64,000 nt of DNA from Megalonaias nervosa (Eukaryota; Mollusca; Bivalvia; Unionida; Unionidae). The stretch spans positions 1 through 64,000 of the forward strand of contig JAECUM010009315.1 in assembly GCA_016617855.1 (NCBI GenBank), read 5' to 3'. This document shows, piece by piece, positions 1 through 64,000 of this stretch; position 1 is the first letter of the stretch; each line of letters opens with the position of its first letter. The notes beneath the pieces are model-generated. The model made no database searches and was not told where the DNA came from. It worked only from the letters and a program-made list of their open reading frames with translations. Position numbers and translations under genes: made by a program.

Positions 1-772
1 TAAGATTTTTGACATGAATGGGAGATTAGAAACTGGGAGGTAGTTCTTTAAATCATTATGGTCGAGTGTTGGTTTCTTCAGCAGAGGCTTTACAATGGTA
101 GTTTTGTAAAATGATGGGAATTCCCCAGATGAGAGAGAGGTATTAATAAGATCAGTTAGTGAAGGCAATATTGGATCAAAGCACTCAAGCAGCAGTGATG
201 TCGGAATCGGATCAAGTTTGCATGACTTTGGTGCACTCTTCATCACGCTTTTACGTACTAAATCCATAGAGACAGGTTCAAATGCTGCTAACGGTTGCCA
301 CTGAAATTCTGTATCGCAACTGTATGGTGACAACGAGTCAACTGAAATTGTGTTGTCAAGTTTATCTCTGATGGTTTGTACTTTGTCACGGAAGAAATCT
401 GCAAACAGGTCCGGAAGGTTGACTAGAGAGAAGGTAGCTGGAAGTGGTGTACATTTGTTCCTTGACATTAGCTTGTTAGTAATCTCAAATAGCTCTTTGC
501 AGCTGGAACTTTCTGTGATCTTAGTACTGTAGTAGGCTGATTTCGCTGCATGGACTATGTTTGTGACATTCTTCTTAGCGGCATCATAGATTTGCTTATG
601 AATAGTGAGTCTGGTGGAAAGCCAAAGCCTCTCAGCTTTACGGCGGTCTCTTTTAGCAGTGCAAAACTGGTCCCTAATACTGCTATACCATGGAGAACAC
701 TTTTGAATTGATACTCAGCACTTGGTTGCTGGGGCATGTTTGTCAAGCAATGAACGTAGGCAGTTATCGAGT
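1..772 (-). mobile_element. LINE fragment (region before and at the start of the RT domain)
   Basis: Read on the minus strand, this stretch encodes the same protein segment as the better preserved LINE at 47.56-50.13 kb. The two copies are nearly identical over the region before the fingers of the reverse transcriptase. Both contain a segment with the motif LDPIPTSLL and the start of the RT block (KKPTLDHNDLKNY). This copy is cut by the window edge at base 1 and loses similarity near base 772, where a C-rich run begins. It has frameshifts and is not functional. The family looks like a CR1/L2-type non-LTR element, which is inferred from the RT motifs and the 3' tail of the second copy. Confidence 0.8.
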
Positions 773-1614
773 TGGATAACATTTATTCGACCCCCCCCCA
801 CTGTTATATTCTCATATCTAGGATAACATTTATTGGACTCCCCCCACTCTTATATTATCATCTGTATAAAGGACAGCTGTCATAAATTCATAAAACGTTT
901 GGTAAATCAAAGAGATGTGTGTTGAAGAACAAAAGTTATTACACATCATTGCCTTGAATGACAATGTTTAATCCATCTTTATTGAAGATTATTGGCAAGT
1001 TCACTAAATAGCAGCAATATTTCTTTGAATGCAGATATAATCCATATATAAAATACAATACATGATTATTTTGGTAGTCAGAACAGAGTATAAGACTTAG
1101 TGTAATTAATTTTTAAGACAAAATGTCAAGTTGCAGCTGTGATTCAGGAAGGATGAGCAACTTGTGAAGTTAACGATGCCCAGCAAAACTAAGGACTCCT
1201 TGTTGATGAGTTTGACTTTTTAAAGCATAGCAGCAAAGGAGAGCATTTTGTTCTTCACAAAAACTGCAAAAACACCATATAAACTTAAGTTATTCTGGAG
1301 TGTACAAGATCCGCTGAAAGAGTAATGCCATCCAGCATTGGGACAATGCATGAATGCAGAGCTCAATCACAAAAGTAACTAACATATTTAAACAATCACT
1401 GATAGATCAGATAAAATGAGCTGAAGTAACCAGTTGCAAATACTCAAATAATATTTCAGGCCTTCATGTTTTACATTCTCACAGCAATGCAGAAGCATAA
1501 AGATCTTTTTCTATGCTGAGAAAAATTTGACAAGATCTCCACAGATGCTTGAACAATAGTGCAGGATGGCGAAATGCTGACAGATATAAAAAGACAGTTA
1601 AAATCCTCAAGAGA
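773..1614. other. Non-coding stretch
   Basis: AT-rich DNA with no open frame that looks like a gene. Two short similar segments (ggataacatttatt near 773 and 821) form a small local duplication next to the LINE end. Nothing else is recognisable. Confidence 0.5.
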
Positions 1615-2136
1615 CACCTGTAACACCAACTTCATACCTGATATGGTACTGTGGTCAGGAGGCATCAAACAGGTGATCTTGTAAGAAGTGACAGTGACAC
1701 GGGAAGCTAACATGGAGAAGGCCCATGAGAGGGCACTGGCCAAGTATCAGCCACTCATGCATGAGTGCCAGCAGAACGGATGAAAGGCCTGGAATCTTCT
1801 GGTGGAAATAGGATGCCATGGCTTTGCATCACAGACCTTTTGGCATGCCATGGGAGTCATCAGGATTACAGGAGCTAACCATAGAAAGTTTGTCACCACA
1901 GTTGGCAAACAACTAAGGAGGCCTCAAATTGGATTTGGCAGAAGTAAGAGGAGCAATGGGAAAGCTAATCAGTTCCAGGCTGAGTCTGATCAACTCAGTC
2001 AATGCACCCCTGGAGAGTGTTGTGGATCACTGCCAAAATGCAATAGGAAAGGGGATCCTCACCTGATGATGGAAACAACTGTAGTGCAAAACTGTATTCA
2101 TATATTGCCATCCAGACTCAAAACAGTCCAAAGATG
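1615..2136 (+). pseudogene. Decayed retroelement C-terminal ORF
   Basis: One plus-strand frame reads through this stretch with two in-frame stops (TAA near 1687 and TGA near 1781). It resembles a C-terminal segment common in invertebrate retroelement-like proteins. The visible pieces are a PDMVLWS-type start, a run ending in KQVIL, a charged helix (EKAHERALAKYQPL) and a Gly-Cys-x-Gly-Phe-Ala segment. Family membership is from memory of the pattern. The region is not expressed as an intact protein. Confidence 0.45.
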
Positions 2137-2429
2137 AATGTATGTGACACTTCCATTAAGTTCAAACCCTGTTACTGAACTACTGAGAGGAGCACAGACT
2201 GCATCTAAATAAGGCTGTATTTCATTGTCCAATGGATATTAAAGACAGACACTTGGTGTACTTTGGTTTTTATTTCTGTGTGGTTGTCATTATGTGACTT
2301 TTAGCACATGTGTGTGTAGGTGTGACAATACTAAGTCTTTATTTTTGTTTGTAAGTTTAATGTGTGCTTTAAAGAAAACATATGTTATTTTCTTTTATTC
2401 AGAGTTTAATTTCCAGTCATACTCTATGT

Positions 2430-2530
<101 letters not shown>

Positions 2531-2799
2531 CACTATGCACTTACTTACTTGGGGGAAACTCAAAAGAATGGGTTTTAAAACGAGAACAACACAGTCTAGG
2601 AGGCTGGCTGGTAAGGAGTATCCTGTGTGCTGGAATTGACCTGTACCTGATTTACATATTCATGTACACAGAGACAAGCCACTTTGCATGTCAGTATAAT
2701 GAAACAGCTGATCTTTTGTAATCCATAGTATTCAGTGCTCAGAATTACCCTAATGGTCAGAATTTGACCAGCTTATCATACAGAAATTAATATAAAGAT

Positions 2800-2975
2800 A
2801 AATAATGTACTTTTTCATATATCAAAATGACTATAGAACCAATCCTCTTTCATATATTAAAATGACTATAGAACAAGTCCTCTTTCATATATTAAAATGA
2901 TTATAGAACCTGTCCTCTTTCATATATTAAAATGACTATAGAACCAGCCCTCTTTCATATATCAAAATGACTATG
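2800..2975. repeat. Tandem repeat, about 35 bp unit
   Basis: Five diverged copies of a unit containing ctttcatatattaaaatgac and tatagaacc lie head to tail. Related copies reappear at 3905-4015. This lies in DNA downstream of the known PPIL6 exons. Confidence 0.85.
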
Positions 2976-3502
2976 GGGGCGCTCACCAGTTATTAAGTAC
3001 TTTTGAGAGAGTCGTGTATGTAAGGTGAAGTTGTTTGGATTTAAAACATGCACAGTGGAGAGAATGTTGGCATACCTCTATGCTACTTTGATGTAATGTG
3101 GCTGACATTTCTTTGGATATTGTACTTTTGGAAATTGTAAATGATCTTAGCACACTGCTGACTAAAATGACTGCTCCCTTGCACTCCAAAAATCAGCCTG
3201 AATTTGTTTGATGTACACTATCCTTGGCTGCTATTAAAATAGGGAAAATGAATTTTGCCAGACTAGACAATACCAGCTTCTGAAAGTGCAATGAATGAAT
3301 TACCAAATATATAAAATGTAAAAAAAAGTTGTTGGCTCTTTTTTTCACAATTTACTTCTGAAGTTCAGGAAGTGAAAATGACCAAGTGGAGCTAGCCCTT
3401 TTTTGAAAGGTGCACATCTGGAGTAAGGCCAAGCTGTATACTCTATAACCCATATTACACCCATCAATCATACACCAAAATAAAGGGAATTAAAGGTTCT
3501 TT

Positions 3503-3773
3503 GTTGTTGTTGTTGTTGTTGTTGTTGTGGGGCTTAACGCCATTTTTCAGCACACGATAGACTATACATGGCGGCCAGTATTAAATGGTGGAGGAAGAGA
3601 CCAGGAAATCCCCAGAAAGAACCACCGACCCACGAGAAGCTACTGGCAAGCTTTCTCACATATCCACATTTGCCGAATCCTAGACTCGAACCCATGCAGA
3701 CAGAGGTGAGATGGCAGTGATCCGTGACGGACAGCGCTTTAGACCACTCGGCCACTCGGGGCCCCAAAGGTTC
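3503..3773 (-). mobile_element. tRNA-derived SINE (family A) with (CAA)n tail
   Basis: Read on the minus strand the element begins near 3773 with a tRNA-like head: an A-box-like gagtggccgagtggtct and a B box ggttcgagtc. It continues into a body and ends in a (CAA)n tail, seen on the plus strand as (TTG)n at 3503-3529. A second copy in the same orientation lies at 60988-61240. Shared body segments include taacgccatttttcagca and tacatggcggccagta. Confidence 0.85.
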
Positions 3774-4103
3774 TTTGAACAATGCCTAAGATATACAAGG
3801 TCTTTTTTAAATAGCCGGTATAATCAGTGAGGAAACCCAGGGAAATTCTTTTTCTTTAAAATTCTAACCCTATGCAAACTATGAAACTGTAGAGTGCCAC
3901 CTACAGAACCAATCCTGTTTTATATATCAAAATGACTATAGATCCAGTCCTGTTTCATATATTAAGATGACTACAGAACCAGTCCTGTTTCTTATATTAA
4001 AATTACTATAGAATCAGTGATTATGACCAATGAGTATCATAAATGAGGGAAGTGAGAAAAAAGATATCAAAAATGCATCTGTCAAGCAAATGAAATTAAT
4101 TAC

Positions 4104-4239
4104 CCAAAAGCCACATATTTTGTGTCCATCCAAGGTGAAGGCTGTAGTGTGATGTAAAACTGGGAACCATTTGTGTGTCGCCCTTTGTTGGCCATTCCTA
4201 ATATACCTCTTCTAGAATGCTTCATACCAAAATTTTCAT
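4104..4239 (-). CDS. PPIL6: PPIL6 exon 7
   Basis: 136 nt between a TTTCAG acceptor and a GTAATT donor, entering in phase 1 and leaving in phase 2. It encodes [26 protein letters not shown] and the end of the domain core (KYVAFG). One more exon should follow. Confidence 0.92.
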
Positions 4240-6309
4240 CTGAAAAGACATAAATTTTTGGGCTGATATTTGAATTTGACATTGATTCAGAGTCATTTTA
4301 GTCAGGGCTGGATCAGGTCAAGTGTTGGAGGGCATTTCCAAAAGGGCCCCTTGAAAGGCACCAAAGCAAAAGTCTACGTGTCTGTTTACTGAAAGTGTGC
4401 ATAATACCCGGTACTTGTGTGCAAGAATAAAACATTGGTCTAATTTCAAGTGGCAAGTAACAGTATGTTTGTGTGTGTGCATTTTACTTTTGTAATTTTT
4501 AGTGGCATTTTGTTTTTCTTTTTCTGCCCCCCCCCTTTCAGTCCATTCCTGAATAGTCTTAAAACAAGAGATGAGAGTATATAAATAGCTGTCAAGTGGG
4601 GGGGGGGAACACTTTTACGAACAACAAACAACAAAATAAGTGTGCAGTAATTTTTGTACATTCTGTAGATGCTTTCTAAAATACCAAGAGTTGCAACCCC
4701 TATCTGAACTGTCCATTGGTTTTGGTTACGTAATGGCAGCCTGTACTGTACAAGGACCAATCTTCAGGATAAGTCACTGTCTTGCTAGCTAGATTAGAGG
4801 CTTGCATTTTTTGGGTAGGAACAATTTTTATTTTCCACGCAAGCAACAAGCATATGAACTTGATTACATCTAGTGCTGTGTACAGGTGACTATTATGTAA
4901 CAAAATTACTAGACATTTCACTTAAGATGAGCTAGAATTATTTGCATTAACAATATAAACATACATGATAATGTCCATTGATAACAATGTCCCTAATCAA
5001 AAGCTTAGATTTTAGGGAACCAAGAGGAAGTATGATTCCCAACTGTATTACTAGCAGACATGTAGAGTTGTCATTACTGCCTGAGAAAATACTCCAAGGG
5101 TATAGGTGTATTACCAAGGGGAAGTAATTCTGAAATTGTAATTGTCTATTGTATGTAATGATACATCATAATATTTTTGGTAATAAAATTGTATACAAGA
5201 ATGTCAAATATTATAGGGCCACTGCAAATAATAATGTAAGATTAATTTCTAAAACTATGAATTAAGGTTCTGAAGTATAATATTTCTTGAATCCAGTCTT
5301 CTTCCCATGTGTAACATTTGTTTGGCAGCATATTTTCATGAGCTATTTTTCCCTCTTGTACAAATGGAAGTAAAACAGATAAAAATAGGTGACAAATTCA
5401 GCTTTGTTTAAAACCTTTTCTTACACTCTCTAATGGCAATGAACCTTCCTACTAAAGTTAAAAATAAATTAATGTCCAATCATCAGATATAAAATTTGCA
5501 TGATTCTTCTACAATTTAAGGAAATTATTACTCATTTTCACAAAGAGTAATAAAATCTTTAAACAAAACAAATTCATTAATTTATTTCCCACAAAGAATA
5601 TGTGACACTGAATAAAAAAAAATACAAACTTACAAAATTTTAAATAAAACCATTTGTTTTGTGAATCTCTCGTACTAATAATGATAATTATGCATGCATG
5701 TCATTGTAGATAGGATTAGTTTTACTGCCTGCAATATTTGTAACAGTAGATTAGGTTCAACCATAACTAACCCTAATGGCACCAGTTAGAGATAAACAAA
5801 ATGTACATTCAAAGATTTATTTTTCAAAGTAAACAGAATCATATAATTCCAATTGTTATCAAGTGACTTAGTTTTCTGTAATGTGACTGTGTAAAAACTG
5901 TCACATGATACTGATTTTTGAATTTCATACATATTGGTAAATTGAGGTGACTACTTTCAGTTTCCAGTGCACTTTTGGTCAAACTTTGTACCAAATTCCT
6001 TACACCATAATTTGTAACAGAAAGAAACCAGGTTTTGATTTAGTGAAGGCACTGAAAGGAATTTCATGAATGAGATGTTTGTTTATAATGTAATTGAACA
6101 ACAAACAAATCTGATGCAATGCACCAAAGTCCAACAATGGATTTAACAGAATGATGTGCACCAAGTTCAACAATTGATGTAAGGAAATGATATCATTCCT
6201 AAATGGAACTAATCAGAACATGGAACTGTAACAAGTAATCAAACAAGAATCAACTCAAGGAACTTATAAATAAATATGATTGGTATATGGATTTATCACC
6301 ATGGATGAT

Positions 6310-6354
<45 letters not shown>

Positions 6355-9300
6355 TAATGTATGTTTCACCCACAAGTAGGATGTATGTATAATTGATTTT
6401 TCACTGATATAACAATATTTAAATATTGATTTGACTCATATAGTGATACTGAATAATACTGATTAAAAAAAATGGAACATATGTATCTCATTACACCCAG
6501 ATGATGATTATGATGTATTTCCAATTCCACAGCTCTCATCAAATCATCAAGGAGCCACCAAGCATGGCCTACCCATCACAGTATGCTGAGATATCCCCAA
6601 AGAGTCTCCCTATTCCTGACAGATCCATTAGTCCTGAAGCTTGGTCCCTCACTGTGAGTAAAACAATACTGTCCTCCAAGCCAACATCGCCATTGACAGC
6701 AGCATTTGCGTTGCACAAAACCCCCGATTTCTATAACTCCCCTTCACAAAACTCCTTTACAGCTGAAGATTTGCTCCCACAAATCCTGTACTGTGATAAT
6801 ACAGTCAGGCTTTACTCTCCATTTTCCCTGGTTATGGTGAAATCCATGGCCAGAGAACCTGAGGTAATCAGGTTTCTCACTGCAAGCACTTTGTTTGTGC
6901 ATCATTTGGCGAACCAAACTCAGTATTTTGAAATAGCTTAAGTATAAAAAAAATCCTTGGATAACACAGTATGCAATAATGAGCCCAAGTACATTTTAAT
7001 TCATATATAATGCAGTGATATTAGGTACACGCATTTTCGTGAAAAATAATAACAAACTACACACACACACACAACCCAGTGACAGATTAAAATTTGCAAC
7101 CTAGAAAAAAAATGCCAATTAGAGGTTCAAACAATGTAATTGTGCTGTCTTTCCTGCACTCCAACACTCACCTCTCTAGCTAAACAAAGCATATGGCAGG
7201 CCACAGAGCCACTCTGCATTTATAATTTACTGCCTTTTTTTTTTAGCAATATGTTTCATCTTCATTTATGGAAGATCATGGTCATATAATGTAAGAGCAA
7301 GGAATCTCACTAAAACTGAACATGATTTTGATTTGGGGTTTGAAAGATCAAAATGTGTAGAGATCAGGAACAAAATGAATGCTAAAAAATAACAGGTGCT
7401 GGATACGCACTTGAAGGTTATAAAAAGTAGTAGTCTGGTCAAAAGAAGTCATACTGAGTGACATAAGTTTCTCAGATCAGTGCTGTGACCCGCTTTGACA
7501 CTCTAGGTAAAATACCATTCAAGAGTTGACAACCTATGGCATGCCAAGATGGAACTGGGTATTCTGGCACAATGTGAAGAGGCTAATATAAGAAAATGAG
7601 CTACATGAAATCTAAGGCTTTGTTGATGAAATACACTAATTTGATGACAGAAATGAGGAAAACTGGAATTATAGTGATTAAATATCACAGTTGGGTATTT
7701 ATCAAAGTGTAAATTGTTACCTAATCACTCACAAAGTAGGCCTGATCACTTCAGACTTTATTTACTTTGTGAGTGATTAGGTGAAATTTTACACTTTGAC
7801 AAATACCTAACTATGATTATTTAATTCTATAATAATAACTTGTTTTAAATATTTACACTTTGTTTAAACATTCTTTCTCTGTGTGAAAATAATGAATGAA
7901 TTCCTTGAACTATTATTGCATTGCATGAAATTAAATACAAATCATAAAATGTTTTTTTTTTTAAGAAAGACTTTATTCAGTATCTCTTGATAAGGGTTTC
8001 ATCCACACATTCAAATATAATTTTCTGTTTAAATATTCTTCCACATTTTCAAATAATATAATTGTAAATCTCTAAACATTTCCCCAAAAGTTCTTTTAAA
8101 AATGTGAAAATAACCAAAAATATATAAGAGAGAAAGACTGAGTCACAATGGGATTGCAGAATGAATGTGAGTAAAAGATGGTACAGTAATCCATTTCTAT
8201 AAAACCTTCCCCCTCCAGTATACCCCTTCCACTCATGTAACTCTGGTATGATCTGAACAACCTATTATACCACTGTCTCTCATATAACGCTGGTATGGTC
8301 AGAGCACCCATGTATACCACTGCCTTTTATGTAACACCAGTATGGACTCAGCAACCCATTATACCACTGCCTCTCACATAACACTGGTATGGTCAGGGCA
8401 CCCTAGTAAACCACTGCCCCTCATATAACACTGGTATGGTCAGGGCACCCTAGTAAACCACTGCCCCTCATATAACACTGGTATGGTCAGAGCACCCCAG
8501 TATACCACAGCCCCTCATATAACACCAGCATTGTCATGGATCCTATGAAATGTTGAGTGACTTCTGAGCTTGGTTGGTTAAAGCAACTACCAATGTGAAG
8601 ACATGAAATTTACTGACCAGATCCATAACTCTGTCGAAAATAAAATTGAAGCCACAAACTTCCCAAAAGGCTCATTATGTCTACCAGAGAGTGCTTACAT
8701 AAAAAAGGTACATTTATGTCTACCAGAGAGTGCTTACATAAAAAAGGCACATTTATGTCTACCAGAGAGTGCTTACATAAAAAAGGCACATTTATGTCTA
8801 CCAGAGAGTGCTTACATAAAAAAGGTACATTTATGTCTACCAGAGAGTGCTTACATAAAAAAGGCACATTTATGTCTACCAGAGAGTGCTTACATAAAAC
8901 TGATATATTTAATAGTTTCTTAGCTGTGCTGGTTGTGAAGATCAAATAGTCATTAAGCAAGGATGGTAACTGTCAAAATTGGAATTAAAAAGACTAAACT
9001 TGTAACTGACTCATGCTCATGTACAAATAATGTCAAAACTTTGCAGGTTACAAAAAAATTGTCAATGACTGGACAAACAAATTGGAACAGGTGATTACTT
9101 TACAGCTCTTGCCCTAATAATTACCTTCAAATACAGCCCCATATATGGATTCTCCACCATTTCCTCTCCCATGAAAGAAATCTATAAAAATGGTGTACAT
9201 ATCAGGTAAATTTTAAGTAATGAACAGCGAATGACTGAAGAGAAACCTAATGAAAAGTTTATACTCAAGCACTTGTGACTATAGACATGTATACCTTATA

Positions 9301-12300
9301 ACTGAGATAAAATAATTGGTCATACTCAGTTGTAGCATGTATGTGCATATGAAGAGAGTGGAGCAAAATTCTAGCCAGTATACAGAAAACTAAAGAACTA
9401 CAATTTGTACTCTTACTTTTCGGATCCAACATTAGCAATGCATTATCATTTCATTCGTACACCACACAGACCAAAAAGGAAATATTATGGTACAATCGAA
9501 TGAACACACAAAATGGGTTAATACCATCAATTACCCCATATATCAAATGAAGTTAATTAAACTGATTTATGTTGTTTAATTAAGAAAATAAAATACAGGC
9601 TGTTGTATCAGAATTAGCAATTAACAATGCTTCAGAAACAGACTGAGACACAGATGTTAACGTAAGTTTTCCAGTTCCTCCAAACCAATCCCATACCCTA
9701 AATCAACTATGTACATTGATAAAAACAATCTACTACTTTTATGAAAATAAATTCTCTGACCTCCTCCTTGCACCCAGCCATAAGGAACAATTCTGTGCAG
9801 GAGTGTATTTTTGTAGCTCAGAGTGTGACCTGTCTCAGAGGATTTGCCTTTCTCTCCTGTACAAAGAGCCTTGAAATTTTCACAGGTCTTTGGTACAAGG
9901 TCTGTGAAAAGCTGCAAAAAAATTACAGCAGGATTTTAATTAAACAATGAAAAGAAATGTATATCTACAAAGTTTTCAGGATGCATGCTTCTGTAATTTA
10001 TTGATAAACAATCTTTGTAATCATATTGAAAACTGTCAAGATCATTTGCAAAGAAACCAGAATATGAAATGAGAGCAGAAACATGCAGGTTATCGGCACA
10101 GTAACTTGATCTGGGTGCTTGTAATGCACTGAGTATGAAAGGAGAAGGACAACTGATCTTGCAAGGCTCAAAGGGTTGAGGATGATCTGATGTCCTTCTG
10201 TTATCAAAAGGAAGTATGACACAAGCACACAAATCAAATTACTGTGTTGACGATGACTATTAGTATATATCCTAAACAATTTGTACGAAATAAAAAGACA
10301 ACATTTTATGTTGTTGTTGTTATTTTACTTTAATTCCATCCATCTACTCATAAATATAATGTAACTTTAGAAGTCCCTTTACATAACCATTGTTTGTTGA
10401 CATCATCCTTTATTTCAAGAAATCTCAAACTGTATCAGGTATATACCTGATGCAAAGTTTCAGGTCGGCCTGGGGAAAAGTGATGGATATGTAATAAATT
10501 ACAACATACACTCACTTATTATAAGTCCAACTGCAAACTACACAGACCCAGATGTGTCATCACATAATGTGCTGTAAGATCATGGTCTGTGCAGTTTGTT
10601 AGGAGTAATCTGCAGGTGTATTTTGTGACAGCAGATCAGGATGCTTGCAGTTTGCCTTGACTTATAAGTGAGTATATGTGGTATATTGGAGTTTGCCTTG
10701 ACTTATAAGTGAGTATATGTGGTATATTGCAGTTTGCCTTGATTTATAAGTGAGTATATGTGGTATATTGCCTGTTGGTTCCTAATCAAATCATTTATGG
10801 GACACTGTAGCACAATTTTTGTACTAGAAAAAAACCTAAGTATACAGGCACATCAATAATAACAGAATCAGATATTTGAAAAAACACATTATGTAAATAA
10901 TGTTCATGATATCTAAAAGTTACTCCTGTTCTTTTATAGAACAATGATGCAAAGATGAGAACACTATCTTTTATCTGTGTAATGTACCTGAACTTACCAT
11001 TTTACAGATGTTCTATATTATTTAATCCTGACCAATGTGATTATTTTATCCTGACTTATGTGATGTGCATTCTTATAGATACAATAACACAAAGGTTGAA
11101 CAAATTCTTAGGCTTGTATTTCTGTCAAGTTAAAATTGCTAAAATTTATATCTTGTAAAGTTAACAAATATATTGAAATAAAAAATACATTGAAAAAACA
11201 ACTATTTTACATTTTAAATGCAACAAAATACTGTTCTTGAAGGTCAGTTATGCAGAAAATCTTCAGTGTAAACAATACAAGCTTTCTTGTGCAATATTAT
11301 GACTGGATTAATAATGAATATTTTTTGGTAAAATTTACTTCAGCTAAATTCACTAAATTCAGTTAAATTTAATGAAGAACTAAATTGTCCAAAATTACAG
11401 ACATTATCTCCCCTTCACTAAGGCTCAATTTGAAGTTATGGGTGACATCATTCTAGAATGAACCAACCAACCAAAAATGTAGAAGTTTATTGACTGTATG
11501 GCCATTTCAAGTAAAAAGTGACATATTTTGTGCAGTATGGTAAACAATCGTAATCAAAACTGAAAAAAGGGCTAATGTTTTCTTTCTAAATCATAATGTT
11601 ATTGAAGAAACAATTGCAGCAAATGGGAATTTATAGATTATACTTTGTCAAACCAAGAAGTATTATTACAAGGTTACCAAGTAGGTCTTACTGCCCATTC
11701 TAATTTCAGCATATCACATAAATGATTAAATCATCAAAAATACTTTTAAACATTGAAACAAGAATGAACAGACATATCAGTTATGCAGTCATCAGGAAAA
11801 AATGAGAAAGTAAACAAGTGAAAGAAGAAGATGAAGATTAAAAAATAATTCATCCCAATTCAAAGGGCAGAGAAATTTTATCTCTAAAGAGATCTTCATG
11901 AAGCCTTGCTGACAGATTTTATGATGGAGAGATAGCAAATAGAGAACATGACAAGATGTTCACAAATTCCCTACACTATAATCTCTATGGTAGTGAGGAC
12001 ATTTCTTCTTCACTTCCATACCAAGGACAAATAAAACCTGTGCCAGCATCTGTGAGTTATACTTTACAAAAAAATTATTCATAAATGATGCAATATACAC
12101 TTACAGTAGCAAAAAATACGGGGTTTTCAGTATGAAAGATTAAAAAATAAGTTTAAAAAGAAACCTCCAAACTGAACCTTTAAATTAACCAAAAAGGAAT
12201 AAGAGGCAAAACTTGTCTGGAATACAGTTTTCACTAAACCAATGAAAACATGAGAGACTAGATGACAGCAAACCTCAGGCTCTGTTTAAATGTTATACAT

Positions 12301-15300
12301 GTGATATGAATACGGAATCCGGACCTAAACTATATGTACCAAGTATTTACTGTCTGTCTGATTGCTTATAAATGAGACTGTATGAGATTTTAATAATGGT
12401 ATTCCATTAAAAATTTTATTTTGCAGTGTACACTCATGAAGTCATATATTATTAAGAATTAAAGGCCATTCAATGCACAGATTACCTCAAACACCAGGCG
12501 GCCAACAGGCTCATGAGAAATTGAAATATCCATGTACACATAGTCATGCTGAAAGAAAAACAAGAACATCTTAGTCCTGTTAGTAGACTTGTTGTTATCT
12601 TTGTGACAATTTATGTAACAATAACAATAACAAAAAACATTACTTGTCATCTTATTTAGGTTTAACAGAAAGCAAAATTTCCCTGCCTCCAATATCACCT
12701 TTTACAAAAATAAGCATACATGAAAATGCTTTGATTGTTTCATTATCAAATACACTGATACATAAAATATAAGCATACATGAAAATGCTTTGATTGTTTC
12801 ATTATCAAATACACTGATACATAAAATATAAGCATATGTGAAAATGATTTGATTGTTTCATTATCAAATACACTGATACATAAAATTCTTTTTCTTTCAA
12901 AGGCACATGTTTTACCTATGACATTTATTGTTTCTTCTATCAAAGTTATGTATCATGCAATATAATCTAGTCTTTTAAAACTCTTACCAAATAATTAACA
13001 TGAATTCTGTGTTTCTAAAACTTCCTGTACTTCCCCATTTTAGTTTCAAGGGCTAAGTTCCTTGTGGGAGTAAGGATGGACTGACTAGAGCCAAAGTCAA
13101 CTGCATGAATACTGATAATTTTGTCTTTTCATGCACAGTAAGCCTATATAATAGTCTTTAAAAATTAATTTATGGTGTCCCAACAAATATGGTGTTGCAT
13201 CATATATGGTAAATAAGGTAGATATGGTTATAAGGTGAGGATCTCAATAGTTTCAAAGTTATGACTCATCAGGGAAGTCCTTGGGTTGGGATGGAGCCTT
13301 GAGTTAATATCAGTTGCATGTATAAATTTATTTTTTGTGTCCAGCTCTGGCAAGTGTATATATCATCATAAGGTGATGATCTCAATAGTTTCCACATTAA
13401 AACTCAGGGTTCAAGTTCCTGGCGATAGAGAAGGACCCTGGCACATCATCTGGGGTCCCAGTCTAACGTGTGTTCACACTTGAGCCATTGACTACATATG
13501 CCAATACTCAAACCTGTTAGACATACACATGGGCACCCGCAGGATTTTTTGCCCCGGGGTGGTGGGGTGGGTCAGTCAGTCAGTCACAGCCATGAGAGTT
13601 AGTATAGTAAGCAGTCTGAAACTAAAGCTAACATTTACTAAGCATTTTGAACAGAATCTTGTGACATATTTTCAGCTTCATTTGCATGATTGAACTTGTC
13701 GGAATTTTTATATATATATACATATATTTGCAGTATGATTTCCAAGGGGGTGGGTGGTCACATAACCCCCTTGACCTATGCTGCAGGCATCCACAGACAT
13801 ACAGCTCCCCGAGTTACCCCTACAGCCCTCCTTTAACAGTGCGCTGAAGCACTTTTGCATCTGGAGATACCAGTATATGTCAGACTTTTAAATTCCATCA
13901 GTTTACTCCTCTGTCAAAGGTTATATCTGCCAATCAGCTATTGCATACGAGATTTCAATGGACTGCTTAACAAATCTGATCATCTGAAATGCTGGACAAA
14001 AGCTTGCCCAACCAAGCAGTGCCAACTGAAAGATTTACCATATTAACTGTTCCAATTCATTTTTACATTTTTGGTTCAATTTCCGTGAAAAGTGTACATT
14101 ATACTTATAAGTCTTTATTCAATCAATAGAAGAATTTTCAAAACAAAATAATAATGTGCAAATAAGGAGGAGGCAGAGCATCCTCTGCTTTTCTGAGATC
14201 TCAACATGGAAATTACATGATATTCTCATGTGTTCATTAAAGCATTCATAGACAGTTTGGGAGCCTTTACTTCTTTTAAGCCTTTTTTGCAGAATTTTTA
14301 ATTCTAGTTTATTAAAAAAATGCTACAGAAACTCCAGCTCAAAGAGAGAAGAATCTGCCATTCCAAGGAATATGGCTTTCTAAGTTTTATTACTACATAC
14401 ACATGAAGAGCAGCCACTAAAGAGAATTTTTTATAATTTCTGGGTAATTTTTAAAAAAGATATATACAATAAAAAAGTAACCTCTACATTATCTTCCAGG
14501 ACATTTAATGTTTTTCTACATTGTTTTGGGCTTACAAAGTTTACAGGCTTACAGAGTTTACCGACTTACAGAGTTTACAGGCTAAATCATGGCATTTCCC
14601 TGGTGACAGGAGTTAAAATCTTGGAGTCTTCTTGGTTAGAAGATAGGGAATATCATATGTGGGTTACTAAGTGGAATTTTAAGATTCCAACCTTTTTCGA
14701 GTTGAGATGTGACTTGTATGCCTCTTCTCGTAGGGTCTCATACAAGGCATCTGGTCTGTATTCCTCATAGTTATACTTCTCCTGGGCCCAGCACACAAAG
14801 TCATCTGGTCCTCCTATCAGCTGGCCATTAGCAAAACAAATTGCTTTCTCGTTAAAAGCCCAGGACTCTCCTCTAAGCTCCTGTTGAAAAACATAAACAG
14901 TCACCTATCTTAAAATGAAAATGGATACTAAAGAGAACTATGAGTACAAATACTGATACTAGCCATAATAACAGTGAAATACATATAGATATGATAGATA
15001 AGTAGACAGAGAGATTCATTGATTTTCCATTGTTGTAAATCTTTCTCAACATTATAGCCCTCTTTAGGTGTTAAAATTGATACCCTCATGAAAAGGAATT
15101 AAAATGTGCCTGCTTAGTCAGGCTTTTATGCAAATGCTTAGATCAAAGTATATATTGTATTCAGTATTAAATGTGACATAGCTTTCAGACATGTCATGAT
15201 TTATATGTACAAACCTTCTTTTTTGCATCTATGAATAGATCCCATTCAAACTCCAGCATGCCTTTAATAATTGGATCTGAGACTACATTTGGATCCTTTT

Positions 15301-17441
15301 TATGCAAATCCTGCAAGAATATAAAAAAAAATTTCAAATACTGTTTGTACTAAATAAAACAAATACCAATCTGAGTTGTAATATTCGTATATAAACGTTA
15401 TTAAAACACTGAAGAAATAAGAAACTGCACTGACTGGTACTGTTATCATTTTGTGATATTAAATGCTTTCAAAGTATCTTATTTAATAGTTACCCCTTTT
15501 AACTTAACACGTGTAATGCTATAGCTTTATCATTAAACTCTATGAATGCAAAAGATCTAGAATGGTTACTGCTAAAGAGAGAGAAGCATTTTTAATAGGT
15601 TTTACTGATGCAACTCATCATTGTGAAAAACTGATTCAGAATACATGCAGTGCTTAAAATTAACACCATAAAGACGATGCAATTTGCATTTGACATTGTA
15701 TACTGAACCTATTCCCTTGTTTGAAAACATGATAGAAAACTAAAGTTTTATATATGGTTGCTGTACCATTATTCATCAAACTTAGGGGAAACTTCCATGT
15801 CTAAAAATCCATTATATTTTACTGGGCAAGTGAAATTTTAAGTCATTTGCCCTGAATTTTTAATGCAATAGGATGGAGATATCCAAAATTGGGGACCATG
15901 TCATAAAAATTTCCACTTTGGACTAGCAAAAACACTTAAGGACTTTTTCCTACTAGATGACTCTAAGTCAATAAATATAAATGAAAATAAAAGTATGAGG
16001 AAATCTCTTCATCATCAGTGTACTTTTCTACTGACATAAAAGTACTTTTTTGATTTGTTATGACTTGCTGAAAATTATCTGTGTTAATGAAAATGCAAGT
16101 GACTACAATGTATATTTTAAAGTATCTGCAACATGGTATGATGAAGACCGGCAAAAAAAATAAATGAAGCATATTAATTATAATACATGTTCATTACATA
16201 AAATGGATCTAACATGTTTTTAAATATTAATCTTGTATATATTCAAATCTGACTTAATAAACACCCTGTATAAAGGATATATGTTCATAATGGACAGTAC
16301 TGATAAGTTCCTTTTCATAATTCCACTGTCATTTTAAACTTCTATTTTCAAGTGACCATAAAGGATATATAATCTGTTGTCCCTTGATTGTATGTATTGT
16401 AACTTAGCAGGTTTTGCTGCATTAAATATCTTTCTCTAAAAAAAATAATTTGGGATTTTATACATGGCACAGAAGCTCTTAATAAAGTTTAAATAATCCT
16501 ACAACTTAATAGTTCTTCATTCAAAACTTGATTACAGGAGGTATCAGGTGAGTGCATCAGTGTGCTTTTAGACTAGAGTGATGCAGATGGGGAGATACAC
16601 AGCACAACTGAATGTCTTATGTTTTCAACATCTTTTGAAACCAATAATAAGGTTTCAACTGCCAGATACCAAACAAAATATCAATAATAACCTGCACAAT
16701 TTTATTGGATGATAGTCTAAGAAATTATACAATTGATATAATACCTCCTCACACTTATGCTGTGCTAACAGAAACAAACCTTTAGCATTGAAGGGATTAC
16801 AAGATTTATATACACAGAAAAGCAAAGTCAGCATTTACACAGGACCCAAATTATGCTAGCAGATATGAATAAGGTGACAAATCTTAGAAAGAGCCTTTAA
16901 AACAGCAAGTTTTATTAGTACAGGATCCATAACTGCAGCATATACTGGTTGGCCTAATTTACATAAAATGTTCTGATTATCATTCAACATTTTCATTTTA
17001 TTATGGTACATTTTTAGAGCACATAAATTGAAAAGTAAACATGGTTTTAAAGGGAGGAACTGTAAGTAATATTTTGAAAGCTGTTGACTTATTTATATAA
17101 GCTGTGAGAGGGTTCAGCCATAGAAAGCATTACAAAACCATATTCATCGTGTTCATAGATGAATGTATACGTGCACTAGTAAAAAATGGAAAGCAGATAC
17201 ATGACACGTTTTGTGTTATATTTATTTCGAAAACTTCTCGTCGAAGTGAGGAGTATACAGTAGAGAATATGATCCATGAATGTCCCGTGTATCTGTATGC
17301 AATATGGTTTAAGTGCTCTGCCTAGAACAAAAGAAGTGAGTATAGAGAATCTCAACATACCTCGGCACAAAATCGTGCCTTCTGAAAACTTATATCATTG
17401 ATTAAACCGAATATTTCAATCTTCTGTGGTACTGTATCCAT
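4104..17441 (-). CDS. PPIL6: Peptidyl-prolyl cis-trans isomerase-like 6 (host gene, 7 exons found)
   Basis: Seven minus-strand exons with canonical AG/GT borders and matching phases give one continuous reading: 17361-17441, 15215-15310, 14692-14880, 12486-12548, 9761-9911, 9125-9181 and 4104-4239. The first four encode the PPIL6-specific N-terminal region, with the start Met at 17441. The last three encode a cyclophilin domain with the family segments [19 protein letters not shown] and the GILGMANKG loop. Cyclophilins catalyse proline cis-trans isomerisation. PPIL6 is a little-studied member that has been linked to ciliated cells. The exon sum is about 258 codons. The C-terminal exon expected after GG|GT at 4104 was not found between 1 and 4103, so it may lie beyond the left edge or in DNA I could not recognise. 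Introns hold MITEs and tandem repeats. Confidence 0.9.
7690..7811. repeat. Inverted repeat (MITE-like hairpin)
   Basis: Arms of about 49 bp at 7690-7738 and 7763-7811 are reverse complements with a few mismatches, around a 24 bp loop. Both arms contain cctaatcactcacaaagta when read in their own direction. It looks like a small non-autonomous DNA element; no target-site duplication was established. Confidence 0.75.
8190..8545. repeat. Tandem repeat, about 47 bp unit
   Basis: Roughly seven imperfect copies of a unit containing ataacactggtatggtcag and accactgcc. The copies between 8385 and 8480 are nearly identical, which suggests recent unequal expansion. Confidence 0.85.
8672..8903. repeat. 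39 bp minisatellite, about six copies
   Basis: The 39 bp unit (13 codons) contains ctaccagagagtgcttacat. Copies are almost identical and directly adjacent. Because the unit length is a multiple of three and lacks stops, several frames on both strands are open across it; these are not genes. Confidence 0.93.
9125..9181 (-). CDS. PPIL6: PPIL6 exon 6
   Basis: 57 nt, phase 1 to phase 1, between a TTATAG acceptor and a GTAATT donor. It encodes the GNGGESIYG segment of the cyclophilin fold. It is too short to appear as a stand-alone open frame. Confidence 0.85.
9761..9911 (-). CDS. PPIL6: PPIL6 exon 5
   Basis: 151 nt ending in phase 1, between a TTGCAG acceptor and a GTCAGA donor. It encodes [17 protein letters not shown] and the [12 protein letters not shown] region. 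In canonical cyclophilins the catalytic Arg sits in an FHR-I-P-F-M-Q-G-G segment; here it reads [13 protein letters not shown]. Confidence 0.92.
10640..10772. repeat. Tandem repeat, 41 bp unit, three copies
   Basis: Three copies of a unit containing gtttgccttgacttataagt and gagtatatgtggtatattg lie head to tail inside PPIL6 intron 4. Confidence 0.85.
12486..12548 (-). CDS. PPIL6: PPIL6 exon 4
   Basis: 63 nt (21 codons) between a TTTCAG acceptor and a GTAATC donor. It encodes the first strand of the cyclophilin domain (YMDISI, GRLVFE). Confidence 0.88.
12715..12885. repeat. Tandem repeat, about 59 bp unit, three copies
   Basis: Three copies of a unit containing tgctttgattgtttcattat and aaatacactgatacataaaa, just upstream (in gene sense) of PPIL6 exon 4. 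Confidence 0.85.
13526..13796. mobile_element. Possible decayed MITE
   Basis: The left end (atgggcacccgcaggat) and the reverse complement of the right end (gtggatgcctgcagcat) are similar but not identical, and G/C-rich runs lie just inside both ends. This suggests a degraded non-autonomous DNA transposon in PPIL6 intron 3. Confidence 0.3.
14692..14880 (-). CDS. PPIL6: PPIL6 exon 3
   Basis: 189 nt (63 codons) between a CAACAG acceptor and a GTTGGA donor. It encodes the part with FANGQLIGG and the YRPDALYE segment typical of PPIL6. Confidence 0.88.
15215..15310 (-). CDS. PPIL6: PPIL6 exon 2
   Basis: 96 nt (32 codons) between a TTGCAG acceptor and a GTTTGT donor. It includes the segment [10 protein letters not shown] of the PPIL6 N-terminal region. 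Confidence 0.85.
17361..17441 (-). CDS. PPIL6: PPIL6 exon 1
   Basis: 81 nt, phase 0, starting with ATG at 17441-17439 and ending before a GTATGT donor. It encodes 27 residues that begin the N-terminal domain. Confidence 0.85.
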
Positions 17442-17641
17442 TGTTGTTTTCCTTAGTGATGCGATCTGCAGAGCTACAACGCTCGCTATGATCGTACGAT
17501 TGTTTAAAAGCGTTTCAATAACTCAGATGGACACTACCTGGCAGAATTGTATTCAGGAGTCAACGATATTTGCGGGGACCGCAAGCAGGGATCTGGGACC
17601 AGCATTTTTCTTTGTTCTTCATCATCTTTCTTTTTAAACAT

Positions 17642-18500
17642 ATATCTGACAGTAGAACAAAACTATATTATGAAACAGAACATATTTTACTATTTGATCA
17701 TTAATTCAACTTCATAAAAAGATTCAAATTCAGATGGTATTTGCAATTCCCTGGTTCAAAATACAACACTGGACTTACCAAACCAGGCCGACTATTTTGA
17801 ATGGCTTTATTTGTGCATACATGGTGTATGGTCTTTTTTTTTTTTTTTTCTTCTCTCTCTCTCTCATAGTTTGAATCGCTTTAGCATGATCTTATTAAAA
17901 AGCGTATGAAATAGAACAAAATCAGCTACAAATGTAAGTTGTTCAAACCATAAATAGAGATGGTCCAAAGAGGTTTTGGCGCACCAAGACCTCTGACGCC
18001 CAGGGCAGCTGCCCTGTCCCCCTCCCCCTACGTTAGTACGCTACTGCCCCGAGTGAGCTTTGGTGACAGTTAAATGGTAGTAATAAGCAAACAATTTCAA
18101 TTATTTCCATTTCCACAACAGATGAAAGCTGCTTGGGAGTAGTATACACCGGCACTTTTGGACAAAAAGGGACGCTTATGTTAAACAGGCAAAGAAAGTA
18201 TATTGGGAAATTAACATTAGGCCACCATTTTGAAGTGTAGAGGGTAAATTTTTTGTACAAAAATTTTGGACCGGCCTTAGGCCGATTGAACCGCTCACGG
18301 GGGCCCCGCGCGTTGGCAATTTTTAAAAATATATCTATAGAGAGAAAGTAATTTTAAACCGATGGAAGAAAATGTTAAGTTCAATATCATATAAAACTTG
18401 TTTAAAAGTTTATTTCCAATGCCGTGCTCACAAGGGGCCCTGCCAAAATGATCCAAATCGGGTCCCGCGTTTGCTAAGGCCGTTCCTGCCCACAACTGTA
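17642..18500. other. Intergenic DNA with transposon remnants
   Basis: There is no gene here. A segment around 17970-18045 (gggcagctgccctg and a gtacgctactgcc end) looks like one end of a hAT-type element related to the one at 42222-42434. A GC-rich block at 18258-18490 (ccggccttaggccgattg and two ggggcc-containing segments) looks like another MITE remnant. Confidence 0.4.
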
Positions 18501-18507
18501 ATAATAT

Positions 18508-18692
18508 AATGGAACCTGTCTTGAAAGACCACCCTTTCTGCCACAAATTTATGGTCTCTCAAGGCAGGTGGTCTCTCATAACAAGTCACAATGCTATATA
18601 ATCAATAAATTTGTGCATTGAGAATATGGTCTCTCAAGACAGGTGGTCTCACATAAGAGCGGTCTTTCAGGACACGTTTCACTGTATTGACA
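18508..18692. mobile_element. MITE with mariner-like ends
   Basis: The left end (ggaacctgtcttgaaagacc) and the right end (ggtctttcaggacacgtttc) form an imperfect terminal inverted repeat. The inside holds two further ggtctctcaaga blocks. A flanking TA would fit a mariner/Tc1-type target but is not certain. Confidence 0.55.
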
Positions 18693-18875
18693 TAGCATCC
18701 ATCAGTATCAACACAGATTTGAGGGCTGATTGATCAGACTTGTCGGACCGCTGTCTAGACTTAATATTGCATTGTACGCGAGTCTGGCTGGTTGGAAATG
18801 TAACTGTAGCTTATATCTATTTTGGCGGGAAATGTAATCGGTTGTAATTTGTCTGCCCTCTAACTTTAATGAATA

Positions 18876-20412
18876 TATGTTTATCATGTGTACGGTTTTA
18901 AGGTACTCGAGCGCCTGATTCTTCATGGTGTATGTTTATCATGTGAACGGTTTTAAGGTGCTGGAGCGCCTGATTCTCCAAAAAATCGGTCCGGACTTGG
19001 AAAACATTATCACTGATGTACGGGCAGGCTTCAGGCATGGCCGCAGCACTTGCGATCAAGTCCACGCCCTGACAATGTTTGTTGAAAACGGTTTTCATAG
19101 GAACCTTAAAACTGGAATTGTTTTCCATGATGTAACAGCGGCATATGACACAGTCTGGCATGCAGGGCTGTTTTTGAAAATTTCCAGAGTATTGCCGCGC
19201 TGGATAGTTGAGACTATCGAACTGTTCCTTCGCGACAGGCGCTTCAGAGTGCACATCCGAGAGATGTGAAGCTCGTGGATACGTCAGACTAATGGACTCC
19301 CACATGGGTCTGTTCTTTCGCCAAGTCTGTTCGATGTTTATATCAATGACTTGCCTGAAACACAGTCGCGCAAGTTTATGTATGTGGATGACATTGCTCT
19401 CGGGACCCAAAGTAGCTCGTTTACTGAGCTTGAGGAGGTACTGAACAAGGACCTGGAGGAAATGACAGACTTCTTCAAGAAATGGCGCCTACAGCCAAGC
19501 ACAGCAAGGACAGTCTCCACCGTCTTCCACCTTAACGATGCAAATGCGAACCGTGAGTTTTGCATACACCTCAGTGGGCAGTACATGAAACACGACCCGA
19601 TACCAATATACCTTGGTGTGACTTTGAACAGATCACTGACATTCTACAACCACCTGAATAAAACTGCTGCAAAACTGAGCACTCGAAGCAGCCTATTCCA
19701 CAAACTGGCTGGCTCAACCTGGGGCGCTAGTGCTCAGACACTCAAGACATCAGCACTGACCCTCTGTTATTCAACAGCCGAGTACTGCGCTCCTGTCTGG
19801 GCTCACTCGTCCTATACCAAGCTAATTGACGTCCAGCTTAACACAACAATTCGTATAAAATCTTTGGAACACTACGCCCTAGTCCTTTACCATGGCTGCT
19901 GGTATTCAGCAACATTCCTCCTCCACATCTCCGTCGCCAGGAAGTAACCACAAAATAGCTGGCTAAGGTTTATGCTAGTGAGAAACTTCCACTGTACATG
20001 GACATCACTTCACATCCAGCAGTCCGCTTGGCTTCGAGACATCCAGTCTGGTTAGGTCAGTTGTCGGAGGATATGACAACTATTTCGGCATGGAGTGTCG
20101 AGTGGTCTTCAACGGACGTTGTAAACCACTCCCTCGTAGCTGAGCCATCTGTCTGTTCTCCTGGCTTCAACCTTCCACGTCATCTGTGGACCACACTGAG
20201 CCTCTATCGGACAGGACAGGGTTATTGAGCAGTCAACCTTTGTCTGATGGGACCAGGTCACTGACCCTTCCTGTAGCCGTGGAACTCTACACAGCATGTC
20301 ACACATTGTGAACAACAGTCCACTGACAAAGTTCCCCGGTGGACTGCAGGCTCTGTACCTTGCTGATGATGACGCTATTAAATGACTGGGCATGCACACG
20401 ATAAATATATAA
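18876..20412 (+). mobile_element. 5'-truncated non-LTR retrotransposon (Jockey/CR1-like RT)
   Basis: The plus strand encodes RT blocks in order: an AGFRHGRST segment, a TAAYDTVWH segment (palm, first Asp), GLPHGSVLSP, then YVDD at about 19381. It continues through the thumb to the typical C-terminal region (PGFNLPR, RTGQGY and, after a frameshift, SHIVNNSPLT and LADDDAIK). At least two frameshifts and several stops break it. The 5' end is truncated. A 50 bp segment at 18876-18925 is repeated at 18931-18980. The 3' end lies at about 20412 and abuts the HNH coding sequence of element 1, so the LINE arrived after element 1. Confidence 0.85.
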
Positions 20413-20424
20413 ATGTACATAACC

Positions 20425-20650
20425 AGAACCTCTACGTCGATTGCATTCAAGACAGGTCAGCATCACATTTTCACGTATATGACCAAGATCACTATTAATT
20501 CTGTCTTCGGTAAATTGTCTTGGATTATTATTCGAATATCGCCATAACATATTACAGTTACAGCTTGCACAATGATTATTCTGTCGTTGTTTTAGTGTTA
20601 TAATAAATTCAGTATCGACATCAAAATCACGATTATCTTTTTTTGTCACA
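20425..20650 (-). pseudogene. HNH / zinc-binding nuclease domain (C-terminus of the polB-helicase protein)
   Basis: A CxxC pair (CASCNC), a central EDRINSDLGH segment and a second CxxC (CLECNRRR) form an HNH-type zinc-binding nuclease fold. It continues the helicase frame after a shift at a run of seven T at 20638-20644 (seven A in the gene). Its last residues fall at the 3' end of the LINE near 20413-20428; beyond that point the open frame is LINE sequence read backwards. In similar proteins the domain ends within a few residues of the CNRRRG motif, so little may be missing. The role in replication is unknown. Confidence 0.7.
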
Positions 20651-21824
20651 TTGTTTATAACCAGATAGTTTTTTTCTTATTATGTCATTATTAACAGTTT
20701 GATCATTATTTGCTGTAAAATTTATAATAACCCTATGCAGTTGGGATATTCTTCTGACACGAGATACTGCAAGATAGACTAAATTTGACCATTCGATCCG
20801 ATCATCTACAATCCAGATATTTGTATCAGAGATAGTTAATCTCTGTGAAGAATGGATCGTTATAGCGTATCCTAACGTCCATGGAGATTTATCCATGCTC
20901 AATGCACTCTCAACAACATCAACAGCAACCAAAACAATATCATTCAGTACAAGATTTTGTATCCTTGGTGGAACCAAGGCACCAGGAATTTCAACTTCAA
21001 TATTCTGTCGTAGAGTATCTGCTGGGCGATAACACAAAGGTACAGGTAGATCTGAAAACTTTTCTTTATGTAACAGAAATAATTTCTCCTGTAGTTCATC
21101 ACGAACTATCTTTCTACTTGCGACTATCAAATCAGCAGGTTTCCATAAACTCAGAAAATCATTCATAGTAGTTTCTGGAATTACTTTACGCATTATCTCA
21201 CATTGTATTTTATCTGGCTGTAGTCTGATTAATCTTTTAAATTCTTTCAACGGTTCATCAATAGCTCTATAGTCATCATTTATTTCTTCATAATAATCTA
21301 CGTTTATTCTTCAGCCATTCATGTGGAGACTGTCCAACAAAGGGTGGTGGTTGACCATGATCGCCACACATTATCACAGCAGTATTCTTTGTCAATAACC
21401 ATTCAAAAAATGTTTTTAATATTTCTAACGACACCGTGTCTACCTCGTCCCATATAATATACTTAGGTATATATTTTTCACCCATTCGCTCAGGAGTCCA
21501 TGTGTCTCCGCACCATCTAAAGAAACTATGATATGTACATGATTTTACTCCTCGTTCTTTTATTTCTCTGGCAAGTTTATGTGTAGGTGTCAAAACAATT
21601 ATATCTGAATTATTATTCATAAATAATTTAATCGCACGAGTTGTTTTACCTGAACCACCACATCCATTAAGATAAACAGTCTTATGTCTAGCCACAGGAT
21701 CGTATACAGATGGTGCAGATGACTTTGATACTTGATTATTATTTTTGTAATATATTTCCTTAATTTCAACGTCGGCAGATTCAGAATAACTAAGTATATT
21801 TTCTTGCTTTATCCTCCATGTTCC
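20633..21824 (-). pseudogene. SF1 helicase domain (herpes-helicase/Pif1-like), frameshifted
   Basis: The first half carries Walker A (GCGGSGKTT near 21665), a TPTHK segment, Walker B (IIWDEVD near 21470) and motif III (CGDHGQPPP). The second half carries the CYRP block, motif V (IHSSQRLT) and motif VI (LAVSRVRR). The halves are in different frames; the shift lies at about 21301-21308 and the first half then stops at 21288. The frame is open upstream to 21824, so the helicase joins the polymerase with no room for a separate gene. Motif V has Arg where SF1 helicases normally have Gly (SQG), which could impair ATP coupling. The helicase would unwind DNA ahead of the linked polymerase. It can be called a pseudogene unless the breaks are sequence errors. 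Confidence 0.8.
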
Positions 21825-23821
21825 TCATTCACCATTACCGAGTAGCGGTTTAATAAATCCTTATATTTTTTATGTATATAAAATGAATCCGTAGTAACCC
21901 TGGCAGCGTAACGAGGAAATCTATTTATCATCGACAATAGATTTATCGAAACATAGGCTAGCATCGAAGATCTTAAATGAGTAAATTGCGGTGAGTCACC
22001 ATCAATATAGCTCACAATCGTACCTAGTTTGGTTCCATCAGATAAATAAGCATTACATCGGCTTATAAATGTGTTTATTTCCGTTGTATCAGCGATTATA
22101 AAATCTAGTTCAGCATCGTCCATAATCAATCTTGTACAGTGTCGTTTATAATCGTATGAACTACCTTGAGTAAACTTACCGATTATCTTTCTACCAAGAT
22201 CTTTTGCAAGTTTTTCATCATGTTCGTCCCTGCATTTACGGTCATCTTCGTCAAGATCAGGAAATTCTTTCCTGGCATCATCGACATTAAATCTATCCGG
22301 TTCTGGTAACCAAACTTGCTTCTGTGGACTATACGATATAATTGCTTCATTTACTCTCAACGATATTAAAATTCCAGCATCAAGCATATATCGCAATAGT
22401 ACTATTGGAACCCAACATTTTTCTGAAAAATGTCTTCCAAACCAAACATAAGTAATAATATGGAGATCTTCTGTGAACTCGAATGATTCTATATAGGCAA
22501 ATCCGGTTAAGTCAAAATCTGGTAAGGGTCCATTTATCGCTACTCTGGTCATCTCATGTGATGGATGTCCAAATCTCTTAAAGTATTTAGAACATTCTCC
22601 ATATCCAAGAAAACTTCCAGGATAACATGCTACCATATCAACTGAGATAACGTCACTATAGTCGTATTTAGTATTCCATAATCCACCGTGTCCATATTCT
22701 ATACAACTTTTCTGGACGTCTTCAAGAAATTCCGATCGTGTCGGTTTCCATAAATTTTTCTCCTGAGCGAAATGGGCAGCAACCGATGATACGGTAAAAC
22801 AATTATTTAATAATTCTCCAACCTTGATATCGTCAAAAGTATATTTCAGCGCAAGATTTCTCATTTCTTCATGAAGAGTTTCTTTACGATAAATATCACC
22901 ATTAGGCCGTACAAATTGATCGTAATCATGTTCTGAACTTTGAAATAACCAAACAGACACAGGGTCCCTTTTACTGATATTTCTGATAAAATCAAATATA
23001 TGACCACCATAAAATTTAACCGTTCTCTCTCGTGGAAATATTGTTACAGCATTAGTCCATGCATGTGCATTATGATCAACGATATCTATCGAAGATCCTC
23101 TTGATTCATATTTTGATTTATACAAAATCTCTCCGGTTAACGTGCTCACTGTTATTGGAAATTTTAATATCTTTCCCAGCTCAGCAACATCTTTAATAGA
23201 TGCTCCAGTATCTTTAACTGTTTCTGCCCATGTATTTATTTTTTTACGTCGTAAATCTGTTAAGCCATTACCACGTATCGCATTTGTAAAATGTTCTGTA
23301 ACTCGTTCAGCTACACAGTTTATTCTCGACAGTCTCATCGGTTTGAGATCCGCAACGTTAGGTTTATCATTCAGCGGATATATTGCATAGACAACAGCAG
23401 TCACAGGGTAAACTCGTTCATAATACGGTTTATCAATACCAATCAGTATTCCAGGTTTGGATTTATTATTTAAGAGAACAATATTATTTCCCGACTGTAC
23501 ATGGACTGGATCACGCTTATTACGAATAATCCAAATGTACTTACAATAAATTTTATTAAAATATTTTTGATTATCAAGGTGGTTAATAATTACTTTTCCT
23601 CGTTTGTCATTCATCATATTAACAGTATTTCCGATTCTGAATGTTGACCACACATGAGCAGCACCATCGTCACGAAATTCCTTTTTGGCTTCACGGATAC
23701 GTTAAGTTATATCCGCATTCGGTAAAGCTAGATCTTGCATCGAAACACTAAATTTATATTCTGGTAGTCTGTCAAGATCAAATCTAGCGGAGGAGGGTTC
23801 AACTTCGGATAATTCCTCCAT
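21809..23821 (-). pseudogene. Family B DNA polymerase, one in-frame stop
   Basis: The natural start appears to be the ATG at 23821. A single in-frame TAA at 23704-23702 separates the first 39 codons from the remaining open frame, which runs to 21809. In the 614-residue part counted from the codon at 23653, motif A is SVDMVACYPGS (about residue 338), a motif B-like KIIGKFTQGSS lies near 489 and motif C is TTDS (about 587). The usual Asp-Thr-Asp-Ser is thus Thr-Thr-Asp-Ser. No proofreading exonuclease motifs are obvious. The start faces a plus-strand zinc protein across 51 bp with a TATATATATA run, so the two probably share a promoter region. The frame ends at the point where the helicase frame opens, a minus-one shift relative to it, consistent with a former polymerase-helicase fusion. 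Confidence 0.78.
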
Positions 23822-23872
23822 TATTATAATTAAGACAAATATTTAAATTGAATTTTAGTATATATATATATA
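23822..23872. promoter_or_regulatory. Putative divergent promoter of element 1
   Basis: 51 bp between the polymerase start (minus) and the zinc protein start (plus), very AT-rich with a TATATATATATA core at 23859-23870. A shared core promoter is inferred from position and composition only. Confidence 0.4.
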
Positions 23873-24108
23873 ATGATTCAAACAAGGAATAAGTGCGTTT
23901 GGCTTAAACTTGGACATATCTCTCATTGTGATAAACCATGTGTAAACGAATACTGCGGAAATCACATGCAGAGTATCAAACATGGAAGTACAGGACCAAA
24001 ACCATGTGTTCAGTGTGGTATTGGAGTCAGAGGAAAACTCAGTTATGTGTAAAATGCGGCGGTAAAAAATATAGAGAACTGAAACGTTATTATGACAAAA
24101 AAAAATAA
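23873..24108 (+). pseudogene. Small zinc-ribbon protein, frameshifted
   Basis: The ATG at 23873 opens a 59-codon frame, too short for usual cut-offs. It has His and Cys spaced as HxxxC, then two CxxxxCxxH-like groups, then CVQCG. The frame stops at 24050, but another frame carries on with a matching CVKCGG and a Lys-rich end to TAA at 24106-24108. A one-base loss in ggaaaactc near 24030 would explain the split. The completed protein would be about 78 residues with four to five CxxC-like pairs, as in viral late transcription or DNA-binding zinc proteins. The function is inferred only from the metal ligands. Confidence 0.55.
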
Positions 24109-24193
24109 TATCTTGACATTGTCAGGTAAATCCCCTATAAAAACCGCAATGGATTATCTGGCCAGATGTCAAAATAATGATTTAGACAAATAA
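24092..24193 (+). CDS. Short ORF of 33 residues overlapping the zinc protein end
   Basis: It begins ATGACAAAAAAA inside the last codons of the zinc protein and ends TAA just before the homing endonuclease start at 24207. It has no known motif. Tight overlap with both neighbours is the only support, so it may be chance. Confidence 0.25.
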   Translation: MTKKNNILTLSGKSPIKTAMDYLARCQNNDLDK

Positions 24194-24206
24194 TATTATT
24201 ATATAA

Positions 24207-24710
24207 ATGGTGCAAAACGAATTTGTAGCACATCCGATCATCAAAAATTATGAAGCGTCTCGTGATGGCGTGATCAGGAACTGCCGATCAAAAAAACCAG
24301 TCGGTAGTCTTGATAAATTTGGTTATTTTAGATTCAGTGTTGGTAGAAATAAAAATTATTTCTCACATAGGTTCATCTTTGAATGTTGTTTTGGATTGAT
24401 TAAAAACGGACTTGTAGTTGACCACTTTGATGGGAATCCCCAGAATAATAATTTATCTAACCTGCAAGTTACCACACAGAGTCAGAATTCTAGACGTGGA
24501 AATACAGGAGCGTGTAAAGTATTCAAAAAGAGAGCTATTAAAGCCATAAATGCAGAAACAGGCCAAGAAATAACTTTCCCGTCAATAAACGCAGCAGCCA
24601 GATATTTTGGCATACATCCACGATCGGTACAATTTGTCGCAAATAAAACATACAAATCTGCATTTTCAATAAAATACAACCAGCAGATAATATTTGAATA
24701 CGTCAAATAA
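24207..24710 (+). CDS. HNH homing endonuclease with NUMOD domains
   Basis: 167 residues, intact. The N-terminal part (residues 5-55: an IIKNYEASRDGVIRNCRSKK segment and GYFRF) fits a NUMOD4-type DNA-binding motif. Residues 56-95 hold the HNH core: His in SHRFIFEC, then VDHFDGNPQNN and NLSNLQ. Residues 110-150 fit a NUMOD1-type helix-turn-helix (AINAETGQEITF, AARYFGIHPRSV). Such enzymes cut a specific site and spread by repair. It is free-standing rather than inside an intron or intein and lies between the divergent promoter and a convergent gene. It is one of the few unbroken frames in element 1, consistent with recent arrival. Confidence 0.88.
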   Translation: MVQNEFVAHPIIKNYEASRDGVIRNCRSKKPVGSLDKFGYFRFSVGRNKNYFSHRFIFECCFGLIKNGLVVDHFDGNPQNNNLSNLQVTTQSQNSRRGNTGACKVFKKRAIKAINAETGQEITFPSINAAARYFGIHPRSVQFVANKTYKSAFSIKYNQQIIFEYVK

Positions 24711-24751
24711 CTCTTCAAAACAATAAATTTTTACTGTATATATTTCGACTG

Positions 24752-25189
24752 TCAATTTTGCCAAGGTTTTTGTTTAGCAATCACCACATTTATAGGTCCA
24801 CCTTCATTGTCGCTGCTCTCACTTTCACTTTCGACAGAATCAGATAACATAATCTTTCTCAATTGCATTATACGATTGTCCATAATCTTTTTTCTTTCGT
24901 ACTCGTGAGACAATTCAGTTCTTATGTTTTCGATTGAACGTGCAAGAGTTGCAAATAGCTTTACCTGTGTATCGTTTACCATTGCCAAAGATTCTAACAT
25001 AGACTGATAAATTGATTTCACGAATCTGTAATTGGAAGGTAAAGTGTATTTATTTTCAAATTTTCGTTGTTGTAATGATTCAAAATCACACATAATTTTC
25101 TGAGGATCAAGATTATCAGATATCTTTATTCCGTCATGTTTTAATTTTTTAATAGCAGAAATAATATCATTAATATTTTCGTAGTTCAT
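24752..25189 (-). CDS. Unknown protein with acidic C-terminus
   Basis: 145 residues, intact, with its ATG at 25189. It is mostly helical by composition: Lys-rich at the start, a middle stretch with KSIYQSMLESLAMV, then a Glu/Ser tract (DSVESESESSDNE) near the end. It converges with the homing endonuclease, with 41 bp between the stops. I do not recognise a family. The charged tail suggests a nucleic-acid or protein-interaction role, which is only inference. Confidence 0.6.
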   Translation of the reverse strand: MNYENINDIISAIKKLKHDGIKISDNLDPQKIMCDFESLQQRKFENKYTLPSNYRFVKSIYQSMLESLAMVNDTQVKLFATLARSIENIRTELSHEYERKKIMDNRIMQLRKIMLSDSVESESESSDNEGGPINVVIAKQKPWQN

Positions 25190-25259
25190 TATATAATAAA
25201 TATCTCTTTAAAATAAGTTTTAACTTTGGTCTTTATTTAAAATATCAAAAATAAACAGC

Positions 25260-25825
25260 AGCGATGACATTCGCTCTACCATTCCACTGGGGTCCCTTCT
25301 GCTGGTAAAGCCTTTACCAATAAGATCCTAAGAGTCCCTTTTTTTTATATGGCATCTATTGCCTGATTTTTTTTTTGTATGGGCACTCTTCATGGTTAAG
25401 ACCTGTCTTATGGTCCACAGGCATCTTATTGAGACTTTTTGGTCCAGCGTACATTCTTTCTGAATGCCCCTATGTGGGTACCCTTCAGTGAGGTCACAAG
25501 GTCACGAGCTCACATCACCATACTGTTCATTTTGGGAGGCGCAAGCGCATAGACACAGAGTCAACGCCTGTCTAGGCATTACGATTTCATGTAACCCCCC
25601 TCCAAATCAAACCCCGGGTAAAGGCAAAAATGCACTCACCACGTTGTTCAACATGGTGAGGGGTACATGAAATCTCAAGGGTTGCTTGCGCCCCCCAATT
25701 ATATTAAAAAACGGCATCAAAATCGCCCACGCCGCCAAGTGGCAGTCACGTGTCTCGAACCACGGACCTTGAGTACGAGAACACAATATTATACCATTGC
25801 ACCACCTTCCCGATTCATGAATATA
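25260..25825 (-). mobile_element. tRNA-derived SINE inserted in element 1
   Basis: Read on the minus strand, the head near 25810-25740 has an A-box-like tggtgcaatgg and a B-box-like ggttcgagac, with a stem CGTG/CACG around the T loop. The body runs on towards 25260 with GC content unlike the viral genes. The borders are approximate and no target duplication was fixed. It is not a functional tRNA gene because the acceptor halves do not pair. Confidence 0.5.
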
Positions 25826-26601
25826 TACGTTTTAAAATTATTATATGGCTAACTCAACAAGATACTGAATAAAATCAGTTATTGTAGAACTGTAACGTGA
25901 ATTTACTTCAATTTTTCAAACATATTTTATACAACACTGTATAAAATATTATATCTTCTGCATGAGTTATCGTTCATTACGTAAATAATACATGTGTTAC
26001 AAGAACTAAAAATAACCTTGATTTGAGATTCAGCGCATTGTATAAACTGACGTGAATTTAAGGTTATCAGTCAAAAGATGCATCAATATCTCTCTCTGTT
26101 ACAAATTGCTGCTTCACTAACAGCGAATTGCTTACAGAGAACAGATAGATCACTAAATAATTATTTTAAAACGACATATATCTTGTCTGTATAGAGACTA
26201 AAATAACCCGATTATAAATAACACGTAGTAGGGAGATAATCGTTTAATTTGCTCTACAGAGACAGAACAGAGTTATCGCGCCGTATTATATAATCAATTA
26301 CCATGAGAAAATCGGTGAAAAAAATAATATTTATCTGTGTTTTGAGAGAAAATGTATATTTTTTTATAATAAATGTGTAGATAGAGACCTGCCAAGGATT
26401 CTACAAGCAATGACGTTACAGTTACAAATCAGAGCATGTTGTGCTGACTAAAATATTATATAAAATATTTAGTGTTTTTTTTTATTCGCTGATTTTGTTC
26501 AAAAACCTAGTTTTTTGCTGTTTTTTTGCTCGAAAATCTCGTTTTTTGCATGAAAAATGGCCAAAAATCATGAAAATCGACTAGATTTTGAAGCACTCTG
26601 A

Positions 26602-26794
26602 AGGTCAAACCCCCAGCGTTTCTCTAAATGATTTTCGTGTTTTTCAGCATTTTCTTCTCAAACATGTATAATTTTGATCATTTTTTGCTCGTTTTTAAAT
26701 GATGATTTGCTGTTTTTTGCTTGAAATCTGTTATTTTTACGAAGAAATGTCAAAAAACATGAAAATCATTTAGAGAAACGCTGGGGGTTTGACC
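26602..26794. repeat. Long palindrome, candidate replication origin or terminal structure
   Basis: The left arm at about 26602-26637 and the right arm at about 26758-26794 are reverse complements over about 36 bp with one mismatch. Each contains ccagcgtttctctaaatga or its complement. The loop is about 120 bp. Both sides are flanked by many copies of TTTTTTGC (left, 26500-26560) or GCAAAAAA (right, 26825-26900), so the symmetry extends over roughly 450 bp. It sits alone in the non-coding centre of the element. Confidence 0.75.
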
Positions 26795-27183
26795 CGTGCG
26801 AAATTAGAAATTTAACTAAAAAAACAAGCAAAAAACAAGCAAAAATGACTAAAAAACAGCTAAAAGCAAGCAAAAATAACATAAAACAAGTAAATTTTCA
26901 ATTTTCTCAGATCTATAATATTTTCTGAGTAATGCGCCGATTGCAAAAGAATTTATTCGCTAAACGAACAATATGTAAAAATACTTATTATTATAAAAAA
27001 ACAATGTTGGTGCGCTCTCAGTCCTAGATTCACATGTACTGTTGGGTTCCATTAGTATAAGTACGACAACTGCAATATTTACTAAGTTTTATGCTTTTAT
27101 TTGTCAGAGAATATTTTTATTACCCAGATATATTGTTATAAATAAATCATTATTTTTTTCTTCTCTTAATTATAATATTTACT

Positions 27184-28666
27184 CTACGAGCGTATGTACA
27201 AATTAATATATAACGTCTCTCCACGAAGGTCAATGATGTTTCCAGACTGGTCTGTGAGTTTGAAATTTATTCTTGACAATAATGGATTATGTACACGCAA
27301 GTATATTTGATTAATTGGCTCAGATACAGTCAGCCACCCGGGCGGCGCTTGAGGTGTGAATGTATGTAATATATATCCTTGCTGGGCCTGGTTAGACTTT
27401 GAAAGATCTGCTTGATAACTACTATCAACTGCATCGCATGTTAGATTGACCGCGATCGTTGATGTTATATTAACAATATCAGGTGAGATATGACGGCCTC
27501 CACCGTATGGATCGTTGTTATGTTTAAGAATAACCGGTGGTGGGGCTATTTTTATCCACGCTGCATGTATTTTAGGGAAATATTCATCAATGACATCGTT
27601 GAGTTGTTTTTTTATTTCAGCGTTATTTAAATCTGGTATTATAAATGTTTGTAAATCTTTTTCTGTTATTTTGTAATGATCAAGAAATAATTGCTTAAGT
27701 TCTGGAGATGTGTAAATATTTCTATCGACTTTAGTCGCAACGGTTATAATACTTCGATTGGCGATGTATAAATCAAATAGGATCCTATTTAAATGTTTTA
27801 TTGACTCGATTATCTGATTTTTTACACCATCGTCATAATGTTGAGAGAATGAAATAAATAAACTTCTTAAATCATTAAGTTTTTTTATCGTATTCAGGCT
27901 TAAGAAGATCTAAAAAAAATTTTAAAAATTTTTCATCAACAATATCTCTCTCAATCTTCGCCCTGGCGTCTCTGATAACATTAAATGCTGATCTAGTTAT
28001 CTTAGGGATCCTTTGGTCGTCGAAACCAGTAAAGTAATATTCATCGTTGCTTGTATCAAATTCAAATGCTATATAAAACCATGGATTTTTATTTCGATAT
28101 TCTGGACGTTTTATAAATCTTTTTTCCGTTGTGAGAAATTCATTTTTGGTTGGTTCTAGAATTCCATTATAAACAGGAGGAACATCAGGCCATCCTAACA
28201 CTGATCTAATGGAACTTTGATAAATATCTACAGAATAATCAGGGGAATTTATTTCAATCACCGCTGATAATGTTGGTTCGTAAACAGTAATTGCTATTTT
28301 TGATTCTTTTCCTGTAATGGATTTAATTCTGCGTTGGAATTCATCGTTGATCTGTTCTATTTGATAACTGCCAGTTGGAATACTAACTACTTGCCAATCA
28401 GGAGTTCCATCAGGTTTATTCTTATTTGCGAATACTAATGAATTATTTGGCTGTAGTCCACCAAATGGTTTTGATCTAATATTAGGCCAGCTATAATAAA
28501 CCCGTAACTGTGCTAATGCTATTTCTTTTGCATGAATTGCGGTTGGAAAGTTAACGCTAAACTCAGGATTAGTCGAACTTAATGAAATCATTGTAGTTTT
28601 TGACGGTGTTGTATTAGTGACGATCTGTTGAAGTAATTCTCGCGACGCTGCTGAAGACTCAGTCAT
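27184..28666 (-). pseudogene. Putative minor capsid/penton-like protein, split by a frameshift
   Basis: The ATG at 28666 opens 263 codons that stop at 27875. A second open frame of about 230 codons continues without a gap from a run of seven A (T at 27880-27886) to TAG at 27186-27184. Removing one A from the run would join them into about 495 residues. The N-terminal part has SLSSTNPEFSVNFP and a Ser-Trp-Pro-Asn segment. The C-terminal end has INFKLTDQSGN and IDLRGETLYINLYIRS, a beta-rich ending I associate with minor capsid or penton-like proteins of Polinton-type elements. That assignment is from memory. The start overlaps the stop of the upstream gene by 8 bp. Confidence 0.6.
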
Positions 28667-29168
28667 TATTATTATTGTTATTATTTAATTCGCCTTGATT
28701 ATTGTCAGCGATTCTGAATGCTTCATCATAGGTTTTCATTATCGTTGCGAACTCCTCATCAGATATTTTACCATCGCTGAGATACAAGGAAATATATGAC
28801 GATAATTTAGAATACGCCGCTGCTGCTGTGTGTAATTTTATTATATACTCGTGCAATTTATCATTTGTACATGTAACTATCTTCTTAGCGATAATACTGA
28901 GAATGCCTGCGCATGTTGTTGCCGTTGAAACGACGATTGTTACAACTGCAGGCGCTGTCATTGTTATCGTCGATAATAATAATCCGGATCCAGCAACAAC
29001 AGCGGAAACTGAGTAAACGATTATATCAATGACAACCATACGTCTGCGATATATTTTTACTTTTACTGTATAATCGTCGATGATATTTTTTAGTTTGGTT
29101 TGACACTCACATACTTGAGCGTATCTGTGACGTTGAACGTCGATAAGTGACTCAGTCACTTGATTCAT
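28659..29168 (-). CDS. Small membrane protein
   Basis: 169 residues with its ATG at 29168. Two hydrophobic segments lie in the middle (VVIDIIVYSVSAVVAGSGLL and a second one rich in Ala/Val/Thr ending in GILSIIAKK). The N-terminus is charged and the end is an Asn run before TGA. The stop codon overlaps the start of the next gene (ATGACTGA). Position in the capsid block suggests a virion or membrane-interaction protein; the family is unknown. Confidence 0.65.
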   Translation of the reverse strand: MNQVTESLIDVQRHRYAQVCECQTKLKNIIDDYTVKVKIYRRRMVVIDIIVYSVSAVVAGSGLLLSTITMTAPAVVTIVVSTATTCAGILSIIAKKIVTCTNDKLHEYIIKLHTAAAAYSKLSSYISLYLSDGKISDEEFATIMKTYDEAFRIADNNQGELNNNNNNND

Positions 29169-29189
29169 TATACTAACAACGTCATTTAA

Positions 29190-29540
29190 TTAAGTTTCAG
29201 CTACGAATTCTAGGCACCACCAGTAAGGTCTCGGAGGTATTTCCGTTGATGTTAACGTAAACGTTTCTTTGATGTTCTTGGTTAGCATCACCAATAGAGG
29301 ATTATGATATACATTCGATGATAATGAAGTTGCCTCAGTAATTTCCGAACCGTACAAGGATAGCCTGTATAACCCAGTTACTTCTGCGGTATGTTCGAGA
29401 GTGTTATTTTGCGGTGTCCATGTTGTTGATCCTGATGCTACTGTGTACACGATATTTTTAATTTGTCCGTGTGGAATTTTAATCAGATTAGTTTTTTGAA
29501 CAATATTAGGTATTCCACTAATAATATCATTGAGTTTCAT
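29190..29540 (-). CDS. Unknown small beta-rich protein of the capsid block
   Basis: 116 residues, ATG at 29540, intact. Alternating hydrophobic residues and Gly/Thr/Ser-rich turns suggest beta structure, and it ends in RPYWWCLEFVAET. It lies between the membrane protein and the fibre-like protein with short gaps, so it probably belongs to the same late unit. No family was recognised. Confidence 0.6.
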   Translation of the reverse strand: MKLNDIISGIPNIVQKTNLIKIPHGQIKNIVYTVASGSTTWTPQNNTLEHTAEVTGLYRLSLYGSEITEATSLSSNVYHNPLLVMLTKNIKETFTLTSTEIPPRPYWWCLEFVAET

Positions 29541-29562
29541 GTTAATGTCGGATAGTTTTATG

Positions 29563-30255
29563 TCAACGGTTGGTTGTTCCCCCCCAAAAATCTTTAATGG
29601 TTTTGTTTATGTTTCTACGAAAATTTAAAAACGTTTCCACATGTCTAGTAAAAGTACCATTGAGTGTAGTCATTTCGTTATTGATTGTTTTTAGCGAAGT
29701 TGTCATAGGAATGTTGCTATCGTCTACATATTTCTTCGTTGCAGCGTCAAAATCAAATTCTGGTGTTCTAAGATTATTAATACCATTATTATTCATGTTG
29801 AGAAATGCACGCATTATACCACCGTTGACTAACACGTACTTAGATTCTTGATCATCGACATATTTTTTTGTTGCGGCGTCTGTATCTACGGTTGGATTTC
29901 CAAGGTCTATAATTTTATTTCGATTCATAATAATGCTATCCGTGAATGAATCACCAGCTCGCTTGATAAAATCGTTAACTGACTTACCAGAATCTTGTAT
30001 TTTACCTTGATCGGAGAAAATAACGATATTATCAACAACTGCGGTAGGAATTCGTATGAGTACATCTGGCAGTTGTATGTTACTCGTTTTTAATCGTCCT
30101 TGTTTATCCTGAAAAACAACGACTTCATTTTGATCCACACTTGTAATATTTAATAAATCGTCAATCTCATTTCTGAGCTGATCAAGAGTTGCGTATTTAG
30201 ATAAATCACCTTGCTGCTGAGCTTTGCGAGAAGATCTTCCGTAAATATCTACCAT
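29563..30255 (-). CDS. Fibre-like protein with phage tail-fibre repeats
   Basis: 230 residues from the ATG at 30255 (an upstream TTG overlaps the protease stop and is less likely). Two copies of DAATKKYVDD occur, preceded by INN or IIDLGNPT-type segments (about residues 128-148 and 172-192). This repeat is typical of trimeric bacteriophage tail-fibre shafts. The N-terminal third is charged and the C-terminal end is short, without an obvious receptor knob. The expected role is a virion spike or fibre. The presence of such a repeat in an animal-genome element is notable. Confidence 0.7.
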   Translation of the reverse strand: MVDIYGRSSRKAQQQGDLSKYATLDQLRNEIDDLLNITSVDQNEVVVFQDKQGRLKTSNIQLPDVLIRIPTAVVDNIVIFSDQGKIQDSGKSVNDFIKRAGDSFTDSIIMNRNKIIDLGNPTVDTDAATKKYVDDQESKYVLVNGGIMRAFLNMNNNGINNLRTPEFDFDAATKKYVDDSNIPMTTSLKTINNEMTTLNGTFTRHVETFLNFRRNINKTIKDFWGGTTNR

Positions 30256-30263
30256 TATATTTA

Positions 30264-30674
30264 TCAATGTCTGTTTAAATGTGACAATGTGGTATATTCA
30301 TGCACGACTTTATGAGGTGGTTTTGTTGATTTTGATATAGCATCAAGTACATTAAGTACTTCACGACCACATATTGGTGGATCAGTTAATGTTTGTGTTG
30401 GTAACGTTGAATACCAAATTGGAGCAATATTATTGCTGACATAATGAAGAAATTCCTTTGGTGGCGCTAATCCATATGAATCGAAATAAATAATTCCACG
30501 TGGATCAATTGCATATCCAACCCAATGGGTGCCTGGTCCAGAGTTTTTATCGAGATTAATAATACCAGTTTCAATATTGTTCGGTTGTTTTGGTAACTGA
30601 TCGCGCATAAAAACACCTCTGAAGTTTTTTATTTTTAGTTTTTTAGCAGCATCGAGTAAATCAAAATTGGACAT
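30264..30674 (-). CDS. Adenain-like cysteine protease
   Basis: 136 residues from the ATG at 30674. An upstream ATG at 30725 would add 17 residues overlapping the core peptide gene. The catalytic His lies in GTHWVGYAI, the acidic partner in IYFDSYGLAPP and the likely nucleophile in PPICGREVLNVL. This is the order and spacing of adenovirus-type maturation proteases, which cut capsid precursors. It is shorter than adenovirus protease (about 200 residues) but close to the size in Polinton-like elements. All three catalytic residues are present. The gene lies between the pX-like peptide and the fibre-like gene. Confidence 0.85.
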   Translation of the reverse strand: MSNFDLLDAAKKLKIKNFRGVFMRDQLPKQPNNIETGIINLDKNSGPGTHWVGYAIDPRGIIYFDSYGLAPPKEFLHYVSNNIAPIWYSTLPTQTLTDPPICGREVLNVLDAISKSTKPPHKVVHEYTTLSHLNRH

Positions 30675-30682
30675 AGGCGATA

Positions 30683-31153
30683 TCAGTAAACTGTTCCTGG
30701 AAGTCTTAGGCCCTTTCCGTACCATGAATATGGGGTCCCTGGTAATCTTAGACCTCTTCCCTTTTTTTTTGATGTTCTTCTTATTCCCTGTCCGGTTGCT
30801 TTCTTTAATGCCATTCCAGCAGCGGTTCCAACAGCGCCTAATACAGCTGCTTTTGCAACAGCTGGGGCTGCAGCGGCTATTAATGCTGGTATAGCTGCGA
30901 GAAGTGGAAATATACCACCCGTCTTAGCGATGTCTTTGATAGCTCCCGCAGAAAGATTAAGTTTTACACCTTTATTTGATTTTTTGGCTTCATTGAAGTT
31001 TCTGAATTGACGCTCGGTCAACGATAATTTATTTGAACCGCTCATCTGTTCTTTTTTTAGCGATATTTTTATTCCACAGTTATTTTTTGATGCTGATTGT
31101 AGCCTTTTGATCTGACCAGGAGTCAGGGCAACACTAACGTGATTATATGACAT
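30683..31153 (-). CDS. pX-like core/minor capsid precursor
   Basis: 156 residues. The N-terminal half contains two LTxxQ(I/F)xxxxxA(S/K)KxNxG(I/V)K-like repeats. A hydrophobic Gly/Ala/Pro helix follows (GGIFPLLAAIPALIAA), then a basic tail with KKKGRGLRLPG and a repeated GLRLPGT. This order (repeat region, Gly-Gly-hydrophobic, basic end) matches the small core protein of adenovirus and Polinton/adintovirus elements, a substrate of the protease next door. It binds DNA or membranes in the particle (family knowledge). The frame is intact. Confidence 0.75.
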   Translation of the reverse strand: MSYNHVSVALTPGQIKRLQSASKNNCGIKISLKKEQMSGSNKLSLTERQFRNFNEAKKSNKGVKLNLSAGAIKDIAKTGGIFPLLAAIPALIAAAAPAVAKAAVLGAVGTAAGMALKKATGQGIRRTSKKKGRGLRLPGTPYSWYGKGLRLPGTVY

Positions 31154-31183
31154 TATAATTATAATAGATGATCTAATTACGTG

Positions 31184-32573
31184 TTAAATATTTTCTACTG
31201 GGGCATCAACGACTCTCATTCGTCCACCAGCACCTTCAAGTAACATTGATTTATCGCTGAGAATAACAGCTATTGCTCTATAATCAGCAACAGCTCCAAC
31301 ATCTCTATTAACACGAGCTCGAAAAAGTATATCAACTACTGATTGTCTGGTTAAATCTAAGTGTTCGAGCGAAAAGTAATAAATCGGATATAAGGTTGTA
31401 AAATCCAATTGTGATATTTGTAAACCAGCATCAGTGTTTTGATCACGCCCCATAAACGTCATAAGACGGTGATATGCACGTGCTACATGATTTTGATCGA
31501 AATTCAGTAATATATCCTCAGATGGTTCTTGATGTCCATTTATCCTTAAAGAAACTTCAGAAACACCAAGTTTGTCAAATATCATAATACTTTCATCTTG
31601 ATCGTCTACTCGTGCAGCATTTTGAAGCGCAATAAATATATGTCTTGGATCAGAAACACCTTGTTGTGATGCTATTTGCCATGTAAATAAACCATTAATA
31701 TTACTTTGGGTAGCATCTGTGGTCACTGTCAACCATGATAACATTGATTTACCGCCTTGACTCATAAAAGATAGCAACCGGTCTTCTTCAGATATTGATG
31801 GAGCCATCACTGGCATCCACAATGAAAGTTTTGTTAGTACTACTTTACCAGCATCAACTGCACCAGGTCGCCAGATTGCATCATTATCAGTGCCTTTTCG
31901 TACAAGTACAACTGTGTGCTTAACTCCGAAAATGACTTTTCTGACATTTCTACAGAATCCAAAGATATGTGACAGTGGAATTGCACATGAAAATGCTCTC
32001 CTATCACCTTTTAACATTGATCTACGTACTGCAAATCCTAAGTTAAAATTTGCATTCATTGATATTACTGCAGTGGTATCTGCAGCTCCTCCTGCATCTC
32101 TCACATTACCAATAGGTACGTTTCTACTTTCTGAAAAATCAGTTGTATCCTTTGCAAACATCATTGACGGGCCAGCCGATCTTGAATAATCGTCGCTGTA
32201 TCTTGCTAAACCCAATATTGTTGTAGCAACATCAACGTCTTTCTGAATAGATTCAATATTTTTTTCCGTCAGTCATGTACGTAGCGCTATCAAATAACGC
32301 CATAATACCATTATTAACAAAACCAACAATAACATTAGCTCCACATGCTACTGTTGTCACAGGAGCAGCGTTATTTAAAATCTCACCTTCTACCTCAATA
32401 AACGCCTCAGCGGGTAAGAAATATCTGCTTGTATCTTGAACCTGAAGCTCAATCCTTCCACGCTGATCTGGAATTCGAGCGTCATAAGAATAATATTGAT
32501 AATCACGCACAGACTCATCCTTGAGTACTGGTGCATCCATGTCGAACGCTGGATCAGATATACGTTTGAACAT
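31184..32573 (-). pseudogene. Major capsid protein (hexon-like), split by one frameshift
   Basis: The ATG at 32573 opens a 106-codon frame that stops at 32253. A second frame of about 355 codons continues to 31184. The switch lies at a run of seven A (T at 32259-32265) and one base less would join the halves, giving about 460 residues. Features include a FDMDAP and YYSYDARIPD N-terminus, a HIFGFCRNVRKVIFG strand, FTTLYPIYYF, and a C-terminal VISMN/AVILSDK-type beta end (AVILSDKSMLLEG). Position, size and context fit a double jelly-roll capsid protein; the identity is inferred from context and remembered patterns rather than a search. It forms the virion shell. Confidence 0.65.
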
Positions 32574-32587
32574 CTTTATTATAATTA

Positions 32588-33001
32588 TTATTGTCTAAAA
32601 CGAAGATCACTTCCTGCTATCAGACTAGCGGTTATATTTTTTTCTTTTTCTGATAATGGTACATCAGCCAACTCTGCTAGTTTTTGATTAGCAGCTTGAT
32701 TTATTATTTTACTAATATTTGCAGGCATTACTTCAGTGCTAGGTAATTTTACAGGTTGAGGTTTTCGTCGTATTAATCGTGCTAGTCTATCTTTGATTGC
32801 TGAGAATGCTTTACTAGCAACATCACCAACAGCACCAATACCTTTTTCACGAATAACATCAATAGCTTTCATGCCCAGTCGCTTTGCAATCGGTATTGCT
32901 TTTGGGGCTATCCTTCTAAACAGACCCTGAAAAATATCGCCTAGTCCATCTCCGTAGGTTGTTTTGTATACTGGTAATCGTGAATTTATTACCCTGACCA
33001 T
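32588..33001 (-). CDS. pVI-like minor capsid protein
   Basis: 137 residues, intact. It begins with a beta segment and then a Gly-rich amphipathic helix region (GDGLGDIFQGLFRRIAPKA). Alternating Ile/Ala/Lys helices follow, with a second Gly motif (EKGIGAVGDVASKAF) and a basic part (RLIRRKPQP). In Polinton/adintovirus-type elements such a protein lies next to the major capsid gene and is a membrane-lytic or cementing protein, cleaved by the protease. The function here is inferred from that pattern and position. Confidence 0.6.
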   Translation of the reverse strand: MVRVINSRLPVYKTTYGDGLGDIFQGLFRRIAPKAIPIAKRLGMKAIDVIREKGIGAVGDVASKAFSAIKDRLARLIRRKPQPVKLPSTEVMPANISKIINQAANQKLAELADVPLSEKEKNITASLIAGSDLRFRQ

Positions 33002-33078
33002 GGTTGGTCCACGTTAAGTACTATGTACGATCATTTTATTATAATAACTGTATTTAATTATATACTCAATCCAGTGAC

Positions 33079-34045
33079 TTAGTTACTATGGTAGTCATCG
33101 GCGATTTCATTAATGAGGGACCGATATACATTAATATCCATAATTCCACCTGTAAATAATCGTTGACAAATATCAGCTGCTTCATTAATGATTTCTGGGG
33201 AATTATTACCAGCTCGTTTTCCTCCAATGAGGATTTCTAGTCGATCAACATCAGCAAGAATGTTATTGGGACAAGTAATAAGGCCACTTCCTAAACCACT
33301 TCCAGTTGCACCAGGATCTTGATATTCTTCCTCTGTTATTTTGACTGGTTGTTATTGTAGTTCTTCTTGTTGTCTTTGTAGTCGTGGTAATGGTTGCTGT
33401 GGTGATGGTAATTTGAGTTGTTGTGATGATATTGGTGAAAATTCAAATTGTCGTGGTATTCGTTGTGATGCTTTTTTACTTGGTTTCGATGATGTTTTCG
33501 GTGATTCTGGATAATCATGAAGTGATTGCTCAAGTGGTTTTGGAGATTGTTGCCTTTTACGTTTTTTTCCTTCCATTTCTTCTTGTTTTCTTAATTGATT
33601 TAAATCATAGATTTCATTAACATAATCTTGATATAATGGATCATCAGTTTTAACTCTTTCAACATCCATACTTATGCGATATAATGCCTTTTGCCATTGT
33701 TCACGGGTTTTAATATCCTTAGCGTATTTATGTTTCATTAATTTACTTCTTTGAGCAAAACTATCCACAGCAAACTCAGCTAATTGTTGTAGGTTTTTAA
33801 TGTTATTCTTGATTATTTTAACAGTATCTTCATTAAATTTATTTAACAGTTCAGTATTACTTCTTGTAGAACTCTTTTGTTTAGGGGCTGGTGCTTCAGT
33901 GTCTTCAGGCTGAGCAGCAGCAGCTGGTTGAGCTGCTTGAATATGACCAGCAATATCAACAGGCAATGTTTCAAGAGCTTTCTGTGTTGCCTCAGTTGCT
34001 GTAACAATTTTCTTTGTTGGTTCGACAATCGGTTTAAATAACAGT
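33079..34045 (-). pseudogene. Truncated gene at the right end of element 1, one in-frame stop
   Basis: A single frame enters from the border with element 2 at 34045 without an ATG and runs to TAA at 33081-33079, about 320 codons. It is interrupted once by TAA at 33354-33352 inside a Gln-rich stretch (CAA TAA CAA, so a C-to-T change is likely). The middle has a helical domain (NKFNEDTVKIIKNNIKNLQQ, then REQWQKALYRISMDVER) and a basic linker. The region after the stop has GLITCPNNIL and a helix to the end. The lack of any start codon at the border means the N-terminus was lost or never present at this junction. The function is unknown; it may be a virion protein. Confidence 0.65.
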
Positions 34046-34283
34046 GGCGGAACAGTGTTGCATGTGGCTGACCTGAATACGCGTTACTCTAGGGACAATA
34101 GAGACATAGAGACAAACATAGAGACGTGGTTAGAGACAGGGTTAGAGACAGAGACATAGACATATTACACAAACATAGATTTATGAACATAAATCTATCA
34201 CTCAAAAAATCGACTAAAATTTTTTTTAAGCAAGAGAGAATAGATATCTTTTTGAGGCAATGGAGTGGCCCTGAAAAGGGCCG
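34046..34283 (-). repeat. Left terminal inverted repeat of element 2
   Basis: It matches the right end at 42052-42506 in reverse complement once the nested MITE is removed. Shared stretches include ctctaaccacgtctctatg, ctattgtccctagagtaacg and gttcataaatctat. It includes a tandem-like run of agagac motifs and, at its inner edge, a histone-type stem-loop. Confidence 0.85.
34247..34282 (-). terminator. Histone-type 3' processing signal (stem-loop plus HDE-like)
   Basis: On the minus strand, GGCCCTTTTCAGGGCC (34282-34267) is a perfect six-base-pair stem with a TTTC loop, matching the metazoan replication-dependent histone stem-loop. It is preceded by CCAAC and followed by ACTCC. Twelve bases further on lies CAAAAAGA (34254-34247), like a histone downstream element for U7 snRNP. 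It lies downstream of the gene at 34444-34704. Confidence 0.75.
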
Positions 34284-34443
34284 TTGGGTTTCTTCTTCTT
34301 CTTCTCCTTCTTCTTCTAATTTCTCTCTTCTCTTCTTCTCCTCCACCAACTTCTCATCTTCTCCATCACATTTAATGTCTTCTTCTTCCTCTTTTTCCCA
34401 TTCTCCTCCTTCTCCTCTTCCTCCTCTTGTTTCCTTTTCTCAT

Positions 34444-34704
34444 TCACCTCTTCTTTTTCAATCTTTTCATTCCATCTTCTAATTTGCTCTTTTCCTCTTT
34501 GTCCTCCTTTTCCTGTTTTGTCATGTCTCTCAATATTTCTTTCCCTTTCTTCAAATTATTAATCTCCATTTTCGATCTGTGTGGGCTATAAGTCCCATAC
34601 TCTATTCTGATGAGCATCTCTTCCACCATCTCTATGGTATCTACCACCTCTTGCAATTTCATGATCTTGTCCATGTGGTTTGAAGCCATTTTTTTTAATT
34701 CCAT
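34444..34704 (-). CDS. Small coiled-coil protein a (paralogue family)
   Basis: 86 residues from the ATG at 34704. An N-terminal helix with heptad-like Leu/Ile/Met spacing (MDKIMKLQEVVDTIEMVEEM) is followed by a Lys/Glu-rich tail ending in KRLKKKR. An alternative frame continues as low-complexity Glu/Lys coding towards 34337, so the present stop may reflect a frameshift. The promoter block at about 34715-34770 matches those of the two neighbours at 35.8 and 36.7 kb, and a histone-type stem-loop lies 160 bp downstream. I do not recognise a family. The basic tail hints at nuclear or DNA binding. Confidence 0.55.
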   Translation of the reverse strand: MELKKMASNHMDKIMKLQEVVDTIEMVEEMLIRIEYGTYSPHRSKMEINNLKKGKEILRDMTKQEKEDKEEKSKLEDGMKRLKKKR

Positions 34705-34714
34705 GTTGAATGGC

Positions 34715-34770
34715 GCGAATGACGAACGCTTTAATTTACATGTCTTAAGCACGGACGTGAAGGAAAATAT
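34715..34770 (-). promoter_or_regulatory. Shared promoter block, copy a (diverged)
   Basis: Read on the minus strand: TTTTCCTTCACGTCCG, then TGCTTAAG, then an AT-rich segment and AAAGCGTTCG. It aligns with copies b and c but the TATAAA is degraded (GTAAATTAAAG). Confidence 0.6.
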
Positions 34771-34979
34771 CTCCTCTCATCAACTAACCATATCACATAC
34801 CAAGCAATATCATAGTAATTTTTGAGTGCTAACCTACTAAACCCACTATACTTTCCATCAATACATAGTGGAGAAGAATTTTTTTATTTACAAATCACAC
34901 CATTACCTACAATCACATCAGTAAAGGAGTCAGTGTTTAGAATGACAGTACTTCACTTTCACAAAAATTCTTTAATGCA

Positions 34980-35180
34980 GGGACAAGGGTTTTGTTAGGG
35001 GGAAAGACACACACACACATAGACACACACACACGTACGCGTGCACACATACACACACACATCAGCAAAGGAGTGTTTATAGTCACTATTTAACTTTCAC
35101 ACAAAACAAACATTCATGAGTGTAGGGACAAGAGGTTTGTTAAGGGAAAAAAGACATACACACACAAACACTAATATTTG
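34980..35180. other. Spacer with CA-rich repeats
   Basis: Short (CA)n runs and two copies of a segment with ggacaaggg/ggacaagag and ttgttaaggg or ttgttaggggg. No gene. Similar CA-rich spacers follow genes b and c, so the spacer itself seems to have been duplicated with the genes. Confidence 0.5.
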
Positions 35181-35192
35181 TTGGCAACTTGA

Positions 35193-35801
35193 TCAGTCTC
35201 TCTTATCTAGAGATCTGGTTAGACCTGAAAAGGGATGTTTTCTCGAACTCCAAACGCACCTGCTTAATGCCTGCACCTTACAGGCCGGGGTACCACACAC
35301 ACATCTCCTACTCCAATCTTGCTCCCAATGCACAGTTGTGGTTGGGAGCGCGGAGGCCACTTGAGTGGCTTCAGATCCCCAATCTTCAGTTTGTGGGATT
35401 CTGAAGTCTCTCTCCCTTACGATCCTTTGTCCTGCCTGCGGATGTTGTAGGGCTCGCTGTGGCTCCCATTCTTGCCTCTGCCTCTCCAGTATTTCTTCCC
35501 TATTTTCTATCTGAGGAGACTGGAGGTCTTGGTGGTGGTGGTAGTGCCTGTGGCTTTTGTAGATTGGGGTGGTGTCGTCACCATGGGCTTGACTTCGCTG
35601 GTCTGTCTCAGGACGAGGTGAGACAGGATCCTTTCTTTCTTTCTTTTCCTTTTCCTCTTCTTTCTTCTTTTATTTCCTCCTCCTCTTCTTCCTAGCACTT
35701 TTCTGGATTGCCTCCATGGCTAGCTCGTCCAGTAGACGCCTGGCATACTCAAGGTGCATTTGGAGTTCCAACAGTTTGCTGATTCTGCTCATCTTGAACA
35801 T
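35193..35801 (-). pseudogene. Small coiled-coil protein b, premature stop
   Basis: The ATG at 35801 starts a 43-residue frame with a helix (KLLELQMHLEYARRLLDEL) and a basic end (KKRRRK), stopped by TAA at 35672-35670. The same frame is then open for 158 more codons to TGA at 35195-35193. That part starts with a Lys/Glu tract, then a His-rich and Gln/Arg-rich part, so the stop is probably a late mutation in a protein of about 200 residues. The helix resembles that of protein c (KLNEAHVHLHRVRQNL). A TATAAA box lies at 35845-35850, about 44 bp upstream. A decayed histone-type stem-loop at 35221-35236 lies near the end. Confidence 0.55.
35205..35236 (-). terminator. Decayed histone-type 3' signal
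   Basis: On the minus strand, ATCCCTTTTCAGGTCT (35236-35221) keeps the CCCTTTTCAGG core but two base pairs of the stem are lost. The downstream sequence has ATAAGAGA about 14 bases later. Taken alone it would be weak; it is included because of the four better copies in the same element. Confidence 0.35.
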
Positions 35802-35829
35802 TAACGAGTGAAAGTTGGGGTAGCAAGAC

Positions 35830-35885
35830 TGGCGAACGCTGCGCTTTATATTCCTCAAGCGCGGACGTGAAGGAAAACACCCGTT
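35830..35885 (-). promoter_or_regulatory. Shared promoter block, copy b
   Basis: Minus strand: TTTTCCTTCACGTCCG, then CGCTTGAGGAATATAAAGCG, then CAGCGTTCGCCAGTC. The TATAAA is at 35850-35845. Copies a and c have the same order and spacing. Confidence 0.7.
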
Positions 35886-36069
35886 TACACAAAAACTAAC
35901 AATACCCATATCATAACCAAACACATTGAACGCGCGGACCTAAAAGAAACACTTACCCCCTCTTTTTAACCTACAAACACACTTTATTATCACTCATACA
36001 TATAAAAAACACTCAATATCTTACAAAGCCAGGGAAAAGAAGTTTATAGACACACTTGTATTCCATTAC

Positions 36070-36074
<5 letters not shown>

Positions 36075-36127
<53 letters not shown>
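36075..36127. repeat. (CA)n microsatellite
   Basis: About 26 CA units in the spacer between small genes b and c of element 2. Confidence 0.95.
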
Positions 36128-36129
<2 letters not shown>

Positions 36130-36229
36130 ACAAGTCAGGGAAACGAAGTGTTTATAGGCACGCTTCTATTTTTTTAACCTACCGACACACAGACAGACAA
36201 ATTTTGGCAATAGAGTCGTATCTCTTTAC

Positions 36230-36259
36230 TAGATTTTTGGGGTAGCCCTAAAAAGGGCT
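36230..36259 (-). terminator. Histone-type 3' processing signal
   Basis: On the minus strand, AGCCCTTTTTAGGGCT (36259-36244) is a perfect six-base-pair stem with a four-base loop, followed by ACCCC. A TAAAGAGA element lies about 15 bases downstream. It starts 27 bp after the stop of gene c, the usual spacing for histone mRNAs. Confidence 0.65.
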
Positions 36260-36285
36260 GTTTTGTTTGGGGTTGTTGCAATCTC

Positions 36286-36654
36286 TTATCGTCTAAGATT
36301 GCGACCCCGTCTGGCTGCAGGCTTTCTCATGGGATACCGTCTGCTTCTACGGAAGGAGAAGGAGAACTCCTTAGTGTCTACACGACAGCCCACAAAGCCT
36401 CTGTCTGGCTCCTGGGGTTGTTGCTGTTGTTGTTGTTCCTGTGGCTGCTCTCTCTGCTGTTTCTGAAGTCTGTTCTTCTCGGTCCATTCTTCTTGTTCCT
36501 TTTTTATTTCTTCTTTAAAGACCTCTTCTATCAGGTCTTGTGCAACTTTCAGCATCCTGACATTTTCAGTCTCTTCAGGCTTGGGTATCAGGTTTTGCCT
36601 GACACGATGCAAATGGACGTGTGCTTCATTCAGCTTTGCTAGTCTTGTAGACAT
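36286..36654 (-). CDS. Small coiled-coil/basic protein c (paralogue family)
   Basis: 122 residues from the ATG at 36654 (no ATG exists further upstream in frame, only a TTG). The N-terminal helix (MSTRLAKLNEAHVHLHRVRQ) is followed by a second helix rich in Glu/Lys, a Gln-rich stretch with QEQQQQQQPQE, and a very basic end (RRSRRYPMRKPAARRGR). The TATAAA at 36712-36707 lies 53 bp upstream and a histone-type stem-loop lies 27 bp downstream, so the whole transcription unit is visible and unbroken. The C-terminal Arg/Lys cluster suggests nucleic acid or chromatin binding. No family was recognised. Confidence 0.65.
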   Translation of the reverse strand: MSTRLAKLNEAHVHLHRVRQNLIPKPEETENVRMLKVAQDLIEEVFKEEIKKEQEEWTEKNRLQKQQREQPQEQQQQQQPQEPDRGFVGCRVDTKEFSFSFRRSRRYPMRKPAARRGRNLRR

Positions 36655-36694
36655 CTTTACGAGTTGACGAGTCAAGAGTGGATGGTCAGACTGG

Positions 36695-36745
36695 AGACCG
36701 CTGAGCTTTATATGGCTCAAGCGCGGACGCGATAGAAAACATCCC
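36695..36745 (-). promoter_or_regulatory. Shared promoter block, copy c
   Basis: Minus strand: TTTTCTATCGCGTCCG, then CGCTTGAGCCATATAAAGCT, then CAGCGGTCTCCAGTC. It aligns with copy b over about 45 bp with few changes. Confidence 0.7.
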
Positions 36746-36854
36746 TACGATTTTTGGGTAGGGACTCTATAGCTCATCGCATGGTGAGGGACAGAGAGAA
36801 GTCAAAGAGCATAGATATTGATAAAAAATTTTAAAACAAACCACCAACGATAAT

Positions 36855-36875
36855 TTTTTGATAACAGTTTTATTC
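36855..36875 (-). terminator. Possible poly(A) signal of the PolB/protease unit
   Basis: AATAAA on the minus strand (tttatt at about 36869), roughly 90 bp past the protease stop. If used, the PolB/protease unit would have ordinary polyadenylation, unlike the small genes. Confidence 0.4.
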
Positions 36876-36957
36876 AACCAATAATTAACCAACAAATAAT
36901 ATAACATCAACACATTTTTTTTCAAATAACACATTTTTGACAAGGTTGACAACGTTG

Positions 36958-37425
36958 TCAAGTCAAGTTAGACTTCCACTGATGGAGGTCATTTGGCCAT
37001 TGATGTACACTACGTTTCATAGCTAAAGACAAGTGATATCCATAATGGTCACAAAACCATCTATCTACTTTTTCATCGTTTCTAGACGAGTCACGATCAA
37101 AATAAGTCACTAAATGTTCCAAGGGATATCCAAGACTGCGTTGATGAAGAAAATACACACACTATTGTCCACACACCATGGAATCTGTGCCTTGTAATTT
37201 CACATTATTAAAGCGAGTCGTCTGGGAATTTCTTCTCATAAAGTCGATGATGTCGTCTTCCAAAGGCGGTAATCCATACGAACCAAAATACTCCACACGG
37301 TCATCGTCGAGAAAGTAGACGGCTACCTAGAGGGTTTCTGGGAGATGACTGTCGTCCGTGTTGATGACAAGGTTGGTCTTGGCTGCGCGTTTTGGCACAG
37401 GTACGGTACAAGGGAAACATCATCG
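36958..37425 (-). pseudogene. Dead adenain-type protease
   Basis: The frame reads a VINTDDSHLP segment, then VAVYFLDDDRVEYFGSYGLPP, a helix, then KLQGTDSMVCGQ and CVYFLHQRSLG. This is the classic order of adenovirus/Polinton cysteine proteases. It is inactive: the position of the catalytic His and following Trp now reads Leu-stop (CTC TAG at about 37329), and a second TAG follows the CGQ next to the nucleophile Cys. Both stops are one base from a sense codon. It follows PolB directly, with no room for the polymerase palm domain. Confidence 0.75.
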
Positions 37426-40073
37426 GCGTGGTACAGCAAACAGGTGGCATTCGTACATCCTCCGTACAAACTGTTCCGCGGGTTCAAAGGGTCCACCAAC
37501 TTCTAACTTTCCACGATGAGCTTAAATTCGGGATCGATTTTCAAACTGTGATCGTACTCGTGTTCCCACATTTCCACCACTTGGTATCCTTGTTGTTCTA
37601 CCTTTAAGAGTCGCTGACAAGTGGCCTTGTACAAGTCTTCTATGGTATGTTGTAAAACTGATTTGGGGTGTAACGTTGAGGGTAACAGATGGGACATCCG
37701 TGAAATAAGCAACCGTTAAACTCGTACACGATCTTTGGGTTTTCTAAGCCCCAGCCATCCACTGAATACGTTCCGATGGTCTTTCCACCTCCTCCGTTTC
37801 GGGCGTGATGGATCCATTTCTCTTCCTTGTCACACAAATAATATAGCCAGCGTAGGGCTTTGACCGAGTACTGACGTTTGACAAAATTGGTCGTTTGAGG
37901 GCGGATGACAGCCAGGGTCTTCTCGGGCATGAAGCGTTTGCGGTACACTAAGGAACACGCTTTGGCAATGGTGCAGGCTTTTTTCAAAGGATCGATCCCT
38001 CCGTGCTCCATGAACAATTCTCAAAATTTTTCACAGCAACGCCGTAAAATGTCCACGTCGGAACGGCAATACTTTAAGTTTCTTGTTGTTCGGTGCGCAT
38101 GTTGTCGGGGTCGTAGTAGTCATCATCAGGCAAATGGGATAGAACGACGTGTTGATTGGCTTCAGTATTGAAAAAGTGCGGAAAAATAACCATTGACCAT
38201 TTCTGTCATTCCAAATGTTTTAGGCATTCGACTCAAGTAACTCATGGAATCCTTAAACTGCACTTGTCCCACTTGCATGGAAATGAGTTTGGCTCCGTTC
38301 AAAGTCACTTTAGGACGTTCGGTGCTTTGTTCCGTATAGTATTTGAGAAGAAACTGTCCATCGTACCCGGAGATATTGTGAGCTATCACCGTGGCATAGC
38401 GATGACAATCTCCGTAACGTTCGATGTCCTCTTGGCTCCATGTTTCGTTGATAGGGTCTAACATCCATTGGGCGAAATCGGTCAGCCTGTTAGGTCCCCG
38501 AAAGATTTTTTCACGTCCTCCAGGTATCTTCCTACAGTGAGGGCAATGACAAAAGATCGGTTCTTGAATGCACTTCTCGCACGCTCGATGAGCCACGCAG
38601 AAATTAGGAATGTGAATGTCGGTCTCTTGCATGCATTCCAAGTCAAAAAAGATGAAATTGCCTTTCATTTTGTGGTCATCTTCTTCTTCCTCCTGTTGGG
38701 GTTAATATTTTTGAAAGTAGCATTCGTGTTCCAAGTCCATGATTTGGTGACAAATGTGACATCGTTTCTTACCTGGACGTAGGTGTACGTTGGCACTATT
38801 GGTACGGTTGACTTGTCCACAAGCTGAACAACATTTCAGGAGTTGACAAGCACTTTCTGCTGTGAACCTTACGTCTTCAGATGTTGTTGGTAACAGAATG
38901 GGCTGACAAAAGTGCGCTGACAAGCTGAGCAATGCACTAGTTATTGTCCTTCGTCAAGACAGGGTTTAGAGGTCAAACATCCTGGACATTTCGATCCACA
39001 ATGCTTGTGTTGCTTTCGAGTGTTATAGCCATAGTCGCATTTCTCACAGTAATAACTGTATCCCAGGAATCCAGTGATACTGGTAATGGTATCGAAATGT
39101 TTATCATGATGATTGACGTGAATGCATTATCCGTCATTGAAATTTTTGCCTCGAAACAACAGAGGTCCGCGGACTTCTTGAGGGTGTACTTTCATGGTGT
39201 AGCGTGGAGCTAAGACGTCTTGCAATTTTTGCATTTCAGGAATGCCACAGGCAGTGTCTTTGGATAGCCCCGCTTGCTGTAACAGGAGTTCTGCTTCTCT
39301 TTGTTGTTTGGCTCGGTTAGACTTTCGAATAGTTTGCCAGGCTCTTTTCCGTTCTGTCATGTCGTTCATGTCGGCATACATTCGTCCTACGACGATGGCA
39401 CGGTCTAAACACACCTTGTTTTGAGAGTTATTAATTTGGACAAGGCTACGCTTGATGCTGTGAAGGTTGTCCACCAATAATTTTTTTTTGTGTTTTCCGG
39501 TCTCTTTGGGAAGAGAAACGTAGGCCATATACAGTGTCACTTTTCCATCGGTGATGTGAAACTTGTCATTGGATTGCTGTATGTGTTGAATCTTGTCGAT
39601 GGCTTTGGAAGGTGTCAGTTATGATGGCCTGCTAAACTCGATCCAAACGGGGACTTCAGACTGTCGTGATAAATGGAAAGTCTCAAGCGATCGTCTTCGT
39701 TGGCTCGACACTGCCGTTTCAATGTGGTTAACAAAGAATCCCACAAATCGGTGATGAACCCCTCTGCTTTCTCTAGCGGTACGTCGGACTTGAAATCTTT
39801 AAACTTCATCGTGTACGTGTAGGCCGTGGTTCTAAATTTTCTAGAGGAGCCTTTATCCGTCTTTCGAATGTGGTAGTAGTTTTCAGTGGTTACTAGGGGT
39901 GGACTTTGTTTTGACGTAGACTCTCTGGGTCTGGATTCTGGCTCACTCTTGTCATCTTCAAAATCGCTGGAATGGATTTGAGCCAAGACTTCAGCTACTG
40001 TGCGAGGCGATAAGTCACGTTTCTGCCTCTTACTTTCTTCTCCTTTCTTTACGAAATGATGCGATCGTTTCAT
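37400..40073 (-). pseudogene. Protein-primed DNA polymerase B, decayed and lacking the palm domain
   Basis: Pieces in several frames run from the ATG at 40073: an N-terminal part with YTYTMKFKDF and RLRLSIYHDSL, a segment starting TLYMAYVSLP (about 39540), a Cys/His-rich part (CEKCDYGYN, CGSKCPGC), the Exo I motif FFDLECMQ (about 38650) and the Exo II motif AHNISGYDGQF (about 38380). It ends at LYGGCTNATCLLY (about 37450). In Polinton-type polymerases this last motif precedes the catalytic palm, but here protease sequence follows at once. The DxxSLYP and DTDS motifs are absent. Numerous stops and frameshifts confirm loss of function. It would have replicated linear DNA from a terminal protein. 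Confidence 0.8.
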
Positions 40074-40144
40074 CTTGATTGCAAGAGGCCAAATGACTAC
40101 ATTTTAAATGCCATGGTCCCCTATATATCAATGTAAGGTCAGTG

Positions 40145-40162
40145 TCTTCCCTATATAAAGGG
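40145..40162 (+). promoter_or_regulatory. TATA box of the zinc-knuckle gene
   Basis: CCCTATATAAAGGG centred near 40155, about 55 bp before the ATG at 40213. A second similar segment (CCCTATATATC) at 40118 read on the other strand may serve PolB, so this 140 bp region looks like a divergent promoter. Confidence 0.6.
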
Positions 40163-40212
40163 TTAGTGTCTTCCCTCAAAGTATTCATTTCACTCTCAAT
40201 CTTAGCAGAAAG

Positions 40213-40680
40213 ATGGAAGAGCCAACACAGATCGAACTTCTGATCAGAGCTTTGTGAGGTGTCATACGAAGGTTTTCTTCCGAGAAGCCGATGGACTACT
40301 CCCCCTTCTTTCGAGATAAAGGTCAAGACACATGCTATATCTGTCAGAAGAAAGGGCATTGGTCTTCTAAATGTCCACAAAGTAAGACAAGCATCAAAAG
40401 AGACAAAGGTCAAGATACCTGTTATCATTGTCAAAAGAAAGGACATTGGTCTTCCGACTGCCCTAAGAAACAACAGGAGCAGGAGGAAGAGAGGGGATCC
40501 GAACAGGAAGAAGAGGTACCCTCCGAAAAGGAAGAACCCAGACACGTTAAGAAAAAGAAGAAAAGAAGACGAGAAGAAAGTGAGGAAGAAGAGGAAAAAC
40601 CTGTGACAGTGAAGAAATTCAAAAAACAAAAGAAGAGAGTGAAGAGACAAAGAAGAAGAAAAATGAACTGTTTAAAGTGA
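40213..40680 (+). pseudogene. Double CCHC zinc-knuckle protein with a premature TGA
   Basis: The ATG at 40213 opens a frame that meets TGA at 40255-40257 and then stays open to 40680. A second ATG at 40291 would give an intact 129-residue protein. Two CCHC knuckles (CYICQKKGHWSSKC and CYHCQKKGHWSSDC) are followed by a Glu-rich stretch and a long Lys/Arg tail (KKKKKRRREE, KKQKKRVKRQRRRK). Such knuckles bind single-stranded nucleic acid, as in retroviral nucleocapsid or cellular CNBP proteins. The repeated sentence around each knuckle (DKGQDTCY) shows an internal duplication. It could be a packaging or replication protein, which is inference. It is convergent with the gene at 40921-41564. Confidence 0.7.
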
Positions 40681-40845
40681 TGTGTTGTGAAATTGGATTG
40701 TAATTTGTACCAAAATATACCAGAAAGAAAAACGTATGTGTCTCTTGGTTTTGATCTTTTTATAATAAGGAGCTACACTCACGCACTCACACACGTCCAT
40801 CATGGAGAAAAAAGAGAATTGGCTTTTGGCAAACATTGAGTAGTC

Positions 40846-40881
40846 TCTTTTCGAAAGAGGTGGGTGGCCCTGAAAAAGACC
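40846..40881 (-). terminator. Histone-type 3' processing signal
   Basis: On the minus strand, GGTCTTTTTCAGGGCC (40881-40866) forms a six-pair stem with two G-T pairs and a TTTC loop, followed by ACCCA exactly as in many histone mRNAs. CGAAAAGA begins 12 bases further on (40853-40846), the same distance as in the right-end copy. It lies about 40 bp after the last stop of the minus-strand gene at 40921-41564. Confidence 0.68.
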
Positions 40882-40920
40882 GATGGGTGTTTGTTTTTTG
40901 TTTATTAAAAAAACAATAAC

Positions 40921-41564
40921 TCAGGAACGGGAAGTAATGAGCTTTAACTGCCTTGTCCCTTTGCCCCGGCCAAGACTTACATCTGGACTTGCTATTGTCG
41001 ATGATTTGGTAGAAATCACTAGCGTTGGTATCTCATGCGTGGTGGGAGTGTGGACGGGATTGGAGTGTTTGGCTCGGGAAGGTCTTTTTCTCTTGGGTCG
41101 TATTAAAGAAGTCTGATACATTTCTTTTCAGACTCCTTAACTCTGCCAAAATGTCTAAGAGTAACGTCACCGGTTGACTTTCACTGTCCTCCTTCTCTCC
41201 TAAACCTTTGTTTCTTCTCTGCTTCTTCTTCTTCCTGTCGTCTTCTTCTTGCCTCATCTTCTTCTCGCTGTTGCTGTTGAATGAGAAAGGCTTGTTATGC
41301 TTCTTTCTGCTGTTGCAAAAATTTCTCCATTTCTTCTATCTGTCTCTGTTTGAAATCCTCGACGTACAGTAAGGAAGGAAAAAGCGGAGAAGGTACTAGT
41401 ACCGGAACAAATTCTTGTGAAGAGAGAAAATCCGCTAAATCCCAATTAAAATCATTCTCCTCTGGAAGTAGGATTGTGGTTGTTTTAGTAGCCGCTACTA
41501 TACCATCACTCCTCGTCTCCACAGCCGTTGCACCGCATTTCATCGTCTTCTTAATTTCCGTCAT
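40921..41564 (-). pseudogene. Unknown acidic/coiled-coil protein, broken by stop and frameshifts
   Basis: The ATG at 41564 starts 89 residues with a FNWDLADFLSSQEFVP segment and a Gln/Glu helix. TAA at 41297-41295 interrupts, and the same frame continues as a Glu/Arg-rich helix (REEDEARRRRQEEE). Another frame then carries LLLDILAELRSLKRNVSDFF to a stop at 41033, and a third frame reaches 40921. Together they suggest a protein of about 200 residues. The DWxLxxFL-like acidic patch resembles an activation or interaction motif, but this is only an impression. It is divergent from the gene at 41791 and ends before a histone-type stem-loop. Confidence 0.5.
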
Positions 41565-41621
41565 GTTCTAACTCTGTTGCATTGATTCACTGCTCACAGA
41601 CGCTAGCGGACCTACATAGGA

Positions 41622-41635
41622 ATGTGACGTCACAT
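41622..41635. promoter_or_regulatory. CRE/ATF-type palindrome in a divergent promoter
   Basis: ATGTGACGTCACAT is a perfect 14 bp palindrome containing TGACGTCA, the consensus site for CREB/ATF factors. It lies 58 bp upstream of the minus gene start (41564) and 156 bp upstream of the plus gene start (41791). Confidence 0.6.
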
Positions 41636-41739
41636 GCAGCTCTCTTCGGATTGGAAGACAGATTCCGCACTATGACTGAATTTTGTAACGCGTGTTAGGA
41701 TTGGTGAAAGAACTCAATCCGTTTCGATCCGCTCTTCCA

Positions 41740-41748
41740 CTATAAATA
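41740..41748 (+). promoter_or_regulatory. TATA box of the right-end gene
   Basis: CTATAAATA at 41740-41748, about 43 bp before the ATG at 41791, followed by a pyrimidine-rich leader. This spacing fits a short 5' leader. Confidence 0.65.
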
Positions 41749-41790
41749 CCTTCGGTTCACTTCATTCCATTCACCTCTTCTCGTCACAAA

Positions 41791-42009
41791 ATGTGGACTA
41801 ACGTAGAATTGTCTACTCTCCTATCGTCGATGCTATTCAACCCGGACTATCCAATGGATGTCAGATCATCAAGGGCTATTACCCAGATCACCGAGACGGT
41901 CCTTTGGAAACGAAGAATCTATGTGGAGAGACAAGGCTGTCTGAAGAGAGTCTTAATCTACGGTCCAGAAGTCAGACGAAGTTTGAGGAAGAGAAGAAGA
42001 TCCATGTGA
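41791..42009 (+). CDS. Small basic protein of the right end
   Basis: 72 residues, intact, ATG at 41791. It has an N-terminal hydrophobic/acidic part (MWTNVELSTLLSSMLFNPDY), a middle helix (SSRAITQITETVLWKR) and a basic end (RRSLRKRRRSM). Size and layout resemble a histone-fold-like or DNA-binding peptide, but no family is recognised. TATA, short leader, compact frame and a histone-type stem-loop 43 bp after the stop form a complete unit that looks like a replication-dependent histone gene in architecture. It is transcribed outward towards the right end of the element. Confidence 0.62.
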   Translation: MWTNVELSTLLSSMLFNPDYPMDVRSSRAITQITETVLWKRRIYVERQGCLKRVLIYGPEVRRSLRKRRRSM

Positions 42010-42052
42010 TGCCCTCTATGTTAACTGAATGGTGTCAAGAAAATAAAACCAA

Positions 42053-42088
42053 GGCCCTTTTCAAGGCCACTCCATTTCCTCGAAAAGA
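42053..42088 (+). terminator. Histone-type 3' processing signal at the right end
   Basis: GGCCCTTTTCAAGGCC (42053-42068) keeps the TTTTCA core and outer pairs, with one mismatch in the stem. ACTCC follows, and CGAAAAGA lies 12 bases downstream (42081-42088). It is the inverted-repeat counterpart of 34247-34282, so each element end carries one. Confidence 0.65.
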
Positions 42089-42221
42089 TATCTATTCTCA
42101 GTTGCCTAAAAAAATTTTTAGTCAGTTTTTTGTGTGAGTGTTATATGTTCATAAATCTATCTTTGTGTAATATGTCTATGTCTCTATGTCTTTAAGTCTG
42201 TCTCTAACCACGTCTCTATGT

Positions 42222-42434
42222 CAGTGGCGTAGCTTGGGGAGGGCGGGGGGGGGGGAACAGTTGTCCCCGGGCGCCATGTGCCAGGGGCGCCAATATGAGG
42301 AAAATACAACTATTCGTTATCTCAGATGCACTCGAAGGGGGCGCCAGGTTTATGTTTTGTCCCCGGGCGCTAAGTAAGGGGGCGCCAAGTTTATATTTTG
42401 TCCCCGGGCGCTAAGTACCCTCGCTACGCCACTG
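42222..42434. mobile_element. hAT-type MITE nested in the right terminal repeat
   Basis: Terminal inverted repeats CAGTGGCGTAGC and CTACGCCACTG, flanked by an 8 bp duplication with one mismatch (ctctatgt at 42214-42221 and ctctatga at 42435-42442). The inside holds repeated GGGCGC blocks (ccccgggcgc three times). It carries no gene. It inserted after element 2 was in place or while its repeat was circulating. Confidence 0.88.
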
Positions 42435-42506
42435 CTCTATGACTATGTTTCTATTGTCCCTAGAGTAACGCGTATTCACGTCAGCCACTTTCAACACTGT
42501 TCCGCC

Positions 42507-43180
42507 CGATTGAGGTCAGCCTCTAGCAACATTTTTACCATTGTATCCCCAGTGTCCAGTAACATGGCGTCACCCCTGTTAAAATGCATTTTGTCCCTAT
42601 AGTGCTAGGACCCTGTCTGTAATGCTAATTCCCATTGTCCCTATAAATCTTGTCCCCATAGGGCCGTGTCACTTTTTAACATGGAAGTCCTATTGTCCCC
42701 CTATCGCCCCCAATCACTACTTGAGACTGATCACGAGGAACCTGTCAACTAAATAAGAGGTTGTCTCTTGATTCTTTAGCTTGAAAACAAAGTAGAAGTA
42801 ACTTACTCAAGTTTTTATGTTGGACGAAACCAGGAAATAAATAGTTACCACCGAATGAGAAACCGACAGAGACGTTTACCTTTCGAACCACTGTTATCCA
42901 AAGGCAACTAACACATTTAAGATGAAGGAAAAATACATGCAACACTAATTAACCACTTGATAAGCAAGTAGATAAAGGTGACTATTATTGACAGTTGTGT
43001 TTCGCAGCTGTGTAATTTCCTGAAGGCATGTTGTTTATCAGATAGAATAGTTATCCAAATGTTTCATTGCAGTAGAAAGAAAATATGCTCGAGCATTTTG
43101 CAAATAACAATGGTGAGTGAGACTGGGCGGTAATTACTGCCCATTGCGCGATCACCTAAGATATATAAGAAACCGAATAG
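42507..43180. other. Right flank of element 2
   Basis: No gene. Between 42540 and 42700 a TTGTCCC-like motif recurs about four times (ttgtccctatag, ttgtccctataa, ttgtccccatag, ttgtccccctat), echoing the ctattgtccctagag of the terminal repeat. It may be a remnant of an older related end. Confidence 0.4.
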
Positions 43181-44986
43181 TGGAATTCGCCCCATGGAGA
43201 ACTCGCCTTGGGAGAACTCGCAACTTGGAGAACTAATTCCAGGTGTCAGGAGAAGTCGCCCCATGGTGGTTGGAGAAGTCGCCTCAAAGATCATAAATAC
43301 TAATTTGAGTATATCGCCCCATTGTGGTTACCGCTATATATCGCCTATTGAATTATTCTATTACCTAACTAAGATTATAATTCATGGTCATTAACATTCA
43401 CACTGAAATTCGAATACCCCTCCCCCCTTTTTTTCTATAGCAAGTGTTTACTTTGCTGCTGTATATGTCGGACCATTATTACTTGTCGTCCGCAGTTTAC
43501 TGTTGTTGATGCTGTTTAGTACTGTCGCCATAATCATCTGTGCAGTGTCCAAGATGGTAAAAAATGCAGTGCAGCCCCATTTATTACCTTATATATCAAT
43601 GTTATAGTTTCCTAGTTTCCGTTATAAATTTTTTCTCTATCCATCAAAAAAATACCCTTCATTGTAACTATTTATTTAACTATTTATTTTAAATGAACCC
43701 CATTATTTTCAATGGAATTTAATCGTTAGTAAAATCTAAATTATATCACCGAATACCTTTTTCAATAAAAAACAAATATGGTTAGAATAATTCAAATACG
43801 TGGGGATTATCTCAAGGTTTCACTCCATCGGTTCGTCCACTAACTTCACTGACGTGCATCAGCACCTCCACCCCAATCAACTACGTCAAATGCTTGGTGA
43901 GGTACAAAAACCTGAGAAAGCTCTACTATTAAGAATTAACTGAAAAAGATACTACAGTGCTAGTCCGATAAATCAACCCCCCAAATCTGTATTGACATTG
44001 ATGAACGATATGTGGGTCTGATTTCGCCTGTTCATTAAAATGTGCAATTTTGCTGCATGCAAATCTTTCCGGAACAAACATGCGTACACCCGAAAATCAA
44101 TATCATCACGGGGGAAGGGCTGATTTATCGGCCTACTACAGTGCTTATGGTTTGGCTATTTTTCACCAGACATTTTTGTCAAAATATTATTACTTCTGGA
44201 CACAGTCTACCCCTGTGTTTTTGTGACTCACGATACGTCGGCCAGTTCTGCTTATGTCTTTGAAAAGATGTAATGCATCGTGCTATCAAAATGGAATATA
44301 TTACTTTAGACTCATTCCGTAAGCATTTTAAACGAGGAACTATGTCAGGTTTGTAGTTATTTTTGTTAGGAAATTCAACATTATAATGCCACTAAATGGC
44401 AAGAGATACTAAGTGAACGTATCCGGTTTAAAAAAAGGGAAAAGTTCGACATTTTTTAAATTGAATAAGATATTAAGTTCAAGAGAAACAACAATAGTAT
44501 GTGGTGTTTTGACAACGTCTCCCTTATTGCTAAAAAAAAAGTTATTGCAAAATTTTAAACAGAATATACACCCCGGAATTTCTTGACAATCTCGCTTGAG
44601 CAGCAAGTTGACAAGTTGATAAGCAGATGATAAAGTAGATGTGGGACAACTTGTAAAATTAGAAACTCGGATTAAGATGCACTATTGTTAACATTTCTAT
44701 CTTTAAAATAATTTATCTGGATGATCCTAAAATATAACTATTAGATCAGGTCTTTCTGGCTTACAAGTTCACGAATGTCATGGGGTGGGTCTTCATGTTG
44801 ACAGTGAGAAATTACATTTACATATGCATTTAGAATAGAAATGTGGGATATATTTTGTACATTTTATGAATATTACTTACGTAAATCAAAGTACAATTGT
44901 TCATTCTTGATACAAATTTGATTTTCCACAAAAAAACAACACGTAATCCAATGTTTACAAAATGACGGATCGTTGCGCAGAAAAGT

Positions 44987-44987
<1 letters not shown>

Positions 44988-45059
<72 letters not shown>
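44988..45059. repeat. (TA)n microsatellite
   Basis: About 36 TA units. It produces spurious Tyr-Ile reading frames on both strands. Confidence 0.97.
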
Positions 45060-45061
<2 letters not shown>

Positions 45062-45187
45062 AGAGAATCTGGAGCGACTTCTCCAACCACCCTGGGATGA
45101 CTTCTTCAGATACGTTGGGGCGAGTTCTCTTTGGGGCGATATTTCCCAAGGCGAGTTCTCCATGGGGCGAGTTCTCCACTCAACCAT

Positions 45188-45345
45188 CAAGTAGGTTTCC
45201 GCTTTTTTCTGACATTACTGGTACCAAGTAGGTCTCCGCTTTTTTTTCTGACGTTACTGCTACCAAGTAAGTCTCCGCTTTTTTATTTTCTGACAATACT
45301 GGTACTTGTAATGTCAGAAAAAAAAAAGCGGAGACCTACTTGTTG
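45188..45345. repeat. Three tandem units followed by an inverted unit
   Basis: Three copies of a unit of about 40 bp containing aagtaggtctccgcttttt and tctgac(a/g)ttactg are followed by one copy in reverse complement (tgtaatgtcagaaaaa...gcggagacctactt). The last copy can pair with any of the three. Confidence 0.8.
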
Positions 45346-45385
45346 GTCAAAGTTCTCCACGTACCTAAGAAACCGAAGGAGATAG

Positions 45386-47540
45386 TAACAGTCTACCAAA
45401 ATCTGTACCTAAGTAGATGTCACAGTTACCATTTTTATAAACGGAGCAATACTCCTTGTTCAAAGATTGTATTAAATACTTTGACAAATGGGTGAGTAAG
45501 AATTGCCATGCCACTATTGAACAGTTAGTTGCGTATGAGATCAAGGCCCGTTCTGTTCAAATTATTTTTCAATGCTGAGATTTATTATGAGCTCTCGTAT
45601 ATAATTAGTGTTCTTTCCTCCTCCCCATCTTCTCTCCACCACCAACCTCACCAGTCTGAATAAGGGTACTGTACGGACTTTTCTTACTTACAATCGATCA
45701 CCCTCGGCCTTTTCCGTCAAGTCGGAAAAGACCGAGAGCTGTTCCCCGAAAGCAACGAAAGTCTAAATTAAACGAACGCTTAGATCGCACTTCGACATAT
45801 TAAATGAAGTGAATGTTATGCATTTTTCTGATATTGAGCAGGGAAAAATATGGACAGAGCAAACTGAGTCAATGCAATCGGTATATTCTTTGGAAAAACT
45901 ATCTACTGGGTATAAATTTACAGCATTAAGCTAGCAAACAGAAAGTATATTAACCTTTTAGAACCCTATGAAAAACAATGGACTCCGTTAGAAAGATTGA
46001 CGTCGGTCAGTTTTGAGTTGCAAGGATCAAACAATGGCTGAATGAGACTTTCGAATTTAAGCACATCCATAGGTGCTCTGTATATTTGCTTTTATTCAGG
46101 CAGCAATATAAATACACCCATCCTCTCTCTTTTTTCTACGTCCAGTTTAGAAAATAAAAAACAAGCAAGGCTGCTTCAAAATTTCCAGTACGCATATGCT
46201 TATCAGTAAAGAGTAGACGTTCACCTAGTCCGAGTTTCCTCTGACCCTTGACACCCCATTTTTGATATTTTGACATTTATGTTGGGGTGTAGGGTCAGAG
46301 TCCATTCCCTATCGAAAAGTTGGAATTCGCCATTTACTAACCGGCCTAGCAATTTACTAGGGTAGCCATTTACTAACCAGCCTAGCAAACTTTAACGACC
46401 TTTCATCGAGATATACCTGCATGAAATCGATAGGAATATGATTTGTTTTCATGGAAATAGTGAGTATAGCATTCGTTATATCTTTAATCGGCTGAGAGAC
46501 GAGATGCAACTATAGCGCTGATGAAATTTGACCTGGAACTCGCCATTTGCATTCCGAGTCACATGACTACACAAATCTTGTGGCCCACATGTCAATGACA
46601 TCAGAGGTCCAGTAGTCATGTGATGTCAACAATAAACCTTACTAAATTCTTTAGTAATCTTTTTCCCCATAAATGAGATGTTGTAAACACTCTACATCCT
46701 ATTTATTGTTGTTTCTCTTCCACATAATAGCTTATTATTATAAAATGTTGAACTTTTACTAATGTTTTTACAAGATTGGTTTAGTTTGCTTAATATCTCT
46801 TGTCATTTAGTGGCATTGTTACATTCAATTTTGTAAAACCAGCTATAAACCTGACCTAATTACTCGACTGACATGCTGACAGAAAGAGTCCAAAGTAATG
46901 TATTACATTTCCATAGCCCGATGCATCAACATATCTTTTCAAAACTATGTGCAGAATAGACTGACATACTGCGAGTCATGAAATGCATGGGTGGTATCCC
47001 ATGTGTCCAAAATTTTATATTATTTTGAACAGATATTCTGGTGACAATTGCCTCATTTCAAATGATAAGCATTGCAGTTTTTTATTTTATCAGTATGTCA
47101 AATTCAATGTGCGTTTTGTGTCCATATTGGTGACGGAAACCTTACGTGCGCAGAAAAGCCCAACAGCGGTGCAAATATATATTCTAGATTCTCATAATCA
47201 TAATCTCACTCTTATATTTTAAGTTCGCATACTTGTCCAATTGATTAAAATCAAGTTGAGTAACGTAATTACATAGATTGCGCCCAAGACTGGCAAAAGT
47301 AAAGAATTTGGATCAAAATTGCTTACATTAAAATTTATTTTGCTTATTATTATTAATGTTAAAACAATTACAAGACAAAATATTGGGATGTACACCAATA
47401 TATACACCTAAAAGATATAAAAATTCTGTAGTTTGGTGTGTATTTCAATTTTTGAGCATATTTATGTGTTTCTAGTATCTGGTTAAACCTATATCAGGTA
47501 ATTTTTATTGAAAAATGTTTACGCAAACTATACCTTGTCT
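45386..47540. other. Intergenic DNA
   Basis: No gene recognised. It holds a short hairpin at 46239-46300 (arms with ctctgaccc and gggtcagag, and acacccca and tggggtgt) and a local duplication of gccatttactaacc near 46330 and 46364. Confidence 0.5.
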
Positions 47541-50135
47541 ACCATTACAATTAACATAAGATTCTTGTGGCAATTCATTTTCCACATAAAGCTTGCTATA
47601 CCAAACAGTCAGTTAGCCAACCCACCCATAAACATGGTCACATATTAGACTGGATTCTTTACAGACCTGATGATAATATTCTTCAGTCCTCCCTGGTGTC
47701 CCACGAACTTTCATCAGATCACCTCTGCATTATATGCCATCTTGATGTATCAGTCCCTAACCCTCCACCCTTATTCGCTACTAAGAGAAACCTCCGTATG
47801 ATAAACAGAACCAAACTAATGCATGACATCCAAGCAAACCTAACAACTATCTTACCTACTACAGCAGAACAACTTGATAACTGCCTGTGTTCATTGCTCG
47901 ACAAACATGCCCCAGCAGCCAAGTGCAGAGTAGCAATTCAAAAGTGTTCTCCGTAGTATAGCAGTGTTAGGGACCAGCTTCGCACTGCTAAAAGAGACCG
48001 CCGTAAAGCTGAGAGGCTTTGGCTTTCCACCAGACTCTATTCATAAGCAGATCTATGATGCCACTAAGAAGAATGTCACAAACATAGTCCATGCAGCAAA
48101 ATCAGCCCACTACAGTACTAAGATCACGGAAAGTTCCAGCTGCAAAGAGCTATTTGAGATTACTAACAAGCTAATGTCAAGGAACAAATGTACACCACTT
48201 CCAGCTACGTTCTCTCTAGTCGACCTTCCGGACCTGTTTGCAAATTTCTTCCGTGACAAAGTACAAACCATCAGAGATAAACTTGACAACACAATTTCAG
48301 TTGACTCGTCGTCACCATACAGTTGTGATACAGAATTTCAGCGGCAACCATTAGCAGCATTTGAACCTGTCTCTATGGATTTAGTACGTACAATCGTGAT
48401 GAAGAGTGCACCAAAGTCATGTGAACTTGATCCGATTCCGACGTCACTGCTGCTAGAGTGCTTGGATCCAATATTGCCTTCACTAACTGATGTTATTAAT
48501 ACCTCTCTCTCTCTCATCTGGGGAATTCCCATCATTTTACAAAACTGCAATTGTAAAGCCTCTGCTGAAGAAACCAACACTCGACCATAATGATTTAAAG
48601 AACTACCGCCCAGTTTCTAATCTCCCATTCATGTCAAAAATCTTAGAAAAAGTTGTTCTATCCCAACTTGTATCTCATCTGAATTCAAACAGTTTTTAGC
48701 AATGTACAGTCTGCATATCGCCCTTGCCACAGTACTGAAACTACTCTTCTGAAAGTAGTCAATGACCGTCTATCTGCTTTGGATAACGGAAAGATTACAG
48801 TCCTCACTCTCCTTGACTTGTCTGCAGCATTTGACACTATAGACCATGATATATTACTTCACCGTCTCCAGCATGTATTTCATGATATGGCCTTACTATG
48901 GTTCAAGTCCTACTTGGTCAACATGACACAAATTGTGTCCGCAAATGGAAAATACTCCAGCCCAGTTGATTTATGCTGTGGTGTTCCACAGGGGTTTGTT
49001 CTTGGACCTGTTCTCTTCATTCTATACATTCAGCCACTCTCAAGTGTCATAGATCATCATCCAGTGTCTCCCCAATTGTATGCTGATGACACCCAAATAT
49101 ACAAATCTAGCCATCCAACTGAAGTTGAAACTGCCATCCAAGCCGTAGAGAGGGGCATTTCCGATGTGAAATCATGGATGACATGTAACAAGATGCAGAT
49201 GAATGATGATAAAACTGAAGCCATCCTGATTACAACACAAAGACTTTCTCATTCACATCCTTTACCTCAGACAATAAATATCAGCAACAACAACATTAAA
49301 TTCACACAGTCAGTACGAAACCTCGGTGTTACTCTTGACAGTACTCTCTCATTGCATCAACATGTCATGAACATATGCAAGGCTGCATATCTTGAGCTGA
49401 GACGCATCAGCCCCATTCGCAAGTATCTTTCAGTTGATGCCACTAAAACACTTGTGTGTTCCTTAGTACTTTCAAGACTGGACTATTGTAACTCAATTCT
49501 GTCTGGTTCGTCTCAATATCTACTCCAGAAACTTCAAAAGTTCAAAACACAGCTTCTCGGATCATCCTTAGAGTACCACGATCAGAGCACGCCTCCCCCC
49601 TGCTCTGTACCCTACACTGGCTATCCATTCGATCCAGAATTAAACACAAAATTTGTTCTCTGTGCTACGTTTCACTGACGGGCTCCAGTCCAACATACAT
49701 ATCTGACCTCACCCATGTGTACACACCTGCAAGATACTTACGCTCCTCTTCTGACACTCGTATTCTCATTATTCCCACTATGAAAATGAAATCATATGGA
49801 CAACGTTCTTTTGCATACCAGGGCCCAGCAACGTGGAACGAATTGCCTACTGTACTTAGACACAAAGACACAGTGATCTCATTCAAGAGCGCTCTTAAAA
49901 CTCACCTATTTCAACTGCAAGAACAGACTTAAAGACCTAATAATGTATCCTTACCTTAAATATTTACAGCATGTTTTCTATTTCTAATTTCGTAGTGTTT
50001 GTTTTTATTTTTGTAATCATATCATTATATATGTTTTTTAAGTGTTGCCAAATGTTGTAAAGCGCTTAGAGCTTCTAAAGATTAGGCGCTATACAAAGTC
50101 CTCATTATTATTATTATTATTATTATTTATTGATA
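47540..50135 (+). mobile_element. CR1/L2-like LINE, frameshifted, with (ATT)n tail
   Basis: The plus strand encodes, in order, the C-terminal end of an AP endonuclease (HILDWILYRP, SSDHLCI at 47640-47740), a linker, and RT blocks: KNYRPVSNLPFMSKILEK, LSAAFDTIDH, GVPQGFVLGP and YADDTQI at 49078. A thumb region follows, then a C-terminal segment shared with many CR1-type elements (YLRSSSDTRIL, FAYQGPATWNELP). At least four frameshifts break it. The 3' end has agcgcttagagcttc...ggcgctatac followed by (ATT)n at 50106-50131. The fragment at 1-772 belongs to the same family. Confidence 0.88.
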
Positions 50136-51032
50136 AAAGAATGCATTTAAAATAGATTATCATTACGCTAGATTTTACATGTGCTTCACATACAATTCTC
50201 TTTCTTTTCTTTATTTTTTTTTAAATAATAGGAAAAATGGGCGTGCAGGTCTAGTGCAGAATTCTCCGATTCAGCAGTTTGTAAATATGTTTCAGCTTTC
50301 CAAAGATTTCAGCCTAAATGAGAGATAATTGCTTGTATTTTATTCAAGGTAGAGGATAATTTACAAATTTCTTCGCCATAAACTGAATCTGTATTAAGGT
50401 ATCAATCCATGTACCCCTTCCAGTCCCTGTGATAATTTACTGACATTGCAATTTATTATTAAATAAGTAAATAAAAAAATGGAATAATTTTGGGAAAATC
50501 CTATTAATCAAATCTTGTTTGTAAATAAAAGGATTTTTTTCATATTCCTTCGAAGAAATTTCAGAATCTTAACTGTTCGAACAGTTGCCCTGAATATCGA
50601 ATGACTAAATCTTACTTTTAAAGTTCAAAAAGTTATTTTTCATTGGCGCTTTCCCTGAAAATAAAAGATAAACACAAGTGATCACAATCCATCTCCCGTC
50701 GGTTATGTCGTGGCAATAGACGTGGATCCGGAAAATGTCTGAAACATTGAGACTATGACCGTATCCGATCATCGATTTTAATTCGCTCTATAAATCTGTA
50801 AGAAACAATTTGGCATGCATTTCTGACTGATTTTTAAGTCAGAAAAGAACACATTGTTAGACCGAAAAAGAAACTCATGTCATATTCGAAGGGGGGATAA
50901 CATGCAATACAAATGTGCAAAAACAACCCCAAAAAACAAAAAAACAACTGAAACTATGCACAATACATGAAATTGCTGTAATTACGCCGAAATTACAACA
51001 TCGAAAAAATAAATGAAATTTTCTTTACTTGC

Positions 51033-51087
<55 letters not shown>

Positions 51088-51108
51088 AAAGTATATATAT
51101 ATATATAA

Positions 51109-51163
<55 letters not shown>

Positions 51164-51730
51164 GCGCATATTCGTGTCACGCACAAGGTGTTAACCAAAG
51201 GTCGTGTACTAAAGACGCAAATAAAACAGAGGCACTAAAAGTCAAATAATATGCTAGGTTGTACACAGTGACTTTATAGAATTGATTTCTTTGTTTAATT
51301 AGGGCTTATGTTACAAAACTGAAACCGAATGGGTGCTTGGATTGAATGATAACGCAACATAATGTGAGGGTATCAAAGTTTATGAAACAAATAAAAGACG
51401 AATAAATAGATGTTCACTACAACACATATGCAAATTGACTAGCACTCCCACCCACTACATATAATACACTCTACTATACTGAACATGTTACAGATACCCG
51501 TATGTGTAATAAGAATATGAGTATGGTTCTCACATTCACAATGTGCAAAATGAAAATATGATTTACGGAGACATACGAGACAAATGAACAGACACGAGTA
51601 CGATTCACGGAATCTTAGGATGCAAAATAGAATAAGTATGGTTCACACAACCATATAATACCAATGAAAAATAAGTGGTTCAAACAACCATATGATAACA
51701 ATAGAAAAATTTTAGATAAAAGTTTACTAC
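50136..51730. other. Intergenic DNA
   Basis: No gene. AT-rich, with two long (TA)n runs at about 51038-51160 interrupted by tgttgaaag and aag. Confidence 0.6.
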
Positions 51731-51737
51731 ATTGCGA

Positions 51738-52060
51738 ACCGCCCCGGTGGCCTAGTGGTTAGAGCGTCCGCCTCGGATGCGGGAGGTCCTGGGTTCGATC
51801 CCCGGCCGAGTCATATCAAAGACTTCTAAAAAATGGTACTAACAGTTGCCTCGCTTGGCGCTCAGCATTAAGAGGTTAGTGTTAGGACTGGTCGGCCTGA
51901 TGTCAGGATAATGTGATTGGGTGGGACATCATATCACATGTCTGCGGCATGATGCCCCAGTGCTAGACATCACTAAAAACTGCCACGCTGCAGACATCGT
52001 AGCGATATGACTGAAAAATTGTTAAAAGCTACGTTAAAAATCCAAATCACAAATCACACA
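51738..52060 (+). mobile_element. tRNA-derived SINE (family B), copy 1
   Basis: The tRNA-like head has A box tagtggttagagcg and B box gggttcgatcccc, with a cloverleaf-like anticodon loop around ctcggat. The body includes ggcgctcagcattaagaggt and catgatgcccca, and it ends with aaatccaaatcacaaatcac. It is close to full length. It is not a functional tRNA gene. Confidence 0.9.
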
Positions 52061-52315
52061 ATAGAAAAATATGTATGGTTCACACAACCAAATGCCACAA
52101 AATAAAGTATGGTTCAAATAAACCACGTGTTACAAAACAAATTAAATATGATTCACAACCATGTGTCCTTGTATACATTACACAACGTAATGGTCCTTAT
52201 CTACCAGTTGAGAATTCGTGTCATAATTCCTCGTCCTTCTCTAGAATTATACGTCCATATTCATCAATTCCCACCATGAAACAGATACACTGTCAGTTGA
52301 AATGGCTTCACTGCC

Positions 52316-52637
52316 GACCGCTCCGGTGGCCTAGTGGTTAGAGCGTCCGCCTCGGATACGGGAGGTCGCGGGTTCGAACCCCGGTCGAGTCATACCAAAG
52401 ACTTTAAAAAATGGTACTAACAGCTGCCTCGCTTGGCGCTCAGCATTAAGAGGTTAGTGTGAGGACTGGTCGGCCTGGTGTCAGGATAATGTGACTGGGT
52501 GGGAAATCATGCCACATGTCTGCGGCATGATGCCCCAATGCTAGACATCACGATAAACTGTCGCACTGCAGACATCGTAGCGATGACTGAAAAATTGTTA
52601 AAGCTACGTTAAAAATCTAAATCACACACACACACAC
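52316..52637 (+). mobile_element. tRNA-derived SINE (family B), copy 2
   Basis: Same head and body as copy 1. It is flanked by an 11 bp target duplication (gcttcactgcc at 52305-52315 and 52638-52648), and the 3' tail has expanded into (CA)n. Confidence 0.92.
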
Positions 52638-52648
52638 GCTTCACTGCC

Positions 52649-53083
52649 ACACTACGGATGCTAGCTTCACCATCCTGGTTCTTCTAGTCAATCTATCTGT
52701 CTATCCATCCATCTATACATACAGACTATGGCTGTAGTTTGAAGTAAGAGTGTTCACACTCTCTGACAAGATCCAAGCGATCACTGTGTTGCATATAACA
52801 ATATGCCTACTATAAATACATGAGAAAAAAATGAACACGATCAAGGGTGAAGTATCGTTGCATACCGTGTTATACGAGTATCTTGCCGCAAGCGACCTAC
52901 GACGAGATGCATGTAACGCAGTATGCGTCAATGAAGTTAATAAACCAAATTGCTCCAAAGGTATACCAAATTATTTTCTTGCCTTATTCAGTGACAGATT
53001 AATCAGTTCTATAATCCATGTATGACGATTGAAATCCATTCTTCCCATCGTTTCCGAACCCATTTTTGTTTGAAACTGAATGT

Positions 53084-53176
<93 letters not shown>

Positions 53177-56100
53177 GAACGGATCTGAAAGGCATTACTT
53201 TGCAGAACCAATACTATTAAATCGTTGTAAATGGTGGGCACTGTAATTATAATTAGATTGAACTGACCTTTTGTATTGTTATGGTTGTGCAACGATAAGG
53301 AAACTGAACTGTTACTCAGTCATCCGATAAATTCATCTTCTACTGGCAAAGACATTCATAACCCATACGAATTAATCAGCTGAGACAGATGTATTAAACA
53401 CAAAAACGTCACCTGTTGTACATACATGTACTACTTGTACATCATATACAAGTACATAATTTAGTAGACCTGTGCCCAAATTTACACCTGTCTTATATAA
53501 CCCATGGGAAATATAAACCCGAATATTTCGTAAATCAACACCATATAATTCGAGATAAAAGTAAACTTGCATACACCTTTTCAAAACTGAGAATATTTAA
53601 AGACCCATGGTTCTGTATATTAATAACAGAAGGATCATATCAAGGAAATGTGGAAGATGGAATTTTCACTTGCCTGCAAATGAAAATGTTGTCCATAAAA
53701 TACAGAAGAAACACATGTCATGTTTCTGATTCACGAATTTTCTAAATGAACGATGAAAATCAAACGTATCACTAGCATAAATTATTTTTTACCTTGTCAA
53801 TATTTGAAAACAAGATTGGAAATTTCTTTCTCCCTAAGAATAATTTTCAACGTATTACTTGTTTGCCATCTTTCTCCATAAAATGGAGTAAATATTAACG
53901 TCTGAATTCATAATAAACATGAAATGGAATGTGCTGCAATGCTGTATTCTACTGCATGAAACCATTTTAAAATCAAATGCGAGTTCTTTGCAGCATGAAT
54001 TTGTCAATTTAAGTTTAATAAATTAATACACTAATTAGGTTCCTTATATATTCCATATTTTTTTACATTAATTTAAAATCAAATTAGGGGCCTTAGCTTA
54101 AGTTCAGAAGCACCAAGTTTGTTTTATATTAGGCAGTAATAAATAAATTTACAAATATTAGTTGCTTTTGAATAAAACGAGAGGAATATTAGTTCAAATG
54201 ACCTTTCATGAACTGGCGCAATCTCACCTGTTTCCTTCGTTATTCTAGAAGAAACCAAGATGTTGAACGCAATAAACATTTTATTTTTTGTTTAGATTTT
54301 GAAGCTGATTTTTATTTAATGCTAGTAACAGTCTTCACTGGCTAATACATCTCTAGGAAAATTCAGCGGAAAGAATAATAATGATTTCTTTAGGGACTAC
54401 ATTCGGATGTAAAAACGGACTCTTGGGTTAGTTAGTGGAGTGAAACCGTTTGATGCACACAAGGGAATGCTCCAGGTGCTAGAACATTTTGTTTTAATAT
54501 TCACAAGCAATAAACCAAGATGACATATATGCATTTCGTTTAAAACGTACGTGAAGCTGATGGAAAATATATATTCTCTTACTTTGGTTATATCAGAATT
54601 GTTCCAACCAAAGGATTAATTTTATTGTTAATTTGACCATACAGCAAGATGGCAGGCAAAGCGCCTATTGAAATACAGCACGAATATTGTCGCTGAAAAA
54701 GAACTATTTCATGTAATAAATCAAACTTTATAAATACTTTCTTTTCATGATAAAAAGAAATTTCAAGCTTAAAATTAAATAATTATACTTAATTACTTAT
54801 AAATAAGTATTAAAATATCTTGCCTGTATGTTTTGCTCGAGGCCGTTACTGCTGGTAAACACTAATGTTTTTTGTTTTTTTTTATTTTCTGGCTACGAAA
54901 TATCTTTCAATATTAGATTAGGACACGAAATAAATTTAATGGCAGCCTAGAGTCGATGCAAATAAAATTAAGTCTAGAGAACACGTTTGGGAAAGTCTTT
55001 TATGGCGAATGGAAACGTGCGTCAAACTACTTCTAATGCAGCGAAAAGAATTCTATATAACCTACTGTTTGCCATGCAATAGATTTCAATTTTATTGAAG
55101 GAGACATGGAGACAGGTTGATTACATTTTGTTTTCAAGGGTAAAATTGCAAAATGTGTCAGCTACCTTAAATTGAACAGGGTGCGTGTGGTAAATAGATA
55201 ACATCCATTACGCACGTTTGAACACATGTCCAATAAATATTGACCCTTATGGAACAAACTTCTAGGACACAGGTAAAGTCTGTTGATTAAAACAAGTTAT
55301 TAAAAGACGAACAATTACGTCAATTATATAAGTATTCGAGCTTAAATAAGTACTTCGACACATCTTAATTCATGAAATTTTAGTTGTAAATTGTAAATGA
55401 ATTTCACTGAATTCGTATTATCTTTTGCTGAACTTCAACAATGGACAGTATGAATAGATCAAATGGCACTAAAGTCAAGTACATAGAACTATCTATTGTT
55501 GTTCCCGTAGTATCAAGTTCAATGAAGAAGTTATATTGTGTACTTGCTTTAATTTGAACATTTTAAAGACATGCCAAATTTTGTAAAACCTACAAGACGT
55601 TTTACGTTCGTCAAAAGAAATTAAAGATTCCCTAAGGAGTCAGTCCCATGAGACGTTTGATTACTTCCAAGCATATTGTTATGTGACTGACATTGATACC
55701 CGATATTTACAATCAACCTTACTGAAGTGATACAGACCAAAACCCTAATGGCTAATCTTGTTTCCTCGCTTAGCGGTTAGTAAGGATAAAATATAGAAGG
55801 AAGGAACATAAAGGAATTGCCTATTTGGCTCACCCCTATTGATATCTTTTGCAAGCATGAAACTTTGTTTAAATATTCGACGTAGACAACTTTAAGATGC
55901 AAAACCTTAAGCCAGATAAATTTCGTCCACTGTCATAATATCCACCATATTAAAGCAACCCCCCCCCAAAAAAAAAAAAACTGCACAAGAACAAAAATAC
56001 CTTGTCACAAAATTATCCTAATTGCAAATCGGAAAATGTAAGTTATTGAACAAAGTCAGCGCAGAACTAAGTACACGCGACAGTCTTTGCTACATCATAG

Positions 56101-58494
56101 TAACAATGGTTACTCAGAAAACACCTCACACTTTTTATTTGTATTATGAGTTGAATAAATAGTTAAGTTCTTTACAATAGAGGCTTAAAGATTAGAGGGA
56201 AACCTTAATACGTGTATTTGGACTTACTGTCTGACAGAATGTATTTTGCATGCATTTGATTTTTTTTATTGACAGCTTTTGAAGAAAAACAAAAGAAAAA
56301 TTTTATCGTGCAATCGTCGCCAGTGACGTCGCCAAAACCAAATCAGATGAAGTTATTTATGTATTATCATGACTCCAATGATATTAAAGCGACATGTTTG
56401 TAAGCAACTTTTTATGTGAATATATTTTGGTTTAAATATTAATATGCCCCCAAAGTTTGAGTTACATAAGATCAAACGTGGAATGTGAGCCATCCAAATG
56501 CTACAGATGCATGTAGGGCCAGAAACAATGATTTCTACCTACAAGCAACAGAACATTTTGGTAATGGTTAAAATGTAATTGCTGGAACCTTTATAATGGA
56601 TATAAAAATATACGAGGCCAAACATTTGTATGCCGCATGTATCGCCAAATTCTGATGAGTAGTAAGCTTATCGTCTCGTTGTTAAATGGATCTTTCTTTG
56701 TTCTATTACATTAAAAGTCATCGATGTATGGTAAGCAATTCAAAACTTGAGTCATTCATTTCTTTTCTGGCATCTGCTCAGACACACACACACCCTCCAG
56801 AACAGCTACGTGTGCATACTTCAACTGATGTCTGCATGCGTATAATATTAACAAATACGTATGCTGTATCCTTAGATATATTCTAGAGATTCATTGGTGT
56901 GAAATGCATTGCTAGTGTCACACTCAGTAAAAAAGTCATAAAGCGAAATTTACAAACCTTGGATCCGAGTGTCTCAGTTTATCACGGATTGGATTCCACC
57001 CGAAGGATCTCCTTATCATGAAGGTTATATAAAGCTTTTTCGCTTCAATAGTTCTGAAAACAGAATACGCAATTCAAACAAGATCTTTACAGTCTGCATA
57101 TATACTACTGTTTATGTTTTTATTGTAACCTTCATTTAATGCACAAAAATATTTGTAACATTTTCTTCATAAATCAGAGTGACAACCAATTTTAGCGACG
57201 TGTTTGGCTTCTTTCTACATCTTCACACCTAATTACGACAATTGTATTGGCATTTTTATTACGACATTGGAAGATTGCCAGAGAGTCAGAAAAGTATGTT
57301 TTATTGTGATCTACTTTAAAAGCTATTTTTATTAATATAGATACTTTTCTGCAACCTGAAACTTTTCGACTCCCTTTCGTCCGTCTTCTATATATTTTAT
57401 CAAATGTTATGTCTCTAAACATCATGCTGGTCCCTAACAAGGCAGCTAAAGGATTATTTCGTATGATAACTTGGGCATGTACCTATCAAATGCTGTATCG
57501 GCTACTTGGTTTCCTTAATAAATCATAGCAGCCTAAGCTATAACTATTGCATCTTGGTTCATTATCTGGTTTCTCTATGCGGTTTTCAGGTTTCCCAATT
57601 ACAATTAGTCACGACTCTAGTCATATATCGGCGCACTTTAACTCCAAGTCAGCAAGGGTGCTTCTGATTTTCGTGCATTTGTCTGCTTCGACATGATATG
57701 AAGATATTTTTGAACAGTTGGGAATCATTGTTCAGATGAGTCAACTTAGTTTCATTGACATTTTGATTGCTGTTTCTGGATGAAACGTGTCAATTTGTAG
57801 CTTTTCGTGCGACCAGAGAATGCTCCCTTCTCTTTGCTATCGAGAGATCAATTCAGAACTGTCTCGTATTGGACTTTTCGTGGTAATTTGAGCTTTATAC
57901 ATGCGTTAGAGACCTTTGGATATGCGATTTAATTTATATCGATTACAATAAAATCATTTTCTTCTTCTTGAAAGGGCTCCCCAACACTTAAATAACTGAA
58001 AAACACAAAGACAAATCAGCGTCCTGAAGTGTATATCAGATGTGCACAGGAGTGCCAGAAAATAAAACAGTACTCTGTGTACAGCATTATATGCCAACCG
58101 CGTGCACAACGAAACGTTAGTCTGGTGGGTGAAGAGAGGAATTACTGCAACTGTGCCAGATTGAACTCACACATAAATCTAAGTAAAAGCAAACCTCTTG
58201 ACAGATTGAAAGTCCCATATCTCTGAGGTCAATGAAGATTTCTGAAGATTAACTGTTCTATGTTAATTATTCTTGAAACATGTTCCTTGATTCCTTTCAT
58301 GATGAGGGCATGCCATAATTCATATAATCCTGTTTGTCTTCGATGATTATAATATTTGCTGATAAATATAATAATCTGGAAATGCCCTAAGTTATGCGAA
58401 GAACAAACTTTAATATGCAAACAAATCCATATCAGGTCAATTCAGTTTAAATTGCACTGCACGAACACTTCCTTTTAGAACTTCGCAACGTAGT
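52649..58494. other. Intergenic DNA without recognised genes
   Basis: About 5.8 kb of AT-rich sequence. Short open frames have no coding-like features. The only clear structure is the (AAT)n/(ATT)n palindrome at 53085-53176. Confidence 0.55.
53085..53176. repeat. (AAT)n-(ATT)n palindromic microsatellite
   Basis: About 15 AAT units switch at about 53130 to about 15 ATT units, making a perfect inverted repeat able to form a hairpin of about 45 bp. Confidence 0.95.
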
Positions 58495-58821
58495 GTTTGT
58501 GTGTGTATGTGTGCGATTTAGATTTTTAACGTAGCTTTAACAATTTTTCAGTCATATCGCTACGATGTCTGCAGTGTGACAGTTTATAGTGATGTCTAGC
58601 ACTGGGGCATCATGCCGCAGACATGTGGTATGATGTCCCACCCAGTCACATTATCCTGACACCAGACCGACCAGTCCTCACACTAACCTTTTAATGCAGA
58701 GCGCCAAGCGAGGCAGCTGTTAGTACCATTTTTATAGTCTTTGATATGACTTAGCCGGGGTTCGAACCCGCAACCTCCCGCATCCGAGGCGGACGCTCTA
58801 ACCAATAGGCCACCGGGGCGG
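58495..58821 (-). mobile_element. tRNA-derived SINE (family B), copy 3
   Basis: The reverse-complement copy of the family at 51.7 and 52.3 kb, with head near 58815. It is flanked by a perfect 13 bp duplication, ttcgcaacgtagt at 58482-58494 and 58822-58834. Confidence 0.92.
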
Positions 58822-58834
58822 TTCGCAACGTAGT

Positions 58835-60987
58835 AAACTTATAGATAATTACTCATTTTCTTCCAAAAAGAGTATCGTATACAAAAACATATTATTCTTT
58901 ATTGTACTTCAAGTACGAATATTTCAACAAGTCAGTACAAATTTGATCTCAGATCATTCCCAGGGTAATATTTTCTGCCGTTCATTTGTGCTAAACTACA
59001 TACTGAATAAGTTCAGAAGATAATATGGACTTCCGTTTCAGAATCAATTATATCTTTTCAGATTCACTTGAGAGAGTGACAGTAAACAGCACAACACATT
59101 TTGTCTTTACCAATTCAACAAAGAGAGTGTCAATAAACAGCACGAAACATATAATTGCAGTATCAAAAAGTAGTTTGAAGATCTTTCCTTTACTCTGATT
59201 GTAGAGTATTTCATGTAGTCATCTTGTTACGTTGCTACAATAATAAAATGGAAATCATGGGACGTTTTCATTTACAAAATAACCTAGATATGTGACAGAA
59301 CTGTTCACCTGAATGTAACCATAACCTTAGCACATGCGTACAGAACCGTGCCACAAGAATAGAACAATTATTCCAAAACCGTGCCGGACATTATCTAGCA
59401 CTGTGTGCCAGAACTTTGATAAAGAATTTTATGATATATTTGGGACTATAAAAGATGATAGAAAACTTCGAAATTTTTTTTCTTTGAGGCTTTTTTAATT
59501 CAGAGAAAACTTGAAACTAAGCTAACAGCCATCGTACAAAGGTGCTTCTTGAAAGTAAACGCAAGTCTTGTGGCTAATGTTTCTTTCTCGTTCACTTGTC
59601 CCTGTGTAGTCCTTAAAGCAAAGAGCGTACTTGTCTCATCTTCTGAACAATTTCGACTGTTATCCAATCCATTAAAAAAACAAGGAATGTATGACTCGTT
59701 GATGTGCATTAATAGTATCAATAGCTTTTCAACATATTTGAGAAACAATTCTACGCATTTTTTAGAGTTTGTTTAGTTTCAAATTTTTATACGTATTATT
59801 CTAGTTAACGCCTTATTATCGTGATCACAAAATTTCAAAAGAATAACACAAACCAGTGAACCAGGCGAGAAATTGCATTTAATCATCGGTATGAAATCAA
59901 GCACGTAATTTTCCATAAGCCTAGAACACCACGAACTATCCATATGGATGGTACGGCCAATAACAGGGATTAACCGGTCTAAAATTAGTAACCATGTGCT
60001 TTCTGTCTTGGTACCATGATTAGGGCTAGTACTAACGTCATATGCAGGTCATGATAGGTTATACTCGAGTGGCATCCAATGACATCTTGTCCTTTTTACA
60101 TTAAACAATCCGAGTAACACATGTATGAAACTTGATTTAGTAAGTTTCATATCCAGGAATGATGTTTCAATGTGACAATGTATTGTTTGATACACCTTAT
60201 CTGGCCATAACATAATATATCATCAAAATTACAAGACAGATCTTAACATAACTACGTTAATGTGAGTTTAATAAACAGTATTACCTCTGGCATTTGCATT
60301 TTGCAACATTTAAATTGCAAGTTTTAAAATGTTTTGTTTTTTGTTACCGTAATATTAATATACATCTGCCACAACATTATATCTATATGAGGCAGAGCCA
60401 ATAGCAAAGCATATACTGTCTAAACAAAGTAACCATGTACAGAGTGTAGGCGAATCAGTGTAGCGGTTCGGGTCCGCATGTACGCCATGAAGGGTTAACA
60501 CTGAATAGCAGCCAGTCGCGTCTTGATGCCATAATACTAAATCTACTGAGAAAAACCTGTGTACTAATTACTTCAAAGTGCTAAATCCTGAACTATTGCA
60601 GTAATTAGCAAAGAATCTGAATTATACAGTTAACAAATCTGAACAAAAGTAATTAATTCATCAATACCGTATCAACAGAGTTGGCAGACAATCGGGCGGA
60701 TAAATTCGATTTTTATTGAAAGTTAGGGAACCACTAAATATACATAAATAGTTACAGTCCTTAAGAACTGATTCCTTAAATAGTGATCTGTTTTGACATC
60801 AATATAAATCTGTATGAAGTCGAACTTATTTACGTAAATAATGACTTGGCTTGATAATTTAATATCCTTTAGATACCATTTTGGACAATATAATATAATT
60901 TTGATAGCTGTCTGCAATAATCGTTTCTTATTAATTTTACACAAGAGGATGATACGCAAAACAGTTTTAGCACATGCCTGGAGATAC
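58835..60987. other. Intergenic DNA
   Basis: No gene or strong repeat seen. Two related segments (gagagtgacagtaaacagca near 59074 and gagagtgtcaataaacagca near 59122) form a small duplication. Confidence 0.5.
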
Positions 60988-61240
60988 ATTGTTGTTGTTG
61001 TTGCAGGGTTTAACGCCATTTTTCAGCATAAGATAGGCTATACATGGCGGCCAGTATAAATGGTGGAGGAAGAACCCGGGAAAACCCCCAAAAGAACCAC
61101 CGAACCACGAGAAGCTACTGGCATGCTTTTTTACATACCCACATTGGCCGAACCCGACTCGAACGCACGCAGACAGAGATGAGATGGCAATGATCCGTAA
61201 CGGTGAGCGCTTTAGACCACTCAGCCACTCGGACCTCGGG
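60988..61240 (-). mobile_element. tRNA-derived SINE (family A), copy 2
   Basis: The same element as at 3503-3773 and in the same orientation: (TTG)n at 60988-61002 as the tail, shared body, and a tRNA-like head at the right end (accactcagccactcgg read on the plus strand). Confidence 0.85.
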
Positions 61241-64000
61241 GATAAATTAATTATATGTCTGTTTGGTCGAGTGTTTATTAGAAATAGGGATGTTTTATAA
61301 ATATCTCACGAAATTGAAAATAACTGATGAAATTTATTACAAGACACATGAGGAAAATGATCGGATGTAAAATTGCTGCCTGGCAATAGATCTTCAATTA
61401 TATCAATAGTTTTTTTATTCTCCCAGAAAATAAAGAGATGTACAAATAAGCATTTTATAGTTAAATTAGAAGCAAATGTTCATCATCTTCATTGACACAT
61501 TGCCATCTGAATAAAGAGTCAAAGTAACGCAGTGGAAACGTTTCATATGTACAATGCTTATGTACGATGATTAATTCTCCGAGACGAGATGATATTGATT
61601 ATTTCTTGCACATAAAATTATTCCTAGTACCGATATATAACCTGGACGATATGAAAGATCAGACAGTTTGATCAGCAGAAATTAAATCTGCTGCAGGCAA
61701 AGACTATCTTTTGGAAGTTTCTGAGAGAAACATTTCGACCACAGATGAAGAATACTCACAGACTGGTGTAGATAGTTGGCAGCATCTTAGGTAAGCGAAT
61801 TGATGCAACTTTCATTTGATATACGTGTAGTGTCTTAAATTCTTATATTACGTCATGACCATATGCTTTTTCTCATATATGTTATTATCCACTCAATTAC
61901 AAACACTATAAAGGAACTACGCAGATGTAACAGTGTTGAAAAGGAAAAGTGGCTATGAAAAATTTCTCTAATACGCATGATTAAATAAATGCGACATAAA
62001 TGGAACAAGTGACATTAACTTTACAAATCTGATGAGATATAAACCAGTTTCAAAATATATTGTGTTTGTCATTCAAAATTCTCGATAAGTGGGTTAATGA
62101 CAACCGCATTGCAGTTTTAGACTACTCTTTCAAAAGTCATTAACGACACTCTTATAAAAAATACACTTACACTATTTTTGCCAGACTATATGTATCCATT
62201 TCATCAAGCATGAATTGAACATTTAGAAAACTGTAAACAGTTGCAAAATTTCAAGCAAAGCTAATGATTTGACGAACGTCCAAAACTGACTAGATCGATA
62301 ATATAGCGCATTTTCTAGCCAGAAAAGGAAATATAAAATCAATTCCACTAGACATAATTCATATCATCAAGTGTGAATAAATGATATCTTTATCAAAACG
62401 ATTACTCTCACCTCACACGTTTCAGAATTTACATGGGGAGGAATTGCAATTATATTTAATATTATATTCATGCTATCATACTAGTTCTCGCGCGTTTATT
62501 TTTACTGTATGTGACAAATTTTATTTAATAGAATCGTGAACAAGACACACCTCGAGTCTACCGTTTAATGTTCGTGACGGGATTTAAATTTTATTCCTTT
62601 GTAAATTTGTCCAGTCGAGGATGTAGAAACTGGGAAATGTTTGGCACAGCATATGTAGCTCTGACATTATACTTAACAAACATATGTAGAAACATACGGA
62701 CGATTCATGTGAATATACAATATGCGGCAATGTCACAGGCAGATCCATGATGTGTGGTGGCTGCTTTATAAAATTAGTAACAGTATGTAATAAGTAATGC
62801 CATTTTGAAAATAAAGTGATTTTGTTGAATCAGCTGATCAACACTGATCTTAATGTCCCGAGACTTGTTAACTGCTCGCTAGAACTCGAGGTATATTATG
62901 CATTAGTCACTCAACGCTGTTGTAAACTGAGCATTGTCTCCGCACTCCTGGCGTTTGGTCTTGATGAGATTTTTAATTAATTAGTGCATTAAAATTATGA
63001 AAATTAGCAGCCTATAATAAATGTTTTATGGGAAGACGTGTTTTCAGTTATAATTATTTCATGTGTGTTACACAGCTTGAAAATGACAATAAAAGCGATG
63101 TAATTTTTCTGAAAATAGTGCATTGTAACGTAGCCTTAATTAGGAAGATAATTAATACACGAAAATAACATCTACGTTATTTTTGTCCAGTTCAAATGAT
63201 GTTAACTTTGACTGTCTATGACTTATAGTATCTGTACAATCTGGTCAATTATAACGATCTTTTCATATTATTTTGTCGAAAATACTACTTTTTCCCTGTT
63301 GTATGCACAGGTATATAGCGGAGACGAACACCTGTATAATGTATATTCGACCAAAAGGATCTTAATATATACGTCTCTGGTCAGAGGCGAGAACGTTTCG
63401 AACACTGATTAATTATTTATATTACATTATTGATGAGTAATCCTCAAGAGATCATTGTGCAACCTTATTTTACACAGAGTATATCTGATTTGGCTTCTCT
63501 TCCTAATCGGAACTTGTTAACGTCACTGTAGAAAGCTATTATTCAGGTGTGTTTGATATGTTTCGTTTGCATCAAGAATACCATACCAGAGAATTAACAC
63601 AAAAAAAAAACAAAAAACATACAAGGCCCCATCTCATCTCAAAGTGAAGAGGCGGCGTCTCCTGCCTTTGGACAGAAACAAGTACTCGAGATAATGTTCT
63701 AATCAAGAGGTCCTATTTTTTACAATCAAATTATTCATACATTTGATAAATTCTGCTTAGTCTAGTAATTTGTCTTTCTTCCAGTTTTCATTCTATCTTT
63801 ATTTCTCTGTCCTTTCTTACTTTCCATCGTTTCTAATTATTTTTATTGATCACGCATCTACGTTACTGAGTCTTTAACTTCTTTCTTCGAATTACTCTGT
63901 ACTTCTTAGCGGCAGCGGGGCTGTCCATTTCATTACATCAAAACATTTTTCTTCCAGTAATGAACTTTCAAAATGTCTGGGGAAAATCGCGTTCGGAATC
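61241..64000. other. Intergenic DNA
   Basis: AT-rich, no coding or repeat signal that I can support. Confidence 0.5.

Follow-up and report, generated by a model that had tools for sequence, protein, structure and literature searches.

How does a virus-like mobile element end the messages of its small genes? The question is raised by a locus in the window, a stretch of 64,000 nucleotides of the Megalonaias nervosa genome, where the initial annotation placed such an element at 34247..42088 and proposed that its small genes carry histone-type 3' processing signals. The place was right and the extent slightly too short, inverted-repeat analysis giving a span of ~34046-42506. The arms of the terminal inverted repeat are 88% complementary over 34144-34282 and 42053-42191, and a small insertion at about 42222-42442 interrupts the right one. 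The element belongs to a virus-like family of the Maverick/Polinton type, and the window holds a partly decayed copy with an internal deletion, whose polymerase piece gave only a Pfam match below the cut-off. The polymerase of another copy matches PF03175 at 8.5e-43, and a chromodomain fragment adjoins the polymerase in copy L074, where it was the one Pfam match among six scanned ORFs, the other five giving none. A retroviral-type integrase is represented only by this fragment, and none of the six ORFs matched a double jelly-roll capsid, penton or packaging ATPase. From distances of 13.0-14.0 kb between the PolB and S3 starts on four contigs, we infer a full element length of ~20 kb. PolB and the S3 protein each have at least 150 scored matches in the genome, the window included; because young copies hardly differ, the copies do not amount to independent observations.

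The five stem-loops are confirmed, all at the claimed positions and in the claimed sense (Table 1). Four had been called good: those at 34267, 36244 and 40866 do form six standard pairs, but the one at 42053 forms five of six in the window copy. The fifth, at 35221, is decayed, as had been said. The Rfam model RF00032 (Histone3), whose gathering (curated) score is 34, matches four of the five sites; only S1 exceeds that score, S3, S4 and S5 being found below it at a relaxed threshold, and S2 has no match even then. Requiring six pairs and a minimum of 14 matches to the 16 consensus letters, we count 6 readings in the 8465 bases of 34044-42508, the same hairpins read in antisense included; 60 sequences from a Markov chain average 0.28. 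At a looser threshold, 11 readings compare with 4.5. The neighbouring Polinton, at 20.6-33.7 kb of the window, has nothing that reaches the RF00032 gathering score, nor any site with six pairs and 14 consensus letters. The S1 and S5 loops occupy the two arms of the terminal inverted repeat and so do not count as independent sites. Stop-to-stem gaps of 27-43 bp had been claimed for three genes, and we measured 26 (S3), 39 (S4) and 43 (S5).

Table 1. Features of the element copy in the window, in order of position
Feature	Position	Strand	Remarks
Left terminal inverted repeat	34046..34282	.	Inverted repeats; holds S1 stem-loop
S1 HDE-like box AAAAAGA	34247..34253	-	13 nt past stem
S1 histone-type stem-loop GGCCCTTTTCAGGGCC	34267..34282	-	RF00032 37.5 bits, span 34287-34242(-)
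S1 gene	34444..34704	-	Lysine-rich; ORF stops well short of stem-loop in window copy
Promoter-like repeat (D6) upstream of S1 gene	34716..34772	-	
S2 stem-loop	35221..35236	-	Decayed in window, 4/6 pairs by eye
S2 gene fragment	35670..35909	-	By eye a paralogue of S1/S3
Promoter-like repeat (D6) upstream of S2 gene	35826..35882	-	
S3 HDE-like box TAAAGA	36223..36228	-	15 nt past stem
S3 stem-loop AGCCCTTTTTAGGGCT	36244..36259	-	RF00032 29.4 bits, span 36264-36219(-)
S3 gene	36286..36654	-	122 aa, pI 10.2
Promoter-like repeat (D6) upstream of S3 gene	36688..36744	-	
AATAAA after protease piece	36869..36874	-	No stem-loop there
Adenain-like protease pieces	36961..37326	-	By eye only; one internal stop
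Family B DNA polymerase pieces	37640..40073	-	Palm part not found in window copy
Zinc-knuckle (CCHC) gene	40291..40680	+	PF00098 1.7e-13; without stem-loop
S4 HDE-like box GAAAAGA	40846..40852	-	13 nt past stem
S4 stem-loop GGTCTTTTTCAGGGCC	40866..40881	-	RF00032 20.0 bits, span 40886-40841(-); alignment A2
S4 gene	40921..41564	-	Frame broken in window; C-terminal part basic
S4/S5 divergent promoter region	41565..41790	.	Alignment of 15 sequences
S5 gene	41791..42009	+	72 aa, pI 11.1 in window; 76-77 aa in 13 other copies
S5 stem-loop GGCCCTTTTCAAGGCC	42053..42068	+	One mismatch; RF00032 24.5 bits, span 42048-42093(+); alignment of 29 sequences
S5 HDE-like box GAAAAGA	42082..42088	+	13 nt past stem
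Right terminal inverted repeat	42053..42506	.	Inverted repeats; holds S5 stem-loop

The signal as a whole consists of a CCAAM flank, a 6-bp stem, a 4-nt loop, an AC-type 3' flank and then a GAAAAGA-type box ~13 nt past the stem. A purine box lies 12-15 nt past the stem in 85 of 89 distinct sites (13 nt in 67, 14 in 11, 15 in 6 and 12 in 1) and in the upstream control in 9 of 89 in the sense direction and 1 of 89 in antisense, most of these loci having been chosen by the Rfam model, whose span includes the box. This near-fixed distance is also that of the host histone reference, a single H2A gene, whose 3' end reads CCCAAC GGCCCTTTTCAGGGCC ACCAAATAGCCA GAAAAGATG and scores 37.8 bits with RF00032. 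Its stem and loop are identical to those of the element, and its box is GAAAAGAT. Of 11 host histone matches, four were examined; RF00032 recognises three, in one case above the curated score, and the fourth is a fragment. An Rfam search for U7 snRNA in the host genome found nothing, the control genomes likewise giving no match, and a pattern search with one spelling of the Sm site returned 11 matches against 12 in the backward control, none with a convincing hairpin.

Two of the five stem-loops lie within the terminal repeats, as might be expected of DNA-level hairpins serving replication, packaging or excision, with the likeness to histone genes incidental. We consider this extremely improbable, because S2, S3 and S4 lie outside the repeats, because the loop letters, both flanks and the one-sided box are conserved in the sense of the gene on whichever DNA strand it lies, and because stem and loop are those of the host H2A gene.

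Elements related to this one but lacking the stem-loops had been named as what would count against the proposal. Applied within the host genome, this check did not go against the proposal: copies of S3, S4 and S5 picked without regard to the signal mostly retain stem, loop, flanks and purine box. In 20 copies of S3 picked by protein, blind to the stem-loop, six pairs are formed in 15, the purine box is present in 16, and RF00032 matches 16 at E<=0.1 (best 32.4 bits, all below 34). For S4 we took 20 loci picked by PolB; 14 have a homologous stretch and 6 do not, and 13 span the stem, L118 stopping before it at a contig end. Six pairs are formed at 9 of the 13 covered sites, an AAAAGA box is found in 13 of the 14 loci with a homologous stretch, and RF00032 matches 11 of the 20 (best 28.3 bits, all below 34). 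Second sites, which played no part in the choice of loci, have six pairs in 11 of 13 by hand count, and S2, decayed in the window, has them in 3 of 4 homologous copies. In the opposite direction, at least 75 genome matches to RF00032 were obtained, the window's own not among them; 68 were examined and 7 left out. The element accounts for 64 of the 68 (60 by DNA match to S1, S4 or S5 flanks, a hand-counted union, and 4 more by protein frames, by eye), and 4 are unassigned. Stem-loop-based annotation of histone genes can thus be swamped by such an element.

In alignment A2 of S4, 95.8% of stem cells are paired, against at most 63.0% when the stem is slid. The changes include G-C to A-U at pair 1 and UG, CG and UA at pair 3. 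The S4 stem thus appears to have undergone wobble and some compensatory changes, for which shuffle controls of covariation were mixed: among 500 shuffles, the observed percentage paired was reached by 4, the count of cells changed on both sides by 10 and the covariation score by 23, but the number of pairs with both sides changed by 136 and the pair types by 430.

The genes in question are small single-ORF genes near both ends of the element: S1, S2 and S3 lie on the left, and on the right S4 and S5 form a divergent pair. The S4/S5 promoter region was aligned in 15 sequences, with omission of 11 loci whose matches were short or gapped; most of the 15 contain ATTGG (CCAAT) boxes, TATA-like boxes and TGACGTCA. 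A divergent pair with CCAAT and TATA-like boxes is typical of histone gene pairs. None of S5, S3 and the S1 piece was found to encode a histone: S5 and the S1 piece have no Pfam match and S3 only matches below the cut-off. That S5 might be a diverged histone was considered and rejected, as hhalign gave probabilities of 0.2% and 0.1% against host H2A and H2B, from a profile that was thin (Neff about 1). For the S5 protein the AlphaFold model is poor (pLDDT 63). The promoter-like repeat common to S1-S3, and their look, by eye, of tandem paralogues, make spread by duplication plausible, and the stem-loops could on that basis be functionless relics of captured histone 3' ends multiplied inside the element. 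This is highly improbable in our view, since stems persist among S3 copies with 3' untranslated spacers of differing length and sequence, since the S4 alignment has the wobble and compensatory changes described above, and since no resemblance of the S5 product to host H2A or H2B was detected with that thin profile.

In histone genes the stem-loop is bound by SLBP and the downstream box by U7 snRNP, leading to 3' processing. With a histone-type stem-loop and box on several of its genes, the element seems to borrow the way in which the host ends histone messages. Retention of the signal in copies picked blind to it, and a host H2A gene that has this very stem and loop and also the box, support the interpretation first proposed, and several small genes of the element very probably use SLBP/U7 histone-type 3' ends. 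By what is established for histone genes, SLBP would bind the loop of the element's mRNAs, U7 snRNP would pair with the purine box and CPSF73 would cut between the two, leaving mRNAs without a poly(A) tail.

These mRNAs might instead be mainly polyadenylated, with the hairpin only recruiting SLBP as a regulator or serving as a back-up end. The window copy has an AATAAA 19 nt before the S4 stem and another 5 nt before the S5 stem, and some animal histone genes are reported to make both end types (PMC3661734). The poly(A) signal just before the stem is nevertheless not conserved, AATAAA or ATTAAA occurring within 50 nt of it in only 4 of 27 S4 and 5 of 29 S5 sequences, and the spacing of the downstream box, an element of processing, is nearly fixed; we regard mainly polyadenylated messages as unlikely.

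With histone-type ends, the element's mRNAs would build up during S phase, or in cells rich in SLBP such as those of oocytes and early embryos, and small structural or DNA-binding proteins would be made in step with DNA replication. The polymerase and protease genes would end without the histone-type signal. It is likely that the 3' end divides the element's genes into classes of expression: those for polymerase and protease lack the signal, whereas those for small basic proteins carry histone-type ends matched to the host's, so that these proteins are made along with histones during S phase, or in germ cells and embryos with much SLBP. The two end types do not separate cleanly, because the zinc-knuckle product is also basic (pI 9.6) and its gene has neither a stem-loop nor a near poly(A) signal, the nearest after the stop being not closer than about 220 nt.

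The element thus resembles two known systems. Like replication-dependent histone genes of animals, it has the stem-loop with loop TTTC, a CCAAM flank and an AC-type 3' flank, a GAAAAGA-type box at about 12-15 nt, a short stop-to-stem gap, small basic products and a divergent pair with CCAAT and TATA-like boxes; unlike them, its genes are not recognised as histones and lie in a mobile virus-like element. With Maverick/Polinton elements and adintoviruses it shares a family B polymerase, an adenain-like protease (by eye), terminal inverted repeats, the chromodomain fragment by the polymerase of another copy and the inferred length, but it differs from them in having histone-type 3' ends on several genes. 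The protein database holds two relatives of S5, on contigs of 523 and 1455 bases, and three of the PolB fragment; 23 PolB relatives have at most 47% identity, and among these Holothuria and Nymphon are named as the source of one each. No relative of the element polymerase was found in IMG/VR. Part of the motif occurs in five IMG/VR contigs, which were rejected because their ORFs are phage-like and they have neither the stem nor any Rfam match. Adomaviruses, which are animal DNA viruses, are reported to encode histone-like 'Histoid' proteins (PMC11071296). At the protein level, viruses are thus known to borrow histones; adomaviruses take a protein, whereas the element in the window would borrow an RNA 3'-end signal. 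The main text of that report contains neither "stem-loop" nor "polyaden-". Among the open-access papers listed by the literature searches, no title or abstract opening mentions a virus or mobile element with histone-type 3' ends.

If true, animals would have a class of replication-dependent mRNAs that do not encode histones, and the U7/SLBP pathway would have a viral user. It would also offer a concrete reason why a Maverick might link the supply of its proteins to host S phase or else to the germ line. A parasite that carries the whole signal and has at least 150 matches per gene would serve as a natural assay for the effects of SLBP/U7 processing.

The virus-like copy, which is bounded by terminal inverted repeats, contains polymerase pieces, a zinc-knuckle gene, an adenain-like protease piece identified by eye, and five small genes, S1 to S5. 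S1, S2, and S3 lie on the minus strand left of the polymerase, each downstream of a 57-nt promoter-like repeat (repeat family D6), and S4 (minus) and S5 (plus) form a divergent pair on the right with a common promoter region. This region has CCAAT and TATA-like boxes and a TGACGTCA palindrome, which recur in most of the 15 sequences aligned; 11 loci were excluded for their short matches. This copy is internally deleted; its polymerase frames show no palm part and pass from the linker to the protease piece. A further small element frame (MDLF.NLKDSWY...) lies upstream of an S1-type end in loci L003, L014, and L025.

The initial annotation placed five histone-type stem-loops in the sense of these genes and called that of S2 decayed. 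All five are real and in sense orientation, and S2 is indeed decayed in this copy. The Rfam Histone3 model (RF00032) matches four of them, at 37.5, 29.4, 24.5, and 20.0 bits, of which only the first exceeds the curated score of 34. In the neighboring Polinton at 20.6-33.7 kb RF00032 gave nothing at the gathering score, and no site combines six pairs with at least 14 consensus letters. Elsewhere in the window, the three tRNA-type hits are followed by a common tail and are therefore probably tRNA-derived SINEs. By the likeness of its SINEs, the host is probably a mollusc and perhaps a bivalve.

Features of the virus-like copy and of the rest of the window
Feature	Position	Strand	Remarks
Virus-like element	34046-42506		Maverick/Polinton type
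S1 stem-loop	34267	-	
S2 stem-loop	35221	-	
S3 stem-loop	36244	-	
S4 stem-loop	40866	-	
S5 stem-loop	42053	+	
Insertion, ~220 bp	42222-42442		Interrupts right terminal repeat; matching ends CAGTGGCGTAGC ... GCTACGCCACTG; resembles a small non-autonomous DNA transposon
Second, separate Polinton	20633-33738		Double jelly-roll capsid gene (PF21738); adenain-like protease and polymerase pieces (by eye)
ORF within second Polinton	24207-24710	+	On the opposite strand; candidate HNH homing endonuclease (by eye)
Non-LTR retrotransposon ORF	18925-19947		Reverse-transcriptase-like (by eye)
Non-LTR retrotransposon ORF	48174-49678		Reverse-transcriptase-like (by eye)
tRNA-type Rfam hit	51741-51813		
tRNA-type Rfam hit	52320-52392		
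tRNA-type Rfam hit	58747-58819		
Repeat ORF	8603-8923		Tandem repeats of a 14-letter peptide

The element is a Maverick/Polinton relative. The polymerase of another copy matches Pfam PF03175 (8.5e-43), with a chromodomain fragment nearby. In the 2.19-Gb host genome the polymerase fragment has at least 150 scored matches, the window included, and the S3 protein also has at least 150; 14 of the polymerase matches listed have open frames of 1361-1367 aa. Sixteen of 30 compared polymerase loci form one set in which nearest neighbors are 98.8-99.7% identical, which indicates recent activity of the family. Four contigs have the family B polymerase and S3 with matching orientation and 13.0-14.0 kb between them, so longer copies are probably about 20 kb.

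A genome-wide RF00032 search of the host returned at least 75 hits, 68 of which were read. Sixty-four belong to the element (60 by DNA, 4 by protein frames), and since the signal itself was used to find them, they reveal variants rather than conservation. Four hits (L024, L039, L042, and L058) match no known element gene end by DNA and have no histone frame in the stretch read.

Conservation was assessed in signal-independent samples covering S2, S3, S4, and second sites. For S3, 20 of the 149 other protein matches listed, approximately every seventh, were read just 3' of the stop codon. Six pairs in the expected frame were found in 15 of these; at least one pair was lost in 4, and L154 retains the stem with a loop that by eye is shortened. 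The purine-rich box was present in 16, and RF00032 was reported in 16 at 20.4-32.4 bits, every one under the curated score. The stop-to-stem spacer varies among S3 copies in length and letters, and the hairpin is retained. For S4, 20 of the 149 polymerase matches listed were read at the predicted distance, yielding a homologous stretch in 14, with six pairs in 9 of the 13 that span the stem, an AAAAGA box in 13 of the 14, and RF00032 matches in 11 of the 20 (23.9-28.3 bits). Second sites in loci picked for another site have six pairs in 11 of 13 cases and five in 2 of 13 by hand count. Three of four homologous S2 copies have six pairs, so the decay in the window copy is not general. No stem-loop was found by our own scan or Rfam in the 9 kb left of L012 or of L018, two other element copies, the latter broken.

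Across 89 distinct sites, mostly from loci chosen by RF00032, whose 46 positions include the box, an AAAAGA-type box (five related patterns) occurs in 85, with its start 13 nt from the stem at 67 sites, 14 nt at 11, 15 nt at 6, and 12 nt at 1. The unselected S3 and S4 samples are for this reason the fairer test of the box. Upstream control stretches contain the patterns in 9/89 cases in sense and 1/89 in antisense. The flanks at these sites are mostly CAAA or CAAC before the stem and ACTC, ACCC, or ACTT after it. AATAAA or ATTAAA lies within 50 nt before the stem in 4 of 27 S4 and 5 of 29 S5 sequences, the window being among the positives. An AATAAA without a stem-loop follows the protease piece, and the zinc-knuckle gene has neither stem-loop nor poly(A) signal close by.

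Stems also differ in letters, AGCCC/GGGCT in most S3 copies read and GGCCC/GGGCC in most S5 copies. The S4 closing pair is G-C in older copies and A-U in the young set, and pair 3 is U-G, C-G, or U-A. The S4 alignment comprises 40 sequences in 32 distinct rows, and 27 of the sequences come from the window or from loci chosen by the signal. Pairing holds in 95.8% of its cells and, once the partner is slid, in at most 63.0%. The shuffle control was mixed: shuffles reached the observed percentage paired in 4/500, cells changed on both sides in 10/500, the covariation score in 23/500, pairs changed on both sides in 136/500, and pair types in 430/500.

Only 11 histone-domain matches emerged from 28 first-look candidates in the 2.19-Gb host genome; the assembly may lack the main histone array or have collapsed it, or the first look may have overlooked it. 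Four of the matches were read. The 3' end of a full-length-looking H2A frame reads CCCAAC GGCCCTTTTCAGGGCC ACCAAATAGCCA GAAAAGATG (RF00032, 37.8 bits). Its stem and loop are identical to those of most S5 copies, its 5' flank is that of many S4 copies, and its GAAAAGAT box also occurs in many S5 copies, although it starts 12 nt past the stem as opposed to mostly 13 in the element. Two H2B-like frames have weaker versions (30.7 and 24.5 bits), and the fourth match, a fragment, has no stem-loop in the 701 bases read. U7 snRNA was not found in the host genome with an Rfam model and one pattern, whose matches were at chance level.

In histone genes the hairpin is bound by SLBP, the purine box pairs with U7 snRNP, and CPSF73 cleaves between them; the resulting mRNA lacks a poly(A) tail and follows SLBP, whose level is raised during S phase and in egg cells. 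The cis signals required for SLBP/U7 processing are present in the element, spelled as in its host, and it is highly probable that its stem-loops and boxes function as histone-type 3' processing signals.

The S1, S3, S4, and S5 proteins (pieces or wholes) have pI values of 10.1-11.1, the polymerase exonuclease piece 6.6; the zinc-knuckle protein is likewise basic (9.6), though without a stem-loop. Pfam gave no match at E<=0.05 for S5 or for the S1 piece and only sub-cutoff matches for S3, and comparison of S5 with host H2A and H2B detected no likeness. From charge and size, our guess is that the S1, S3, S4, and S5 proteins bind or pack DNA.

Histone-like proteins are reported for adomaviruses (PMC11071296). 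Among titles and abstract openings, mostly of best-ranked matches, we found no report of a virus or mobile element with histone-type 3' ends, and the combination of a Maverick/Polinton relative with this known signal on several genes appears to be new. The purpose of the signals in the element, of which we are less sure, is somewhat more probably than otherwise to supply small basic proteins in S phase or the germ line.
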